From positions 1 to 49,070 of the IMG/VR virus record IMGVR_UViG_3300031722_000051: a DNA stretch of 49,070 nucleotides; one strand, 5' to 3'. How positions within the stretch are numbered: the stretch's first letter is position 1; each line of letters starts with the position of its first letter. Both the position numbers and the translations under genes were made by a program. The notes below the pieces were generated by a model, which was not told where the DNA came from, did no database searches, and saw nothing but the letters and a program-made list of their open reading frames with translations. This stretch comes from a virus. Shown here piece after piece: positions 1 to 49,070 of this stretch.

Positions 1-1
1 T

Positions 2-3000
2 ACAGAATTCAACCAGACCTTAGGCGAAGAGATGGGTTGGGAATTAGCAGCTAAGGAATTCTTGACCTGGACTGAGCAGGGTTGGGCCGAAGGCAACGTG
101 ATCGTACTATCGCCAGTCGCAAGCACTATCAACGTAAATTACGCCGGCGCTGTAGTAGACGAAGTAGCTAATCTGCCTCTAGGCTCTAAGATTCTCGACG
201 TAGGATTCAATACAGTCCACTCGAGCAGATTCAACATCATCCGTGAAGGAGCAACATTCTCCTTGTCGACTGAGGCAGAAATCTCGATCGGATTGCTAGA
301 TCTTAACCTAGTCCAATACGAGCACGTCTTAGTGTTTGACAATACGACTATGTTCAACGACATTATCTACAAGCCGTCCTTAGGCAATAGACAATATCGA
401 TTAAAGCTAATTGGCAATAAGACTGCCTCCTGGAATGGACAACTGTCGGCCCCTGGCTTCGTATTCAACAACAACGTGATCGACTCGTGGAATCCGGGGC
501 AAGATTACAAGAAAGGCGAATTAGTCACTTACAAGTCAACGATTTATACTGCGTTGCAGGTGATTATCGCCGCCGATACATTTGTTTACTCTCAGTGGCA
601 ACAAGTAGAAAAAGATTCAATAAAGTCTGGCATGCTGCCTAACTTCGCGTATAACGCTAAGAAGTTCGAAAACATGTATGACGTCGATAATCAGATTCTG
701 GACCAAAACATCAACGCATTTAGTAACGGACTGCTCGGATATAGAGAGCGTTCGTACTTATCTGATTTAAGTGTTAATCCGACGTCACAAGCTAAATTCT
801 ATCAAGGGTATATTCGTGACAAAGGAACTAAGGATGCAATTGATGCATTAAGCTCTGCAACGTTTAACAATTTGAGTGGTAATGTTCAGTTCAACGAGGA
901 GTGGGCATTTAGGGTGGGCGAATACGGTGCTACCGGAAGTAACCAATATGTTGAAGTTCAGCTAATGGACCACAAATTTATTTACAATCCGATTGCGATC
1001 AGCTTTTTAACTCCGGGCGATAGTGTTGATATTGAGGTTGTCCCGATGTACAAGGACACGCTGTATAAGAAGACACTGTCATTTAAACCTAGCATTTTTG
1101 CAATTCGAAATAACGATTCGATATACGAGAATGACATTAGGACTGCCGGCTTCGTAAACGTAAATGATATCGATGCAACAATATTTGATATTAGCAATGC
1201 GTCTGCTAGCAATTTGTTAATACCACAAATCCACAGCGGATTCAAACTTTGGGTTGCTAAAGATGCAAACAAAGAATGGAACGTATTCCGCATCGACGAG
1301 ACTGGCTTATTAGTAACAGATATTTCTTATATGCTTGATGGCCTAGCAGCATTTACTACCTCATCAGTGCATCAGTTTGTAATAGGCGATTTTATTGCAG
1401 TACGAAACTTTTCTACTGTAGCAGACGGTTTTTACGTAGTTCAGAGCGTAGTAGATAATAACACTGTGTTGGTTAGTATTTCAACAGCATTTGAAACTGT
1501 GTTATTGGACACCCCGATTATTTCTGGGAACGGTACTATATTCAAGTTGCAAAGTGCTCGATTTGACTCTATTGAAGCATTAGTTCAATACACCCCAAAT
1601 TTTGGTTGGAGGACTACTGACAAGGCTTGGATTGACGACGGAGTATCGTGGAAGGTGTTAGCTAAGACTGAGCCGTGGACGTACAATTATTCATTGCCTG
1701 GCTTAATTGATCCTAACCCGTCTGAATCGTATTACGGAAAACAAGTAGCAGTGAGCCGCGACGGCCGAATTGTATTCGCCACGGCTCCGGGAGAGACTAA
1801 TAACAGCGTTAAGGTGGTAGTACGATTAGCTAATGGCAACTTCGAAAGTTCTGTCGGGGTGTCAACGAATTACGGCAGCGACGTAACAATAGGAAATACA
1901 TTAGCAGTTAGCGATCAGTTATTAGCAGTTTCGTCAGAGGATGTTGCAAACACAGTTAATCAGGTTCTGCTATACCGTCTCGACGGTGCATCTATTGTGT
2001 TAGACCGCAGAGAGGTCCTTGGTCAAGAAGTTGTTACTGACACAATTGTATCGGAACCAGTAGCATCTTTCGGAGCAGCTATTGCAATCTCTGCAGATAG
2101 CAAGAGATTGTTTGTATCTGCGCCAGCAGTTAAGAAGGTGTATTGCTATGATATCGGATACGTTCAGGACGTTCTTACTAAGAAATGGTCCATAACGGTA
2201 TCGTCACCTGCTCTAGAAATTAGCACGTCATTGCCTGGATTCCCTGTAGGTGATTCTTCTGGATTCGGAAATGCGATCAGCACTAACAATGATGGATCGA
2301 TTCTGGTTGTTGGCGCGTCTCGGACCAATCTGTCTGCGCCCGGTGCAGGAGCAGTCTACTCGTTCAGGTGGGAAAATAATCACTTTGTTGCATTGCCAAG
2401 AATAGTAGCACCAGTAGTCACAATAGGTGGCAAATTCGGTGCTTCAGTGCAATTACGCCAAAACGGTAACGAGATTATTGTAGGAGCGCCAAACATTAGC
2501 GTACCGGGGTATAAGCACGGTATGGTGTTTAGATTCATCTTTAAGAAAGGTGTTGTATCAACAAACCCGGCTCTGCAAATTGACCACTATGACCTAGTAC
2601 AGACGATTCGAAAACCGTCCGATAAATTCGACGAACGGTTCGGTACTGCAATAGCCGCAGATGACAATACAAATTCTATCTTGATATCTAGTCAAGGTGC
2701 ATATTCGATGAACGATACTGTGATTGATGATACGCTGCTGACTTTGGACGGCAACAGCACAATCATTGTTGATCGTGTTCGCGACGCCGGTGCAGTTTAT
2801 GTGTATGACCTAGTGAACGGCACCTCAACTGAACAATATTGTTTTGCCCAGGCATTAGCATCAGCTAATTCTGCTCCGGGAGATAATTTCGGACAAGCTG
2901 TTGCTCTGCGTAACGGAATTGCGATTGTTGGCGCTCCAAACAATGCATATTACGACAACGACGATAATCTAGTCAACGACATCGTAAATGCTGGCGCAGT

Positions 3001-6000
3001 ATTATGGTTCGAAAATGCTACTCAGTCTGCAAGCTGGCAGGTAATCCGCCAGGAACAACCTACTGTTGATTTAGACAATGTAACGAGACTATATCTATAC
3101 GACCGTAAGAGCCAGACCATTCTTACTAATCTCGATTACATCGATCCAGTCAAAGGTAAAATTCTAGGACTTGCTGATCAAGACATCTCCTTTAAGACTA
3201 CGTTTGACCCGGCAGTCTACAATGCAGGTAATCCTACTACAGCAACTATCGATTCTGGATTCTATTGGGCAGCAGAGCACATCGGTAAGGTGTGGTGGAA
3301 CCTAGATTTAGTTTGCTTCATTGATTATGAACAAGATTCTGTAGCATATCGAAATAACCATTGGGGGCGTCAGTTCCCTGGCTCAACGATCGAGGTGTTA
3401 GAATGGGTTGAGAGTAGCGTATTACCGTCGCAGTATGCTGGTCCAGGAGTCGCAAAACACGCTAACAACAGTGCCTATGTGACCCACAATGTGGTTGATC
3501 CGTTCACTGGCATAGTTCAAGTGAAATTTTACTTCTGGGTTGCTGACAAGACTACAGTTCCACCAGTGCCAGGTCGTCGAACCAGCGTGGCTTCTATTGC
3601 GAATATGATCGCCTATCCAGAAGAACAAAATATTCCGTATGCTGCTATTCTGCAAAGTAATTCGATTTCGTTGTTTAATTCTGAATCGTACATTTCTGCA
3701 GACGACACTATCCTGCACATTGACTATTCGTTGCTTGCAGACGACAATGTCATACACAACGAATACGAGCTAGTCGCCGAAGGATCTGATAACGCCATTA
3801 TCCCAACTAAGATCAACAACAAATTAGTTGACAGCCTGGCTGGTTCTGATAAATTTGGCAATCAAGTGCCAGATTATTCGTTACCGGCCGCCGAATGCTA
3901 TGGCATCGGAATTCGTCCACGCCAGTCGATGATTGTTAATCGCTTGGCCGCTGTTAAAAACCTATGCCAGTTCTGTAACGACGTATTCTTGACTGTGCCG
4001 GTTGTAGAAGAATTTGATCTGACCTCGTTGTACCAGTCTGAATTACCACCTGCTGCTACCGCGACGTTTAAGTTAGATCCTAAAGATCCAAACAGTGAAG
4101 ATGTCTTGTATTGGAACGTCAAAGTTGACACGCTAGCAGAACGGTCATACTATGATCCTGCCCTACTTCAAGTAGGCGAACGGATCTTAGTGATGTATGA
4201 CACTGATTATAACAATCAGTGGGCAATCTACACGATCAACGGTGATAAGACTTTCTCGCTATACTCAACTCAAAGTTACTACACTCCAGATTATTGGGAG
4301 AAGATTGATTGGTACGATGCAACTTATAATCCTACAATCAAGCCGACATACACTGTGCCGACCTACAAAGATATTTCGAAGCTAACGTTGAAGAAAGATA
4401 ATTCGATCCGGGTTACTAACAACGGTGATGGACGATTTGCAATCTATCGAGTTAATGCTAATGGCACCTTATCATTAGTTGGGGTACAAGAAGGCACAAT
4501 CAGATTGACGGACTCGTTATGGGCGCATGGTACTCATAGTATTGGGTTCGGCAATGATAACTTCGACACTGTGAAGTTTGACATGAATCCAGACCTTGAG
4601 TTACGCATCATACTGAATGCGATCAAAAATGACATATTCACTGGCACGTTAGACGGGCAGTATAACAGGATGTTCTTTATGCTGCTAAATTACATCCTGT
4701 CAGAACAACGTATGGTAGATTGGGCATTTAAGACTAGCTTTGTTTCGATCCTTCACAAGTTGCGTCGTCTCGAACAGTATCCAAACTACATCAAGGATAA
4801 CCAATCGTATTACGAAGATTACATCAACGAGGTTAAGCCGTACCGCACTAAGATTCGTGAATACATTATTGACTACGAAGGGCTTGATAATGCAGACTTG
4901 TACCCGACAGATTTTGATCTACCGTCGTATTACGATACTGATCTTGCGTCGTGGCGTAGCCCGAATGGAGAACATGCCCGAGATGACGTGCTGCTTGCTA
5001 CTGATCCAAGATACACTGCATGGGTTCAAAATCATGGCTATCGAATCGAATCAATTGTAGTTACAAATGCTGGATTCGGCTACACAATGGAATCGATTGT
5101 AGACACAGACGAAAATGCGCCACCAATGCCTGTTACAGGTCAACGGTTAGGTCCAAGAGTCACAGTGTGGACAAACGATGTACAAGATAAGACCGCAGAT
5201 CTTGAGGCGGTAGTAGATTTCTACACCGGCAGCGTCTTAAAGGTTATTGTTCATAATCCGGGACAGGTCCACTTCTCTACTCCGACGATTAGGATTGAGG
5301 GTGATGGCGTCTATCCTACCGGACCACAATTCGGCCTGAACCAAGGAAAGCAATCGTGCGTTCTCTATCCAAAACTTGTGAATGCTACAGTGCGTTCTTT
5401 CGACACTACTATGAAATTTGATAGAATCACTTATACATCACCAGTTAAACAATGGTCAAAGAATATGCTGTTACTGCGCACCGATATCGTTTCATACCAG
5501 AGTAAGGCTTACTCAGTCAACTCGACATCGTGGTTATCAAATACGGTATTTACTCGAGGAACAGTCATAAGCTATGGCGATGATCTATATTTTGTAACAG
5601 ACAACATCACGACCGGGAATATGTTTGACAGTGTCGGTATCGAACCGTTCTCGACTGGAACATTCTTCTTACCTGATAATTACACTGTGCTTGATGATTC
5701 GTCTTTAGCGAATGCAGCAGATAGAGCAATGGCTCTATATACTCCGTCTATTGGAATGCCACCTAAGGAATTAGCAAGATTGTTTGCGGGTATCGAATAT
5801 CCGGGGAACACAGTAGATGGCAGCAAATATGTCGACGATATCGAATTAGATACTAACATCCAATCATTCTATAACGATATTGAATTAGGCACGCGGCCAG
5901 AGGATATAGATATTGACGGCGGTGCATATATTGATGTGTTTAGCAGTCACGCTCCGGAAGAGTTAGTGCCGGGACGAATCTACGACACGTTAGATATTCA

Positions 6001-6778
6001 GGTATTTACGGTGAACACAGACGACTACTCTGATACTCCGATCGGGTATCGTGTGTCTAAGACTATGGCAAATGAGGCTGTAACTACTTTCCATGAAGAA
6101 GATCCAATTAGCCACGAGTTAACGTCACACTCACTGTTTGACAGCAACAATTCTGAAATTTGGCAGGCAGGGATTGAATATTACAAATACACTATTGTGA
6201 TAAATCCATTTGACGGAAGAAGATATTCGGTTCATCCAAGTAACGGAGAAATAGTTTTATCTCCATCGGCTGAATTTAATGTTATTGATTATATGCTGTT
6301 TACTGTAGAGAAGCCAACACTATTTGACCAACATGAAGAAGCATGGGAGTATCGCAGAATATCCGACGATGCATCAACAGCATTAGTGATGGATTTAGGA
6401 ATTAACGACGAAGTGATTTACGTTAGCGATGTAACTAAGCTACCAGTGCCAAATACTAATCTGACACAACCTGGCGTGATTTACATCAACGGCGAGAAAC
6501 TTACCTACTACACTGTTGACGTAACTACTAATTCGTTAGGTCAGATTCGTCGTGGTGTATGGGGTACAGGAGCGCCATTAGTTCACTTAGCAGGAACCAG
6601 GGTAGTAGATGCTGGACGTAACCAGAAAATTCCGGGCGATACAACTTACAACTCGTGGTTACGTGCAGGAACATTAACTCCGGTGTATGGTGATGGCTTA
6701 CGTGCTGGAGCAACCGAACAGTCGTTGTTCTTAATGGAACGCCCGTCGTATCTCCCAGTAATTAACAGTCAATCATAA
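2..6778 (+). CDS. Very large virion structural protein (tail/baseplate-associated), 5' partial
   Basis: The reading frame is open from base 2, ahead of the first ATG at 32, and reads through without a start context, so the true start lies before the window. At least 2,250 residues are visible. Residues ~570-990 (from the ATG at 32) contain six or more FG-GAP-like blades: an FG-x-A-[IV] core followed by a hydrophobic strand ending in V-x-A-P or V-G-A-[PS], as in ASFGAAIAIS, GFGNAIS, KFGASVQL, RFGTAIA and NFGQAVAL. This suggests an integrin-type beta-propeller. The C-terminus has an RRG-x-W-G-T-G, then GTRV, then QKIPG pattern that I recall from huge structural proteins of T4-like cyanophages. 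It is followed by virion and fibre genes. A role in tail or baseplate adhesion is inferred; no enzymatic motif was seen. Confidence 0.85.
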   Translation, partial: TEFNQTLGEEMGWELAAKEFLTWTEQGWAEGNVIVLSPVASTINVNYAGAVVDEVANLPLGSKILDVGFNTVHSSRFNIIREGATFSLSTEAEISIGLLDLNLVQYEHVLVFDNTTMFNDIIYKPSLGNRQYRLKLIGNKTASWNGQLSAPGFVFNNNVIDSWNPGQDYKKGELVTYKSTIYTALQVIIAADTFVYSQWQQVEKDSIKSGMLPNFAYNAKKFENMYDVDNQILDQNINAFSNGLLGYRERSYLSDLSVNPTSQAKFYQGYIRDKGTKDAIDALSSATFNNLSGNVQFNEEWAFRVGEYGATGSNQYVEVQLMDHKFIYNPIAISFLTPGDSVDIEVVPMYKDTLYKKTLSFKPSIFAIRNNDSIYENDIRTAGFVNVNDIDATIFDISNASASNLLIPQIHSGFKLWVAKDANKEWNVFRIDETGLLVTDISYMLDGLAAFTTSSVHQFVIGDFIAVRNFSTVADGFYVVQSVVDNNTVLVSISTAFETVLLDTPIISGNGTIFKLQSARFDSIEALVQYTPNFGWRTTDKAWIDDGVSWKVLAKTEPWTYNYSLPGLIDPNPSESYYGKQVAVSRDGRIVFATAPGETNNSVKVVVRLANGNFESSVGVSTNYGSDVTIGNTLAVSDQLLAVSSEDVANTVNQVLLYRLDGASIVLDRREVLGQEVVTDTIVSEPVASFGAAIAISADSKRLFVSAPAVKKVYCYDIGYVQDVLTKKWSITVSSPALEISTSLPGFPVGDSSGFGNAISTNNDGSILVVGASRTNLSAPGAGAVYSFRWENNHFVALPRIVAPVVTIGGKFGASVQLRQNGNEIIVGAPNISVPGYKHGMVFRFIFKKGVVSTNPALQIDHYDLVQTIRKPSDKFDERFGTAIAADDNTNSILISSQGAYSMNDTVIDDTLLTLDGNSTIIVDRVRDAGAVYVYDLVNGTSTEQYCFAQALASANSAPGDNFGQAVALRNGIAIVGAPNNAYYDNDDNLVNDIVNAGAVLWFENATQSASWQVIRQEQPTVDLDNVTRLYLYDRKSQTILTNLDYIDPVKGKILGLADQDISFKTTFDPAVYNAGNPTTATIDSGFYWAAEHIGKVWWNLDLVCFIDYEQDSVAYRNNHWGRQFPGSTIEVLEWVESSVLPSQYAGPGVAKHANNSAYVTHNVVDPFTGIVQVKFYFWVADKTTVPPVPGRRTSVASIANMIAYPEEQNIPYAAILQSNSISLFNSESYISADDTILHIDYSLLADDNVIHNEYELVAEGSDNAIIPTKINNKLVDSLAGSDKFGNQVPDYSLPAAECYGIGIRPRQSMIVNRLAAVKNLCQFCNDVFLTVPVVEEFDLTSLYQSELPPAATATFKLDPKDPNSEDVLYWNVKVDTLAERSYYDPALLQVGERILVMYDTDYNNQWAIYTINGDKTFSLYSTQSYYTPDYWEKIDWYDATYNPTIKPTYTVPTYKDISKLTLKKDNSIRVTNNGDGRFAIYRVNANGTLSLVGVQEGTIRLTDSLWAHGTHSIGFGNDNFDTVKFDMNPDLELRIILNAIKNDIFTGTLDGQYNRMFFMLLNYILSEQRMVDWAFKTSFVSILHKLRRLEQYPNYIKDNQSYYEDYINEVKPYRTKIREYIIDYEGLDNADLYPTDFDLPSYYDTDLASWRSPNGEHARDDVLLATDPRYTAWVQNHGYRIESIVVTNAGFGYTMESIVDTDENAPPMPVTGQRLGPRVTVWTNDVQDKTADLEAVVDFYTGSVLKVIVHNPGQVHFSTPTIRIEGDGVYPTGPQFGLNQGKQSCVLYPKLVNATVRSFDTTMKFDRITYTSPVKQWSKNMLLLRTDIVSYQSKAYSVNSTSWLSNTVFTRGTVISYGDDLYFVTDNITTGNMFDSVGIEPFSTGTFFLPDNYTVLDDSSLANAADRAMALYTPSIGMPPKELARLFAGIEYPGNTVDGSKYVDDIELDTNIQSFYNDIELGTRPEDIDIDGGAYIDVFSSHAPEELVPGRIYDTLDIQVFTVNTDDYSDTPIGYRVSKTMANEAVTTFHEEDPISHELTSHSLFDSNNSEIWQAGIEYYKYTIVINPFDGRRYSVHPSNGEIVLSPSAEFNVIDYMLFTVEKPTLFDQHEEAWEYRRISDDASTALVMDLGINDEVIYVSDVTKLPVPNTNLTQPGVIYINGEKLTYYTVDVTTNSLGQIRRGVWGTGAPLVHLAGTRVVDAGRNQKIPGDTTYNSWLRAGTLTPVYGDGLRAGATEQSLFLMERPSYLPVINSQS

Positions 6779-6799
6779 TAAGCATTGATTTACAGGACT

Positions 6800-6807
6800 G
6801 ATAAATA
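6800..6807 (+). promoter_or_regulatory. T4-type late promoter-like octamer
   Basis: GATAAATA matches the TATAAATA/NATAAATA late promoter core of T4-like phages at seven of eight positions, with the first base free in cyanophages. It lies between the giant structural gene and the next virion gene. By T4 geometry, transcription would begin about 6 bases downstream, almost exactly on the ATG at 6812. It is a single short motif, so support is moderate. Confidence 0.5.
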
Positions 6808-6811
6808 ACAT

Positions 6812-6964
6812 ATGGACTCTATCAAATTGGAAAAACAACAGCTAACAGAAGTGGTTCCGGCAAAAGACAAAATGCCGGACGAGCTACCTAGCCTTCATAT
6901 CGAGGCGAAATTTAAGATCTCTGACCCTGAATCAGGGGAGGTAATCGTTGAGGGACGAAGTTAA
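6812..6964 (+). CDS. 50-residue ORF resembling the N-terminus of the next virion protein
   Basis: This short acidic ORF starts ATG GAC TCT and ends TAA one base before the next gene's ATG. Residues ~28-47 (IEAKFKISDPESGEVIVEG) align with residues ~9-27 of the downstream protein (VEGFVKITDATTGEILVDKK), sharing K-I-[ST]-D, G-E-[VI] and a following V. It could be a partial duplication or a small protein from the same family. Only a weak AGGA at 15 bases is present upstream, and the late-promoter-like octamer would place the transcript start on this ATG. Translation is therefore uncertain, and it may be a leader remnant. Confidence 0.5.
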   Translation: MDSIKLEKQQLTEVVPAKDKMPDELPSLHIEAKFKISDPESGEVIVEGRS

Positions 6965-6965
6965 G

Positions 6966-7580
6966 ATGACACACATAAATCTCGGTATTAAAGTAGAAGG
7001 CTTTGTTAAAATCACTGACGCTACCACTGGCGAAATTCTTGTCGATAAGAAGAATGCGATCCATTATGAAAACTTCTCAGAAGCGTTAGCTTGGGGTGTG
7101 TCTAATAAGGGCGAGAAGACCATCTACGAGATGCACTTTGGTAATGGCGGAACAAGCATTGACCCAACCGGGGTTATCGCTTATCTACCACCAAACTCAA
7201 CAGGGCAGAACGCTGACCTGTATTCTCCCACCTATTACAAAAGTATTGACAATACGAGCCTAGCAAACAATAACCCTCTCAACAACAAAATAGAAATTCG
7301 ACATACTCCAGGAACAGTCTACACTGATATCTTAGTGTCGTGCTTGCTAGACTACGGTGAGCCAGACGACCAGGCAGCGTTTGACAACAGTCAGAATCTT
7401 AGTGGCCAGTATGTTTTTGACGAGCTAGGGCTGAAGGGCTATGTGCCAGGATTGCCGGGGACAGGTAAACTTCTAACCCACGTGATCTTCCACCCGGTGC
7501 AGAAATCATTGAATCGTCTCATACAGATAGATTACACTGTGCGGATTTCGGCCTTAACAAATATTTCGAGTGCAGGATAA
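6966..7580 (+). CDS. Conserved T4-like virion protein
   Basis: A 204-residue protein. ATG 6966 is preferred over the upstream TTG at 6948 because it has GAGG about 13 bases upstream and gives the N-terminus MTHINLGIKVEG. The stretches VKITDATTGEILV, NAIHYENFSEAL, FGNGGT and VIFHPVQKSLNRLIQIDYT resemble, from memory, a conserved virion protein of T4-like cyanophages found next to the giant tail protein. No enzymatic motif or signal peptide is visible. Its position between the giant structural protein and the fibre paralogues supports a structural role. The precise location in the virion is unknown. Confidence 0.75.
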   Translation: MTHINLGIKVEGFVKITDATTGEILVDKKNAIHYENFSEALAWGVSNKGEKTIYEMHFGNGGTSIDPTGVIAYLPPNSTGQNADLYSPTYYKSIDNTSLANNNPLNNKIEIRHTPGTVYTDILVSCLLDYGEPDDQAAFDNSQNLSGQYVFDELGLKGYVPGLPGTGKLLTHVIFHPVQKSLNRLIQIDYTVRISALTNISSAG

Positions 7581-7583
7581 TCT

Positions 7584-9254
7584 ATGGCGGCTTATACAAT
7601 CTCCCACACAGACGGCACCGTCTACACTATCTTGGGCGAGGGCATTGCAGACACGAGTCTTGGCATTGCTCTACTCGGGCAGAATTATCACAACTATGGC
7701 CAGCTGATTGCGAATAACTTCCTCCAGCTCTTAGAGAATCAGTCCAACGCCACCCAACCGATCAATCCACAGCAGGGCCAGCTCTGGTGGAATTCTGAGA
7801 AGAAGGTGCTGTCGGTATTTGATGGCGCCCGTTTCAAGCCAGTCTCATCGTCTAACGTGGGGACCACTACGCCAGTACAGCCGAAAGAAGGAGACCAATG
7901 GTGGGATACCTCTACGAACCAGCTGAAGGTGTATGACACTGACAACTGGGTCATCGTTGGCCCACTCTATCAGAAAGGTCAGCTCTTCTCCGGTATGCTA
8001 CCTTCAGTCGTCGCCGACACTAATGGCGTCCTTCACACTATCGCTACCATCCAGCTCGACGGCGAGACCACGATGATAGTGAGCAAAGATCCAACATTCA
8101 ACCTACCACAGGGTTACGAGATCAAAGGCATCTCCACTCTGAACCCTGGCCTTACACTCACGCCTAATACCATTGTAACAGGAACGAGTCTAAATTCCAA
8201 CCAACTCGGTGGAATCCCAGCCGACCAGTATCTCCTGAAAAACGCTGCAACGTCGACTATCTCTGGTGACCTGTATGCCACTGGCGCTAACGGTATCACG
8301 ATTGGTACCGGCAACGTCTTGAACATTGCTAAGGATAACGCAGGCAACTTTAACGCGATTGCAACTGGTGGGAATATCACACTCCAGGTCGGATCATCTA
8401 TTTTTAGCGTCAACACCAACAGCACCGTTACGGTGCAGAACGATCCTACAGTTCCTAAATCCGTCGCGAACAAATGGTATGTGGATCGTGTTATTGGGAT
8501 CGTCGATACTAACCTTCGGACTTATATTGATCAGCAAGACAGCGCCATTGTTGCTGGCTCGCCTATTTCGACCCTAGCTGGATTATCGTCTGCTATAGGC
8601 AACGATGCTAACTATTCGATTAACGTAACTTCAGCAATCAATCAACGAGCACCGACACTGAGCCCAGTATTTACTGGAACTCCGCGCGCCCCAACACCAT
8701 TACCTGATGATTCGTCTACAAGATTAGCGACTACCGAGTTTGTGAAGCTTGCAACCTCTGCGTTCGATTCAAGCTTAATCGCCGGAGATATCATCCCGAC
8801 AGTCGACGGATTGTTTAATGTTGGGTCAGTAACTAAGTCGTTCAAATACTTTTACGGCACAGCAATCCACGCTGCCTACGCTGACCTTGCTGAGATTTAT
8901 TCTTCAGATGGAGTGTATAGCCCGGGAACAGTGATGGTCTTTGGAGGTGCAGCCGAAATCACAGTTAGTGATACGTTGTGTGACTCGAGGATTGCTGGGG
9001 TGATTTCAACAGACCCGGGTTACGTAATGAATGCAAAATCAAAAGGGCAGACTGTGGCGCTAACTGGTAAGGTACCGTGTAAGGTCGTTGGCCCAGTAAA
9101 GAAGGGTGACATTCTGGTAAATTCAAAATTTGCCGGGGTAGCCACAGTGTTAAGCAACAACTCCTGGATTCCAGGATGCGTAATTGGGAAGAGTTTAGAA
9201 GACAATAACGGCGAAAACATTCGTGATGTAATGATAGCAGTTGGCAGATTTTAG
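7584..9254 (+). CDS. Fibre-like protein A with G2-like C-terminal domain
   Basis: A 556-residue protein, first of three paralogues in a row. The N-terminal ~130 residues hold two WW repeats (GQLWW then VFDGARF; GDQWWDTSTNQLKVYD then NWVIVGP). The middle is Ser/Thr/Asn-rich and has NKWYVDR and TPRAPTP-type spacers typical of fibre shafts. The C-terminal ~125 residues carry AAYADLAEIYSSDGVYSPGT, then a GVISTDP strand, GKVPCKVVGPVKKGDILV and VIGKSLED. That pattern resembles intramolecular-chaperone/autoproteolytic (Peptidase_G2-like) ends of phage appendages. Cleavage is not demonstrable here. SD is AGGAT before ATG 7584. The first ~800 bases look more GC-rich than the rest. Confidence 0.75.
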   Translation: MAAYTISHTDGTVYTILGEGIADTSLGIALLGQNYHNYGQLIANNFLQLLENQSNATQPINPQQGQLWWNSEKKVLSVFDGARFKPVSSSNVGTTTPVQPKEGDQWWDTSTNQLKVYDTDNWVIVGPLYQKGQLFSGMLPSVVADTNGVLHTIATIQLDGETTMIVSKDPTFNLPQGYEIKGISTLNPGLTLTPNTIVTGTSLNSNQLGGIPADQYLLKNAATSTISGDLYATGANGITIGTGNVLNIAKDNAGNFNAIATGGNITLQVGSSIFSVNTNSTVTVQNDPTVPKSVANKWYVDRVIGIVDTNLRTYIDQQDSAIVAGSPISTLAGLSSAIGNDANYSINVTSAINQRAPTLSPVFTGTPRAPTPLPDDSSTRLATTEFVKLATSAFDSSLIAGDIIPTVDGLFNVGSVTKSFKYFYGTAIHAAYADLAEIYSSDGVYSPGTVMVFGGAAEITVSDTLCDSRIAGVISTDPGYVMNAKSKGQTVALTGKVPCKVVGPVKKGDILVNSKFAGVATVLSNNSWIPGCVIGKSLEDNNGENIRDVMIAVGRF

Positions 9255-9268
9255 GATTAGGACGAACA

Positions 9269-11335
9269 ATGACATACAATTTAAAACTATCGAACGGCTC
9301 AACTCTGGTTAATATCGGTGACGGAGTCTCTGATACAAGCTATACCAGTATAACCCTGTTCGGCAAAAATTTTGCTGGCTACGGACCGTTACTGAACGAG
9401 AACCAAGTCTACCTCTTAGAGAATTTTGCCAACTTGGCTCCACCAAGAAACCCGTTGCAAGGGCAGTTGTGGTGGGACACCTCTACGAATCAGATGAAGG
9501 TACGGTCCCTACAAGATTGGAAGATTATCGGAGGGCCGACGCCAGCCCCGATCGCACCCCCAGTAGGTAACAACGTTGGTGATCAATGGTGGAACACTGA
9601 TACCCAGCAGCTGAATGTTTTCAACGGCGCCGGATGGTCAGTGGTTGGACCGATTTATTCTAGGTTACAAGGTGTGAGTGGTCCGATCGTTAAAACTGTA
9701 ATGGGTGAATTAGATAATATTGCTCGTACCGTAACAGCGTTTTACTCGGACGGAGCTATTGTTTCAGTGCTCAGTAATAACCCAACGTTCTCTACAGTAG
9801 AGCTTCCGGGATTTTACGTTGTCCGCCCTGGATTTAGCCTCACTAGCATTGGTGCCCCACGCTATTACGGAGATGCAGACAATGCTCTCAATTTAGGTGG
9901 TGTACTCGCAGCGAACTTCCTTCGATCAGATGTCGACAGCGTAACGCAAAACAAATTGTCTATTAAGAGTGATTTAGGCCTTACTGTTGGTACATTTGAC
10001 GATTTGAATATAGCCGTACAAAATAACGAAATATCGTTTTTCAATAACGTCGTTGGTAGAAGTGTTGGTTTTTATACGAAAGATTCCCTAGCTCAACAAA
10101 CGTTAGCGTTATCAATTGACGGAGCAACTAATCGAGTAAGTATTGCAACGGCTCCGGTCTCTGCGAATAACATTGCGCATAAAGGATATGTGGATGCTGC
10201 AATTAATACTTCTGCTTCTACATTGCTACGAGCCGACGGATCAACTGCAATTATCGGTAATCTATCACCACAAACTAATGGATTGTATTCGTTAGGTGGT
10301 GCTAGCACACGATTCAACACGTTGTTTTCGATTAACGCCGACTTGACTACTATTGCGTCAAACCACGGCACGTTTAATCTTGTAACAATAAATGATGCTC
10401 CGACAGTATCAACATCGGGCACTAATAAAGCGTATGTTGACACAAAGGTGGCTAATTCTTACAACCAGTCAGCCACTGATACCCAAGCTTCTGCTGCTAG
10501 CATCGTTGGTGGAGCACCGTCAACTCTAGCTACACTAGGAAAGATCGCTACAGCTATCAACAATGATCCTGCTTTTTACGACACTATATCTGCAGAAATA
10601 TCGTTAAAGGCTCCGAGTTACAATCCTACATTTACTGGTAATCCTACTGTGTCGACTCCGGCACTAACGGATTCGACGAACACTATCGCTAACACTCAGT
10701 TTGTTACACAAAAAGTTGACGAAGCAGTTTTGTCAATCCAGTCTACTACTTCTCCGGTAACGCAAACAGCAATTGATGCTGCGATATTAGCACTTAAAAC
10801 AATACCGACTTTTATCGGACAGATTGCAGCGCCACAGGGAGTTAAAGTAACTGGCATTGGTATTGTTACAGACACTAATAATTCTCTAGACATTGGTTCA
10901 CCTGGGTTCAACTTTCGAAATGTGTATGCACAGACTTTCAAGGGGGTAGCCTCCCAAGCAGCTTACGCTGACTTAGCAGAAATGTACGTAGCTGATGCCC
11001 AGTATGAACCAGGTACAGTGCTAGAGTTTGGCGGAGAACAGGAAGTTACAGTAGCAACACCGTGGACATCTAAGGTTGCTGGGGTTGTTTCAACTAACCC
11101 AGCATATCTGATGAACGATGCGTGCGTCGGACAATATACGGTATCAATAGCACTTCAAGGGCGCTGTCCAGCGAAAGTCCACGGTCCGGTAGAAAAGGGC
11201 GACCTGCTAGTATCCGCTGGAAACGGGTATGCGGAACGGCAACTCAAGCCAGCATTAGGCACTGTCATTGGTAAGTCGCTAGAGGATTTTGCAGGAAAAA
11301 GCGGTGTGATCGAAATATCTATCAGTAGATGCTAA
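9269..11335 (+). CDS. Fibre-like protein B with G2-like C-terminal domain
   Basis: A 688-residue paralogue of the proteins on either side. The N-terminus (MTYNLKLSNGSTLVNIGDGV, FGKNFAGYG, LLENFANLAPPRNPLQGQLWW) is close to the third copy. The second WW repeat is GDQWWNTDTQQLNVFNGAGW. The shaft contains repeated NKAYVD and HKGYVD steps and a TPALTDSTNTIANTQFV segment. The C-terminus repeats AAYADLAEMYVADAQYEPGT, GVVSTNP, GRCPAKVHGPVEKGDLLVSA and VIGKSLED. The SD TTAGGA lies before ATG 9269, 14 bases after the preceding stop. It is probably a trimeric tail or whisker fibre subunit; the receptor is unknown. Confidence 0.75.
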   Translation: MTYNLKLSNGSTLVNIGDGVSDTSYTSITLFGKNFAGYGPLLNENQVYLLENFANLAPPRNPLQGQLWWDTSTNQMKVRSLQDWKIIGGPTPAPIAPPVGNNVGDQWWNTDTQQLNVFNGAGWSVVGPIYSRLQGVSGPIVKTVMGELDNIARTVTAFYSDGAIVSVLSNNPTFSTVELPGFYVVRPGFSLTSIGAPRYYGDADNALNLGGVLAANFLRSDVDSVTQNKLSIKSDLGLTVGTFDDLNIAVQNNEISFFNNVVGRSVGFYTKDSLAQQTLALSIDGATNRVSIATAPVSANNIAHKGYVDAAINTSASTLLRADGSTAIIGNLSPQTNGLYSLGGASTRFNTLFSINADLTTIASNHGTFNLVTINDAPTVSTSGTNKAYVDTKVANSYNQSATDTQASAASIVGGAPSTLATLGKIATAINNDPAFYDTISAEISLKAPSYNPTFTGNPTVSTPALTDSTNTIANTQFVTQKVDEAVLSIQSTTSPVTQTAIDAAILALKTIPTFIGQIAAPQGVKVTGIGIVTDTNNSLDIGSPGFNFRNVYAQTFKGVASQAAYADLAEMYVADAQYEPGTVLEFGGEQEVTVATPWTSKVAGVVSTNPAYLMNDACVGQYTVSIALQGRCPAKVHGPVEKGDLLVSAGNGYAERQLKPALGTVIGKSLEDFAGKSGVIEISISRC

Positions 11336-11358
11336 TAGATTACTATCATATAGACAAG

Positions 11359-11366
11359 CATAAATA
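11359..11366 (+). promoter_or_regulatory. T4-type late promoter-like octamer
   Basis: CATAAATA lies in the 58-base gap ahead of the third fibre gene, followed by ACATATAATTGCGGAG and the ATG at 11394. The expected start of transcription (about 6 bases downstream) leaves a ~22-base leader containing the GCGGAG ribosome-binding site, which is good geometry for a late promoter. It shares the ATAAATAACATA decamer-plus with the site at 6800. Confidence 0.6.
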
Positions 11367-11393
11367 ACATATAATTGCGGAGCAGAATTAAAC

Positions 11394-13337
11394 ATGGCAT
11401 ACAATATTTCTAAAACTGACGGAACAGATCTAGTTACTGTCGCAGATGGTACAGTTGACACCAATTTTACTAGCTTAACTTTGATTGGTAAAAACTTTGC
11501 GGGCTACGGTGATTTCCTTAACGAAAATCTAGTTCACATGGTTGAGAATTTTGCTAACACCACCGAACCACGAAATCCGCTCGAAGGGCAGCTATGGTGG
11601 GATCGATCTACAAGTGTTCTTAAAGTTAGGAACAGTGGAGGATGGAAATCAGTCTCTGCTACTACAGCAGCAACATCTGCTCCATCTAACTCAGCAGTCG
11701 GTGACCTATGGTGGGACGCCACAGCAGGACAGTTAAAAGCATTTGCAGGTGGTGTAACTTGGGTTACTATCGGACCATCCTATACGTCGACGATGGGTCA
11801 AACAGGCGTAGTTGCAGACTCAGTCATTGAAAGTAACGGGACAAACTCCCACGTGATTGTGAAATTTATGGTAGGCAGCGTTTGCGTAGCCATTATGAGC
11901 AAAGATCCAGCCTTCCAGGTCAACACCTTAGGCGGATACACTTGGCTGAAGCCAGGTATCACATTCTCGTCATTGAGCAATTATGCTTACTATGGAGATG
12001 CATCAAACGCACTGCAACTAGGTGGTATTCCAGCATCGAGCTATTTGCGAAGCGATATTGGTGGTGTAGTTTCAGGACCAGTGTCTATTCAATCACCAGC
12101 AGGATTAAAAGTTGGAGCCGCAGACGATCTTTCCTTATCAGCAGCATCCGGCGATGTATTAGTTGCTAGCAAGACCATTAATAAAAACATGGCGCTGTCA
12201 GTAAATATGAACGGTGTTCAAACAACACTGTTAACCTTGTCAGCAACAAACGGGTTACTAGCACCTACTCCGACTGCGTCTTCTGATGCAAAATCGGTCG
12301 TAACGAAAGAATATTTAGATGGTCAAATTGGTGGAGCATCGAGCGTTAGCTTACGCCGCGATGGCACAAATACTATCACCGGTACGTTACTTCCACAATC
12401 AACAACATTGAATTTTGGTTCATCTACATCGCATTTCGCGAACATATACGCTACTAACTTTAAGGGGCTTGCTGATAATTCTACGTTATTTGGCGGACTA
12501 ACTGTTAGCCAGTTTGTCAGAAGTGATGCACCGTCTAACATGACGGCTCCTCTAGTTACTACGAGTAACAGCGGCCTAACAGTAGGCGCACAAGGAGATT
12601 TCCAAATCGAGGTTACCCCTTCGGCCATTAACCTTAAGAGTACGGTGGTTAACAAGTCGCTAATAATGCATCTGAATCAGAGCAACACATTAATTCCGGT
12701 GTTGACATTTACTAGCTCGGGATTGGGCGAAGTTCGAGCTAACCCGACTAGCACATTAGGTATCGCTACGAAAGGATACGTTGATAGCTTGTTGTCTGGT
12801 GGTGCAGTAGATCTTAGTAACGTGAATGGAAATATTGTTCCGTCGATCAACAACACGTTTGTTATCGGTACAGATCCGGCTGCCGGTGGCAGAAAGTGGA
12901 AGGCAGTCTACGCAACGAATTTTTACGGTAACGCATCTTCCGCAAACTACGCTGACTTAGCAGAACGTTTCCACGCAGATAAATCATACTTACCTGGTAC
13001 CGTTGTTGAGCTTGGCGGACCAGAAGAAATTACCGCAGCTTCAGAAGATCTAAGCGATAACGTTTTTGGTGTTATCAGCACTAATGCAGCTTATTTGATG
13101 AACGCCGGCGCAGGAACCAACGACACCCACCCACCGATTGCAATGCAGGGTAGAGTGCCGGTTCGTGTTATAGGCAAGGTACGAAAAGGTGATCGCTTAG
13201 TGAGCGCAGGCAATGGCCTTGCCCGTGCTGCTATCCGTGGAGAGTTCACTTCGTTTAACGTTATTGGCCGAGCACTAGAGAGCAAAGATACGACCATAGA
13301 AGGTGTTATCGAAGCCATCGTGAAACTTAACTCTTAA
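11394..13337 (+). CDS. Fibre-like protein C with G2-like C-terminal domain
   Basis: A 647-residue third paralogue. The N-terminus (MAYNISKTDGTDLVTVADGT, LIGKNFAGYGDFLNENLVHM, GQLWWDRST, GDLWWDATAGQLKAF) matches copy B closely. Two shaft segments (nt ~12,000-12,340 and ~12,490-12,800) repeat an LGGIPASSYLRSD or FGGLTVSQFVRSD start, an AGLKVGA or SGLTVGA step and a TKEYLD or TKGYVD end, suggesting internal duplication. The C-terminal domain has ANYADLAERFHADKSYLPGT, GVISTNA, GRVPVRVIGKVRKGDRLVSA and VIGRALES. It has its own GCGGAG ribosome-binding site and a late-promoter-like site upstream. Confidence 0.75.
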   Translation: MAYNISKTDGTDLVTVADGTVDTNFTSLTLIGKNFAGYGDFLNENLVHMVENFANTTEPRNPLEGQLWWDRSTSVLKVRNSGGWKSVSATTAATSAPSNSAVGDLWWDATAGQLKAFAGGVTWVTIGPSYTSTMGQTGVVADSVIESNGTNSHVIVKFMVGSVCVAIMSKDPAFQVNTLGGYTWLKPGITFSSLSNYAYYGDASNALQLGGIPASSYLRSDIGGVVSGPVSIQSPAGLKVGAADDLSLSAASGDVLVASKTINKNMALSVNMNGVQTTLLTLSATNGLLAPTPTASSDAKSVVTKEYLDGQIGGASSVSLRRDGTNTITGTLLPQSTTLNFGSSTSHFANIYATNFKGLADNSTLFGGLTVSQFVRSDAPSNMTAPLVTTSNSGLTVGAQGDFQIEVTPSAINLKSTVVNKSLIMHLNQSNTLIPVLTFTSSGLGEVRANPTSTLGIATKGYVDSLLSGGAVDLSNVNGNIVPSINNTFVIGTDPAAGGRKWKAVYATNFYGNASSANYADLAERFHADKSYLPGTVVELGGPEEITAASEDLSDNVFGVISTNAAYLMNAGAGTNDTHPPIAMQGRVPVRVIGKVRKGDRLVSAGNGLARAAIRGEFTSFNVIGRALESKDTTIEGVIEAIVKLNS

Positions 13338-13348
13338 AAGGAAAAGCA

Positions 13349-15202
13349 ATGGCATATGCATCAGGTGGCGACATTAAATCGGCGGACTACAATGCTTTAG
13401 CACATATCGCTGAAGTACCAGTGACAGACTCACCACCACTAGTCGTCAGCGCAAATATGTCGTATTCGAACGGCACGTTAACTTCTACAGCTACAGCTGG
13501 CGGATGGGATCGCGGGGCATATTCAACTAACGGGTATTTAGATTATTCATATGTTAGTGCAAAAGCATCACAAACAACCTGCTATATGATGATGGGTCTT
13601 AACACTGACCCTGCAGCAGATAACAGCTATGCTAGCATAGACTATGCTTGGTATTTTATTGCTGATGGTACGTTAAACATATACGAGAATGGCGCGCAGA
13701 TTCTAACAGCAACGACTTGTGGTTCGTATACGACCGCAACGGTTCTGTCTATTGTTGCTGGTCCTGGGTTTGTGAACTACTACAAAGATGGAGTAGTGAT
13801 TCGTAGCATAGCACGTGGTGCAACTACGTTATACTTTGATTCATCGTTCTATCCATCTGGGTCGATGAATTCTATAAACTTTAGGACATTTTCTGATTCA
13901 ATTTTTGCTGCATCGGAAGGTGTTAATGTTTTCGGAAGATCGATTTACAAGAATAGTGGTACTCCTGGAGCATGGTCTGGCCAAGCATATTCTATCACTA
14001 AATATACAAACTCTGCATATTGCAGCGCAAAGGCAAATGCAGTAATGGATGCTATGTTCGGTTTAAACTCTGACCCGTATACAGATTCTAATTATGCTAG
14101 TCTTGATTACGCCTGGTATTTTGCTGGTGATAGTAACGCATACATTTACGAAAGCGGCGCGAATCCAGTCAATGCTGGTGCATACACAACATCAACAACA
14201 TTGTCGATTCGATTCGACGGAACTAACGTCATTTATTACAAAGATGGTGCTGTAATTCGAACTGTTGCTCGAGCAATTGGCTTACCTCTCTATTTCGACT
14301 CATCGTTTAATGGGGCTGGATCTAGATTAAATTCTGTAGTCTTCTCGTCGGGTAACGGTATCGGAGATCAATGGGGAGTAGGATATGCAACTCAAGGGCT
14401 AGGACAAAGTACTAGTTCGATTGCTACAGTTGCTGGTGGTGCAAATGTTACTGCTACTGCCTGGACTGGTCTGATTCAGACAATTAATGCTTGCCTTTCA
14501 CACCAAGGACAAACTTCTATTACTCCGTCGTCAGTAACAGCAGGCAACATCGTTACTTATTACAATTCGATTGTTACGGGTAGCGCACTTGCAGCAAACA
14601 AATCAGGAACCACCGGACTAGCACTAACAGCTGGAACAGCCCAAACACAGACGTTCGCGACTGCCTGGGGATCGGGCACTCCGAGTCGTGGACTGCAAAT
14701 GATTCAATACTTTACTTTTGCGTCTTATGATGCAATGAGATACTTTTTCAATGCTGGTGGCACTATATCAGTAACTAGGTCTAGGGTGGGTGGTAGCGCT
14801 ACAACACGGAATACTGATTGGACAAATTTGTGCGCTGCAACTGGTATAATCACCCTTGGCCATAGTAATACCACAAAAGTGGGTGGCAGCGGAACACCTT
14901 TAGTTATCGCTAATAACAACAATGGTGGAGTTTGGTCGTGCCAAGCAATCAACTGGACCCAACAATTTCTTCAGTACGATTCTGCAGCAGGATATACTGC
15001 TGACTACATACAAGTTTATGCTTTAGTAAGTAACAACGTTGTTGGATTGCTAACGTATTTCATAAATTCGTATACGAATGCATTACAAGACACTGTTGAC
15101 GGAACCATGACAAGTTCGGCAGTAGTAAATTCTCCAGCAACGACATATCTAACTAACACGTGGGGCACTCCGACGTATAGCAGCTCGGCTCAAACAGTAT
15201 AA
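13349..15202 (+). CDS. Fibre-like protein with two LamG-like inserts
   Basis: A 617-residue protein. It begins MAYASGGDIKSADYNALA, matching the next gene's start, and its last ~270 residues (QWGVGYATQGLGQSTSSI onward) match nearly the whole of the next protein. Between these lie two related modules at residues ~32-185 and ~205-332. Each has [YD]-YA-S-[IL]-DYAWYF, a YYKDG-[VA]-VIR strand and LYFDSSF, as in concanavalin/LamG-type carbohydrate-binding folds. It looks like an enlarged version of the downstream fibre made by inserting and duplicating a binding module. Strong AAGGA ribosome-binding site. A host-surface recognition role is inferred. Confidence 0.7.
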   Translation: MAYASGGDIKSADYNALAHIAEVPVTDSPPLVVSANMSYSNGTLTSTATAGGWDRGAYSTNGYLDYSYVSAKASQTTCYMMMGLNTDPAADNSYASIDYAWYFIADGTLNIYENGAQILTATTCGSYTTATVLSIVAGPGFVNYYKDGVVIRSIARGATTLYFDSSFYPSGSMNSINFRTFSDSIFAASEGVNVFGRSIYKNSGTPGAWSGQAYSITKYTNSAYCSAKANAVMDAMFGLNSDPYTDSNYASLDYAWYFAGDSNAYIYESGANPVNAGAYTTSTTLSIRFDGTNVIYYKDGAVIRTVARAIGLPLYFDSSFNGAGSRLNSVVFSSGNGIGDQWGVGYATQGLGQSTSSIATVAGGANVTATAWTGLIQTINACLSHQGQTSITPSSVTAGNIVTYYNSIVTGSALAANKSGTTGLALTAGTAQTQTFATAWGSGTPSRGLQMIQYFTFASYDAMRYFFNAGGTISVTRSRVGGSATTRNTDWTNLCAATGIITLGHSNTTKVGGSGTPLVIANNNNGGVWSCQAINWTQQFLQYDSAAGYTADYIQVYALVSNNVVGLLTYFINSYTNALQDTVDGTMTSSAVVNSPATTYLTNTWGTPTYSSSAQTV

Positions 15203-15213
15203 AGGAAAAATAA

Positions 15214-16122
15214 ATGGCATATTCACAAGGCGGGCAAATTGCCGCAACAGATTACAACACATTAGCAGGAACTCTTCGTTCACAATGGGGAACAGGGACG
15301 GCTAATCACGGCCTAGGGCAATCAGTTTCGGCTATTGCTGATGTTGCTGCTACTGGGTCAGTTACGGCAGCACAGTGGACTGGGTTGATTCAAAACGCGA
15401 ATTCGTGCCTAGCACACGAAGGGCAAACGCAGATTACACCATCTAGTGTTACTGCTGGTAGTGCAATCACATATTTTGCAACCATCTCTACCGGAGTGAA
15501 TGCTGCGTATAACAATTCTGGTACTACTGCACTAGCACTGAGCGATTCAGCTGTTTATCCAGCTACCTCCGCCGCAGCATGGGGGACAACTGGCAATCGC
15601 GGTATTGTGTTTACTCATACTGTTACTTTTGCGTCAGGCGATGCAGCAAGATATTTCTTCAACGCTGGTGGAAAATTGAAATTGTCTTTTGCTAAATCTG
15701 GTGGCTCTGGCTCTACTCGTAACACAGAATGGGCAGCATTGGCGACAGCCTGCGGGTCAATTCAGATGACAACAAACGACTACCTCAAGGTCGGTGGCAG
15801 TGGCACAGTGTCAAATCTCCAGCACGACGGTTATTTTGGTCTAACAGGGACTCCGGCCCAAAAATTCTTACAGTACGATGGGGTCGCGACATATTCGTCG
15901 AATTACATTGTTATGAATTGTTCATGGTCTGGCACTTCGTCTAACGGCGGCAACCCGGTCATTACAATACAAACTTATTGGCTCAACGTGTGGCCAAACG
16001 CGATTCAAGATGGAGTTGATGGAACTACAACCACCAACTTAGTAGTATCGTCTCCAGCTACGACCTACTTGGCTAATACTTGGGGAACACCTACAGTCGG
16101 CGTAGCAGCCGCGTTGTACTAA
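15214..16122 (+). CDS. Short fibre-like protein, paralogue of the preceding C-terminal half
   Basis: A 302-residue protein: MAYSQGGQIAATDYNTLAGT followed by SQWGTGTANHGLGQSVSAIA, then WTGLIQNANSCLAHEGQTQI and SVTAG. Aromatic-rich strands with ARYFFNAGG, KVGGSGT, QKFLQYDG and SPATTYLANTWGTPT recur in the preceding gene. It lacks the two LamG-like modules. The SD AAAGGA precedes the ATG by 9 bases, with an 11-base intergenic gap. It is the last gene of the virion block. A palindrome-rich region follows, suggesting a transcription boundary. It is likely a distal fibre or decoration protein; no catalytic motif was seen. Confidence 0.7.
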   Translation: MAYSQGGQIAATDYNTLAGTLRSQWGTGTANHGLGQSVSAIADVAATGSVTAAQWTGLIQNANSCLAHEGQTQITPSSVTAGSAITYFATISTGVNAAYNNSGTTALALSDSAVYPATSAAAWGTTGNRGIVFTHTVTFASGDAARYFFNAGGKLKLSFAKSGGSGSTRNTEWAALATACGSIQMTTNDYLKVGGSGTVSNLQHDGYFGLTGTPAQKFLQYDGVATYSSNYIVMNCSWSGTSSNGGNPVITIQTYWLNVWPNAIQDGVDGTTTTNLVVSSPATTYLANTWGTPTVGVAAALY

Positions 16123-16133
16123 CATTATCTTAG

Positions 16134-16155
16134 GATACGCGGCTAGCCGCGTATC
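16134..16155. repeat. Perfect 22-base palindrome after the fibre genes
   Basis: GATACGCGG-CTAG-CCGCGTATC is perfectly self-complementary. It sits 12 bases after the last fibre gene. There is no T-run on either side, so it is not a classical intrinsic terminator. It may act as an RNA-processing or 3'-protecting hairpin, or bind a dimeric protein. Confidence 0.6.
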
Positions 16156-16165
16156 TAATGGATAT

Positions 16166-16200
16166 GCTGCAGAAAAGATTGCTATACCCAGCAATGCAGC
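16166..16200 (+). repeat. Nested hairpin before the conserved small gene, followed by a degenerate late-promoter-like site
   Basis: The outer arms GCTGCA and TGCAGC enclose inner arms ATTGCT and AGCAAT around ATACCC. Directly after it comes CATAAATT (16200-16207), one mismatch from the late octamer, ending 5 bases before ATG 16213. Together with the palindrome at 16134 this fills the 90-base gap between the fibre block and the modification operon. It may combine transcript-end protection with a new start. Confidence 0.4.
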
Positions 16201-16212
16201 ATAAATTATAGT

Positions 16213-16566
16213 ATGACTCATGAAATTTCAGTACCACCAAACCCAACATCTGTTGATTCGCTCCGCACATTAGCAGAAACTCGATTCGACCACACACTGT
16301 ATCGAAAGAACCTCCGAGAACGAATAGAAGGTCAGCTATCTGTGGCCCACAACGGCGGGCTATTCAAATCTACCCCCGAACTCATATCGTTCCTTCATTG
16401 CTGGACTGGCGACGATATTGTTATTGAAGACTCGTACCACAATCCGATCCGTATCAATCGCTCTGCCTTACTTGCTGAGCTCAAGCAAGCCTATCAATTC
16501 GCTATGAACGCCTGGCTTGTAGATTTTGACGCTAGCAAGAAAATTCGAAAGATCCCACGTGACTAA
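16213..16566 (+). CDS. Conserved T4-like phage protein of unknown function
   Basis: A 117-residue protein with no signal peptide or membrane segment. The central RIEGQLSVAHNGGLFKSTPE and the later IEDSYHNPIRI and YQFAMNAWLVDF resemble, from memory, a small conserved protein of T4-like cyanophages encoded next to tail genes. It opens the long + strand operon; its stop overlaps the likely start of the next gene by 8 bases. Codon use is C-rich at third positions. The function is not known to me; an assembly or chaperone role is possible but not shown. Confidence 0.65.
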   Translation: MTHEISVPPNPTSVDSLRTLAETRFDHTLYRKNLRERIEGQLSVAHNGGLFKSTPELISFLHCWTGDDIVIEDSYHNPIRINRSALLAELKQAYQFAMNAWLVDFDASKKIRKIPRD

Positions 16567-17338
16567 AGGCATACTAATCTTTGCGATCAACTCTACCTTC
16601 GACTATCTATCTGCTGCGGAATTCGCTGCGAAACAAGCTAAGAAGTATCTGCACCTACCCGTTACGCTAGTTACTAACGCGCCAGTCACGTCTACTGTGT
16701 TTGACACTGTTATCACTATCACCGACGATTCTTCTACTACTCGCAACGTGATCACCTCAACGGGCACGTCCACTACGCAATGGTTCAACGAAAGCCGCAT
16801 ACGCGCCTATGATCTAAGTCCATACGATCAAACACTGCTCATCGATGCTGATTTTTTCATGTTTAACAACTCACTAGCACCGATCTTTGACACCGATTCA
16901 GAAATAGCCTGCTACAACGAAATCAACGACGTTACTAGCACCTACCCTAGTCAAATCCGGCTCAATGAAATCTCTATCCCTATGCAGTGGGCTACAGTTT
17001 TGTATTTCAAAAAATGCCCACTATCAAAAGCAGTGTTTGACTTCATGCAGTTGATCAAATCAGAGTGGAAATATTACTCTATTTTGTATCACTTCAGGAA
17101 TCACAACTTTAGGAATGATTTTGCACTCAGTATAGCCCTACAGGTTTTAACTGGATATTCGACGTCAAATTTCAACAGATTACCAGGTAAACTGCACTCA
17201 ATCTTCAGTGATGTAGACGTTATTTCAGTGAATGATAACACTGAAGTCGTGTATGCTTGGAACCAGCAAGTCAATAAAATAACAGGGACGAACATTCATT
17301 GTATGAATAAAACAGCTATGGAGAAATTCTATGCGTAG
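16559..17338 (+). CDS. Glycosyltransferase-like protein (GT-A type, DxD)
   Basis: The GTG at 16559 is preferred (VTKGILIFAINSTFDYL); it sits in the normal overlap with the preceding stop. ATG 16526 is an in-frame alternative deeper inside that gene. The 259-residue product begins with a beta-strand (GILIFAINS) and has residues ~30-40 PVTLVTN. Residues ~95-102 are LLIDADFF, a DxD-type metal and nucleotide-sugar site as in GT8/GT-A transferases. The end has a His-containing IHCMNK. Donor and acceptor are unknown. Two related proteins follow, supporting a glycan-modification role. It is assigned by motif only. Confidence 0.55.
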   Translation: MTKGILIFAINSTFDYLSAAEFAAKQAKKYLHLPVTLVTNAPVTSTVFDTVITITDDSSTTRNVITSTGTSTTQWFNESRIRAYDLSPYDQTLLIDADFFMFNNSLAPIFDTDSEIACYNEINDVTSTYPSQIRLNEISIPMQWATVLYFKKCPLSKAVFDFMQLIKSEWKYYSILYHFRNHNFRNDFALSIALQVLTGYSTSNFNRLPGKLHSIFSDVDVISVNDNTEVVYAWNQQVNKITGTNIHCMNKTAMEKFYA

Positions 17339-18209
17339 ACCAGATAGTTTCAAAGAGCAGAAAGGGTTCTTCACCTTTGCACAAAATAACGATACCACAG
17401 ATTATCTGAACCTAGCCTACGGGCAAGCACTGAGCATCAAATGCTCACAGCGAGACGTCACATCATTCGCTGTGGCTGTAGATGAAGCGACGAAAGCCTG
17501 CGTCACTGATGCTCACCGTGAGGTCTTCGATTACATCATCGACATACCAGAAGACGCGGCGGCCGCCGACGCCTGGAAGATGAAGAATGAATGGAAAGCA
17601 TGGTGGTTGACCCCGTTCAAGGAGACGATGAAGTTAGAGTCCGACATCCTGTTCACCGATTCGGTTGACCATTGGTGGACCGGTATGCAGCAGACAGAAG
17701 TCTGCCTGACCACTACGATCCGCAACTACGAAGGTTCTCCATCCTCCTGCCGTGCCTACCGGAACCTGTTCGACGATAACCTCCTACCTGATGTCTACAA
17801 TGGCGTGATGTATTTCCGCTATGGCAAAGAGAGCATGAACTTTTTCGTCTACGCAAAATATGTCTTCGAGAACTGGGAGGTAGTGAAGAATAACCTTCTT
17901 CGGAACTGCCACGACGACGAACCGACCACCGACGTCGCCTATGCTATCGCTGCTGTGATGCTCGGAGAAGATCGCTGTACCAACCCGACCTTATCATACC
18001 CGACCTTTACCCACATGAAAGGGGCGATCAACGGATGGGGGACCAACACTGACTGGACGAAGACCGTCTACTCACAGATTGACGATGACCTGCATCTAAC
18101 GGTCGGATTTACTCGACAGCAATACCCGTTCCACTACCACTCTAAGAAATTCCTAACCCCGGAGATCATTCGCCGCTATGAAGATGCCTACCACCGAGCC
18201 CACCAGTGA
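17331..18209 (+). CDS. Glycosyltransferase-like protein, divergent
   Basis: A 292-residue protein overlapping the preceding gene by 8 bases. The N-terminus GFFTFAQNNDTTDYLNLAYG parallels the first strand and helix of the preceding protein (ILIFAINSTFDYLSAAEFA). MKLESDILFTDSVDHWW sits where a DxD would be expected, here reduced to ESD. TFTHMKG and the late FHYHSKKF could supply His ligands, as in GT8-like enzymes. It is unusually GC-rich compared with its neighbours. The active site is not certain, and it may be a non-catalytic partner. Confidence 0.5.
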   Translation: MRRPDSFKEQKGFFTFAQNNDTTDYLNLAYGQALSIKCSQRDVTSFAVAVDEATKACVTDAHREVFDYIIDIPEDAAAADAWKMKNEWKAWWLTPFKETMKLESDILFTDSVDHWWTGMQQTEVCLTTTIRNYEGSPSSCRAYRNLFDDNLLPDVYNGVMYFRYGKESMNFFVYAKYVFENWEVVKNNLLRNCHDDEPTTDVAYAIAAVMLGEDRCTNPTLSYPTFTHMKGAINGWGTNTDWTKTVYSQIDDDLHLTVGFTRQQYPFHYHSKKFLTPEIIRRYEDAYHRAHQ

Positions 18210-18591
18210 TCCTCTATTCGCTGCCCTGCAATCACTGACTACACCACCGGTGCCACCCGAGATTACTCATCGAATCTACTACGACGAAGCCACCCGAGAG
18301 TGCCTCCGCAAGACCGCAGCCACACAGGCAGATCACGAGCCAGACCCTACACCCGAGCCGTTCGTAATCGTTTCACGCGAGATCTACGATACCGTTCATT
18401 TCTGTCCAGCCTTCCGCGTCACCCTCAATCAAGAAATTTCGCTCATACCGGTTGACAACACCGCTACGATCCTGTTACGCTGTAGTGATACTGGCTTCGC
18501 GACGATCAAAGATAACAATATCTTCCGCGTCGACGATGCCTACCTTGGCGACACTGACCATTGGGTTATAGGGGATTACGACGATGAGTAA
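18178..18591 (+). CDS. Hypothetical protein, acidic, Pro-rich N-terminus
   Basis: A 137-residue protein overlapping the end of the preceding gene by 32 bases; ATG 18184 is an alternative. The first ~35 residues are Pro/Thr-rich (TPPVPPEITHRIYYDEATR), followed by mixed beta-strand sequence with a PFVIVSREIYD segment and an acidic tail (GDYDDE). I do not recognise the family with confidence, though the YYDEATRE pattern recalls short T4-like phage proteins. There is no signal peptide or membrane segment. Its stop overlaps the next start by 8 bases, so it belongs to the operon. Confidence 0.6.
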   Translation: MKMPTTEPTSDPLFAALQSLTTPPVPPEITHRIYYDEATRECLRKTAATQADHEPDPTPEPFVIVSREIYDTVHFCPAFRVTLNQEISLIPVDNTATILLRCSDTGFATIKDNNIFRVDDAYLGDTDHWVIGDYDDE

Positions 18592-19531
18592 GATAGTAGA
18601 CATAGCAGATTTGGATTGCGTATTTTTGACATACGACGAGCCAAAGAAAGAAGAGTTTTGGATTCAGATACAAAATATGGTGCCGTGGGCAAAACGTGTC
18701 GACGGAGTCAAAGGATCCGATAACGCGCACAAGGCAGCAGCCGCAGCATCCGAGACAGAACGCTTCGTGCTGATCGACGGAGATAATCTTCCTGACGCCG
18801 AATTCTTCAACCTGCAGCTTACTTTAGACGCCACGAATGAAGATTGTGCATTTCGTTGGAAAGCACGTAACCACATCAATGGATTGATGTACGGCAACGG
18901 TGGGCTATCTTGCTGGACGAGGAAGTTTATCAACGATATGAAAACTCATGAGAATAGCACTGGTGCCACTGATACAGCCGTTGAGTTTTGCTTTGATCCG
19001 AAGTATATTCCGATGCATAACTGCTACAGCACAACCTATCCCAACGCCACCCCATTCCAAGCTTGGCGTGCAGGCTTCCGTGAGGGCGTGAAGATGTGTC
19101 TCGACCGCGGAGCAAAACCCACCCTCCAAGAATTTAAGGATAAGGTACACGGACGGAACTTCGATCACCTGTGCATTTGGCAGAGCGTGGGTGCTGATGT
19201 TGATAATGGCGATTTTGCAATATGGGGCGCACGGTACGGCACGTATCTAACAATGCTTGACCCGCATTGGGATTACCGAGACGTCCAAGACTTTGATTGC
19301 CTTGCAGATTTGTGGGACGATACTGAGTTCGACTGGCGTACAAAATACGATGGCTGGTCTGACGCCCAATGCGGCATCTGGAACGGTCTTCAACAACGCC
19401 TTACATTGCCGATCGTTGAACTCGACACTGACCAGTCAAAGTTCTTCAAGCATCACTACGCTGCCAGCCACAAAAATCTCGACGTTACGACTACAGAAAT
19501 ATCAGTCATCCGCCGCGTAGAAGGCTGGTAA
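18584..19531 (+). CDS. Glycosyltransferase-like protein (DGDN) of the WR-FRE family
   Basis: A 315-residue protein. Residues ~60-67 RFVLIDGDN give a DxD-like strand end as in GT-A folds. Residues ~165-175 AWRAGFREGVKM and the following CIWQSVGADVDNGDFAIWGA match TWRTAFRECVKL and AVWTTVAHGENSEWCLRGA near the C-terminus of the 752-residue protein encoded at 33535. The two therefore share a domain. It starts inside the previous stop (GATGAGTAA) and ends one base before the first radical SAM gene. Donor and acceptor are unknown. Confidence 0.55.
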   Translation: MSKIVDIADLDCVFLTYDEPKKEEFWIQIQNMVPWAKRVDGVKGSDNAHKAAAAASETERFVLIDGDNLPDAEFFNLQLTLDATNEDCAFRWKARNHINGLMYGNGGLSCWTRKFINDMKTHENSTGATDTAVEFCFDPKYIPMHNCYSTTYPNATPFQAWRAGFREGVKMCLDRGAKPTLQEFKDKVHGRNFDHLCIWQSVGADVDNGDFAIWGARYGTYLTMLDPHWDYRDVQDFDCLADLWDDTEFDWRTKYDGWSDAQCGIWNGLQQRLTLPIVELDTDQSKFFKHHYAASHKNLDVTTTEISVIRRVEGW

Positions 19532-19532
19532 G

Positions 19533-20927
19533 ATGACTGCTAAGAAAAGCGACTTCATGACTGCTGCGGAGAAGATGAAAGAACTTCTCGGCCCTTCCTT
19601 GTGCCTCGCAAAATGGAAACAGGTCAGCCTGCATCTGCCGACTGGGCTCAACAATAGCTGCTACCATCCTCCACTTCACAAAATTCCTGTAAGCTCGCTG
19701 AAACGTGACCCGTCTTCCCTGCACAATACTGATTACAAAAAGCTACAGAGACAGCTCATGCTTGATGGGCAGAAGCCAGCAGAATGTTCGTATTGCTGGT
19801 CAGCAGAAAATAACAACCAGCTGTCTGACCGACACTATCGTTCTGGCGAACCGTGGGCACTGAAAGACTACGATAAGATTGTGGACTCGACAGGAGACGA
19901 GAGTTTCAACCCGTCCTACGTTGAAGTAAATTTCAACCACGGCTGCAACCTAAAATGCTCGTATTGCTCACCGCAGTTTAGCTCGTCGTGGATGCAAGAA
20001 GTAGACAAAGAAGGCGGATACCCGACCGCGTCTAATCACAACTCCCCTGAATATTTTGCTGGAGACTTACGCCCTATACCTGCATCACATCCTAACCCAT
20101 ACGTCGACGCATTTTGGGAATGGTGGCCAACGCTGTATCCTGAGTTAGATCACTTCCGCATGACCGGTGGCGAACCGTTGATGGACAAGAACACCTACAA
20201 GGTATTTGACTATGTGCTCGCAAATCCATCCCCGAAACTGCACCTCGACGTTACTTCGAATTTCTCAGTTGAACCTGTGCTGTTTGACAAATATTTAGGC
20301 TATGTGAAACGTCTATGTAACCGAGATATTTTAGAGCACTTCATGCAATATGTAAGCGTTGACAGCGTAGGCTCGCAAGCAGAGTATATTCGACACGGAT
20401 TGAATTATGACAGAATGCTGTCTAACGTGCATCGTTACCTTTCTGAAAATGAGCAATGCAATAGTTTGACGTTTATCGTAACGATGAACAACCTGTCTAT
20501 CACTAGCATCAAGCCTTTGCTCGAAACGATATTAGCATTGAGAAAACAATACAGCAAGACCTATCAACGTGTATGGTTCGATACTCCATTACTGCGCAAA
20601 CCAGACTGGCAAAGCATACAGATTTTGCCGTATGAATACAGCGACCAGCTTGAAGAAGTAGCAAACTGGATGGAAGAGAATCAATGCACTGAGCAAGACT
20701 GGCATAACGGATTTAAGGATTACGAAATTCAACGTATGCGTCGAAATGTCGACTGGATGCGTGAGACATTGCCTGATATTACATTAGCAAGTCATCGTGC
20801 TGACTTCTATAGATTCTTCAACGAGCATGATCGCCGTCGCAACACAGATTTCTTAGCAACGTTCCCGGAGATGACTTCATGGTGGAACGAGACTCAGCGT
20901 CTTGCTAACGCACAATTCAAGAGGTAA
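19533..20927 (+). CDS. Radical SAM enzyme 1 (twitch-type)
   Basis: A 464-residue protein. CNLKCSYC (residues ~137-144) is the CxxxCxxC site for the SAM-binding [4Fe-4S] cluster. GGEPLMD is the SAM-amino-group motif, and VSVDSVGSQAEYIRHG follows. The N-terminal ~95 residues hold extra Cys (LCLAKW, SCYHPP, ECSYCW), resembling a twitch-type auxiliary cluster region. Near the end RRRNTDFLATFPE is a shared signature. It is closest to enzyme 2, sharing SLHNT/IHNT and PAECxYCW. The substrate is unknown. It follows the GT-like gene after one base, with GAAGG as ribosome-binding site. Confidence 0.85.
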   Translation: MTAKKSDFMTAAEKMKELLGPSLCLAKWKQVSLHLPTGLNNSCYHPPLHKIPVSSLKRDPSSLHNTDYKKLQRQLMLDGQKPAECSYCWSAENNNQLSDRHYRSGEPWALKDYDKIVDSTGDESFNPSYVEVNFNHGCNLKCSYCSPQFSSSWMQEVDKEGGYPTASNHNSPEYFAGDLRPIPASHPNPYVDAFWEWWPTLYPELDHFRMTGGEPLMDKNTYKVFDYVLANPSPKLHLDVTSNFSVEPVLFDKYLGYVKRLCNRDILEHFMQYVSVDSVGSQAEYIRHGLNYDRMLSNVHRYLSENEQCNSLTFIVTMNNLSITSIKPLLETILALRKQYSKTYQRVWFDTPLLRKPDWQSIQILPYEYSDQLEEVANWMEENQCTEQDWHNGFKDYEIQRMRRNVDWMRETLPDITLASHRADFYRFFNEHDRRRNTDFLATFPEMTSWWNETQRLANAQFKR

Positions 20928-20928
20928 C

Positions 20929-22404
20929 ATGTCAAGTAGAAAAGCAAACGAATCGCTCGCACAATACAAGATACGGGTTATAGACCCTATCTCTGAATCC
21001 TATTGCGCTGCAAAATGGTTGAATTCGACTATCTGGCTGGGTCACGGGCAAACAACATCATGCCATCACCCAGCAGCGCATAGAATCGACGTTGAAGAAA
21101 TCAAGACTAACCCTTCTGCTATTCACAACACGCCACACAAGAAGCAAATGAGGAAGATGATGCTTGAAGGCATCCGCCCTGCTGAATGTGAATACTGTTG
21201 GAAAGCTGAAGACATGAATCGCGACGTTATCAGCGACCGAGTCTACAAGACAGAAATTCACAGCGAAGAAGAGATAGCCAAGACCGTAGCAATGCCGTGG
21301 AATGCAGATTCTGAACTGAAGACATTAGAGGTTAGCTTTGATCGAACCTGTAACTTCGCCTGCTCTTACTGTAACCCAGGATTCAGCACGACGTGGGTTA
21401 AGGACATCAAGAAGAATGGTCCGTATCAGAATCTGCTTAGTGATGCTCGTGGTCATTTCATTGATACCTCGCCGTGGGCTGAAAGTCCGTCGAATGAGAC
21501 CGACAATCCCTACATCCAAGCCTTTTGGAAATGGTGGGAATCTAGCCTGCAAGATAACCTCGAAGAGATTCGCATCACCGGCGGCGAGCCATTGATGTCG
21601 AACTCAGTGTGGAAGCTGTTTGACTGGTTTAAGAATCATCCCGAGAAAGCATCACGCCTACGTTATGCAATCAACTCTAACCTGGTGCCTAAGCCAGCGT
21701 TACTTGACAAGCTGATTGAAATGAGCCATCATGTGCCTAACTTAGAGATCTACACTAGCAACGAAAGCGTAGGTGCCCAGAGCGAATATATCCGAGACGG
21801 AATGGATTACAAGCAATGGCTAGCAAATATTGAGCGTCTAATTGTTGAAGGCAACGTAAAAGAAATTCACGTTATGATGACGATCAACAGTTTATGCTTA
21901 GACAGCATCACTAAGTTTCTAAACGACACGTTAATCATCAAACGTAAATATGGCGTAGATTACTGCAACGTGTCGTTGAACATTTTACGATTTCCGAGTT
22001 TTCAGTCGTGCGCTATTTTGCCGGAAGCATTGAAGTTGATGTATAAGTACCGTTTACAAATGTGGTTAGACTGGCATGTCACTGAGGATGAGCGTGATAT
22101 GAATGGCAGATCATTGCTAGTTGAATCTGAGATAGCACAAATACAGCGGCTGATTGATTACTTAGACGTAGTGAAGACTCCTCACAGATATACGTCAGAA
22201 ACGCCTCAGCTATACAATGACTTCCGTCAATTCTACGAGCAATATGACATTCGTCGAAACAAAAATTTCAGAGAAACCTTTCCTGGACCGTTGACAGAAT
22301 TTATTGATAGCATCCCCTTAGTCTCAGGTAATGCGCCGGTCGTAGTAAATCCGTTGACTGCTGAAGCCGGCTATGTCAGTGACGAACTCGCTGATGGAAA
22401 ATAA
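20929..22404 (+). CDS. Radical SAM enzyme 2 (twitch-type), altered SxD motif
   Basis: A 491-residue protein. ATG 20929 has a good AAGAGG site and follows the previous stop by one base; an earlier in-frame start at 20902 is unlikely. CNFACSYC (~140-147) and GGEPLMS are intact. The strand after GGEP reads TSNESVGAQSEYIRDG, where all seven siblings have an S-[VIL]-D core; here it is S-N-E. The N-terminal Cys pattern (YCAAKW, SCHHPAAH, ECEYCW) matches enzyme 1, so these two are sister genes. The altered motif may change the substrate contact. Confidence 0.85.
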   Translation: MSSRKANESLAQYKIRVIDPISESYCAAKWLNSTIWLGHGQTTSCHHPAAHRIDVEEIKTNPSAIHNTPHKKQMRKMMLEGIRPAECEYCWKAEDMNRDVISDRVYKTEIHSEEEIAKTVAMPWNADSELKTLEVSFDRTCNFACSYCNPGFSTTWVKDIKKNGPYQNLLSDARGHFIDTSPWAESPSNETDNPYIQAFWKWWESSLQDNLEEIRITGGEPLMSNSVWKLFDWFKNHPEKASRLRYAINSNLVPKPALLDKLIEMSHHVPNLEIYTSNESVGAQSEYIRDGMDYKQWLANIERLIVEGNVKEIHVMMTINSLCLDSITKFLNDTLIIKRKYGVDYCNVSLNILRFPSFQSCAILPEALKLMYKYRLQMWLDWHVTEDERDMNGRSLLVESEIAQIQRLIDYLDVVKTPHRYTSETPQLYNDFRQFYEQYDIRRNKNFRETFPGPLTEFIDSIPLVSGNAPVVVNPLTAEAGYVSDELADGK

Positions 22405-23524
22405 GGTATGGTGTCCATTACCATGGACTGGTCTGTTCATTGATGAAAATTCCATTAGCCCATGCACCTACGCCCGCCAGAGATTATCTTGCTCGTCAAT
22501 AGAAGATTACCGATCACATCCGTTCCTTGTAAAACTGAAACAGGATCTAACGGAAGGTACTGCTAATACTATCTGCGAATATTGCGATAACTTTGGCAGC
22601 ACTGGTCAAGAATTCACTCCGCGGGTTATGGCTCGCAATGCCTTCCTTAAAGAGCGTGACGTTGCTGATATTTATTCTACTGATTTTGAAGTCTGTGAAG
22701 TACGGTTCTCGAATGTGTGTAATTTCAAATGCCGCACCTGTTCCCCTATGTCGAGCTCGTTGATTGCAGCCGAGGAACGTAATGCTGGAAAGGAATTGCG
22801 TCATCCTATAGTGATCGAATATATGGGCCCGACGTTAGTCGATCAAGTGAAACAAATAGCGGGTGGTTTGAAGGTGCTGAAGTTTAGTGGCGGCGAACCG
22901 ATCATGATGCCACAGGTATGGGAATTGTTGCATTATCTTATTACAACCGGCAAAAGTCCAGACATTGATATTTGGTACGATACTAACGGAAGCAACCTCA
23001 CGTTTAAGAACACCTCGATAATTGATTTGTGGTCTAAGTTTAGATCCGTCAACGTTACTGTGAGTTTAGACGCATTAGGCAGCGTTGCAGAGTACTGGAG
23101 GAACGGAACAATATGGGACAAGGTAAATAGCAATCTGCGAGCGATGATTAATTCTGGGCTCGCGAATGTTCGAGTAAATACTGTTGCTACCTGGGTTACT
23201 GCTTTTCAAATCGCTCCACTTTATCAACACTTAGTAACTGAGTATGGTATTTACCCGCAACTAAGCCGGGTCGACTCGTACAAAAACCTGTTGTCAATCC
23301 AGGTGTTGAGTCAGATGAAAAAGGATATGATCTCGAACGAACTACGATTACTACCGGCCGATGATCCAATTCAGCAGGCAATGATTGAAAATCTAATAGA
23401 GCACATGAACGCTAAGGATCTATCGCATTTAACGGCTGACTCATTAGCAGAACAATTCAAGCTGGACGCCAGGAGAGGAGAATCATTCTTTGATATTTTC
23501 CCTGAACACAAGGATTTACAATGA
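22394..23524 (+). CDS. Radical SAM enzyme 3 (twitch-type)
   Basis: A 376-residue protein. ATG 22394 gives MENKVWCPLPWTGL, aligning with sibling starts (VFCIVPW, FCSLPF); ATG 22373 is an in-frame alternative. CNFKCRTC (~107-114), GGEPIMM and VSLDALGSVAEYWRNG are the core motifs. The N-terminal cysteines are WCPLPW, ISPC and ICEYC; SPC-T replaces the usual CC pair. It overlaps the preceding stop by 11 bases and the following start by 4. It is shorter than its siblings. Confidence 0.85.
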   Translation: MENKVWCPLPWTGLFIDENSISPCTYARQRLSCSSIEDYRSHPFLVKLKQDLTEGTANTICEYCDNFGSTGQEFTPRVMARNAFLKERDVADIYSTDFEVCEVRFSNVCNFKCRTCSPMSSSLIAAEERNAGKELRHPIVIEYMGPTLVDQVKQIAGGLKVLKFSGGEPIMMPQVWELLHYLITTGKSPDIDIWYDTNGSNLTFKNTSIIDLWSKFRSVNVTVSLDALGSVAEYWRNGTIWDKVNSNLRAMINSGLANVRVNTVATWVTAFQIAPLYQHLVTEYGIYPQLSRVDSYKNLLSIQVLSQMKKDMISNELRLLPADDPIQQAMIENLIEHMNAKDLSHLTADSLAEQFKLDARRGESFFDIFPEHKDLQ

Positions 23525-24903
23525 ACAAAATCATCCCGATATGGGAACACGGCCAATTAAGCCCAGACAGTCCAAACAAGGTGTTCTGCACTGCGCCCTG
23601 GACCCATACCTATATCTCGCCACAATCTGAGCGCCGTCTATGCTGCGCCTCTCGTGAGCAGCATAGCTTTCAAAAGCAATACATTGACGCTAGCAATGAC
23701 AAGGCGTATGGCGAGGTGACTGAGAGCAAGACGGCACTTTCGGACTACCAGCCTGATACTTTAGCAGAGCACTGGAATTCACCATATATGCGCGACCTAC
23801 GCGTCAAGCTGATGGCAGGCGAGGAAATATCCCAGTGTGACGTCTGCAACAAGGATCTCTTATCTGTCAGCTCATACCGCAAGTGGTTCACTGGGTACCT
23901 ATTCCAAGACAAGATCCAGCAATGTTTCGATTCTACTGACGAGACAGGGTTCACAACCATGGAGCCAATCAGCTTCGATTACCGCTTCAGTAACCTATGC
24001 AACTTCAAGTGCCGTATGTGCGGAGAGCAGCTGAGCTCATCCTGGGAATCAGAGAAGAAGAAGCACGACCTATGGAGCCCTAAGAATCAGCCGTTCATGA
24101 TCACTGAGGTCAAGACGGCGATGCTGAATTTTCAGCAGACGGTCGTCGAGCCAGAGTTTCGCGACGCGGTAACGAGAGGCATCGTTGAGGAATGCTATTG
24201 GGTAGGTGGAGAACCGCTCATGTACGATATTCATTGGTGGACCCTGCAGGAGATGGTGAAGAATGGCAGCGCGAAAAACTGCTACCTACGCTACAACAGC
24301 AACCTAAGCCGCACGAGATTCAATGGCGTCGATCTCTATGATTATCTCCCTCAGTTTAAGAACTGGCAGATGTGCGCAAGCATTGACGGAACTGGTAAGA
24401 TAGGTGAATATATCCGCACTGGTTTGAAGTGGGACGAATGGTTAGAAAACTTCAAGAGAGGTCTTGCCCTACCTCACGGTAATGAGAGGATGATCATCGA
24501 CCTAACGATCACCGGACCAGGTATGTTCGGGCTGAAGGAAATCTTCGATCTGAGCCGAGAGCTAGACGTAAAGATCGAGACGAAGATCATGTTCGCCTTC
24601 CACGCAGACGTGATGTTCACCGCTATGTCTTGGCCACGAGAGATTCTGAATCGGATCATTGACGAGAACCTGACCTATATGCTGCCACTCGCAACCGTCA
24701 AGCAGCGATCCTTGCTCACGACCTTAGAATCAATGCGGCACCGGTCCACCCATGCAGAAGCCTACCCAGAAGAATACCAGACCAAGGCCCGCCAAGGGAA
24801 AGAGTGGCTTGAGAAGATAGAAACCATCCGCAATGACTCTTACACCATTGCTGACATTTATGCAACCGATCCGGCACTCTCCGCCTGGTGGAGCAACCTA
24901 TGA
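23521..24903 (+). CDS. Radical SAM enzyme 4 (twitch-type)
   Basis: A 460-residue protein starting at an ATGA overlap. CNFKCRMC (~158-165), GGEPLMYD and ASIDGTGKIGEYIRTG are intact. The N-terminal Cys region is VFCTAPWTHTYISP, LCCASRE and QCDVC, set further from the radical SAM core than in the siblings by an insert. Codon use is noticeably more GC-rich than in enzyme 3, hinting at separate ancestry within the array. It ends in an ATGA overlap with enzyme 5. Confidence 0.85.
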   Translation: MNKIIPIWEHGQLSPDSPNKVFCTAPWTHTYISPQSERRLCCASREQHSFQKQYIDASNDKAYGEVTESKTALSDYQPDTLAEHWNSPYMRDLRVKLMAGEEISQCDVCNKDLLSVSSYRKWFTGYLFQDKIQQCFDSTDETGFTTMEPISFDYRFSNLCNFKCRMCGEQLSSSWESEKKKHDLWSPKNQPFMITEVKTAMLNFQQTVVEPEFRDAVTRGIVEECYWVGGEPLMYDIHWWTLQEMVKNGSAKNCYLRYNSNLSRTRFNGVDLYDYLPQFKNWQMCASIDGTGKIGEYIRTGLKWDEWLENFKRGLALPHGNERMIIDLTITGPGMFGLKEIFDLSRELDVKIETKIMFAFHADVMFTAMSWPREILNRIIDENLTYMLPLATVKQRSLLTTLESMRHRSTHAEAYPEEYQTKARQGKEWLEKIETIRNDSYTIADIYATDPALSAWWSNL

Positions 24904-26096
24904 GCACCTTTTGTAGCTTACCTTTTGTACATCTCGCAACTCATCCTCACGGTGGCGTCACCCTTTGTTGCGTGAGCGATTTTACCAACGCGAAAAACAG
25001 CTCGAGAAACTTTAATAATGGTTCTCCACAGTATCTCAACCTAAACAACAATACGGTCGAAGACGTGATGAACAGCGATTACTTCAAAGGCGTTCGCCTG
25101 CAGATGCTGAACAACGAGCAGCCCGAAGCTTGTAGACGTTGTTATCTAGAAGAAACTGCCGGCATTCGTAGCAAGAGAATAGAAGAGAACGAGCGTCTAC
25201 AGTTCACAGAAGACATCGCCCGAGCGACTACGAGCGAGGCCGGTGCCATCCCTGTAAATTTCAAGTTCGTTGAGCTACGCCTTGGCAATCTGTGCAATGT
25301 GAAATGCCGTACCTGCAATCCATCCAGCAGTACGAGCTGGTCATCAGAATATATGAAGCTTCAGAAGGAGATTACCTTTGTTACTCAGTACGATAAGAGC
25401 ATCAACAGCTCGTGGACAGAGAACGACGAATTTTGGGATGACCTGCTCGCACACTGTGACGATCTCCAGTTACTCTACATCAACGGCGGTGAACCTACGC
25501 TCGTCGAAAAGCATTGGAAATTCCTACAGAAACTGATCGACCGGGGCCTACACAGGCAGGTAACCCTCTGGTACAACATCAACATGACTAACCTGCCTGA
25601 TAAGTTGATTGCGATATGGAAACAGTTTAAAGCCGTTCAAGTATCATGCAGCATCGACGATTTAGGCAAGCGTAACGAATACATTCGTACTGGGACTAAG
25701 TGGCATGACGTTGTAAATAATTTGAACAAGTTACAGAGCCTGCCGTGGATACATGTTAGCGTATGTCAAACAGTGAGTTGGTTAAACGTGATGTATTTGA
25801 ACGAATTTCATGAGTTTATGGCTAAACGTAATCTGTCGGTGTATATGAATTTTGTGCATGATCCGAAATTTTTGTCGATTCGAATACTGCCAAAAACGTG
25901 CGTGTCGAAGGTGCTGCCATGCAGTAACACATTGCCGCAACATCAGATTGACGCTATAATTTCGAATCTTGCAGTAGAAGAAAATGCGAGTCAGTGGGAT
26001 AACGGCGTTAAATACAATGCGTGGTTAGATTCATCTAGAAATACTTCTTTAAGAACGACTTTCTCCCGCATTTTTGAGATTATTCCTAATGAGTGA
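24900..26096 (+). CDS. Radical SAM enzyme 5 (twitch-type)
   Basis: A 398-residue protein. ATG 24900 is within the TATGA overlap and yields MSTFCSLPFVHL; the frame also opens upstream at 24888. N-terminal Cys: TFC, LCC and ACRRCYLEE. The core is CNVKCRTC (~131-138), GGEPTLVE and CSIDDLGKRNEYIRTG. Base composition changes inside the gene near 25,600: the 5' part uses many C/G-ending codons, the 3' part many A/T-ending ones. The end resembles the D-x-x-R-N signature (LDSSRNTSLRTTF). The substrate is unknown. Confidence 0.85.
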   Translation: MSTFCSLPFVHLATHPHGGVTLCCVSDFTNAKNSSRNFNNGSPQYLNLNNNTVEDVMNSDYFKGVRLQMLNNEQPEACRRCYLEETAGIRSKRIEENERLQFTEDIARATTSEAGAIPVNFKFVELRLGNLCNVKCRTCNPSSSTSWSSEYMKLQKEITFVTQYDKSINSSWTENDEFWDDLLAHCDDLQLLYINGGEPTLVEKHWKFLQKLIDRGLHRQVTLWYNINMTNLPDKLIAIWKQFKAVQVSCSIDDLGKRNEYIRTGTKWHDVVNNLNKLQSLPWIHVSVCQTVSWLNVMYLNEFHEFMAKRNLSVYMNFVHDPKFLSIRILPKTCVSKVLPCSNTLPQHQIDAIISNLAVEENASQWDNGVKYNAWLDSSRNTSLRTTFSRIFEIIPNE

Positions 26097-27288
26097 TAAA
26101 GTATTTTGCATTGTGCCTTGGGTGCATTTGCATGTTTGGCCTAACGGACAAGCTTACCCGTGCTGCCTTACATCGTGGAACCACCCTGTCGGGAATATAA
26201 ATCAAACTCCGATGATTGACGTATGGAACAGTGACGGTATGAAGCAGCTTCGAAAAAACATCATAGCTGGTGTCCCGTCAGACAGTTGTTCACGTTGTTA
26301 CGAATGCGAAGAGAATGGTGGACGTAGTCATAGGCAAAATTTGAATGATGATTACAAGCATCGTTTCCACGAAGTAGAAGAAACCCACAGTGACGGTACG
26401 GTTGACGAAATGAGTTTGTCGTACTACGATATTCGATTTAGTAATTTTTGCAACTTCAAATGCAGAACCTGCGGCCCAGAACTAAGCTCGGGGTGGTACG
26501 AAGATAGTGTGGCATTAGGCCACATTCCAGACACAGCTAAGAAATTTATTCGACTCCACGAGACGCCAGATCAAGTATGGGAAGAAATTGCACCACACCT
26601 TAGTAAGGTAGAAAAAATCTACTTTGCAGGCGGAGAGCCATTGCTCATTGACGAGCACTATAAGATACTGAAGTATCTAATTGCAAATAATCAAACTGAT
26701 GTTTTCCTAGGATATAACACCAATTTCTCAACGTTGAAATACAAAGATAATAACTGTCTAGAGTTGTGGAAGCATTTCTCTAAGGTTTACATAGGTGTGA
26801 GCTTAGACGGTTACGGTGAAATAGGAGAGTATATTCGAGATGGATTAGTGTGGAGTCGACTAGAGGACAACATTCGACAATTTAAAGCAGCGTTGCCTAA
26901 TGCAGATCTCATCATTAGCTGTACTCTTAGCATATTTAACGCTCTACACATGCCAGAGTTTCATAGATACATGGTGGATCAAGGCCTTATCAAGCCGGGC
27001 GATTGGGACGTAAATATTTTACTGTATCCGGAGCATTATAGGATACAGATGTTGCCAGACCAGTATAAAGATGAATTCTTCAAAAAATACCAAGACACTA
27101 TTGATTGGTTAGAGCAGAATACAACGTTATCTAGAGCAGCTGACGGGTATAGGGCTGCAATGGCAGCAGTAAAAAATGCACCGCCAGTGCCACCGGAACG
27201 GTTAACGAAATTCCGAGCACTGACTGCTCAACTTGACCAGTTACGGAAACAAGATTTTGCAACGACATTTAAAGGATATAACATTTGA
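26089..27288 (+). CDS. Radical SAM enzyme 6 (twitch-type)
   Basis: A 399-residue protein. ATG 26089 lies in an 8-base overlap with the preceding gene. N-terminal VFCIVPWVHLHVWPNGQAYP precedes CC, then CSRCYECEENG, a clear twitch-like arrangement with one extra Cys. The core is CNFKCRTC (~119-126), GGEPLLID and VSLDGYGEIGEYIRDG. The closing segment LDQLRKQDFATTF is a weak version of the shared C-terminal signature. AAAGGA near its 3' end serves as ribosome-binding site for the TTG-starting next gene. Confidence 0.85.
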   Translation: MSDKVFCIVPWVHLHVWPNGQAYPCCLTSWNHPVGNINQTPMIDVWNSDGMKQLRKNIIAGVPSDSCSRCYECEENGGRSHRQNLNDDYKHRFHEVEETHSDGTVDEMSLSYYDIRFSNFCNFKCRTCGPELSSGWYEDSVALGHIPDTAKKFIRLHETPDQVWEEIAPHLSKVEKIYFAGGEPLLIDEHYKILKYLIANNQTDVFLGYNTNFSTLKYKDNNCLELWKHFSKVYIGVSLDGYGEIGEYIRDGLVWSRLEDNIRQFKAALPNADLIISCTLSIFNALHMPEFHRYMVDQGLIKPGDWDVNILLYPEHYRIQMLPDQYKDEFFKKYQDTIDWLEQNTTLSRAADGYRAAMAAVKNAPPVPPERLTKFRALTAQLDQLRKQDFATTFKGYNI

Positions 27289-28469
27289 GCTCAAAAACCG
27301 CAGCACAAATTCTGCAAGATAAAGGATTGCCATCTAACTTTTGCGCTCTCCCGTTTGTAGCAGTAGAATGTAAAACTGACGGCAATGCTAGCGTCTGTTG
27401 CGTTCATCAAGGATCTATCCCGGATTTTAATTTTGCTAACAACACTATCAGCGAAGCATTTGACAGTAAATGGTACAAAGACATTCAGCAGGAATTCTTA
27501 GATAATAAGCAACCTGCCGGATGCCGTAATTGCTTCAACGAAGAAAAAGCCGGTATTCATAGTAAGCGAGAACGGGAAATCATTCGCCTGGCTCAGTATA
27601 TTCCGGAAGCAATAGCTAAACCAGAAATCAAATACTTAGACTTAAAGTTTGGCAATACCTGCAATCTAAAATGCCGAACCTGTTGCAGCTTCTCTAGCAG
27701 CAAATGGGGAACCGACGAAGCTGCGCTAAACCCCTGGGGGCCAGAAGGTGTAATCATGTGGAACAATCTAGGCAAGTGGCCAAAGGATAATTCTAAATTT
27801 TGGAATGACTTGTTTCGATATTCAGAATCTGTAGATTGGTTTGAACTGTTTGGTGGAGAACCAATGGTGTTGAAAGAGCACATGACGTTTTTGACGAACA
27901 TGACCTCTACGGTAGATTGCAGTAACAAAAACTTGAGCTACAATACGAACGGTACTCAAGACATGACACAGTATTTTGAACACTGGAGAAAGTTTAAGAA
28001 GGTTCAGATATTCTTCAGCATTGACGGTGTCGGCCCAAGATTCGAATACATGAGGCACCCTGCTAAGTGGGACGAAGTTAATGCAAACATCAATAAATTA
28101 CTAGCAGCTAATCTACCGTCTGTATCGGTGAATTTCTTCTGCACAGTGAGCGCATTTAACGTCTGGTACTTAGATGAGGTTGCTTCCTGGGCAAAACAGT
28201 ATCCGAATTGCCAACTTCTGTGGAACATGGTGTCTGAGCCCAAGCATTACTCGGCTAAATGTCTACCGAGATCAGTTAAAGATGCGTTGAAGGACAGGTT
28301 ACTAAATTCGCCTAACGTAGAGCATTTTGCACCTATCTACAATTACGTAGACACTCCGGAGGAACCCGACAATTATCAAGAATTCAAACGGATTATGTCT
28401 ATTGTTGACCCAAGACGTAACGAAGATTACTACCAAATATTCCAAGAATATGCAAGGCTACTACCATGA
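27285..28469 (+). CDS. Radical SAM enzyme 7 (twitch-type), TTG start
   Basis: A 394-residue protein. The start is TTG at 27285, inside the previous stop (TTTGA), with AAAGGA 8-9 bases upstream; no nearby ATG fits the N-terminal domain. N-terminal FCALPFVAVECKTDG, VCC and GCRNCFNEEKAG form the Cys region. The core is CNLKCRTC (~125-132) followed by another Cys, with GGEPMVLK and FSIDGVGPRFEYMRHP. The C-terminus has DPRRNEDYYQIFQE. It ends in an ATGA overlap with enzyme 8. Confidence 0.85.
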   Translation: MSSKTAAQILQDKGLPSNFCALPFVAVECKTDGNASVCCVHQGSIPDFNFANNTISEAFDSKWYKDIQQEFLDNKQPAGCRNCFNEEKAGIHSKREREIIRLAQYIPEAIAKPEIKYLDLKFGNTCNLKCRTCCSFSSSKWGTDEAALNPWGPEGVIMWNNLGKWPKDNSKFWNDLFRYSESVDWFELFGGEPMVLKEHMTFLTNMTSTVDCSNKNLSYNTNGTQDMTQYFEHWRKFKKVQIFFSIDGVGPRFEYMRHPAKWDEVNANINKLLAANLPSVSVNFFCTVSAFNVWYLDEVASWAKQYPNCQLLWNMVSEPKHYSAKCLPRSVKDALKDRLLNSPNVEHFAPIYNYVDTPEEPDNYQEFKRIMSIVDPRRNEDYYQIFQEYARLLP

Positions 28470-29773
28470 GTAAATACCCAGAGAACAAAACCTTTTGTCC
28501 ATATCCGTGGATTCATGTTATGACTCAACCAACTGGAACCATGAGTTGGTGTTGTGTTGCGCGTGAGAACATCAAAGACTCTGAAGGTCGGTCAATGACC
28601 GTAGATAAAAATGGCGGATCAATGAGTGCTGCCTGGAACAGCGATCACATGAAAGAGGTTCGCCTGCAGATGATAGCCGGCGAAGAAGTAAAGGGCTGCG
28701 AGCACTGCTACTATTTAGAAAGTGTGAGCAACGAAAGCTATCGAACTGGCTATATACGTGATTGGATGAACGGTAAGTCTGCAGACGAGATCACCAAGAG
28801 GATAGAATTTTCTGCAGCCAACAACGGCACCGTAAACGAAGATCCGATCTACTTAGATTTTCGACTCGGGAACCTATGCAACCTAAAATGCCGTATGTGC
28901 CAACCACAGAATTCAAGTCAAATTTACAAAGAGCAGCAACGTGTAATCAAGATCGACCCAAAGTTTGAAGACATAGTAAAGCCACATTCTTGGGGCCATC
29001 TAGGTGAAGTTATTCCGGAGTGGTGGGATAGCGAGTCATTTTTAGAGGATACAATCAAGTGGTTGCCTGGGACAAAGAAGATGTATTTCACAGGCGGCGA
29101 GCCAACACTAATCGAGCGTAACTATTGGGTAATGAAAAAGGCTATTGAATTCGGCGTTAGTGCAGATATGGAAATCATGTTCAACACTAACTGCACAAAC
29201 CTTCGTGCTGACTGGAAAGAAATACTGAGCTACTTCAACAAAATTGTTGCTTGCATTAGTCTTGACGCAATCGGTAACGCCTTAGAGTATATTCGAACTG
29301 GGGCTAACTGGGAGCCGATTAAGAAGAACATTCAATGGTATGTTGATCAGCCAAATGTATCCTGCGTGCAGTTTAGTCCGGTCATTATGTCATTAAATAT
29401 TTTTGCGATTAAGGATCTGCTGCTCTACATCGAAGAATTGCAGCAAACAACGTCAAAGCAATTGTGGATCAGTTACATTATCTGTGACTATCCGGTAGTG
29501 TTAGATCTACGTGCAATGCCGCAGGAACTGCGAGATAAGGCTATAATTGAAATCAAATGGCTGTATGAGCAACCATTGAAGATTTTCGACACAACACAAA
29601 ATAAAGAAGGTTTAGCAACCATACTAAATATTCTCGAGAACAAGTATTTGCCAAACAGTGACCAGCTATGGCAAGAATGTTTGACGTATATGAAGGCGTT
29701 GGATCTTCACCGCAATCAAAACCTGTATGAGGCATTGCCTGAGTTAATGGAAACGAAAAATGTTGATGAGTAA
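28466..29773 (+). CDS. Radical SAM enzyme 8 (twitch-type)
   Basis: A 435-residue protein, last of the eight. N-terminal TFCPYPWIHVMTQPTG, WCC and GCEHCYYLE; core CNLKCRMC (~138-145), GGEPTLIE, ISLDAIGNALEYIRTG; C-terminal LDLHRNQNLYEALPE. All catalytic residues expected of a radical SAM enzyme are present. Its stop overlaps the start of the SGNH-like gene by 8 bases, tying that gene to the same transcript. The family looks like the N-twitch radical SAM group known from marine phages and Prochlorococcus; I recall no established substrate. Confidence 0.85.
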   Translation: MSKYPENKTFCPYPWIHVMTQPTGTMSWCCVARENIKDSEGRSMTVDKNGGSMSAAWNSDHMKEVRLQMIAGEEVKGCEHCYYLESVSNESYRTGYIRDWMNGKSADEITKRIEFSAANNGTVNEDPIYLDFRLGNLCNLKCRMCQPQNSSQIYKEQQRVIKIDPKFEDIVKPHSWGHLGEVIPEWWDSESFLEDTIKWLPGTKKMYFTGGEPTLIERNYWVMKKAIEFGVSADMEIMFNTNCTNLRADWKEILSYFNKIVACISLDAIGNALEYIRTGANWEPIKKNIQWYVDQPNVSCVQFSPVIMSLNIFAIKDLLLYIEELQQTTSKQLWISYIICDYPVVLDLRAMPQELRDKAIIEIKWLYEQPLKIFDTTQNKEGLATILNILENKYLPNSDQLWQECLTYMKALDLHRNQNLYEALPELMETKNVDE

Positions 29774-30548
29774 GCGTAACTTTTATGTGTTGGGATGCAG
29801 TCACGCATCTGGCAGTGAGCTCGAAGGCGATGGCGTTGGGCATAACACTGACTTCAACCTAAACAATAGCTTCGCAGCATTACTAGGTAAGAAGATGGGT
29901 TACAACGTAATCAATCTTGCGTTCCCGGGCGGAAGTAACGATTCGATCTTTCGAACCTGCCATCGGTTACTCGATTCGACAGAAGGGGAGGATCCTTTAT
30001 CGTGGCAACGATCAACTGTGCCACTAAAACCGTCGCCTTGGATTCCACAGCCTAAATTTGATCAGGACCAGGACATTATTTTTGTGTCGTGGACTGGGGA
30101 AGAACGGTTGGAGGTGTTCGACACAAACAATTCCGAATGGATGAATTATAGCGTCGGCGCCAGTTTAACCGCCAGCAAGTTCAATCGACATCACCGAGAC
30201 TTCTACAACTCGTATATTCGATTCTGGTGCTCAGCTGACGAAACAGGATATAACAACAAATTGAAAAACGTGTTGGCTCTTGATGCATACGCCAAATACC
30301 GTGGCGCTGTTGTCATCCATCATGATAGCTTTGCGCTGTTTAAGTTTATGATTAAGAATGATTTACTGTGGCTCAACCCAAGCAGCACGTTTGTGAACTG
30401 GGCCGAAGAGAATGATTACGATCATTCCTCTGAGTGGTATCATTATTGCTTAGACGCCCACAAAGATTACGCCAACAAGCTGTACGGCGAGTTGATAGCA
30501 GCAAAGAGACCAGAGTTCAAAGAACTGAAATTTGAGGATGCTAAATGA
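29766..30548 (+). CDS. SGNH/GDSL hydrolase-like protein
   Basis: A 260-residue protein; ATG 29766 is chosen over ATG 29760, and both lie in the overlap with enzyme 8. YVLGCSHASGSE near the N-terminus fits SGNH block I with Ser as nucleophile in G-x-S. PGGSNDSIFR matches the G-x-N-D block. The late CLDAHKDYANKLY fits the D-x-x-H catalytic pair. There is no signal peptide, so a cytoplasmic role is likely, such as an esterase or acyltransferase acting on a sugar or peptide. Neighbours suggest it edits the same product as the radical SAM enzymes and carbamoyltransferase. Confidence 0.65.
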   Translation: MSKRNFYVLGCSHASGSELEGDGVGHNTDFNLNNSFAALLGKKMGYNVINLAFPGGSNDSIFRTCHRLLDSTEGEDPLSWQRSTVPLKPSPWIPQPKFDQDQDIIFVSWTGEERLEVFDTNNSEWMNYSVGASLTASKFNRHHRDFYNSYIRFWCSADETGYNNKLKNVLALDAYAKYRGAVVIHHDSFALFKFMIKNDLLWLNPSSTFVNWAEENDYDHSSEWYHYCLDAHKDYANKLYGELIAAKRPEFKELKFEDAK

Positions 30549-30661
30549 TCACTAAGATTAGAGAATTTTTGCTAACGCCATTTCGATGGATAAAGCAGGA
30601 GATAGCTTACCGTAAGCGTATCAAGAAGCTCCGCAAAAACGACCCGTTCATCTACAGATGA
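30545..30661 (+). CDS. 38-residue cationic peptide
   Basis: ATG 30545 overlaps the preceding stop (AAATGA), and the TGA overlaps the next ATG, so it is embedded in the operon by 4-base overlaps at both ends. The product is strongly basic and amphipathic (FLLTPFRWIKQEIAYRKRIK) and ends NDPFIYR. I recall small phage proteins with a similar Lys/Arg-rich helix and DPFIY end in cyanophages, so it is probably real. Its function is unknown. It is the only peptide-sized gene among the modifying enzymes. Confidence 0.7.
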   Translation: MITKIREFLLTPFRWIKQEIAYRKRIKKLRKNDPFIYR

Positions 30662-32166
30662 TAACCTGGGGAATATCAGCCGGCTTCCATGATGCGGCTC
30701 TAAGCGTGATCGATGGAAACAAAATCCTATTCGCAGCCCACAGCGAGAGGTATAGTCACGCCAAGCACGACAAAGATATCGGGTACGGCATATTAGGTGA
30801 AGCTCTTCGGCACGGAGAGCCGTCAGCCATCTCCTACTACGAGAGACCGTGGCTCAAGAAGACACGCCAGCTCTACGCAGGTCAGTATCAAGATGCCTTT
30901 TCACTGTCTGACATCACCGTTCGTCGGTACCTAAAATCAGTCGCGCCAGCGTTTGCGCTCAATCACTCGCCATCCTATCATCACCAGTCGCATCACCTGT
31001 CACACGCTGCCGCCGCCTTTCAGACGAGCCCCTTCACGAAAGCCACTGTAGTCATCATTGACGCTATAGGCGAGTGGGACACGATCTCTATCTACGGAGC
31101 AGAGTATCGGATCAAGGAGGGCGTGAGCACCGCAACCTACAAGCCACTCTGGAAGCAACGATACCCCCACAGCATCGGCCTATTCTACACCGCTATGACG
31201 GCGAAGGTGGGCCTGAGACCGCTTGACGAAGAATACATTTTGATGGGGATGGCAGGATACGGAAAGTCAACCTACGCGAACACCTTCCTTAAAACCTACA
31301 TCCGAGATCAGCAAAAGTCAACCTTTACGATGAACCTCCACGCAGGTATTCCAGAAGACACCTTCCCTGCTGACGCCGACGAATACGACATTGCCGCCTC
31401 AGCCCAGCGCGTTGCAGAGCGACTAATCCAGCAGGTGATGCTCAAGGCTGCTGCCTTTGGGTGGTCTGATAATCTCGCCTACTCTGGTGGGGTGGCGTTA
31501 AACTGTTCTGCTAATCGTCACCTAGGCCAGTACTTCAAAAATATATGGCTCATGCCAAATCCCGGAGATGCTGGATCAAGTCTAGGTGCTGCGGCGCTAG
31601 TCACAAAAGAACAACTAGATTGGCAAGGTCCATTTTTAGGCACTCGAATCTATGGAGCCTATCCAGTGCAACAGCTCATCACTGCCTTGACTACTGACAA
31701 GATCGTTGGTGTAGCGAATGGGAGAGCAGAATTTGGGCCACGGGCCTTAGGTAATCGTTCGTTGCTGGCTGACCCACGAGGACCAGAAATAAAAGATAAG
31801 GTGAATGAGATCAAGCGCCGGCAACAATTCCGCCCGTTTGCACCAGTTATCTTAGAAGAACATGTTAGCACTTATTTTGAGATGCCAGTAGGTTTTTCAG
31901 TCAGCCCGTACATGCAGGTGACAGCGAAATGTAAATTCCCTGAGCTATTCCCTGCAATCGTTCACGTAGACGGAACATCGAGGGTGCAGACTGTGCCGAG
32001 GGATTGTCGATCAGGTATTCGCCAGCTGTTAGAGAAATGGTACACCTTAACTAACTGCCCGATGTTGCTCAATACGAGTCTCAACATACGCGGCGAACCG
32101 ATGGTCAACACAAGGGAAGACGCAAATCGGTTCGAGAAGGAATACGGCGTGAAGGTGTTTAGTTAG
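30658..32166 (+). CDS. NodU/CmcH-family carbamoyltransferase
   Basis: A 502-residue protein. It begins WGISAGFHDAALSVIDGNKI and contains a HHLSHAAAA metal-binding motif (residues ~117-121), then VVIIDAIGEWDT and YSGGVALNCSANR. The YrdC-like C-terminal part has AEFGPRALGNRSLLADPR and FRPFAPVILEEH. The family transfers a carbamoyl group from carbamoyl phosphate via carbamoyl-AMP to a hydroxyl of a sugar or antibiotic. Length is within the phage and bacterial range. It ends the + strand operon, overlapping the convergent gene by 8 bases. The first ~900 bases are more GC-rich than the rest. Confidence 0.9.
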   Translation: MITWGISAGFHDAALSVIDGNKILFAAHSERYSHAKHDKDIGYGILGEALRHGEPSAISYYERPWLKKTRQLYAGQYQDAFSLSDITVRRYLKSVAPAFALNHSPSYHHQSHHLSHAAAAFQTSPFTKATVVIIDAIGEWDTISIYGAEYRIKEGVSTATYKPLWKQRYPHSIGLFYTAMTAKVGLRPLDEEYILMGMAGYGKSTYANTFLKTYIRDQQKSTFTMNLHAGIPEDTFPADADEYDIAASAQRVAERLIQQVMLKAAAFGWSDNLAYSGGVALNCSANRHLGQYFKNIWLMPNPGDAGSSLGAAALVTKEQLDWQGPFLGTRIYGAYPVQQLITALTTDKIVGVANGRAEFGPRALGNRSLLADPRGPEIKDKVNEIKRRQQFRPFAPVILEEHVSTYFEMPVGFSVSPYMQVTAKCKFPELFPAIVHVDGTSRVQTVPRDCRSGIRQLLEKWYTLTNCPMLLNTSLNIRGEPMVNTREDANRFEKEYGVKVFS

Positions 32167-32368
32167 CCAAAACCTGGTCCACAGCCGAGAAGATATTTTG
32201 AATAGTCTTCTCGTCTTGACCACGTAAGGCTTCTGACAGCTTTGCTACCAGTGTAGACTTGAGCTTGTTACGATCAGTGATCATTCGATCTAAGCTGGAT
32301 TTGATCTGGTCAAAGTCTCGGCCACTGTAATACGTGGTAACACGATCTTCTTGGAATTCTTTTAGCAT
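32159..32368 (-). CDS. Small hypothetical protein, predicted helical
   Basis: A 69-residue charged protein (MLKEFQEDRVTTYYSGRDFD, then helical KSTLVAKLSEALRGQDEK). There is an AGGGG ribosome-binding site in front of the ATG. Its 3' end overlaps the convergent carbamoyltransferase by 8 bases. No signal peptide, Cys or recognised family. It is the last gene of a - strand group starting with the exported protein upstream. Confidence 0.6.
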   Translation of the reverse strand: MLKEFQEDRVTTYYSGRDFDQIKSSLDRMITDRNKLKSTLVAKLSEALRGQDEKTIQNIFSAVDQVLAN

Positions 32369-32383
32369 GATTTCCCCTATCGG

Positions 32384-32680
32384 TTAGTTGCAACGCTGTT
32401 CTTCACGGACCACATTGTCGTACCTATCAACGTAGATGATACGTTGACATTGCTGACGGTCGATATAGACTGTAGATGGTCGTGAAGGTGGAAGGTCTCG
32501 TACTGGACGATTCATCGAATACCCAATCAATCCACCAATAACCAACGGGGCAACCCAGTGATTCGTCGAATATCCGCCACGACGATAGTCATTATGATAA
32601 TCCCTATGCCCGCGGAATCCATCAGCAGATGCTGATACTGCAACGGTTGCTAAAACTAATGCCACGATTAACTTTTTCAT
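32384..32680 (-). CDS. Small exported glycine-zipper-like protein
   Basis: A 98-residue protein with a clear Sec signal peptide (MKKLIVALVLATVAVSASAD, cleavage after ASA). Next come a Gly/His/Tyr-rich segment (GFRGHRDYHNDYRRGGYST), a short hydrophobic Gly-containing stretch (VAPLVIGGLIGYSM) and a Cys pair (QQCQR ... QRCN). Similar small periplasmic or outer-membrane proteins occur in beta/gamma-proteobacteria. Phage carriage suggests an envelope role. Its exact function is unknown. Confidence 0.65.
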   Translation of the reverse strand: MKKLIVALVLATVAVSASADGFRGHRDYHNDYRRGGYSTNHWVAPLVIGGLIGYSMNRPVRDLPPSRPSTVYIDRQQCQRIIYVDRYDNVVREEQRCN

Positions 32681-32703
32681 ACAGTGCCTCCTATACTACA
32701 AAT

Positions 32704-32719
32704 AACGCCACAAGGCATT
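32704..32719 (-). terminator. Weak hairpin between nuclease and small exported gene
   Basis: On the - strand, AATGCC-TTGT-GGCGTT can pair (one G-U) and is followed by ATTTG. It lies just after the nuclease stop. The stem is short and the T-tract weak, so it may be an attenuator or chance. Confidence 0.25.
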
Positions 32720-32734
32720 ATCCGTTGACAAGAA

Positions 32735-33493
32735 TCACCAGATTCTGGGAGAATCTTTGACGGGTTCTGGGGAATCAGGAAAGAATGAAATATTAGCGAG
32801 CTGTTCTACAGTAGCAACGTCGCTGATGAAGTGAACCATGTCAAGCCATTTCACCGGGATATTCGGGACCACAAACGATAAGGCTTCGTTAGTCTTGACA
32901 TCGTAGATGATCTTGTATAGATGGGATGGGACCATGACCTTTGTTGTGCCGATCGTCTTCACTTCATTGCCTTGATAGATCGGCCCACTGATGACGAAAA
33001 GGTCGCCCCGTTTTATAGACTGCTTTCTGACATAATTTTCAAGAAGTCGCCACCCTACCCTGTTGTTGCTCGGTAGCTGTGGGACCATGTTTGATAGGTA
33101 GAACGATTCGATCATCGCAGCCTTATCGGTGTACATATCGCCTACTGGTGCGAGGTGTCCCTGATCAAATTTTGAGCCGGCGTAATCTGTCGGGCGTGCC
33201 GCGACCCCTTTCGGTAGGTCGGGGTCAGTCTTGAAGGCATTCTTTCGCTCGCCCTCCAACCCTTGCTGCGATCCGATAAGATGCTCTGCCGACCACCACG
33301 CTGTATGCCGATCATCATTGTGTTCTAGGACGTACATCCGTCGACACATCACAGCAGGCTGAACCGCTGCGATTTCACCATTCGACTTAACTTCTGGCAT
33401 TCCCCACGCGACCATATCGTCACACACTGCCCACGCGAGCCCGCTGGCCGTTACGAGCCACACCGTCATCATCCGAACAACAAATTTCTTCAT
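32735..33493 (-). CDS. Secreted DNA/RNA non-specific endonuclease
   Basis: A 252-residue protein. ATG 33493 is preferred over ATG 33499 because AAGGGG then sits 6 bases away. The N-terminus is a Sec signal peptide (KKFVVRMMTVWLVTASGLAW-A). The betabetaalpha-Me motif appears as FDQGHLAPVGDM, keeping the catalytic His but with Gln where the family usually has Arg (DRGH). It is followed by SNMVPQ and N-x-x-G-W-x-x-L-E-N, the metal-binding Asn region. DNA/RNA cleavage in the periplasm or outside the cell is likely. It is divergent to the + strand repeat protein. Confidence 0.85.
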   Translation of the reverse strand: MKKFVVRMMTVWLVTASGLAWAVCDDMVAWGMPEVKSNGEIAAVQPAVMCRRMYVLEHNDDRHTAWWSAEHLIGSQQGLEGERKNAFKTDPDLPKGVAARPTDYAGSKFDQGHLAPVGDMYTDKAAMIESFYLSNMVPQLPSNNRVGWRLLENYVRKQSIKRGDLFVISGPIYQGNEVKTIGTTKVMVPSHLYKIIYDVKTNEALSFVVPNIPVKWLDMVHFISDVATVEQLANISFFPDSPEPVKDSPRIW

Positions 33494-33507
33494 CAACATC
33501 CCCTTAC

Positions 33508-33528
33508 GATAAGTATAACATACTTATC
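33508..33528. promoter_or_regulatory. 9-base inverted repeat between divergent genes
   Basis: GATAAGTAT-AAC-ATACTTATC is a perfect inverted repeat with a 3-base spacer, filling much of the 41-base gap between the nuclease and the divergent 752-residue gene. The related TGATAAGTATTAT occurs upstream of the gene starting at 40482 (half-site 40508-40516). It suits a dimeric operator; the binding protein is unknown. Confidence 0.4.
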
Positions 33529-33534
33529 ACAATT

Positions 33535-35793
33535 ATGCACGACATCTTTTATACGGGGCCGAAGCCCAACCTATTCTTACACGAGCAACCAGCTAATACC
33601 TTAGCCGAGGCTCGATTAAAATCACGCACGAGATTCTTCTGGTTGATTAACGGAAACTGTGATTACGCGGAGTTTGACTTTAACTGGATGCCGCCAAAAT
33701 GGGAGCAACATCAAACTCATCGACATAGATTTTATTCGACCTGGAGCACTCCATCGCCTGTCGATGTTGATTCGTATTTTGCGATATTCGCGCCTACTAA
33801 CGTACTGTCTGACATAGACCATTGGCACGACCCGAAGTTCTTAGATGTTGCACCACGCCGTGATCATTGGTGTATTCCGGAAGAGGTAGATGCATCAATC
33901 ATTGACTTTAGCTGGAGGCCACCAGTATCTGATTGCTCACCATATATCTATCACTTTAGCACTGAATTCCAAATTTCTGTAGGTCTAACTTACACTGTTC
34001 CTGGAGCGACCGAGATTAAATTTGCAGGCGATATACCCGCAAAAAACAAGGAAACTGCGATAGTAAAGGCAGTTGACATTTTCTTTGTTGACATGAACAA
34101 CAAATCGTCAAACAAGCGATTTTCTGCCCTACAAGTAAGATACCCAAATATTCAACGAATACGGTTTATGAATAGCTGGGTCGAGACAATCAAGCGATGC
34201 GTAACACGATCATCGACTACAAAGTTCTGGGTTATCAGTAGCGAGAATGTCTATGACGAATTCAATTTCGAATGGCATGCTGAACCATGGCAAAATTTCA
34301 TGTTGCATATATTTGGGTCGCAATGGCAGAAATGGAGTGATACATTTTTGATCAACAAACATGAATTTTCTAGGCATTCTTCTTGGGCAGTAGAGCTTGA
34401 ACAGTTTCCGAACCTGCACTTTGTCTGTGATCAGAAGGTATACCGTCCGGATGATATGTACGACATCTACTATCTCAATCATTCAAATCCAGAATCAGAA
34501 TCTCAACTTTTGCAGATACAACAGAGGTATCCCGAGATCAAAGTTGCTCGGTACGCTGACAATTATTTAGGAACATTCAAACGTATCATTAGCACCGCTG
34601 AATCAGAATACATCTGGATTATTAATTCGATCTGTGACTATTCAAAGTTTGATTTTACCTGGCAACCAGAACCGTGGCAAGCAACTATGCTTCATGTCTT
34701 TCCATCGAACACACAAAAATACGGCGATACCTTTTATGTTCACGTTCCGTCATTCAAAGAACAAATGGAGAAGATATCATTGCTAGATTGGTTTGAGTCA
34801 GTTAATTACTGTGACGATCAATCAGTTCCTCGACATCAGACTGCTCCGTTCGAGACTGTCGTTTACCACCAGGATTCTGTCGTCGATGCTATCGTAGCAC
34901 ACGATTTCACTGGTCCTTACACCTTCTTCAAATCAGCCACTGTTTCCGACGCGATTCCGTCGTTTACACCGTCATTATGGCGTAAAAGAGACAAAGTTGT
35001 GCATGTATTTACACGATCAGGAAGCATAGTAGCAGTACCGAGGGAAGCAAAAGAGATGATCCACACGCAGGTATACGATTATCCACATATTACCACTCAC
35101 CCAGAATCATACGTTAGTGACCATCCGCTTGATATCGTCTTCATCAGCAATGGCGAGCCTGATGCGCAACGATGGTACGACCACCTTCAATCCTGCGCCC
35201 CAAATAGAACGATACACTGGGTGAAGGACGTACCAGGTCGAGCTGCCGCATACAAAGCCGCTGCGAACGTGAGCACAACGCCCTGGTTCTTCGCAGTCTT
35301 CGCCAAGTTAGAAGTGGACACAGAGTTTGACTTTGATTGGCAACCTGACTATCTCCAAGAGCCGAAGCACTATATCTTCAACGCTAAAAACCCAGTCAAC
35401 GATTTAGAGTACGGACATATGGCTATTCTTGCGTATAACAAGAATCTAGTGTTAGAGACAGAGGAATACGGACTTGACTTTACCTTGAGTAAGAAGCATG
35501 AGGTGGTCGATGTGTTGAGCGCAACAGCGCACTTCAACGTGAATCCGATCATCACCTGGCGCACCGCGTTTAGGGAATGTGTCAAACTGAAAGCCGCAAC
35601 AGATAGGATGTCGAAGGATAGACTAGCAGTGTGGACTACCGTAGCGCACGGAGAGAATTCAGAATGGTGCTTACGTGGGGCAAACGATGCAGTAGAATAC
35701 TACGACAATGTCAACGGCGATTACGCCGAGTTAATGAAATCGTTCGAGTGGGAGTGGCTCGACGAATACTTCGCCAAAAAATATCAACTGTAG
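33535..35793 (+). CDS. Repeat protein with glycosyltransferase-like modules
   Basis: A 752-residue protein on the opposite strand to its neighbours. Four copies of a module recur at residues ~34, ~229, ~358 and ~583: W[LVI]I[NS] strand, DY-x-x-F[DN]F-x-W, then P-[ED]-x-[WL]Q and H-[IV]-F (for example FFWLINGNCDYAEFDF and YIWIINSICDYSKFDF). A partial copy (IDFSWRPP) lies near 118. The C-terminal TWRTAFRECVKL, AVWTTVAHGENSEWCL domain matches the 315-residue protein at 18584. A clear DxD is not conserved, so catalysis is uncertain. No obvious ribosome-binding site precedes ATG 33535. A glycan-binding or transferase role is inferred. Confidence 0.6.
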   Translation: MHDIFYTGPKPNLFLHEQPANTLAEARLKSRTRFFWLINGNCDYAEFDFNWMPPKWEQHQTHRHRFYSTWSTPSPVDVDSYFAIFAPTNVLSDIDHWHDPKFLDVAPRRDHWCIPEEVDASIIDFSWRPPVSDCSPYIYHFSTEFQISVGLTYTVPGATEIKFAGDIPAKNKETAIVKAVDIFFVDMNNKSSNKRFSALQVRYPNIQRIRFMNSWVETIKRCVTRSSTTKFWVISSENVYDEFNFEWHAEPWQNFMLHIFGSQWQKWSDTFLINKHEFSRHSSWAVELEQFPNLHFVCDQKVYRPDDMYDIYYLNHSNPESESQLLQIQQRYPEIKVARYADNYLGTFKRIISTAESEYIWIINSICDYSKFDFTWQPEPWQATMLHVFPSNTQKYGDTFYVHVPSFKEQMEKISLLDWFESVNYCDDQSVPRHQTAPFETVVYHQDSVVDAIVAHDFTGPYTFFKSATVSDAIPSFTPSLWRKRDKVVHVFTRSGSIVAVPREAKEMIHTQVYDYPHITTHPESYVSDHPLDIVFISNGEPDAQRWYDHLQSCAPNRTIHWVKDVPGRAAAYKAAANVSTTPWFFAVFAKLEVDTEFDFDWQPDYLQEPKHYIFNAKNPVNDLEYGHMAILAYNKNLVLETEEYGLDFTLSKKHEVVDVLSATAHFNVNPIITWRTAFRECVKLKAATDRMSKDRLAVWTTVAHGENSEWCLRGANDAVEYYDNVNGDYAELMKSFEWEWLDEYFAKKYQL

Positions 35794-36854
35794 AATTTGT
35801 GTATCGTGTCGACGACGTATTCGACTTCAGAGTCAAGCAGCTCTGGATAGATAGGTAAGCTGACAGACTGCACTGCCAGTTGCTCGGCGTTTTTGGCGTT
35901 GTTGAAATCAGATAACGGTACCTGGTAGTGAATACGCGACTCAACCCCAGCATCATGTAAATGTTTCCTTAACTCAAACTGATCCGGGGTTTTGATGACG
36001 TATTTGTGCCAGGCGTGAACGACATCGTTACTATGGGTTGGGCATACAAGAATATCAGATAACTGTTCGGTGTAGAAAGCCGCAATTTCAGTTCTTCGTT
36101 GTTGCCATGAATCAAAGTGTTTGAGTTTGATTAGCATCTGGGCACAATCGGACTCACTCATCTTGCTATTAGTGCCAATTACGCCATGTGTTACTCCGTT
36201 GCCATTATTCCTAAACCCAATAGCAAAACCATACAGGTCTCTATCGTCAGTGAGGATCATCCCTCCACTACCGTAGTTTGGTAGATTTTTTGTTGGATCA
36301 AACGACAAACAGCTGACGTTTCCTAGCTTACCACTTGGGATGCCTTTGTATGTAGCGCCAAAACTTTGAGCAGCATCTTCAATAATAGGGATCGGAGAGT
36401 TAAAAAATGTCGCAGCGATCACTAGCTTATTATAGTCTAGAATGTTCCCGTACAGATTAACATACGACACTATGTCGATACTGTCTTCTCGTAGAGTTAA
36501 CTGATCGATATCTAACATCCCGTGTTCGTCGACGTCGGTGTATTTTAGAGTATATCCGCTCAATGACGGTGCATTAGACGTAGCGATAAAACTGAATGCC
36601 GGCAATGTTAAATTTTTTGAGGTGAGTTGTTGAGCATAATATAGATATGAGATGAGCAGTGCCATAGAGCAACTGTTGACCGCCACAGCGTAAGTACGGC
36701 CAACCCTCTTCTGTATCTCGTATTCGAACTGATGGGTCATCTCTCCTTCTAGCACCTGCCCATTAGAATAGACTCGATCAGTTATGTCGAGAATTTCTTG
36801 ACGCAGGCTAGCATACTGCCGATTCAATCCGAAGAATTTGATTTGGTCAGCCAT
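35784..36854 (-). CDS. DegT/DnrJ/EryC1-type sugar aminotransferase
   Basis: A 356-residue PLP-dependent protein. AVNSCSMALLIS binds the cofactor phosphate, IIEDAAQSFGATYKGIPSGK is the family's central Asp/Gln motif, and SFDPTKNLPNYGSGG carries the Schiff-base Lys. The family transaminates keto-sugar nucleotides such as 4-keto-6-deoxy sugars. It overlaps the epimerase upstream by 8 bases and meets the convergent repeat protein with a 10-base overlap. A product such as an amino sugar for a glycan is inferred. Confidence 0.85.
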   Translation of the reverse strand: MADQIKFFGLNRQYASLRQEILDITDRVYSNGQVLEGEMTHQFEYEIQKRVGRTYAVAVNSCSMALLISYLYYAQQLTSKNLTLPAFSFIATSNAPSLSGYTLKYTDVDEHGMLDIDQLTLREDSIDIVSYVNLYGNILDYNKLVIAATFFNSPIPIIEDAAQSFGATYKGIPSGKLGNVSCLSFDPTKNLPNYGSGGMILTDDRDLYGFAIGFRNNGNGVTHGVIGTNSKMSESDCAQMLIKLKHFDSWQQRRTEIAAFYTEQLSDILVCPTHSNDVVHAWHKYVIKTPDQFELRKHLHDAGVESRIHYQVPLSDFNNAKNAEQLAVQSVSLPIYPELLDSEVEYVVDTIHKFYS

Positions 36855-37815
36855 TTAATTTTGATTGCCAGTAAGACGAGTAGTTAAACCAGTTGTAATA
36901 TCGCTGAAATCCTTCTTCGATGTTGATTGTTGGCTCATACCCAAAATGACCGTGGGCTCGAGCAATGCTTAGTCGTCCCCGACTTGGAAATGCTAAGTCT
37001 CGTCCCTTAACCTCAATAGTACCTTTGCCTGCAATCTTCACAATCAGTTCTGCTGCCTCAAGCAACGAGCAAAGATTCGGGTTAGATCGTGTGATATTGT
37101 AGATCCCGCTCGCGTCATCACTTACTGCCGCCATGGCGATACCCTTCGCAGCATCGTCGACGTGAGTAAAATCTAGAATCTCGTCTGGACCATTTACCTT
37201 CAACGTGCCACCACGCATTGCAGCAATCATGAATTTGCTCACTACACGATCTGCAACGTCGTTCTCACCATAGACGGCGCTCGGACGAATGATGACTACC
37301 TTCATCCCGGTCTGTCTGCCATAATCCTCTACTAGCTTTTCACCGGCGTATTTCATGATAGCGTATTGTCCGATCGGAGAACAGACTGCATCCTCAGACA
37401 CAGTCCCGCAAAAATCACCGTAGACCATGCTCGAGCTGATGTAGACGAATTTCTCCACCTTACCTTTTTTAGCAGACTCTAAGACGTTAATCAATCCGGT
37501 CATCATCACCTCGGAGGCCGTCGCGGGATCAGCCGCCGCTACCTTCTGCCTCGGGAAGCTCGCCAAATGAATAATGACGTTCGTACTATCGCCTATAATC
37601 TGCTCTACTTTACTAGTGTCACGAATGTCAACAATGAAGTCTCTCGACCCCACCTTTACGTCGCGCTCGCTTATTAGATAGTTGAGCTCGTCTATCGGGA
37701 TGATTCCGTACGTCGTTCGACTGTCGATGACATTGACGTGATTAGTCTGCTCTAGCAGATTAACAACGTTGTGCCCAATAAACCCCATGCCACCAGTAAC
37801 TACAATTCGATTCAT
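36847..37815 (-). CDS. NAD-dependent sugar epimerase/dehydratase
   Basis: A 322-residue short-chain dehydrogenase of the extended type. VTGGMGFIGHNVV is the Rossmann GxxGxxG motif. VYISSSMVYGDFCG holds the catalytic Ser, and YAIMKYAGEKL the YxxxK pair. VVIIRPSAVYGEND matches UDP-glucose 4-epimerase-like enzymes. The SD is AAAGGAG. The DegT aminotransferase follows in the same transcript, so the two may act in sequence on a nucleotide sugar. The substrate cannot be read from the sequence. Confidence 0.85.
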   Translation of the reverse strand: MNRIVVTGGMGFIGHNVVNLLEQTNHVNVIDSRTTYGIIPIDELNYLISERDVKVGSRDFIVDIRDTSKVEQIIGDSTNVIIHLASFPRQKVAAADPATASEVMMTGLINVLESAKKGKVEKFVYISSSMVYGDFCGTVSEDAVCSPIGQYAIMKYAGEKLVEDYGRQTGMKVVIIRPSAVYGENDVADRVVSKFMIAAMRGGTLKVNGPDEILDFTHVDDAAKGIAMAAVSDDASGIYNITRSNPNLCSLLEAAELIVKIAGKGTIEVKGRDLAFPSRGRLSIARAHGHFGYEPTINIEEGFQRYYNWFNYSSYWQSKLNG

Positions 37816-37825
37816 TTTTGCTCCT

Positions 37826-38071
37826 TTAAAATCTTAGTGCGAACTCTGTTTGCTGAATAGGGCTGAGAGCAGCATAATAGACTATCGCACCTTCACCAGT
37901 TACGTTGTCGAATGCGTTTGTAACTTCTATCTTGCAGTTGTTGGACTTTGCCCAAACTACTGGTGGAGACTTCAGAGCATCTGCTTTCGCTTGTTCGATA
38001 GCGGACGCCGCCTTATCTTGATATAGGGTTACGATGTTGTACGGAATCTGGTGAAGGACGATGCGATTCAT
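37826..38071 (-). CDS. Small hypothetical protein
   Basis: An 81-residue protein between thyA and the epimerase, with AGAAAG upstream of the ATG. It has a helical central part (KAASAIEQAKADALKSPP) and beta-rich ends. No signal peptide, metal motif or recognised family. Both it and the epimerase begin MNRIV, which I take as coincidence. It is likely co-transcribed with both neighbours. Confidence 0.6.
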   Translation of the reverse strand: MNRIVLHQIPYNIVTLYQDKAASAIEQAKADALKSPPVVWAKSNNCKIEVTNAFDNVTGEGAIVYYAALSPIQQTEFALRF

Positions 38072-38085
38072 GTTTTCTTTCTGAG

Positions 38086-39060
38086 TTAAACTGCCATTGG
38101 GGCAGGGATAGCAGGATGGGGATCATAACCGTCAAGCCAAATATCTTCCGGCTCTATAGTATTGATGTCCCAGTTATTGTCAGACAACATCAGTTTCGGT
38201 AATGCTCTTGGTTCACGAGATAATTGCAGATTGATCTGATCTAAGTGATTCACGTAGATGTGAGCATCAGCTAAGAAGTGAGTGAACACTGCTGGTGTGT
38301 ATCCAGTTAGCTTTGCAACAATAGACAGTATCATGCTAGCACTTGTGATGTTCATCGGCACGCCTAAGAACATGTCACAGGACCGTTGATACATGCAAAG
38401 ATTTAGCTCGTTCTTTTCTACATTGACTAGGAATTGATACAAGACGTGGCAAGGTGGTAGTGCCATTTGGTCGAACTCGTCTGGACGCCATGCGTTCATG
38501 ATGATGCGTCGATTCGTCGGGTCCTTTCTGATTGTGTCAATTACATTTTGCAGCTGGTCAATGGATTCGTACGAAAAACTGCTCTCATACGGTGGTTCAT
38601 ATACGTCGGTGCCATATGAATCTTTCTTGAATACAACAGGCGTCGTATACTGATCATCGGGATATGCGTTACGTTGTAACAGGCGGCCTCGCCACTGGCG
38701 CCACTGCACGCCGTAGATACGTCCGAGATCATTTTCGCCTGTGCGATTCGGGTTCGTAAGCCATTTGTTCGGGACCACGTTGCCAAATGGATCAACACCG
38801 TCCTTGTTTGCGTTGGCGTCCCAAAATCCGCAGCCGAGTCGCTTGAACTCGGCAGAATCACGAACTCCTTTGCAGAATCCAACTGTCTCACCCCTTGATG
38901 CTTTAAATGCTAGCTTCTTAGTGGTCATTGCTGGGAAGCCTAATCGAAGGTCAAACTTCATCATTGCGCCTGGCAGTGATATAGCATCAATACCAGTGCG
39001 ATTACTTTGTCTTGTTCCGTCTGCTAAAATCTCTTTCGCTAAGTTTAGATAGGTTTGCAT
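38086..39060 (-). CDS. thyA: Thymidylate synthase
   Basis: A 324-residue protein. LPPCHVLYQF holds the catalytic Cys, QRSCDMFLGVPMNI the folate/dUMP loop with the Asn that selects dUMP over dCMP, and the C-terminus PAIPAPMAV is the conserved closing segment. It makes dTMP from dUMP with methylene-tetrahydrofolate. It is longer than E. coli ThyA because of an insert around residues 115-170. The start ATG 39060 has AGGAG about 12 bases upstream. dUTPase and MazG lie in the same strand group and complete pyrimidine supply. Confidence 0.95.
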   Translation of the reverse strand: MQTYLNLAKEILADGTRQSNRTGIDAISLPGAMMKFDLRLGFPAMTTKKLAFKASRGETVGFCKGVRDSAEFKRLGCGFWDANANKDGVDPFGNVVPNKWLTNPNRTGENDLGRIYGVQWRQWRGRLLQRNAYPDDQYTTPVVFKKDSYGTDVYEPPYESSFSYESIDQLQNVIDTIRKDPTNRRIIMNAWRPDEFDQMALPPCHVLYQFLVNVEKNELNLCMYQRSCDMFLGVPMNITSASMILSIVAKLTGYTPAVFTHFLADAHIYVNHLDQINLQLSREPRALPKLMLSDNNWDINTIEPEDIWLDGYDPHPAIPAPMAV

Positions 39061-39089
39061 GTCAAAGAAAAACTCCTGTAAGTATTTCT

Positions 39090-39118
39090 ACTATACAGGA
39101 GTTTAACGGAGGAAACAA
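39090..39118 (-). promoter_or_regulatory. Promoter candidate upstream of thyA, overlapping a hairpin
   Basis: On the - strand TTGTTT and TATAGT are 17 bases apart. The -10 lies inside an inverted repeat AAACTCCTGT (39070-39079) / ACAGGAGTTT (39095-39104) whose distal arm on the - strand contains the thyA ribosome-binding site. Readthrough RNA could hide that site, whereas RNA starting here could not. Confidence 0.4.
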
Positions 39119-39127
39119 CCTTTTTGA

Positions 39128-39466
39128 CTAAATGTTTTTCAACACTTCGTTTGTTAGCGGTCCTACTGTTTTAGCGACGCTGTCGATGCAAATAAAAAAA
39201 TCAACATCAACAATCATGTCGTCAAGTTTTTCGAGCTGGCGGTTAATATGAGTTTCGATATCATGCGGGTCTAAGCCTTCGCCTAGGAGTTCCTTGATAT
39301 TGATATTAACCTTCGTATTGTCTATAAGATTCACCGTCATTGATTCGAGCATATCGACCGGCACTTCATCTTTCGATGTTGTTTTGAGAATCGCTTCCCA
39401 TTGCTGACGAACGCTGAGGGTGATCTTTTTTGATTTCGTCTTACGCGGCTTTTTGGGCAGGGCCAT
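39128..39466 (-). CDS. Conserved small phage protein
   Basis: A 112-residue protein. A basic N-terminus (ALPKKPRKTKSKK) is followed by TLSVRQQWEAIL, EVPVDMLESMTVNLID and a largely helical, acidic end (DDMIVDVDFFICIDSVAK). I recall similar proteins in T4-like cyanophages but not their function. It overlaps the 3' end of the upstream gene by 26 bases, so translation is probably coupled. There is no metal or membrane motif. Confidence 0.65.
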   Translation of the reverse strand: MALPKKPRKTKSKKITLSVRQQWEAILKTTSKDEVPVDMLESMTVNLIDNTKVNINIKELLGEGLDPHDIETHINRQLEKLDDMIVDVDFFICIDSVAKTVGPLTNEVLKNI

Positions 39467-40208
39467 TCTTCTTGCTCGCGTTAGACGGACGACCCGCCTT
39501 CTTCTTTGCTACTGGTGCAGTATCTGCGGCGACCGGAGCTTCAACCTTAGCAGGTTTTGCTGCCTTAGCTTTTACAGTCTTCACCACCACCGGGGACAGA
39601 ATAGCTGCTTCTTTTTCGAGACGGGTAGCTTCTGCAATCATCGACAACGCTTCCTTCCTCATGCGGTCAGCTTGAGCAAGTTGTTGAGCAGCGATAACCT
39701 CATCGCTAAGAACACTGTTCTCGTCAGCCTGTAACGGCGGGTTGTAAGCAGGAGCAGCTGGTTCGCCGACGTCACGATTCCTCTTTGGCGTGTTATCGCG
39801 CTTCTTAGCTTGTAAGCCAGATTGCGCGTCGATCTCTGCCATGCGTTTGATAGCATCTTCGCCGAGGGCCATTTCAGCCAACAGCTTGTTCAACTCGTCG
39901 AGACGAATCGTAGTGGACGGCGTCGGAGTCATGATGATCTGGTTGGTTGCAACCTTCTTCATAAATCCTTCTTTGTGCAACACTTCGAGAATGTTACGAC
40001 CATCCGGAAGCAACGTGCGGAACAATGCTTCTGCAAAGTTGTCTGCTTGTTGGCCAACCGCGCCTTCGAGACTCTTCATAATCGAGTCATGCAGCATTCG
40101 AGGCAATAGATCGCTGTATGAGAGCAAGCACATATGATCCTCGTTAGGAACTGTGCGATATAGAATTACGACCTTTCGGTCTGAATGTTTGCCGATGTGC
40201 TTTAGCAT
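39441..40208 (-). CDS. Conserved phage protein with Ala/Lys-rich tail and AT-hook-like end
   Basis: A 255-residue protein. The N-terminal ~140 residues (MLKHIGKHSDRKVVILYRTV, DHMCLLSYSDLLPRMLHDSI) form a globular domain I recall from T4-like phages without a known role. A low-complexity helical region then leads to an Ala/Lys/Pro-rich tail ending VAKKKAGRPSNASKK. The GRP core with basic flanks resembles an AT-hook, suggesting nucleic-acid contact. The SD AAAGGAG is strong. It follows the 90-residue gene by one base. Confidence 0.65.
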   Translation of the reverse strand: MLKHIGKHSDRKVVILYRTVPNEDHMCLLSYSDLLPRMLHDSIMKSLEGAVGQQADNFAEALFRTLLPDGRNILEVLHKEGFMKKVATNQIIMTPTPSTTIRLDELNKLLAEMALGEDAIKRMAEIDAQSGLQAKKRDNTPKRNRDVGEPAAPAYNPPLQADENSVLSDEVIAAQQLAQADRMRKEALSMIAEATRLEKEAAILSPVVVKTVKAKAAKPAKVEAPVAADTAPVAKKKAGRPSNASKKNGPAQKAA

Positions 40209-40209
40209 A

Positions 40210-40482
40210 TTACTCTCCTTTAGCCTTTTTGACTTTCTTTGGGGGTGTTTCTGTCACTACTGGAGCTGGTTCAGTAGCAGCCTGGGCGTCCGGGGCCTGC
40301 GTAGTAATGGCACCAGTCGATTCTAAGAATTTGAAAATTCGATCATACAGTCCGCCGATAGCAGTTAGTTCGTCGGCCTTGAATGCGCCGCGGCTTGATG
40401 CTACTTGGATGACTTGCAGGGTCAGTGTGAGGTCTTGGATGGTTAATCCAGTTGATTGAGGTGTTGCTGTTGGTTCAGTCAT
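40210..40482 (-). CDS. Conserved small phage protein, Pro/Lys tail
   Basis: A 90-residue protein. A helical core (LTIQDLTLTLQVIQVASSRG, then GGLYDRIFKFLEST) is followed by a disordered acidic-Pro stretch and a KKVKKAKGE tail. The LTIQDL...VIxxASxRGAF pattern recalls a small T4-like phage family of unknown function. It has a CGGAG ribosome-binding site and a half-site of the GATAAGTAT motif about 26 bases upstream of the start. Confidence 0.65.
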   Translation of the reverse strand: MTEPTATPQSTGLTIQDLTLTLQVIQVASSRGAFKADELTAIGGLYDRIFKFLESTGAITTQAPDAQAATEPAPVVTETPPKKVKKAKGE

Positions 40483-40542
40483 TGCTGTGTCTCCGTTAAA
40501 TACAATAATACTTATCAGCTATGTCTGCCAGGCAAAAATTTT

Positions 40543-40842
40543 CTACAGATATAATGACTCGTGGGAGTTGATTGTAGTCAAGAACATTGCAAAATATGAG
40601 GCTTCGGAGTGGACCTCAAACGCAACACAGAAGCATAATCTTGCCTTCTCGTCACCTTCACCTTGCTTTACTGCTTGACCGATATAGAATCTACCATCAG
40701 TATTTTCATAGAGCCAATCAGTAATGATTTTTTGATCGACTACAAGGTCAAACATTACTGGCTCAAAGTGCGCCGGACAGAAATCAACCTGCCTTAGGTT
40801 TGCGACCGCGAGAGGATTCACTTCACCATGTTTTAGTCCCAT
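40543..40842 (-). CDS. Small hypothetical protein
   Basis: A 99-residue protein with a good AAAGGA site. It has a beta-rich pattern, with CPAHFEPVMFDL near residues 22-33, ITDWLYENTDGRFYI centrally and CFCVAFEVHSEASY later. No recognised family, signal peptide or membrane segment. It sits between the dUTPase and the 90-residue gene on the same strand. It is kept because of start quality and coding-like composition. Confidence 0.6.
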   Translation of the reverse strand: MGLKHGEVNPLAVANLRQVDFCPAHFEPVMFDLVVDQKIITDWLYENTDGRFYIGQAVKQGEGDEKARLCFCVAFEVHSEASYFAMFLTTINSHESLYL

Positions 40843-40869
40843 ATCATTCCTTTCGGCGCACTTGATTTC

Positions 40870-41319
40870 TTATTGCTGTCCAGTAGACCCAAACCCGCCT
40901 TCGCCACGGTCAGTCGTTGAAAGTTCGTCAGCGTTGACTACAGGCTCCCATTCGAGTCGCGGAACCACCGCTAGCACTGCCTGCGCAATGCGATCACCTG
41001 CCTTGATATGTTCGTCCTCAGTCCCGATGTTGTCCATGATGACACCGATCAGTCCACGGTAAGCGTGGTCGATAGTTCCTGGTGCGTTTGCGACCCGGAG
41101 TTTCGTCTTATTGCTCAAGCCTGACCTCGGACGAATCTGAATCTCGTAGCCGTATGGGATTTCAACCCGTAGCCCTGTATTGAGAATCTGCTTTTCGCCT
41201 GGCTTAATCACCACACTGTCTACTGACCGTAAGTCCATACCTGCATCACCGTGCTTTGCATATGATGGTAGTGGATAGCCTGACTCGTTAAATACTCGTA
41301 CCTTTACTGTTTCACTCAT
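40870..41319 (-). CDS. dut: dUTPase (deoxyuridine triphosphatase)
   Basis: A 149-residue protein. ATG 41319 is preferred over upstream frame extensions because AGGAG lies just before it and the protein starts like the family (SETVKVRVF). All five trimeric-dUTPase motifs are visible: HGDAGMDLRS, RPRSGLSNK, GTIDHAYRGLIGV, GDRIAQAVL and the C-terminal RGEGGFGSTG. It hydrolyses dUTP to dUMP, feeding ThyA and limiting uracil in DNA. MazG-like follows upstream on the same strand. Confidence 0.95.
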   Translation of the reverse strand: MSETVKVRVFNESGYPLPSYAKHGDAGMDLRSVDSVVIKPGEKQILNTGLRVEIPYGYEIQIRPRSGLSNKTKLRVANAPGTIDHAYRGLIGVIMDNIGTEDEHIKAGDRIAQAVLAVVPRLEWEPVVNADELSTTDRGEGGFGSTGQQ

Positions 41320-41332
41320 TATGTTGCTCCTA

Positions 41333-41689
41333 TTAAATTTTTCTACCACGTGTCCCATTTTGCAGATTCTTAGACATCTTAGCAGCAATCACAGTATCGA
41401 TGTCAATCTGTTGCCACTTAGCTAAGTCTAGCGTTCGAAGGATGATGTCTGCAAGCTCTGTGCCGAAATTTTCACCTACCTCGCCCTTGCGGCATTGATT
41501 TGCCGCTCGCCCAATAGATTCTGTAATGCGAGCTAATGCAGCCAGCATAGCATCATTGTCGCCACTCTCGGCGGCAGCTTCTCCGACTTCCGAAGCGATC
41601 AGCGCCAGAGCTTCTAGCACAGTTTTGTTATGCCAGCCCATCTGTTCTACCCATTCGTAATGCCGTGTGGCTATATCGTTGATATCCAT
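41333..41689 (-). CDS. MazG-like nucleotide pyrophosphohydrolase
   Basis: A 118-residue, helical protein. SEVGEAAAE and TELADIILRTLDLA form the E-x-x-E ... E-x-x-D metal-binding signature of all-alpha NTP pyrophosphatases. The start has AAGGAG. It likely cleaves (d)NTPs or, as proposed for cyanophage MazG, alters nucleotide or alarmone pools. It sits between dUTPase and two small paralogues, all on one strand. Confidence 0.75.
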   Translation of the reverse strand: MDINDIATRHYEWVEQMGWHNKTVLEALALIASEVGEAAAESGDNDAMLAALARITESIGRAANQCRKGEVGENFGTELADIILRTLDLAKWQQIDIDTVIAAKMSKNLQNGTRGRKI

Positions 41690-41699
41690 CTGTTACTCC

Positions 41700-41918
41700 T
41701 TAAAAATCGTCATCGTCATTGTACTCTTCATACTTGTTGACACACGGCTCGTCATCGTTCTCATCGTCGTCCCTCGCGAAAAAGTCTGGCGATCCGTTCA
41801 GAGCGTAGATGACCTTGGCCTGTTCGAGGATGTCTCGCATGCCGACGTTTGTTATCGCTAGCATCTCCATGTTGGCTAGCATATCGCCGGAGATAATCTT
41901 TTTCAGCCTATTCGTCAA
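41700..41918 (-). CDS. Small hypothetical protein, paralogue of the next
   Basis: A 72-residue protein with a GGAGG ribosome-binding site inside the end of the upstream gene. The segment MLANMEMLAITNVGMRDILE, then QAKVIYALNGSPDF, matches VQNMNVLACENAAIANALQQ, AVMIYQLAGSPDY of the 70-residue protein encoded just upstream. The C-terminus is highly acidic (DDDENDDE ... DDDDF). Function unknown; probably a tandem duplicate. Confidence 0.6.
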   Translation of the reverse strand: MTNRLKKIISGDMLANMEMLAITNVGMRDILEQAKVIYALNGSPDFFARDDDENDDEPCVNKYEEYNDDDDF

Positions 41919-42120
41919 AGTTTTTCCTCCAGTATGCTTCTGGGGTCAAATCTGGAGTAAGCGCATAGTCTGGAGAGCCAGCAAGTTGATAGATCATTAC
42001 TGCCTGTTGGAGGGCATTGGCAATCGCTGCATTCTCGCAAGCTAGCACGTTCATATTTTGCACCATGCCCAGGCTGATAATGTCGTTTGGAAAAATCGGG
42101 CCTGCTTTCTTAGCGGCCAC
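41908..42120 (-). CDS. Small hypothetical protein, paralogue of the preceding, GTG start
   Basis: A 70-residue protein. GTG 42120 overlaps the preceding stop by 11 bases. It shares the NM-x-[VM]LA ... A-x-x-IY-x-L-x-GSPD[FY] core with its downstream neighbour. No signal peptide or metal site. Its end overlaps that neighbour by 11 bases. Confidence 0.55.
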   Translation of the reverse strand: MAAKKAGPIFPNDIISLGMVQNMNVLACENAAIANALQQAVMIYQLAGSPDYALTPDLTPEAYWRKNFDE

Positions 42121-42319
42121 GGGTGTCGATACCTGCTACAAATCCGTTCAACCAGTCGATCGAATCGCCAGCAGCTAAAAGTTTGCCGTCGCCGTTACGG
42201 ATTTCGAAGCTAGTTAGGGTTACAGTCAGCACTAACTGGTATTTCTCGAGCAGCACAGGTTTCACTGTTTCGTAGAATCGTACCATGCCCGCGTGAGTGG
42301 GCGCCAAGGTCTTAGTCAT
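42110..42319 (-). CDS. Small hypothetical protein
   Basis: A 69-residue protein. ATG 42319 overlaps the upstream stop (ATGACTAA); a GTG four codons earlier is possible. It has alternating beta and helix (GMVRFYETVKPVLLEKYQLV, LTSFEIRNGDGKLLAAG) and no recognised family. It is part of an unbroken chain of small overlapping genes. Confidence 0.5.
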   Translation of the reverse strand: MTKTLAPTHAGMVRFYETVKPVLLEKYQLVLTVTLTSFEIRNGDGKLLAAGDSIDWLNGFVAGIDTRGR

Positions 42320-42527
42320 ATAGTTTTTCACCTTTTAAAATCTTCCATTCGAGAACCTTGTTCTCTTCATCTTTGCAGTGGCTCGGCATACCGACGCTTC
42401 CTAGCATAGCGCCACATTCGACGCAACGATACCCACAGCCACTGCCTTCGTCGAAGATAGCTTCGGCACCGCACGCCGCAGTGACCCTTTCTGGGATCAT
42501 TTCGTTGTTTCTTATGATGTGGCTCAT
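42312..42527 (-). CDS. Small Cys-rich, zinc-ribbon-like protein
   Basis: A 71-residue protein. ATG 42527 is an ATGA overlap with the upstream gene. Residues ~19-50 contain CGAE, GCGYRCVECG and SHCK, enough for one zinc site, though spacing does not match a named zinc finger exactly. An early phage regulator or host-takeover factor is possible; the target is unknown. Confidence 0.5.
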   Translation of the reverse strand: MSHIIRNNEMIPERVTAACGAEAIFDEGSGCGYRCVECGAMLGSVGMPSHCKDEENKVLEWKILKGEKLYD

Positions 42528-42796
42528 TTGTTGTACCACACGACGTGAGTGGCCCATGCCGGAGGGACATTTCTCCCTGATAAAACTCGAGACGGAAAGA
42601 CTCCTTCGCTATGCCATCCGCCTAACTTTTTCGTTGCTGTTGCCCAATTACCAAATCCGTCGTAGTCGACGAATGCACCGTCGCGAACACATTCTAGGAA
42701 TTCGTCAATGGTCATTAGGTCATCTTCTTCTTCGATGTCGACCATGCCGTCCGGCAGCGATAATGCATCCCACGTTTTCTGCTTTTCTGCGTCCAT
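42524..42796 (-). CDS. Small hypothetical acidic protein
   Basis: A 90-residue protein with AAGGA before the ATG. DIEEEDDLMTIDEFLECVRD is acidic and helical; the end has VPPAWATHVVWYNK. The middle (FVDYDGFGNWATATKKLGGW) has no recognised family. It overlaps the downstream Cys-rich gene by 4 bases. Confidence 0.55.
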   Translation of the reverse strand: MDAEKQKTWDALSLPDGMVDIEEEDDLMTIDEFLECVRDGAFVDYDGFGNWATATKKLGGWHSEGVFPSRVLSGRNVPPAWATHVVWYNK

Positions 42797-42797
42797 G

Positions 42798-43199
42798 TTA
42801 TTCCTTAGTTGGAAGCTTGTCTACAACGTAACAAAATTTTGAAGCAAATCCAGAAAAAGTGGATCCACGCTGCACAACGATCCATTGATTGGTCATAGGA
42901 TAAGTACCGATTACGTTGCCAGCAGCCATATGTTCGCTGTATTCAACTACCTGCTGATGTCGAATCAGCCGTTTGTTACAGTTGATCTCGCTAGTGACAA
43001 TGACCGATTTGCTGGCCTCAGAGTCAACTACCGCGTCGATCAGCCACCGAAATTGTAAAATTTGCCCGTTCCTAACAACATTGGCCTTATCGATATATGC
43101 GTTTCCGTCTTTAGTCGGGTGCAGTTCAGTCCATTCAGCATACGACGGCATAGCGATTAACGCCAATGTTACTGCTACGGCGATAGAATGCGTCTTCAT
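42798..43199 (-). CDS. Exported surface-adhesin-E-like protein
   Basis: A 133-residue protein; ATG 43199 gives a Sec signal peptide (MKTHSIAVAVTLALIAMPSY-AEW). The mature part begins EWTELHPTKDGNAYIDKANV, then FRWLIDAV, VTSEINCNKRLIRHQQ and VVQRGSTFSGFASKFC, resembling the adhesin-E-like family common in beta- and gamma-proteobacteria. The two Cys may form a disulfide. It probably acts in the periplasm. It heads toward the small membrane-protein cassette upstream. Confidence 0.65.
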   Translation of the reverse strand: MKTHSIAVAVTLALIAMPSYAEWTELHPTKDGNAYIDKANVVRNGQILQFRWLIDAVVDSEASKSVIVTSEINCNKRLIRHQQVVEYSEHMAAGNVIGTYPMTNQWIVVQRGSTFSGFASKFCYVVDKLPTKE

Positions 43200-43201
43200 G
43201 A

Positions 43202-43567
43202 TTAGCTTTTGATCAATGCCGTTTTCTGCTTGATCAGCAACATCAAGGCGTTTTGATACGTTAGCAGACTGTGTTTGACAACCGCAAAGTTTCTGGAAGT
43301 GATGTTTTCTGAGAGAACCATATCCTTGCCCCATTGCACTGGATCGTCGCCAAATATCTCGTGGGCAATAGTTCGCATGTCTTCGCAGCGACTTTGCCCC
43401 GCACCAGTATCGGAAATTTCCTGAATGCACAGGTTTGACTGATTTTCGAGAATGACCATCATCTCAGCCATCGGATCGTGACGATTCGCAACAACAATAG
43501 CAGTGATCGCCATGACAGTTACAACGCCGGCGATGATCAGTACCTTATTTTGGTTGAACGGAAACAT
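43202..43567 (-). CDS. Membrane-anchored periplasmic protein, paralogue of the 130-residue one
   Basis: A 121-residue protein. ATG 43567 has GGAG/AAGGA upstream and a single N-terminal membrane helix (VLIIAGVVTVMAITAIVVAN) after a short basic end, so the rest faces the periplasm. RHDPMAEMMVILENQSNLC, then CEDMRTIAHEIFGDD match RHDADLAAQQ ... CAKMRKTAHDTFGDD in the protein at 43748. Two Cys may pair. It overlaps the small membrane gene upstream by 23 bases. Function unknown. Confidence 0.6.
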   Translation of the reverse strand: MFPFNQNKVLIIAGVVTVMAITAIVVANRHDPMAEMMVILENQSNLCIQEISDTGAGQSRCEDMRTIAHEIFGDDPVQWGKDMVLSENITSRNFAVVKHSLLTYQNALMLLIKQKTALIKS

Positions 43568-43751
43568 TTTCCTTCTCCTTGTCACAATAGACGAGATACC
43601 AGTTGTCGAGAACTACCGAAAGTATTACGCCAGGGATCACTAGCAGCACCCACCAGGGAGTATGCTGAGACAGTCCGGCGACAGCCATGAGGACCACCGT
43701 GTCGAAATACGAATACCGTCGTTCGAGGCAATACTTAGCAATTTTGTTCAT
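43545..43751 (-). CDS. Small membrane protein
   Basis: A 68-residue protein with one or two hydrophobic segments (YFDTVVLMAVAGL and WWVLLVIPGVILSVVL) followed by a charged tail. It lies between two paralogous anchored proteins with overlaps on both sides (ATGA upstream). Size and topology would suit a holin or superinfection-exclusion partner, but no family is recognised. Confidence 0.55.
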   Translation of the reverse strand: MNKIAKYCLERRYSYFDTVVLMAVAGLSQHTPWWVLLVIPGVILSVVLDNWYLVYCDKEKENVSVQPK

Positions 43752-44140
43752 TTCAATCCTTTCTCTGCATACACTCCGGCATATGCGAGCAATCTTGTTG
43801 AGCAGTTGGCGTAGTTGAGGATAGACTGTTCGACCTGTTTTGCATTGTTGTCAGTGACATATCCGTTACGGACATTCCATGCGAACCAAATCAGTATATC
43901 GTCGCCGAACGTGTCGTGAGCAGTTTTGCGCATTTTGGCGCAATCCGGAGACATTACAGAGCTTCCGGTGATTTGTTGGCTGCATAAGGCTACCTGTTTG
44001 TCAAGTTGTGCTAACCGCGCCAACATACTCTGTTGCGCTGCAAGATCAGCGTCATGTCTTCGCACTATAACAGTCGCTAGCACAGCAAATGCAAATACCA
44101 ACGAGAATATCGAAAGAACCAGTTTAGCGTCGATTTTCAT
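43748..44140 (-). CDS. Membrane-anchored periplasmic protein
   Basis: A 130-residue protein. One N-terminal helix (LVLSIFSLVFAFAVLATVIV) leads to a periplasmic domain with a Gln-rich coiled segment (AAQQSMLARLAQLDKQVALC) and CAKMRKTAHDTFGDD. It is paralogous to the 121-residue protein two genes downstream. Cys residues at three sites allow a disulfide. An intrinsic terminator lies just upstream, so it starts a new unit or depends on readthrough. Confidence 0.6.
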   Translation of the reverse strand: MKIDAKLVLSIFSLVFAFAVLATVIVRRHDADLAAQQSMLARLAQLDKQVALCSQQITGSSVMSPDCAKMRKTAHDTFGDDILIWFAWNVRNGYVTDNNAKQVEQSILNYANCSTRLLAYAGVYAEKGLK

Positions 44141-44160
44141 CTTTTACTTTCTAACACAGA

Positions 44161-44197
44161 TTAAGAAACCTCGCACAAAACATTGTTCTGCGCGAGG
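44161..44197 (-). terminator. Intrinsic terminator after the first VWA metallopeptidase gene
   Basis: On the - strand a 13-base-pair stem CCTCGCGCAGAAC / GTTTTGTGCGAGG (two G-U pairs) closes a 3-base loop and is followed by TTTCTTAA. It starts 10 bases after the gene's stop. Confidence 0.8.
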
Positions 44198-44206
44198 GAT
44201 TCGGAG

Positions 44207-45505
44207 TTAGTCCTCGTAATACGTGGTAACACCGTAGGGCGCTTCGATCGTTGTGCTGCCGTGGACAACAAACAGCGTATCGCAGTAATCTTCGTCACCC
44301 CAACTTCCACACGGGTAGCCATCCGTGAACATGATGAACTTTTTCGGGACAATGTCGTTCTCTTTCATGAACTCCCAGTTTGCCTCGAACGTAGTACCAC
44401 CACCGCCTTGCGGTTCGTAGTCCAGGATGTCGTACAAGTTATCCTGCGTGAAGACCTGCGGGTTATAAACTTCTGTATCAAAAGTCCAGACATGGACCCG
44501 GAATGCTTCCGAATACATCTGCATGATGCCGTGGATTTCACTGAAGAAGTCCTTGCACTGCTTTTGGCTAATGGAGCCGGACAAGTCAACGCTGATGCAA
44601 ATGTCGATCATTTCCGCTTGGTTCTGTCCGGGAAGGATTGCATCCAAGTGCCAGCTACGACGCGACGGTCTCATCCACGTGTAGTCAGCTTTGATGGTGC
44701 TTTCGATCTGTTGTTGCAACAGTTCCCGCCAGTTCATCTTCGGCTCAGTCATGTCCGACAACATGCGGCGAACACCTGCGGGCAAGTTCCCTGCGCCACA
44801 CGCTTGAGCAGCACTAAGCACCGCTTCCTTGATTTCATCGCGGATTTGACGCTTTTCTTCGTCCGTCAAACGCGGGCGACCACTGCCGCTACCGTTGCCA
44901 TCCTTGCCGTCACCTTCGCCGTCTGCATCGCCATTGCCATCCAAGTGCTCGTCAAGCAGCATGTCTGCAAGCTTGCCCATGTCGATCTTTTTGGCGTCTT
45001 TGTAGAGCAGGTCATACACTTCTTCGGCGCACATGCCTTTGTATTTGGCATCAACGAGAATTTGCACTTTCGTGATACGCTCGCCAATGCGTTGATCAAG
45101 CAAGTCTTGGTTCACGCAATAGTCAGCAGCGATATTGAACAACTGCGGATCGCGATCACCACGCCGTCCCATGTGGTCATAAACGTTGTGGAGCGTTTCG
45201 TGCCCGAACAAGAACTCGCATTCTTTAATGCTGAGCTTGTTGACGAACTCGGAGTTGTAGTAAAAATACTTGCCGTCAGTAGCAGCAGTTTCGAGCCACT
45301 CATCAGCGTTTCGCATGACCAGCCGCGTAGCAAGGTTACCGAAGAATGGAGCCTTCAGCAGCAGACCGATACGCGACGTAATCAGCTTTTCGATAGCCTT
45401 TTTGTCGACTTCTGTATTTGTAACAGTAACGACCTTCTTCTTTTGTGCAGAGGTCGTTTCGGATGCGGCTGCTGCCATTGCTTTTGCCATTTCGTTTTGT
45501 GACAT
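44207..45505 (-). CDS. Metallopeptidase-like protein with VWA domain, copy 1
   Basis: A 432-residue protein. GHETLHNVYDH (HExxH, residues ~100-104) is the zinc-peptidase motif, in a DUF2201/COG3864-type N-terminal domain. A Gly/Asp-rich linker (~200-215) leads to the VWA domain with ISVDLSGSIS (MIDAS DxSxS) and MFTDGYP. In bacteria and phages such proteins usually pair with a MoxR-type AAA ATPase, which is not in this window. The SD is GGAG, with a strong sigma70 promoter upstream and a terminator downstream. The N-terminal half is nearly identical to copy 2. Confidence 0.8.
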   Translation of the reverse strand: MSQNEMAKAMAAAASETTSAQKKKVVTVTNTEVDKKAIEKLITSRIGLLLKAPFFGNLATRLVMRNADEWLETAATDGKYFYYNSEFVNKLSIKECEFLFGHETLHNVYDHMGRRGDRDPQLFNIAADYCVNQDLLDQRIGERITKVQILVDAKYKGMCAEEVYDLLYKDAKKIDMGKLADMLLDEHLDGNGDADGEGDGKDGNGSGSGRPRLTDEEKRQIRDEIKEAVLSAAQACGAGNLPAGVRRMLSDMTEPKMNWRELLQQQIESTIKADYTWMRPSRRSWHLDAILPGQNQAEMIDICISVDLSGSISQKQCKDFFSEIHGIMQMYSEAFRVHVWTFDTEVYNPQVFTQDNLYDILDYEPQGGGGTTFEANWEFMKENDIVPKKFIMFTDGYPCGSWGDEDYCDTLFVVHGSTTIEAPYGVTTYYED

Positions 45506-45535
45506 AGTTACTCCGTTTTGTTAGCGTATAGAGCT

Positions 45536-45564
45536 ATTTTACAGGAAAAGTAGGGGAAAGTCAA
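45536..45564 (-). promoter_or_regulatory. Sigma70-type promoter for VWA copy 1
   Basis: On the - strand TTGACT and TAAAAT are 17 bases apart, 31 bases ahead of ATG 45505. It is one of five similar promoters in this region. Confidence 0.75.
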
Positions 45565-45797
45565 GCGGATTTCACTGGATATTTCAACAAAAGCCACATA
45601 GCAGGCTCTTTTATTAGGGATTCTGCAAATTTTTCTGCATCATCGTAGGCATTAAATCGACTCGAGACCATATGTTGATTTTTGAAACAAGCAGTAGCCT
45701 TGAAATCTGTGTAGATATCGCCGGAATTCATGTCCTGCATAGATCGTGCAGAAATTTCTATTGTGAGCCGGTTATCTTCACAGTGAAACAGTTTCAT
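45561..45797 (-). CDS. Small protein, possible divergent member of the LLLK family
   Basis: A 78-residue protein. Its end YDDAEKFAESLIKEPAMWLL-LKYP parallels the A-E-x-W[IL]-x-E ... S[IL]L-x-LK end of the neighbouring family, but more weakly. The body is beta-rich (NRLTIEISARSMQDM). It has its own near-consensus sigma70 promoter. No signal peptide. Function unknown. Confidence 0.6.
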   Translation of the reverse strand: MKLFHCEDNRLTIEISARSMQDMNSGDIYTDFKATACFKNQHMVSSRFNAYDDAEKFAESLIKEPAMWLLLKYPVKSA

Positions 45798-45827
45798 GTT
45801 TGCCTACGGCTTTAATGTGTAAGTTGC

Positions 45828-45856
45828 ATTATACACGAACACTGGTTATCTGTCAA
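45828..45856 (-). promoter_or_regulatory. Consensus sigma70 promoter
   Basis: TTGACA-17-TATAAT on the - strand, a perfect match at both hexamers, about 31 bases before ATG 45797. Confidence 0.85.
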
Positions 45857-46071
45857 GCAGAATGTTTCAGGATTAGCAATGATTTCGGCAGACTAAGTTC
45901 CTCGAGCAGCCAATCCTCGGCAGCAGTTCCGTTGCCGAAACTTTTGCTAGCGAGTCTATTCTGAGGAAGGATGCCAATCTGTGCCACATAGCTCCCTCCT
46001 CCATCAGTCGGGATATAGTCAACAATAGCAACCACACCGTCAACTTCAATTGCTGTTACCCTTGTTGACAT
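45853..46071 (-). CDS. Small protein of the LLLK C-terminal family
   Basis: A 72-residue protein: a beta-rich N-terminal part (VTAIEVDGVVAIVDYIPTDG), then SKSFGNGTAAEDWLLEELSL and PKSLLILKHSA. The KSFGN-x-x-[AR]AE-[DE]-W[IL]L-[ED]E[IL]S-[LM]P pattern is shared with the protein at 48188. The SD is AGGAG. It has its own sigma70 promoter. Function unknown. Confidence 0.65.
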   Translation of the reverse strand: MSTRVTAIEVDGVVAIVDYIPTDGGGSYVAQIGILPQNRLASKSFGNGTAAEDWLLEELSLPKSLLILKHSA

Positions 46072-46103
46072 TTGCTTCTCCTGTAGTGCGTTTCAATATC
46101 GCT

Positions 46104-46131
46104 ATTATACGCGAAAACAGGAGAAAGTCAA
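46104..46131 (-). promoter_or_regulatory. Sigma70-type promoter
   Basis: TTGACT-16-TATAAT on the - strand, 33 bases before ATG 46071 and just downstream of VWA copy 2. Confidence 0.8.
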
Positions 46132-46136
46132 CCAGT

Positions 46137-47375
46137 TTATACCTCGTAGTAAACCGTTTCACCGAAGGGGGCCACGATAGTTTTTGTGCTATGCAGCAAG
46201 AACATCGTATCGCAGTAGTCTTCGTCGCCAGGCAAGCACCAGTTTGGACAAGGATATCCGTCGGTAAACATGATGAACAACTCTGGAACCAGATTTTGCT
46301 CACGCATGAATCTCCAATTCTCTTCGAACGTGTTGCCACCGTTCCCCATGATTTGATAGTCGTCGAGCTCATACACGTTGTCTGGCGTGAAGATTTTGAA
46401 GTTGTAGACTTCTGTGTCAATACACCATAGGTAAATCTTGTAGTCGTCAAACTCTTCTGTAATTCCACGCACTTCAGACAAGAAATCTCGAAGCATGTCG
46501 GGTTGCATCGAGCCCGAAGAGTCGATGCTGATCGCCACTTCGATCCGATCACCTAAATTCTGTCCTGGGAGGATAGCGTCCATGTGCCAAGCACGACGAG
46601 ATGGTTTCATCCAGGTGTAGTCAAATTTGATGGTGCTCTTGAACTTTTGATGAAGGATTTCGCGCCAGTTCATCTTCGGCGCTACGAAGTCAGTAATGAA
46701 TCGACGCACGTTGCCCGGTAAGTTGTCGATGCTTACAGTTTGAGCAGCAGACATGACCGCTTCGATCATTTCTTCACGGATCTGACGTCTTTCTTCGCCA
46801 GACAATTTTGGTCTACTGGGCTTCCCGTTAGCATCATCTTCGTCACTGCTATCTAAGTGGTCGTCCAACAACATGCCAACGAGTTGAGCGATATTGATTT
46901 TCTTGGCGTCTTTGTAGAGCAGGTCGTAGACTTCTTCTGCGCACATGCCTTTGTATTTGGAATCAACGAGAATCTGCACTTTCGTGATTCGTTCGCCGAT
47001 TTTCTGATCCAACAAATCCTGGTTCACGCAATAGTCAGCAGCAACGTTGAACAACTGCGGATCACGCTCACCACGCCGCCCCATGTGATCGTAGACATTG
47101 TGCAAGGTCTCATGGCCAAACAAGAACTCGCATTCTTTGATGCTGAGCTTGTTGACGAACTCAGAGTTGTAATAGAATTTGCGTCCGTCAGTTGCAGCAG
47201 TTTCGAGCCAGTCGTCTGCATTGCACAGGATAAGTCGTGTAGCAAGATTGCCGAAGAATGGAGCCTTTAGCAGCAACCCAATTCTTGCAGTGATGAGCTT
47301 TTCGACCGCTCTTTGGTCAACTGCTGGATTGGTAACTGTGACGACTTTTGCGGTGCTTACGATTGTATTGGACAT
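46137..47375 (-). CDS. Metallopeptidase-like protein with VWA domain, copy 2
   Basis: A 412-residue paralogue of copy 1. The region from VVTVTN through HETLH to KIN/KID is nearly identical in the two, whereas the VWA half (ISIDSSGSMQ, MFTDGYPCPN) and linker diverge more. The linker is shorter and Ser/Asp-rich. HExxH and MIDAS residues are intact in both. The SD is AAGGA. It has its own sigma70 promoter. It is probably a recent tandem duplication with a changed partner-recognition domain. Confidence 0.8.
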   Translation of the reverse strand: MSNTIVSTAKVVTVTNPAVDQRAVEKLITARIGLLLKAPFFGNLATRLILCNADDWLETAATDGRKFYYNSEFVNKLSIKECEFLFGHETLHNVYDHMGRRGERDPQLFNVAADYCVNQDLLDQKIGERITKVQILVDSKYKGMCAEEVYDLLYKDAKKINIAQLVGMLLDDHLDSSDEDDANGKPSRPKLSGEERRQIREEMIEAVMSAAQTVSIDNLPGNVRRFITDFVAPKMNWREILHQKFKSTIKFDYTWMKPSRRAWHMDAILPGQNLGDRIEVAISIDSSGSMQPDMLRDFLSEVRGITEEFDDYKIYLWCIDTEVYNFKIFTPDNVYELDDYQIMGNGGNTFEENWRFMREQNLVPELFIMFTDGYPCPNWCLPGDEDYCDTMFLLHSTKTIVAPFGETVYYEV

Positions 47376-47398
47376 ATTTTTCCTTGAGTCAAGCTTGC

Positions 47399-47427
47399 AT
47401 TATACAGCAAAAATTCGTTCCTGTCAA
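47399..47427 (-). promoter_or_regulatory. Consensus sigma70 promoter for VWA copy 2
   Basis: TTGACA-17-TATAAT on the - strand, 24 bases before ATG 47375. Both hexamers match the consensus. Confidence 0.85.
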
Positions 47428-47428
47428 T

Positions 47429-47701
47429 CTATTGGTTGCTTTGAAATTTTAAGAGCAAGATGCTACTCGGAAACTCGAATTGCTCAGCGACCCAACGTTT
47501 TGCTTCTGTCATATCGCATACCGTCTCGTGCAAGAATACATGCTCTTTGTCAGTTTCGAGAGTTAAGATCACAAATGGGCGATGTTCAATATTGTTTACA
47601 TCTACCCATCCTTGAACTTGGGTCATTGCGGCAACTAGAGTGCCGTCGCTGTGCCAGATTACCTCATGAGATTGTTTCATGTGGTTAGACATTGGCTTCA
47701 T
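47429..47701 (-). CDS. Small protein of the LLLK C-terminal family
   Basis: A 90-residue protein. Its end EAKRWVAEQFEFPSSILLLK matches the siblings upstream (ARSWIIEQFGFTRSLLILK; SRKRIAEKFEFPQSILILK). The start overlaps the upstream stop by ATGA; an internal ATG at 47689 is possible. The N-terminal half is beta-rich and not conserved. It is the last of four coupled paralogues. Confidence 0.65.
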   Translation of the reverse strand: MKPMSNHMKQSHEVIWHSDGTLVAAMTQVQGWVDVNNIEHRPFVILTLETDKEHVFLHETVCDMTEAKRWVAEQFEFPSSILLLKFQSNQ

Positions 47702-47949
47702 TTGCTATGCTTTAGAATAAGTAGACTGCGAGTAAACCCGAACTGTTCGATAATCCATGATCGAGCGCCGTACAGCGTGTCGAAGGTGTTGCTGAGTTCG
47801 ATGCTAGGGGAAACATCAATCTCGACGTTAAATTCTTCCTGAACATAAATGCCTGCTCGAGCGTCAAAATGGCACTTAGTCCAGACGATCTTCGCTGCCA
47901 TACCGTCGTGCGTATGAGTTTCGTATGTGTCGCGAGTTACTTTTAGCAT
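47698..47949 (-). CDS. Small protein of the LLLK C-terminal family
   Basis: An 83-residue protein from ATG 47949, which overlaps the upstream stop by 7 bases; a longer frame to 48033 lies within the neighbour and is rejected. It contains YETHTHDGMAAKIVWTKCHF, paralleling YEVYVHDGMRATITHTPLHR next door, and ends ARSWIIEQFGFTRSLLILKH. These two share both halves and are the closest pair. Confidence 0.65.
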   Translation of the reverse strand: MLKVTRDTYETHTHDGMAAKIVWTKCHFDARAGIYVQEEFNVEIDVSPSIELSNTFDTLYGARSWIIEQFGFTRSLLILKHSK

Positions 47950-48197
47950 GTTGCGTGCTTCAAGATTAAGATACTTTGTGGGAATTCGAACTTCTCGGCG
48001 ATGCGTTTCCTCGAGTCCTCCCATGAAGAACAATCTATACAGAGTAAAGGAATGCCGTCAGCAATTCTTAGATCAACTTCAAATTTTTCGTCTATCCATT
48101 CATCATACACCCGATGCAACGGGGTATGCGTAATAGTAGCTCGCATCCCATCATGGACATAGACTTCGTAATGCTCGGTGCGTTCGATTAGGAGCAT
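47943..48197 (-). CDS. Small protein of the LLLK C-terminal family
   Basis: An 84-residue protein whose ATG overlaps the upstream stop. YEVYVHDGMRATITHTPLHR, DEKFEVDLRI and SRKRIAEKFEFPQSILILKH are shared with the next gene downstream. No signal peptide or metal motif. Part of a four-gene chain behind one strong promoter. Confidence 0.65.
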   Translation of the reverse strand: MLLIERTEHYEVYVHDGMRATITHTPLHRVYDEWIDEKFEVDLRIADGIPLLCIDCSSWEDSRKRIAEKFEFPQSILILKHATC

Positions 48198-48478
48198 TTT
48201 GCGTACTTCAAGTAGAAGAGGCTCTCCGGCATGCTGATCTCATCCAAGATCCATTCTTCGGCACGATCCATGTTACCGAAACTTTTCACGAGGGCAACAT
48301 CAGGACAAGAAAAGCCGGTGAACAGGAAAATCCGAGCCACGTAACTTTCTGGAGTTACTGCTCGTAGCACAAGCTCTCCAAAGAAGTTCGTTTCGCTGCG
48401 GTACGCCGGCTCCATATATTCTATCGACGCAACGATATTATCGTGAGTGATTCTCGATACAACTGTGCCTACGGACAT
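48188..48478 (-). CDS. Small protein of the LLLK C-terminal family, first of the chain
   Basis: A 96-residue protein. ATG 48478 with GGAG ahead is preferred over the frame extension to 48520, which would run into the promoter. SVGTVVSRITHDNIVASIEY, then YVARIFLF and VKSFGNMDRAEEWILDEISM, PESLFYLKYA are the visible parts; the last two segments match the protein at 45853. Function unknown. Confidence 0.65.
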   Translation of the reverse strand: MSVGTVVSRITHDNIVASIEYMEPAYRSETNFFGELVLRAVTPESYVARIFLFTGFSCPDVALVKSFGNMDRAEEWILDEISMPESLFYLKYAKCS

Positions 48479-48511
48479 TCTGGCTCCAATAAATACACCA
48501 TCCAAAAACGA

Positions 48512-48539
48512 ATTATACACGATTTTTTCGTATTGTCAA
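48512..48539 (-). promoter_or_regulatory. Consensus sigma70 promoter for the four-gene paralogue chain
   Basis: TTGACA-16-TATAAT on the - strand, 33 bases before ATG 48478. Confidence 0.85.
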
Positions 48540-48542
48540 CCA

Positions 48543-48791
48543 TTACACGCACTTCGGGTCCAGCAACCGCACCATAAAAGCAAGGATCCACTCATCGTAG
48601 GTGTAGCCATCCTTTTTGATAAGGAAATCAACGAAATCACCATTCTTGTCTATAACAGTAGCTGGTCTCGGTTTGTTCCGGATGCACCACTGCATAGAGT
48701 TTTGCACGTGAGTCCGTGCCATATCTTTCAGATGATACTCTTGCTTGTCTCGGGTTCGCCACACCATTGTTTCTGCAAAGTCTTTCTTCAT
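48543..48791 (-). CDS. Small hypothetical protein
   Basis: An 82-residue protein overlapping the next upstream gene by 4 bases. Basic N-terminal half (ETMVWRTRDKQEYHLKDMAR, QNSMQWCIRNKPRP), then a TYDEWILAFMVRLLDP end. The final W-containing helix slightly recalls the LLLK family but lacks the LK end. Function unknown. Confidence 0.55.
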   Translation of the reverse strand: MKKDFAETMVWRTRDKQEYHLKDMARTHVQNSMQWCIRNKPRPATVIDKNGDFVDFLIKKDGYTYDEWILAFMVRLLDPKCV

Positions 48792-48991
48792 TTTTTGCTT
48801 TCGTACTGTAGGATAAACATTGTGACTTCTGGGGTGAGTTCTATGTCTAAAAATAGTTGATGGTTGATGACCATTAGCTCCTTGATACTATTCTTCTTTA
48901 CGAATTCTTTGACTAGATCGAATCCAGACGCCCGAAACTCATTTAGAGTTTTAGCGTTGTTTTGAAATTGAGCGTCCCGTATTTGACTCAT
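48788..48991 (-). CDS. Small hypothetical protein
   Basis: A 67-residue, mostly helical protein (NNAKTLNEFRASGFDLVKEF) ending in a hydrophobic strand (LTPEVTMFILQYESKK) that could be a distant form of the LLLK end. The ribosome-binding site is weak. The 79 bases after it to the window end show no coding frame or clear promoter. Confidence 0.5.
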   Translation of the reverse strand: MSQIRDAQFQNNAKTLNEFRASGFDLVKEFVKKNSIKELMVINHQLFLDIELTPEVTMFILQYESKK

Positions 48992-49070
48992 TAATCTACT
49001 GTGCCATGGCCTCGACCTATACCACGCTAACGCCCACTTCGGCGACCGTGGCTTAGTCTCTGGACTTATA

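Follow-up and report, generated by a model that had tools for sequence, protein, structure and literature searches.

Eight radical SAM genes and their neighbours

The window is a 49,070-nucleotide stretch of viral DNA (IMG/VR record IMGVR_UViG_3300031722_000051, positions 1 to 49,070). ORF calling placed eight radical SAM (rSAM) genes of 383–500 aa on the + strand at positions 19533–29773 (Table 1). With downstream ATG starts, the genes are separated by a 1-base gap or overlap by 4–11 bases; when the longest ORFs are taken, overlaps reach 32 bases. All eight proteins match NF033640 (N-terminal-twitch rSAM) over nearly the full model at 250–403 bits (E 3e-74 to 2e-120), above its curated cut-off of 170 bits. 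An alignment of the eight has 21 invariant columns, which include CxxxCxxC and GGEP, and enzyme 6 is 21–28% identical to the other seven. Each protein carries a C...C(C)...CxxC set (four-Cys twitch) N-terminal to the rSAM core, and the twitch of BtrN aligns to this segment. No internal stops were found in any of the eight, and almost all of some 500 phage relatives, as well as 91 of 93 bacterial ones, retain the cluster ligands. Intact ORFs, complete Cys sets and ligand retention in relatives rule out decay or sequencing damage. The eight are predicted N-twitch rSAM enzymes with two cluster sites.

Table 1. Features of the cassette region, in window coordinates
Feature	Coordinates	Strand	Evidence
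Tail-fibre / virion structural genes (7584, 9269, 11394, 13349, 15214)	7584..16122	+	PHROG tail-fibre, virion matches
s, small conserved protein	16213..16566	+	Alignment; in 58/59 R1 loci
G1, putative GT-A-like transferase	16526..17338	+	D-A-D motif; in 59/59 R1 loci
G2, putative GT-A-like transferase, G1 paralog	17331..18209	+	E-S-D motif; in 59/59 R1 loci
Small ORF at c0 position	18178..18591	+	12–27% identity to c0 members
G3, putative GT-A glycosyltransferase paired with R1	18584..19531	+	59–71% identity across loci
R1, N-twitch rSAM	19533..20927	+	NF033640 E 9e-97
R2, N-twitch rSAM, S-x-E signature	20902..22404	+	NF033640 E 1.6e-88
R3, N-twitch rSAM, orphan lineage	22373..23524	+	NF033640 E 2.9e-74
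R4, N-twitch rSAM (core)	23521..24903	+	NF033640 E 5e-92
R5, N-twitch rSAM (accessory)	24888..26096	+	NF033640 E 4e-106
R6, N-twitch rSAM (core)	26074..27288	+	NF033640 E 2e-120
R7, N-twitch rSAM (core)	27285..28469	+	NF033640 E 2e-95
R8, N-twitch rSAM (accessory)	28466..29773	+	NF033640 E 8e-96
SGNH-like protein	29760..30548	+	GCSH...N...GxxND...H motif, from alignment
O-carbamoyltransferase, NodU/TobZ/NovN type	30658..32166	+	PF02543 + PF16861; phrog_1601
GX, repeat protein, C-terminal domain homologous to G3	33535..35793	+	BLASTP E 3e-11; 79 loci
DegT-type aminotransferase	35784-36854	-	PF01041
Nucleotide-sugar epimerase	36847-37815	-	phrog_540

A sequence-only reading of the window had described eight full-length, undecayed rSAMs with CxxxCxxC, GGEP and Cys-rich N termini, separated by at most one base or overlapping by 4–11, with enzyme 2 set apart. 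Every one of these points was borne out, including the membership of each protein in the N-twitch family. Enzyme 2 alone has S-x-E where the others have S-x-D; this is a subfamily signature, conserved in 94 of 101 phage relatives of R2. R1 is the most conserved enzyme, with 62–69% identity in the best 80 of 222 viral loci. The best relatives of R3 are about 27% identical, and a pattern scan found R8 to be near-absent elsewhere.

Tail-fibre and virion genes directly precede the cassette, and the 11394 gene has a Peptidase_G2-like region (PF11962). G1 and G2 are homologous by profile comparison (99.5%). The c0 family is present in 56/59 R1 loci, and a DGD motif is invariant in the G3 alignment across loci. 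The sequence-only reading had called some of these genes glycosyltransferase-like. In its favour, the best Foldseek matches of the G3 model are GT-A or sugar-nucleotidyltransferase folds, at a weak TM of ~0.35 and a best E of 1.4e-3; no Pfam family matched G1, G2, G3, c1 or c2, and a PDB sequence search with G1, G3, c1 and c2 profiles gave nothing significant.

Downstream, the SGNH-like call is weakly supported: motif-like residues (GCSH, N, GxxN, H) are conserved, and no GDSL/Pfam match fell below 0.01. The proposed carbamoyltransferase was upheld by its two domains; it matches TobZ/GdmN/NovN structures (phmmer E 1e-48 to NovN) and has homologs in 83 loci. The aminotransferase and epimerase pair is likely to serve sugar supply.

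Relatives in uncultured phages and bacteria

Related uncultured phages share the gene order tail fibres-s-G1-G2-c0-G3-R1-R2-R6-R7-R4-c2-SGNH-like-carbamoyltransferase, with tail-fibre homologs upstream of R1 in 58/59 R1 loci. Across 50 cassettes, R4 is found in 50, R2 and R6 in 49 each, R7 in 45, and R5 and R8 in six each. The core is five rSAMs (R1, R2, R6, R7, R4); R3, R5 and R8 are accessory and rare in this cassette. Viral records carry 1–21 N-twitch rSAM copies, and clusters of 5–9 occur in many IMG/VR phages. R1 and G3 had no match among ~50,700 GenBank phages. Of 24 large records with N-twitch rSAMs, 17 have a T4-type (gp23-type) major capsid gene and 15 encode A-type Fe-S carriers; the 49-kb window, itself a fragment, showed no capsid gene. 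An FeS_assembly_P gene sits between G3 and R1 in three loci. Among the inserted cargo genes are two families of sugar type: an NDP-sugar dehydrogenase (c11), located in the G3-R1 gap, and an epimerase (c25), located after R1 and before the carbamoyltransferase. The T4 late-promoter motif is missing before the overlapping cassette genes and precedes 12/83 f3 fibre genes of relatives; the window has no exact copy, and a promoter and terminator scan gave chance-level results only. The window cassette is a variant of a conserved, largely undescribed cassette of many uncultured giant T4-like phages.

In a phylogenetic tree, seven of the eight enzymes fall in separate clades, each with members from other phages and Bdellovibrionota chromosomes. 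They are thus separate old subfamilies and not copies, which supports the earlier proposal of distinct enzymes in a multi-step pathway with sugar-type partners. One Bdellovibrionota chromosome has the order R2-R4-R5-R6-R7-x-R1-R2. Orthologs of R4 occur at 43–50% identity in seven Bdellovibrionota genomes, and R4 and R5 are adjacent in bacteria as well. Bacterial R1 homologs lie in GT2/DegT/flavin-oxidoreductase/SGNH clusters, once with a G3 homolog 5 bp before R1, and many others are isolated amid housekeeping genes. PF00535 occurs in 11/130 R1 neighbours versus ≤2/130 for control genes, a small contrast. The most window-like bacterial cluster (L195) has no recognized glycosyltransferase alongside, and its 320-aa protein had no match in Pfam. 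R1 is near fliW and flagellins in one genome (L196), and a flagellin-like gene lies within 20 kb in another (L204). An alphaproteobacterial R1 was rejected (1/289, on a contig that is phage).

Comparison with known systems

All eight enzymes belong to NF033640, a model whose title carries no assigned substrate and which is silent on operons and function. We know of no assigned substrate for the N-twitch family. Canonical SPASM/twitch enzymes have the auxiliary Cys cluster C-terminal to the core, whereas that of the eight is N-terminal. In the sugar rSAMs BtrN, AprD4, DesII and BlsE, and in HygY, which also modifies sugars, the auxiliary domain is C-terminal or absent. The BtrN twitch aligns to the eight, and the fold matches of R1 include BlsE, AprD4 and DesII; sequence similarity of the sugar rSAMs to the eight is remote. 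The carbamoyltransferase shares both Pfam domains with TobZ/NovN/GdmN/NodU but is shorter (502 aa).

Campylobacter phage CP220 has an rSAM module (PMC2853527; FN667788) in which five rSAM genes are clustered with nucleotide-sugar-transferase-fold genes and an amidinotransferase; cluster members are 249–342 aa. Membership of the window in a CP220-type module was ruled out, as the best CP220 score to NF033640 is 31 bits against the cut-off of 170. The CP220 rSAMs are of another family, with a similar way of working at most. The T4-like genome TARA_ERS488813_N000010 has 12 rSAM genes, a type-A Fe-S carrier gene and paaD (PMC5332604), and resembles the window's relatives in combining many rSAMs with genes for Fe-S assembly in a single T4-like genome; the part of that report consulted gives no subfamilies, operon order or sugar partners. 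Two genomes of pelagimyophages, which are T4-like and marine, have rSAM cassettes in a host-recognition cluster beside tail fibres and glycosyltransferases (PMC7029224). As in the window and 58/59 R1 loci, their rSAM genes lie downstream of tail fibres; the comparison is by description, and the consulted part of that source describes no ordered core, carbamoyltransferase or subfamilies. The sequence-only reading had taken phage members to be isolated and clustering to be exceptional. This was not borne out, given the clusters of 5–9 genes, the up to 21 copies per record and the three reports above. The eight-gene run is a variant and not a new kind, since multi-rSAM phage modules were already known. 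A literature search for rSAM together with carbamoyltransferase in phages found nothing relevant.

Proposed function and alternatives

The cassette probably serves to make and remodel an unusual coat of sugars, either on the virus or on its aquatic bacterial host. We favour, with moderate confidence, a late-expressed, tail-fibre-linked cassette for glycan assembly and tailoring. A short glycan would be built on a carrier by G1, G2 and G3. Its sugars would be modified in sequence by the rSAMs through hydrogen abstraction, with epimerization, dehydrogenation or deoxygenation as in HygY, BtrN, AprD4 and DesII, and carbamoylation and SGNH-type acyl chemistry would come last. The five core enzymes may perform the basic steps and R3, R5 and R8 add extra decorations. 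Our guess is that the carrier is a phage tail fibre or other virion protein and not the host envelope. The glycan reading is based on the complete rSAM ligands, separate subfamily clades, cassette synteny, TobZ/NovN-type carbamoyltransferase, sugar-type cargo, bacterial GT2/DegT/SGNH context and GT-A fold matches of the G3 model, together with FeS_assembly_P between G3 and R1, the A-type carriers and the late-promoter motif before f3 genes of relatives. Counting against it are the missing Pfam matches of G1–G3, the weak G3 fold match, the lack of a glycosyltransferase in L195, lone bacterial R1 genes, the small GT2 contrast and the absence of an exact late promoter in the window. The R1 model (AF2, pLDDT 92.6) also counts against it through its mixed fold neighbours, as it is roughly as close to rSAMs that modify peptides (SuiB, SkfB) as to those acting on nucleotides (viperin) or sugars (BlsE, AprD4, DesII).

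A bolder version is tentative: a conserved radical-enzyme assembly line of T4-like giant phages, homologous to that of Bdellovibrionota, would produce a glycan without precedent, bearing several modifications, on the phages' own tail fibres, and accessory rSAMs would make its structure differ from phage to phage. Phages carry many N-twitch subfamilies. The family now has counterparts in bacteria, a core of five enzymes and a constant gene neighbourhood made up of GT-A-like G3 next to R1, the carbamoyltransferase and the tail fibres; a single gene pair could therefore serve in the search for a first substrate. A product located on virions would represent a novel type of surface chemistry for phages, in viruses that are widespread and uncultured.

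It is possible, though unlikely, that the same chemistry acts late on host envelope polysaccharide, blocking superinfection or re-binding of progeny. Bacterial R1 relatives are in surface-glycan-type clusters, and glycosyltransferases of the pelagimyophage host-recognition region were so interpreted (PMC7029224). However, tail fibres accompany the cassette in 58/59 loci, the window cassette showed no polymerase, flippase or lipid-carrier enzyme, and slow multi-step remodelling would gain a lytic phage little.

Direct modification of protein is improbable. Here the rSAMs would crosslink or epimerize residues of tail fibres, s or c0 like SPASM peptide maturases, with no glycan. Peptides are common substrates of Twitch/SPASM enzymes, R1 has SuiB and SkfB as top fold matches, and s and c0 are conserved small proteins encoded next to the operon. 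The carbamoyltransferase, GT-A-like genes and sugar-nucleotide cargo would be left unexplained, c0 is poorly conserved and has no obvious core peptide, and no peptide-maturase family reached its cut-off for the eight.

General host-metabolism genes unconnected to surfaces, whether for cofactors, nucleotides or DNA modification, are very improbable. QueE/MoaA-like rSAMs do occur in phages and the eight resemble MoaA and QueE weakly, but the scores are far under cut-off and the tail-fibre location and partner genes do not fit. A local tandem-duplication array for dosage or redundancy, suggested by eight adjacent members of one family, is ruled out by the tree, in which seven have their own clades spanning other phages and bacteria, and is at odds with the 21–28% identity to enzyme 6.

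Eight intact enzymes of separate subfamilies

On this single 49,070-base IMG/VR virus record, the eight N-twitch radical SAM (rSAM) ORFs R1–R8 are co-directional and all intact (ORF check of the window). In a profile search against NF033640 (the N-terminal-twitch radical SAM subfamily), all eight exceed its curated cut-off. Aligned, they are 21–28% identical to R6 with 21 invariant columns, and have the core CxxxCxxC and GGEP throughout. In 8/8, a C...C(C)...CxxC set lies N-terminal to the core. The BtrN twitch domain aligns with this Cys-bearing segment; domain order is thus permuted relative to ordinary twitch/SPASM enzymes. The observation of eight rSAM enzymes is solid: ORFs, profile, and alignment confirm the sequence-only reading of full-length genes with CxxxCxxC, GGEP, and Cys-rich N-termini, none decayed or lacking cluster cysteines. 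Its junction lengths (gaps of at most one base, overlaps of 4–11) are correct when downstream ATG starts are used.

Coordinates of rSAM ORFs and other features
Feature	Sequence	Start	End	Strand
R1	window	19533		+
R2	window	20902		+
R3	window	22373		+
R4	window	23521		+
R5	window	24888		+
R6	window	26074		+
R7	window	27285		+
R8	window	28466		+
DNA/RNA non-specific endonuclease	window	32735	33499	-
Two opposed long ORFs	window	44183	45505	both
HNH paralog	window	46137	47375	
Fused rSAM ORF	L041	9884	12424	
Fused rSAM ORF	L025	9887	12442	
Fe-S assembly protein (c16)	L091	4071	4373	
Eight N-twitch rSAM cluster, Bdellovibrionota chromosome, mirrors phage subfamilies	L195	2150	14146	
R1 homolog near flagellin genes	L196	9725	18039	

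A tree of 215 domains addresses whether the eight are one lineage or separate. R4 (support 1.0), R5 (0.96), R1 (0.92), R6 (0.92), R2 (0.88), R8 (0.81), and R7 (0.71) each have their own clade shared with other phages and Bdellovibrionota, which rules out a duplication array; R3 stands alone, and the branching order of R5 and R7 has no support in this tree. R2 does differ in the S-[VIL]-D segment, as first noticed. S-x-E is common to 94/101 R2 relatives versus S-x-D in 91/97 R1 relatives and thus marks a subfamily rather than damage. The core triad, GGE[PS], and N-terminal Cys are retained in nearly all of ~500 relatives.

A phage cassette next to tail fibres

Campylobacter phage CP220 has 11 rSAM genes; an exchangeable module holds five of them together with an amidinotransferase (PMC2853527). 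Unlike R1–R8, the CP220 enzymes fall below the NF033640 cut-off. Two papers describe a T4-like TARA genome with 12 rSAM genes, a type-A carrier, and paaD (PMC5332604), and pelagimyophage rSAM cassettes within the host-recognition region (PMC7029224). No published description of the ordered cassette was found in the part of the literature covered.

An 8-mer pattern scan of IMG/VR found 222 R1 relatives, the best 80 at 62–69% identity; among 50,697 GenBank phages, none was found for R1 or for G3, one of three putative GT-A-like genes (G1–G3). Gene order across 65 distinct R1 loci runs tail fibres, s (a small conserved protein), G1, G2, c0 (a small conserved family), G3, R1, R2, R6, R7, R4, c2, c3 (the SGNH-like position), carbamoyltransferase, with frequent insertions of c1-type genes. 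In loci of sufficient length, G1 and G2 lie upstream of R1 in 59/59 and fibre genes in 58/59. Downstream are R4 (50/50), R2 and R6 (49/50 each), R7 (45/50), R5 and R8 (6/50 each), and R3 (0/50); the carbamoyltransferase is present in at least 34, since many loci break off before reaching its place. Five or six rSAM domains from R1 on are typical. The window differs in running R1-R2-R3-R4-R5-R6-R7-R8, adding three accessory enzymes (R3, R5, R8) and lacking c2.

What is exceptional is less the count of eight than an old, ordered, tail-fibre-bound cassette with a bacterial twin. L083 has nine rSAMs in a run, and L041 and L025 encode fused ORFs of ~850 aa with two N-twitch enzymes head to tail. 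Copies per record range from 1 to 21 (50 viral records), the maximum in each of G003 and G020, single ~340-kb phage records behind L013 and L040. Large rSAM-bearing records encode a gp23-type capsid (17/24) and an A-type Fe-S carrier (15/24); three loci have a FeS_assembly_P gene (PF01883) between G3 and R1. An amidinotransferase-like family, c4 (by eye; no Pfam match), lies near the cassette in L044 and 17 other loci, as in the CP220 module. L172, filed under a Rhodobacteraceae MAG, carries t, f3 (tail fibre), v2, s, G1, G2, c0, G3, and R1, and is phage contamination or a prophage.

Bacterial counterparts

With E values up to 1e-20, relatives of R1 are present in 100/369 genomes of the phylum of a Bdellovibrionaceae MAG and in 1/289 Alphaproteobacteria, there on a contig that is evidently phage. 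The L195 chromosomal cluster, between obg and lgt (both recognised by eye), reads R2-R4-R5-R6-R7-x-R1-R2-y-R1-like and includes a 320-aa family with no Pfam match, also in L194 and L220. R4-R5 pairs recur in several bacterial genomes; many R1 genes are solitary. Other R1 neighbours include GT2, PMT_2-like membrane transferase, flavin amine-oxidase/UGM-like, DegT, and SGNH-type genes, and in L204 5 bases separate a G3 homolog from R1. GT2 (PF00535) matches 11/130 R1 neighbours and <3 of 130 control genes (Pfam tallies). A home-made GT2 profile gave 20 matches in 577 kb versus 1 in 360 kb of control, a contrast biased because its seeds came from R1 loci. In L196 an R1 homolog lies near three flagellin genes, with fliW further away, a possible flagellin-modification link.

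Predicted structures, expression, and function

The R1 model (pLDDT 92.6) has no close solved relative. Its top matches are SuiB, SkfB, viperin, BlsE, NifB, AprD4, and DesII (query TM 0.27–0.37), so the predicted fold does not discriminate peptide from sugar substrates. The G3 model (pLDDT 74) bears a weak resemblance to GT-A glycosyltransferases and sugar nucleotidyltransferases. G1 shares homology with G2, and the repeat protein GX ends in a G3-like domain. From gene context, we infer glycan assembly and radical tailoring of a virion or host-surface target.

Cassette genes in relatives overlap from G1 through the carbamoyltransferase (median gaps -4 to -35), and the T4 late-promoter motif TATAAATA is almost never upstream of them and precedes 12/83 f3 fibre genes, a pattern that fits co-expression with late genes. 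The window contains no exact TATAAATA copy. Elsewhere in the window, the non-specific endonuclease has a signal-peptide-like N-terminus and no homolog in related loci. The two opposed ORFs (439 and 432 aa) occupy the same DNA; that on the minus strand is an HNH endonuclease (phrog_1314).
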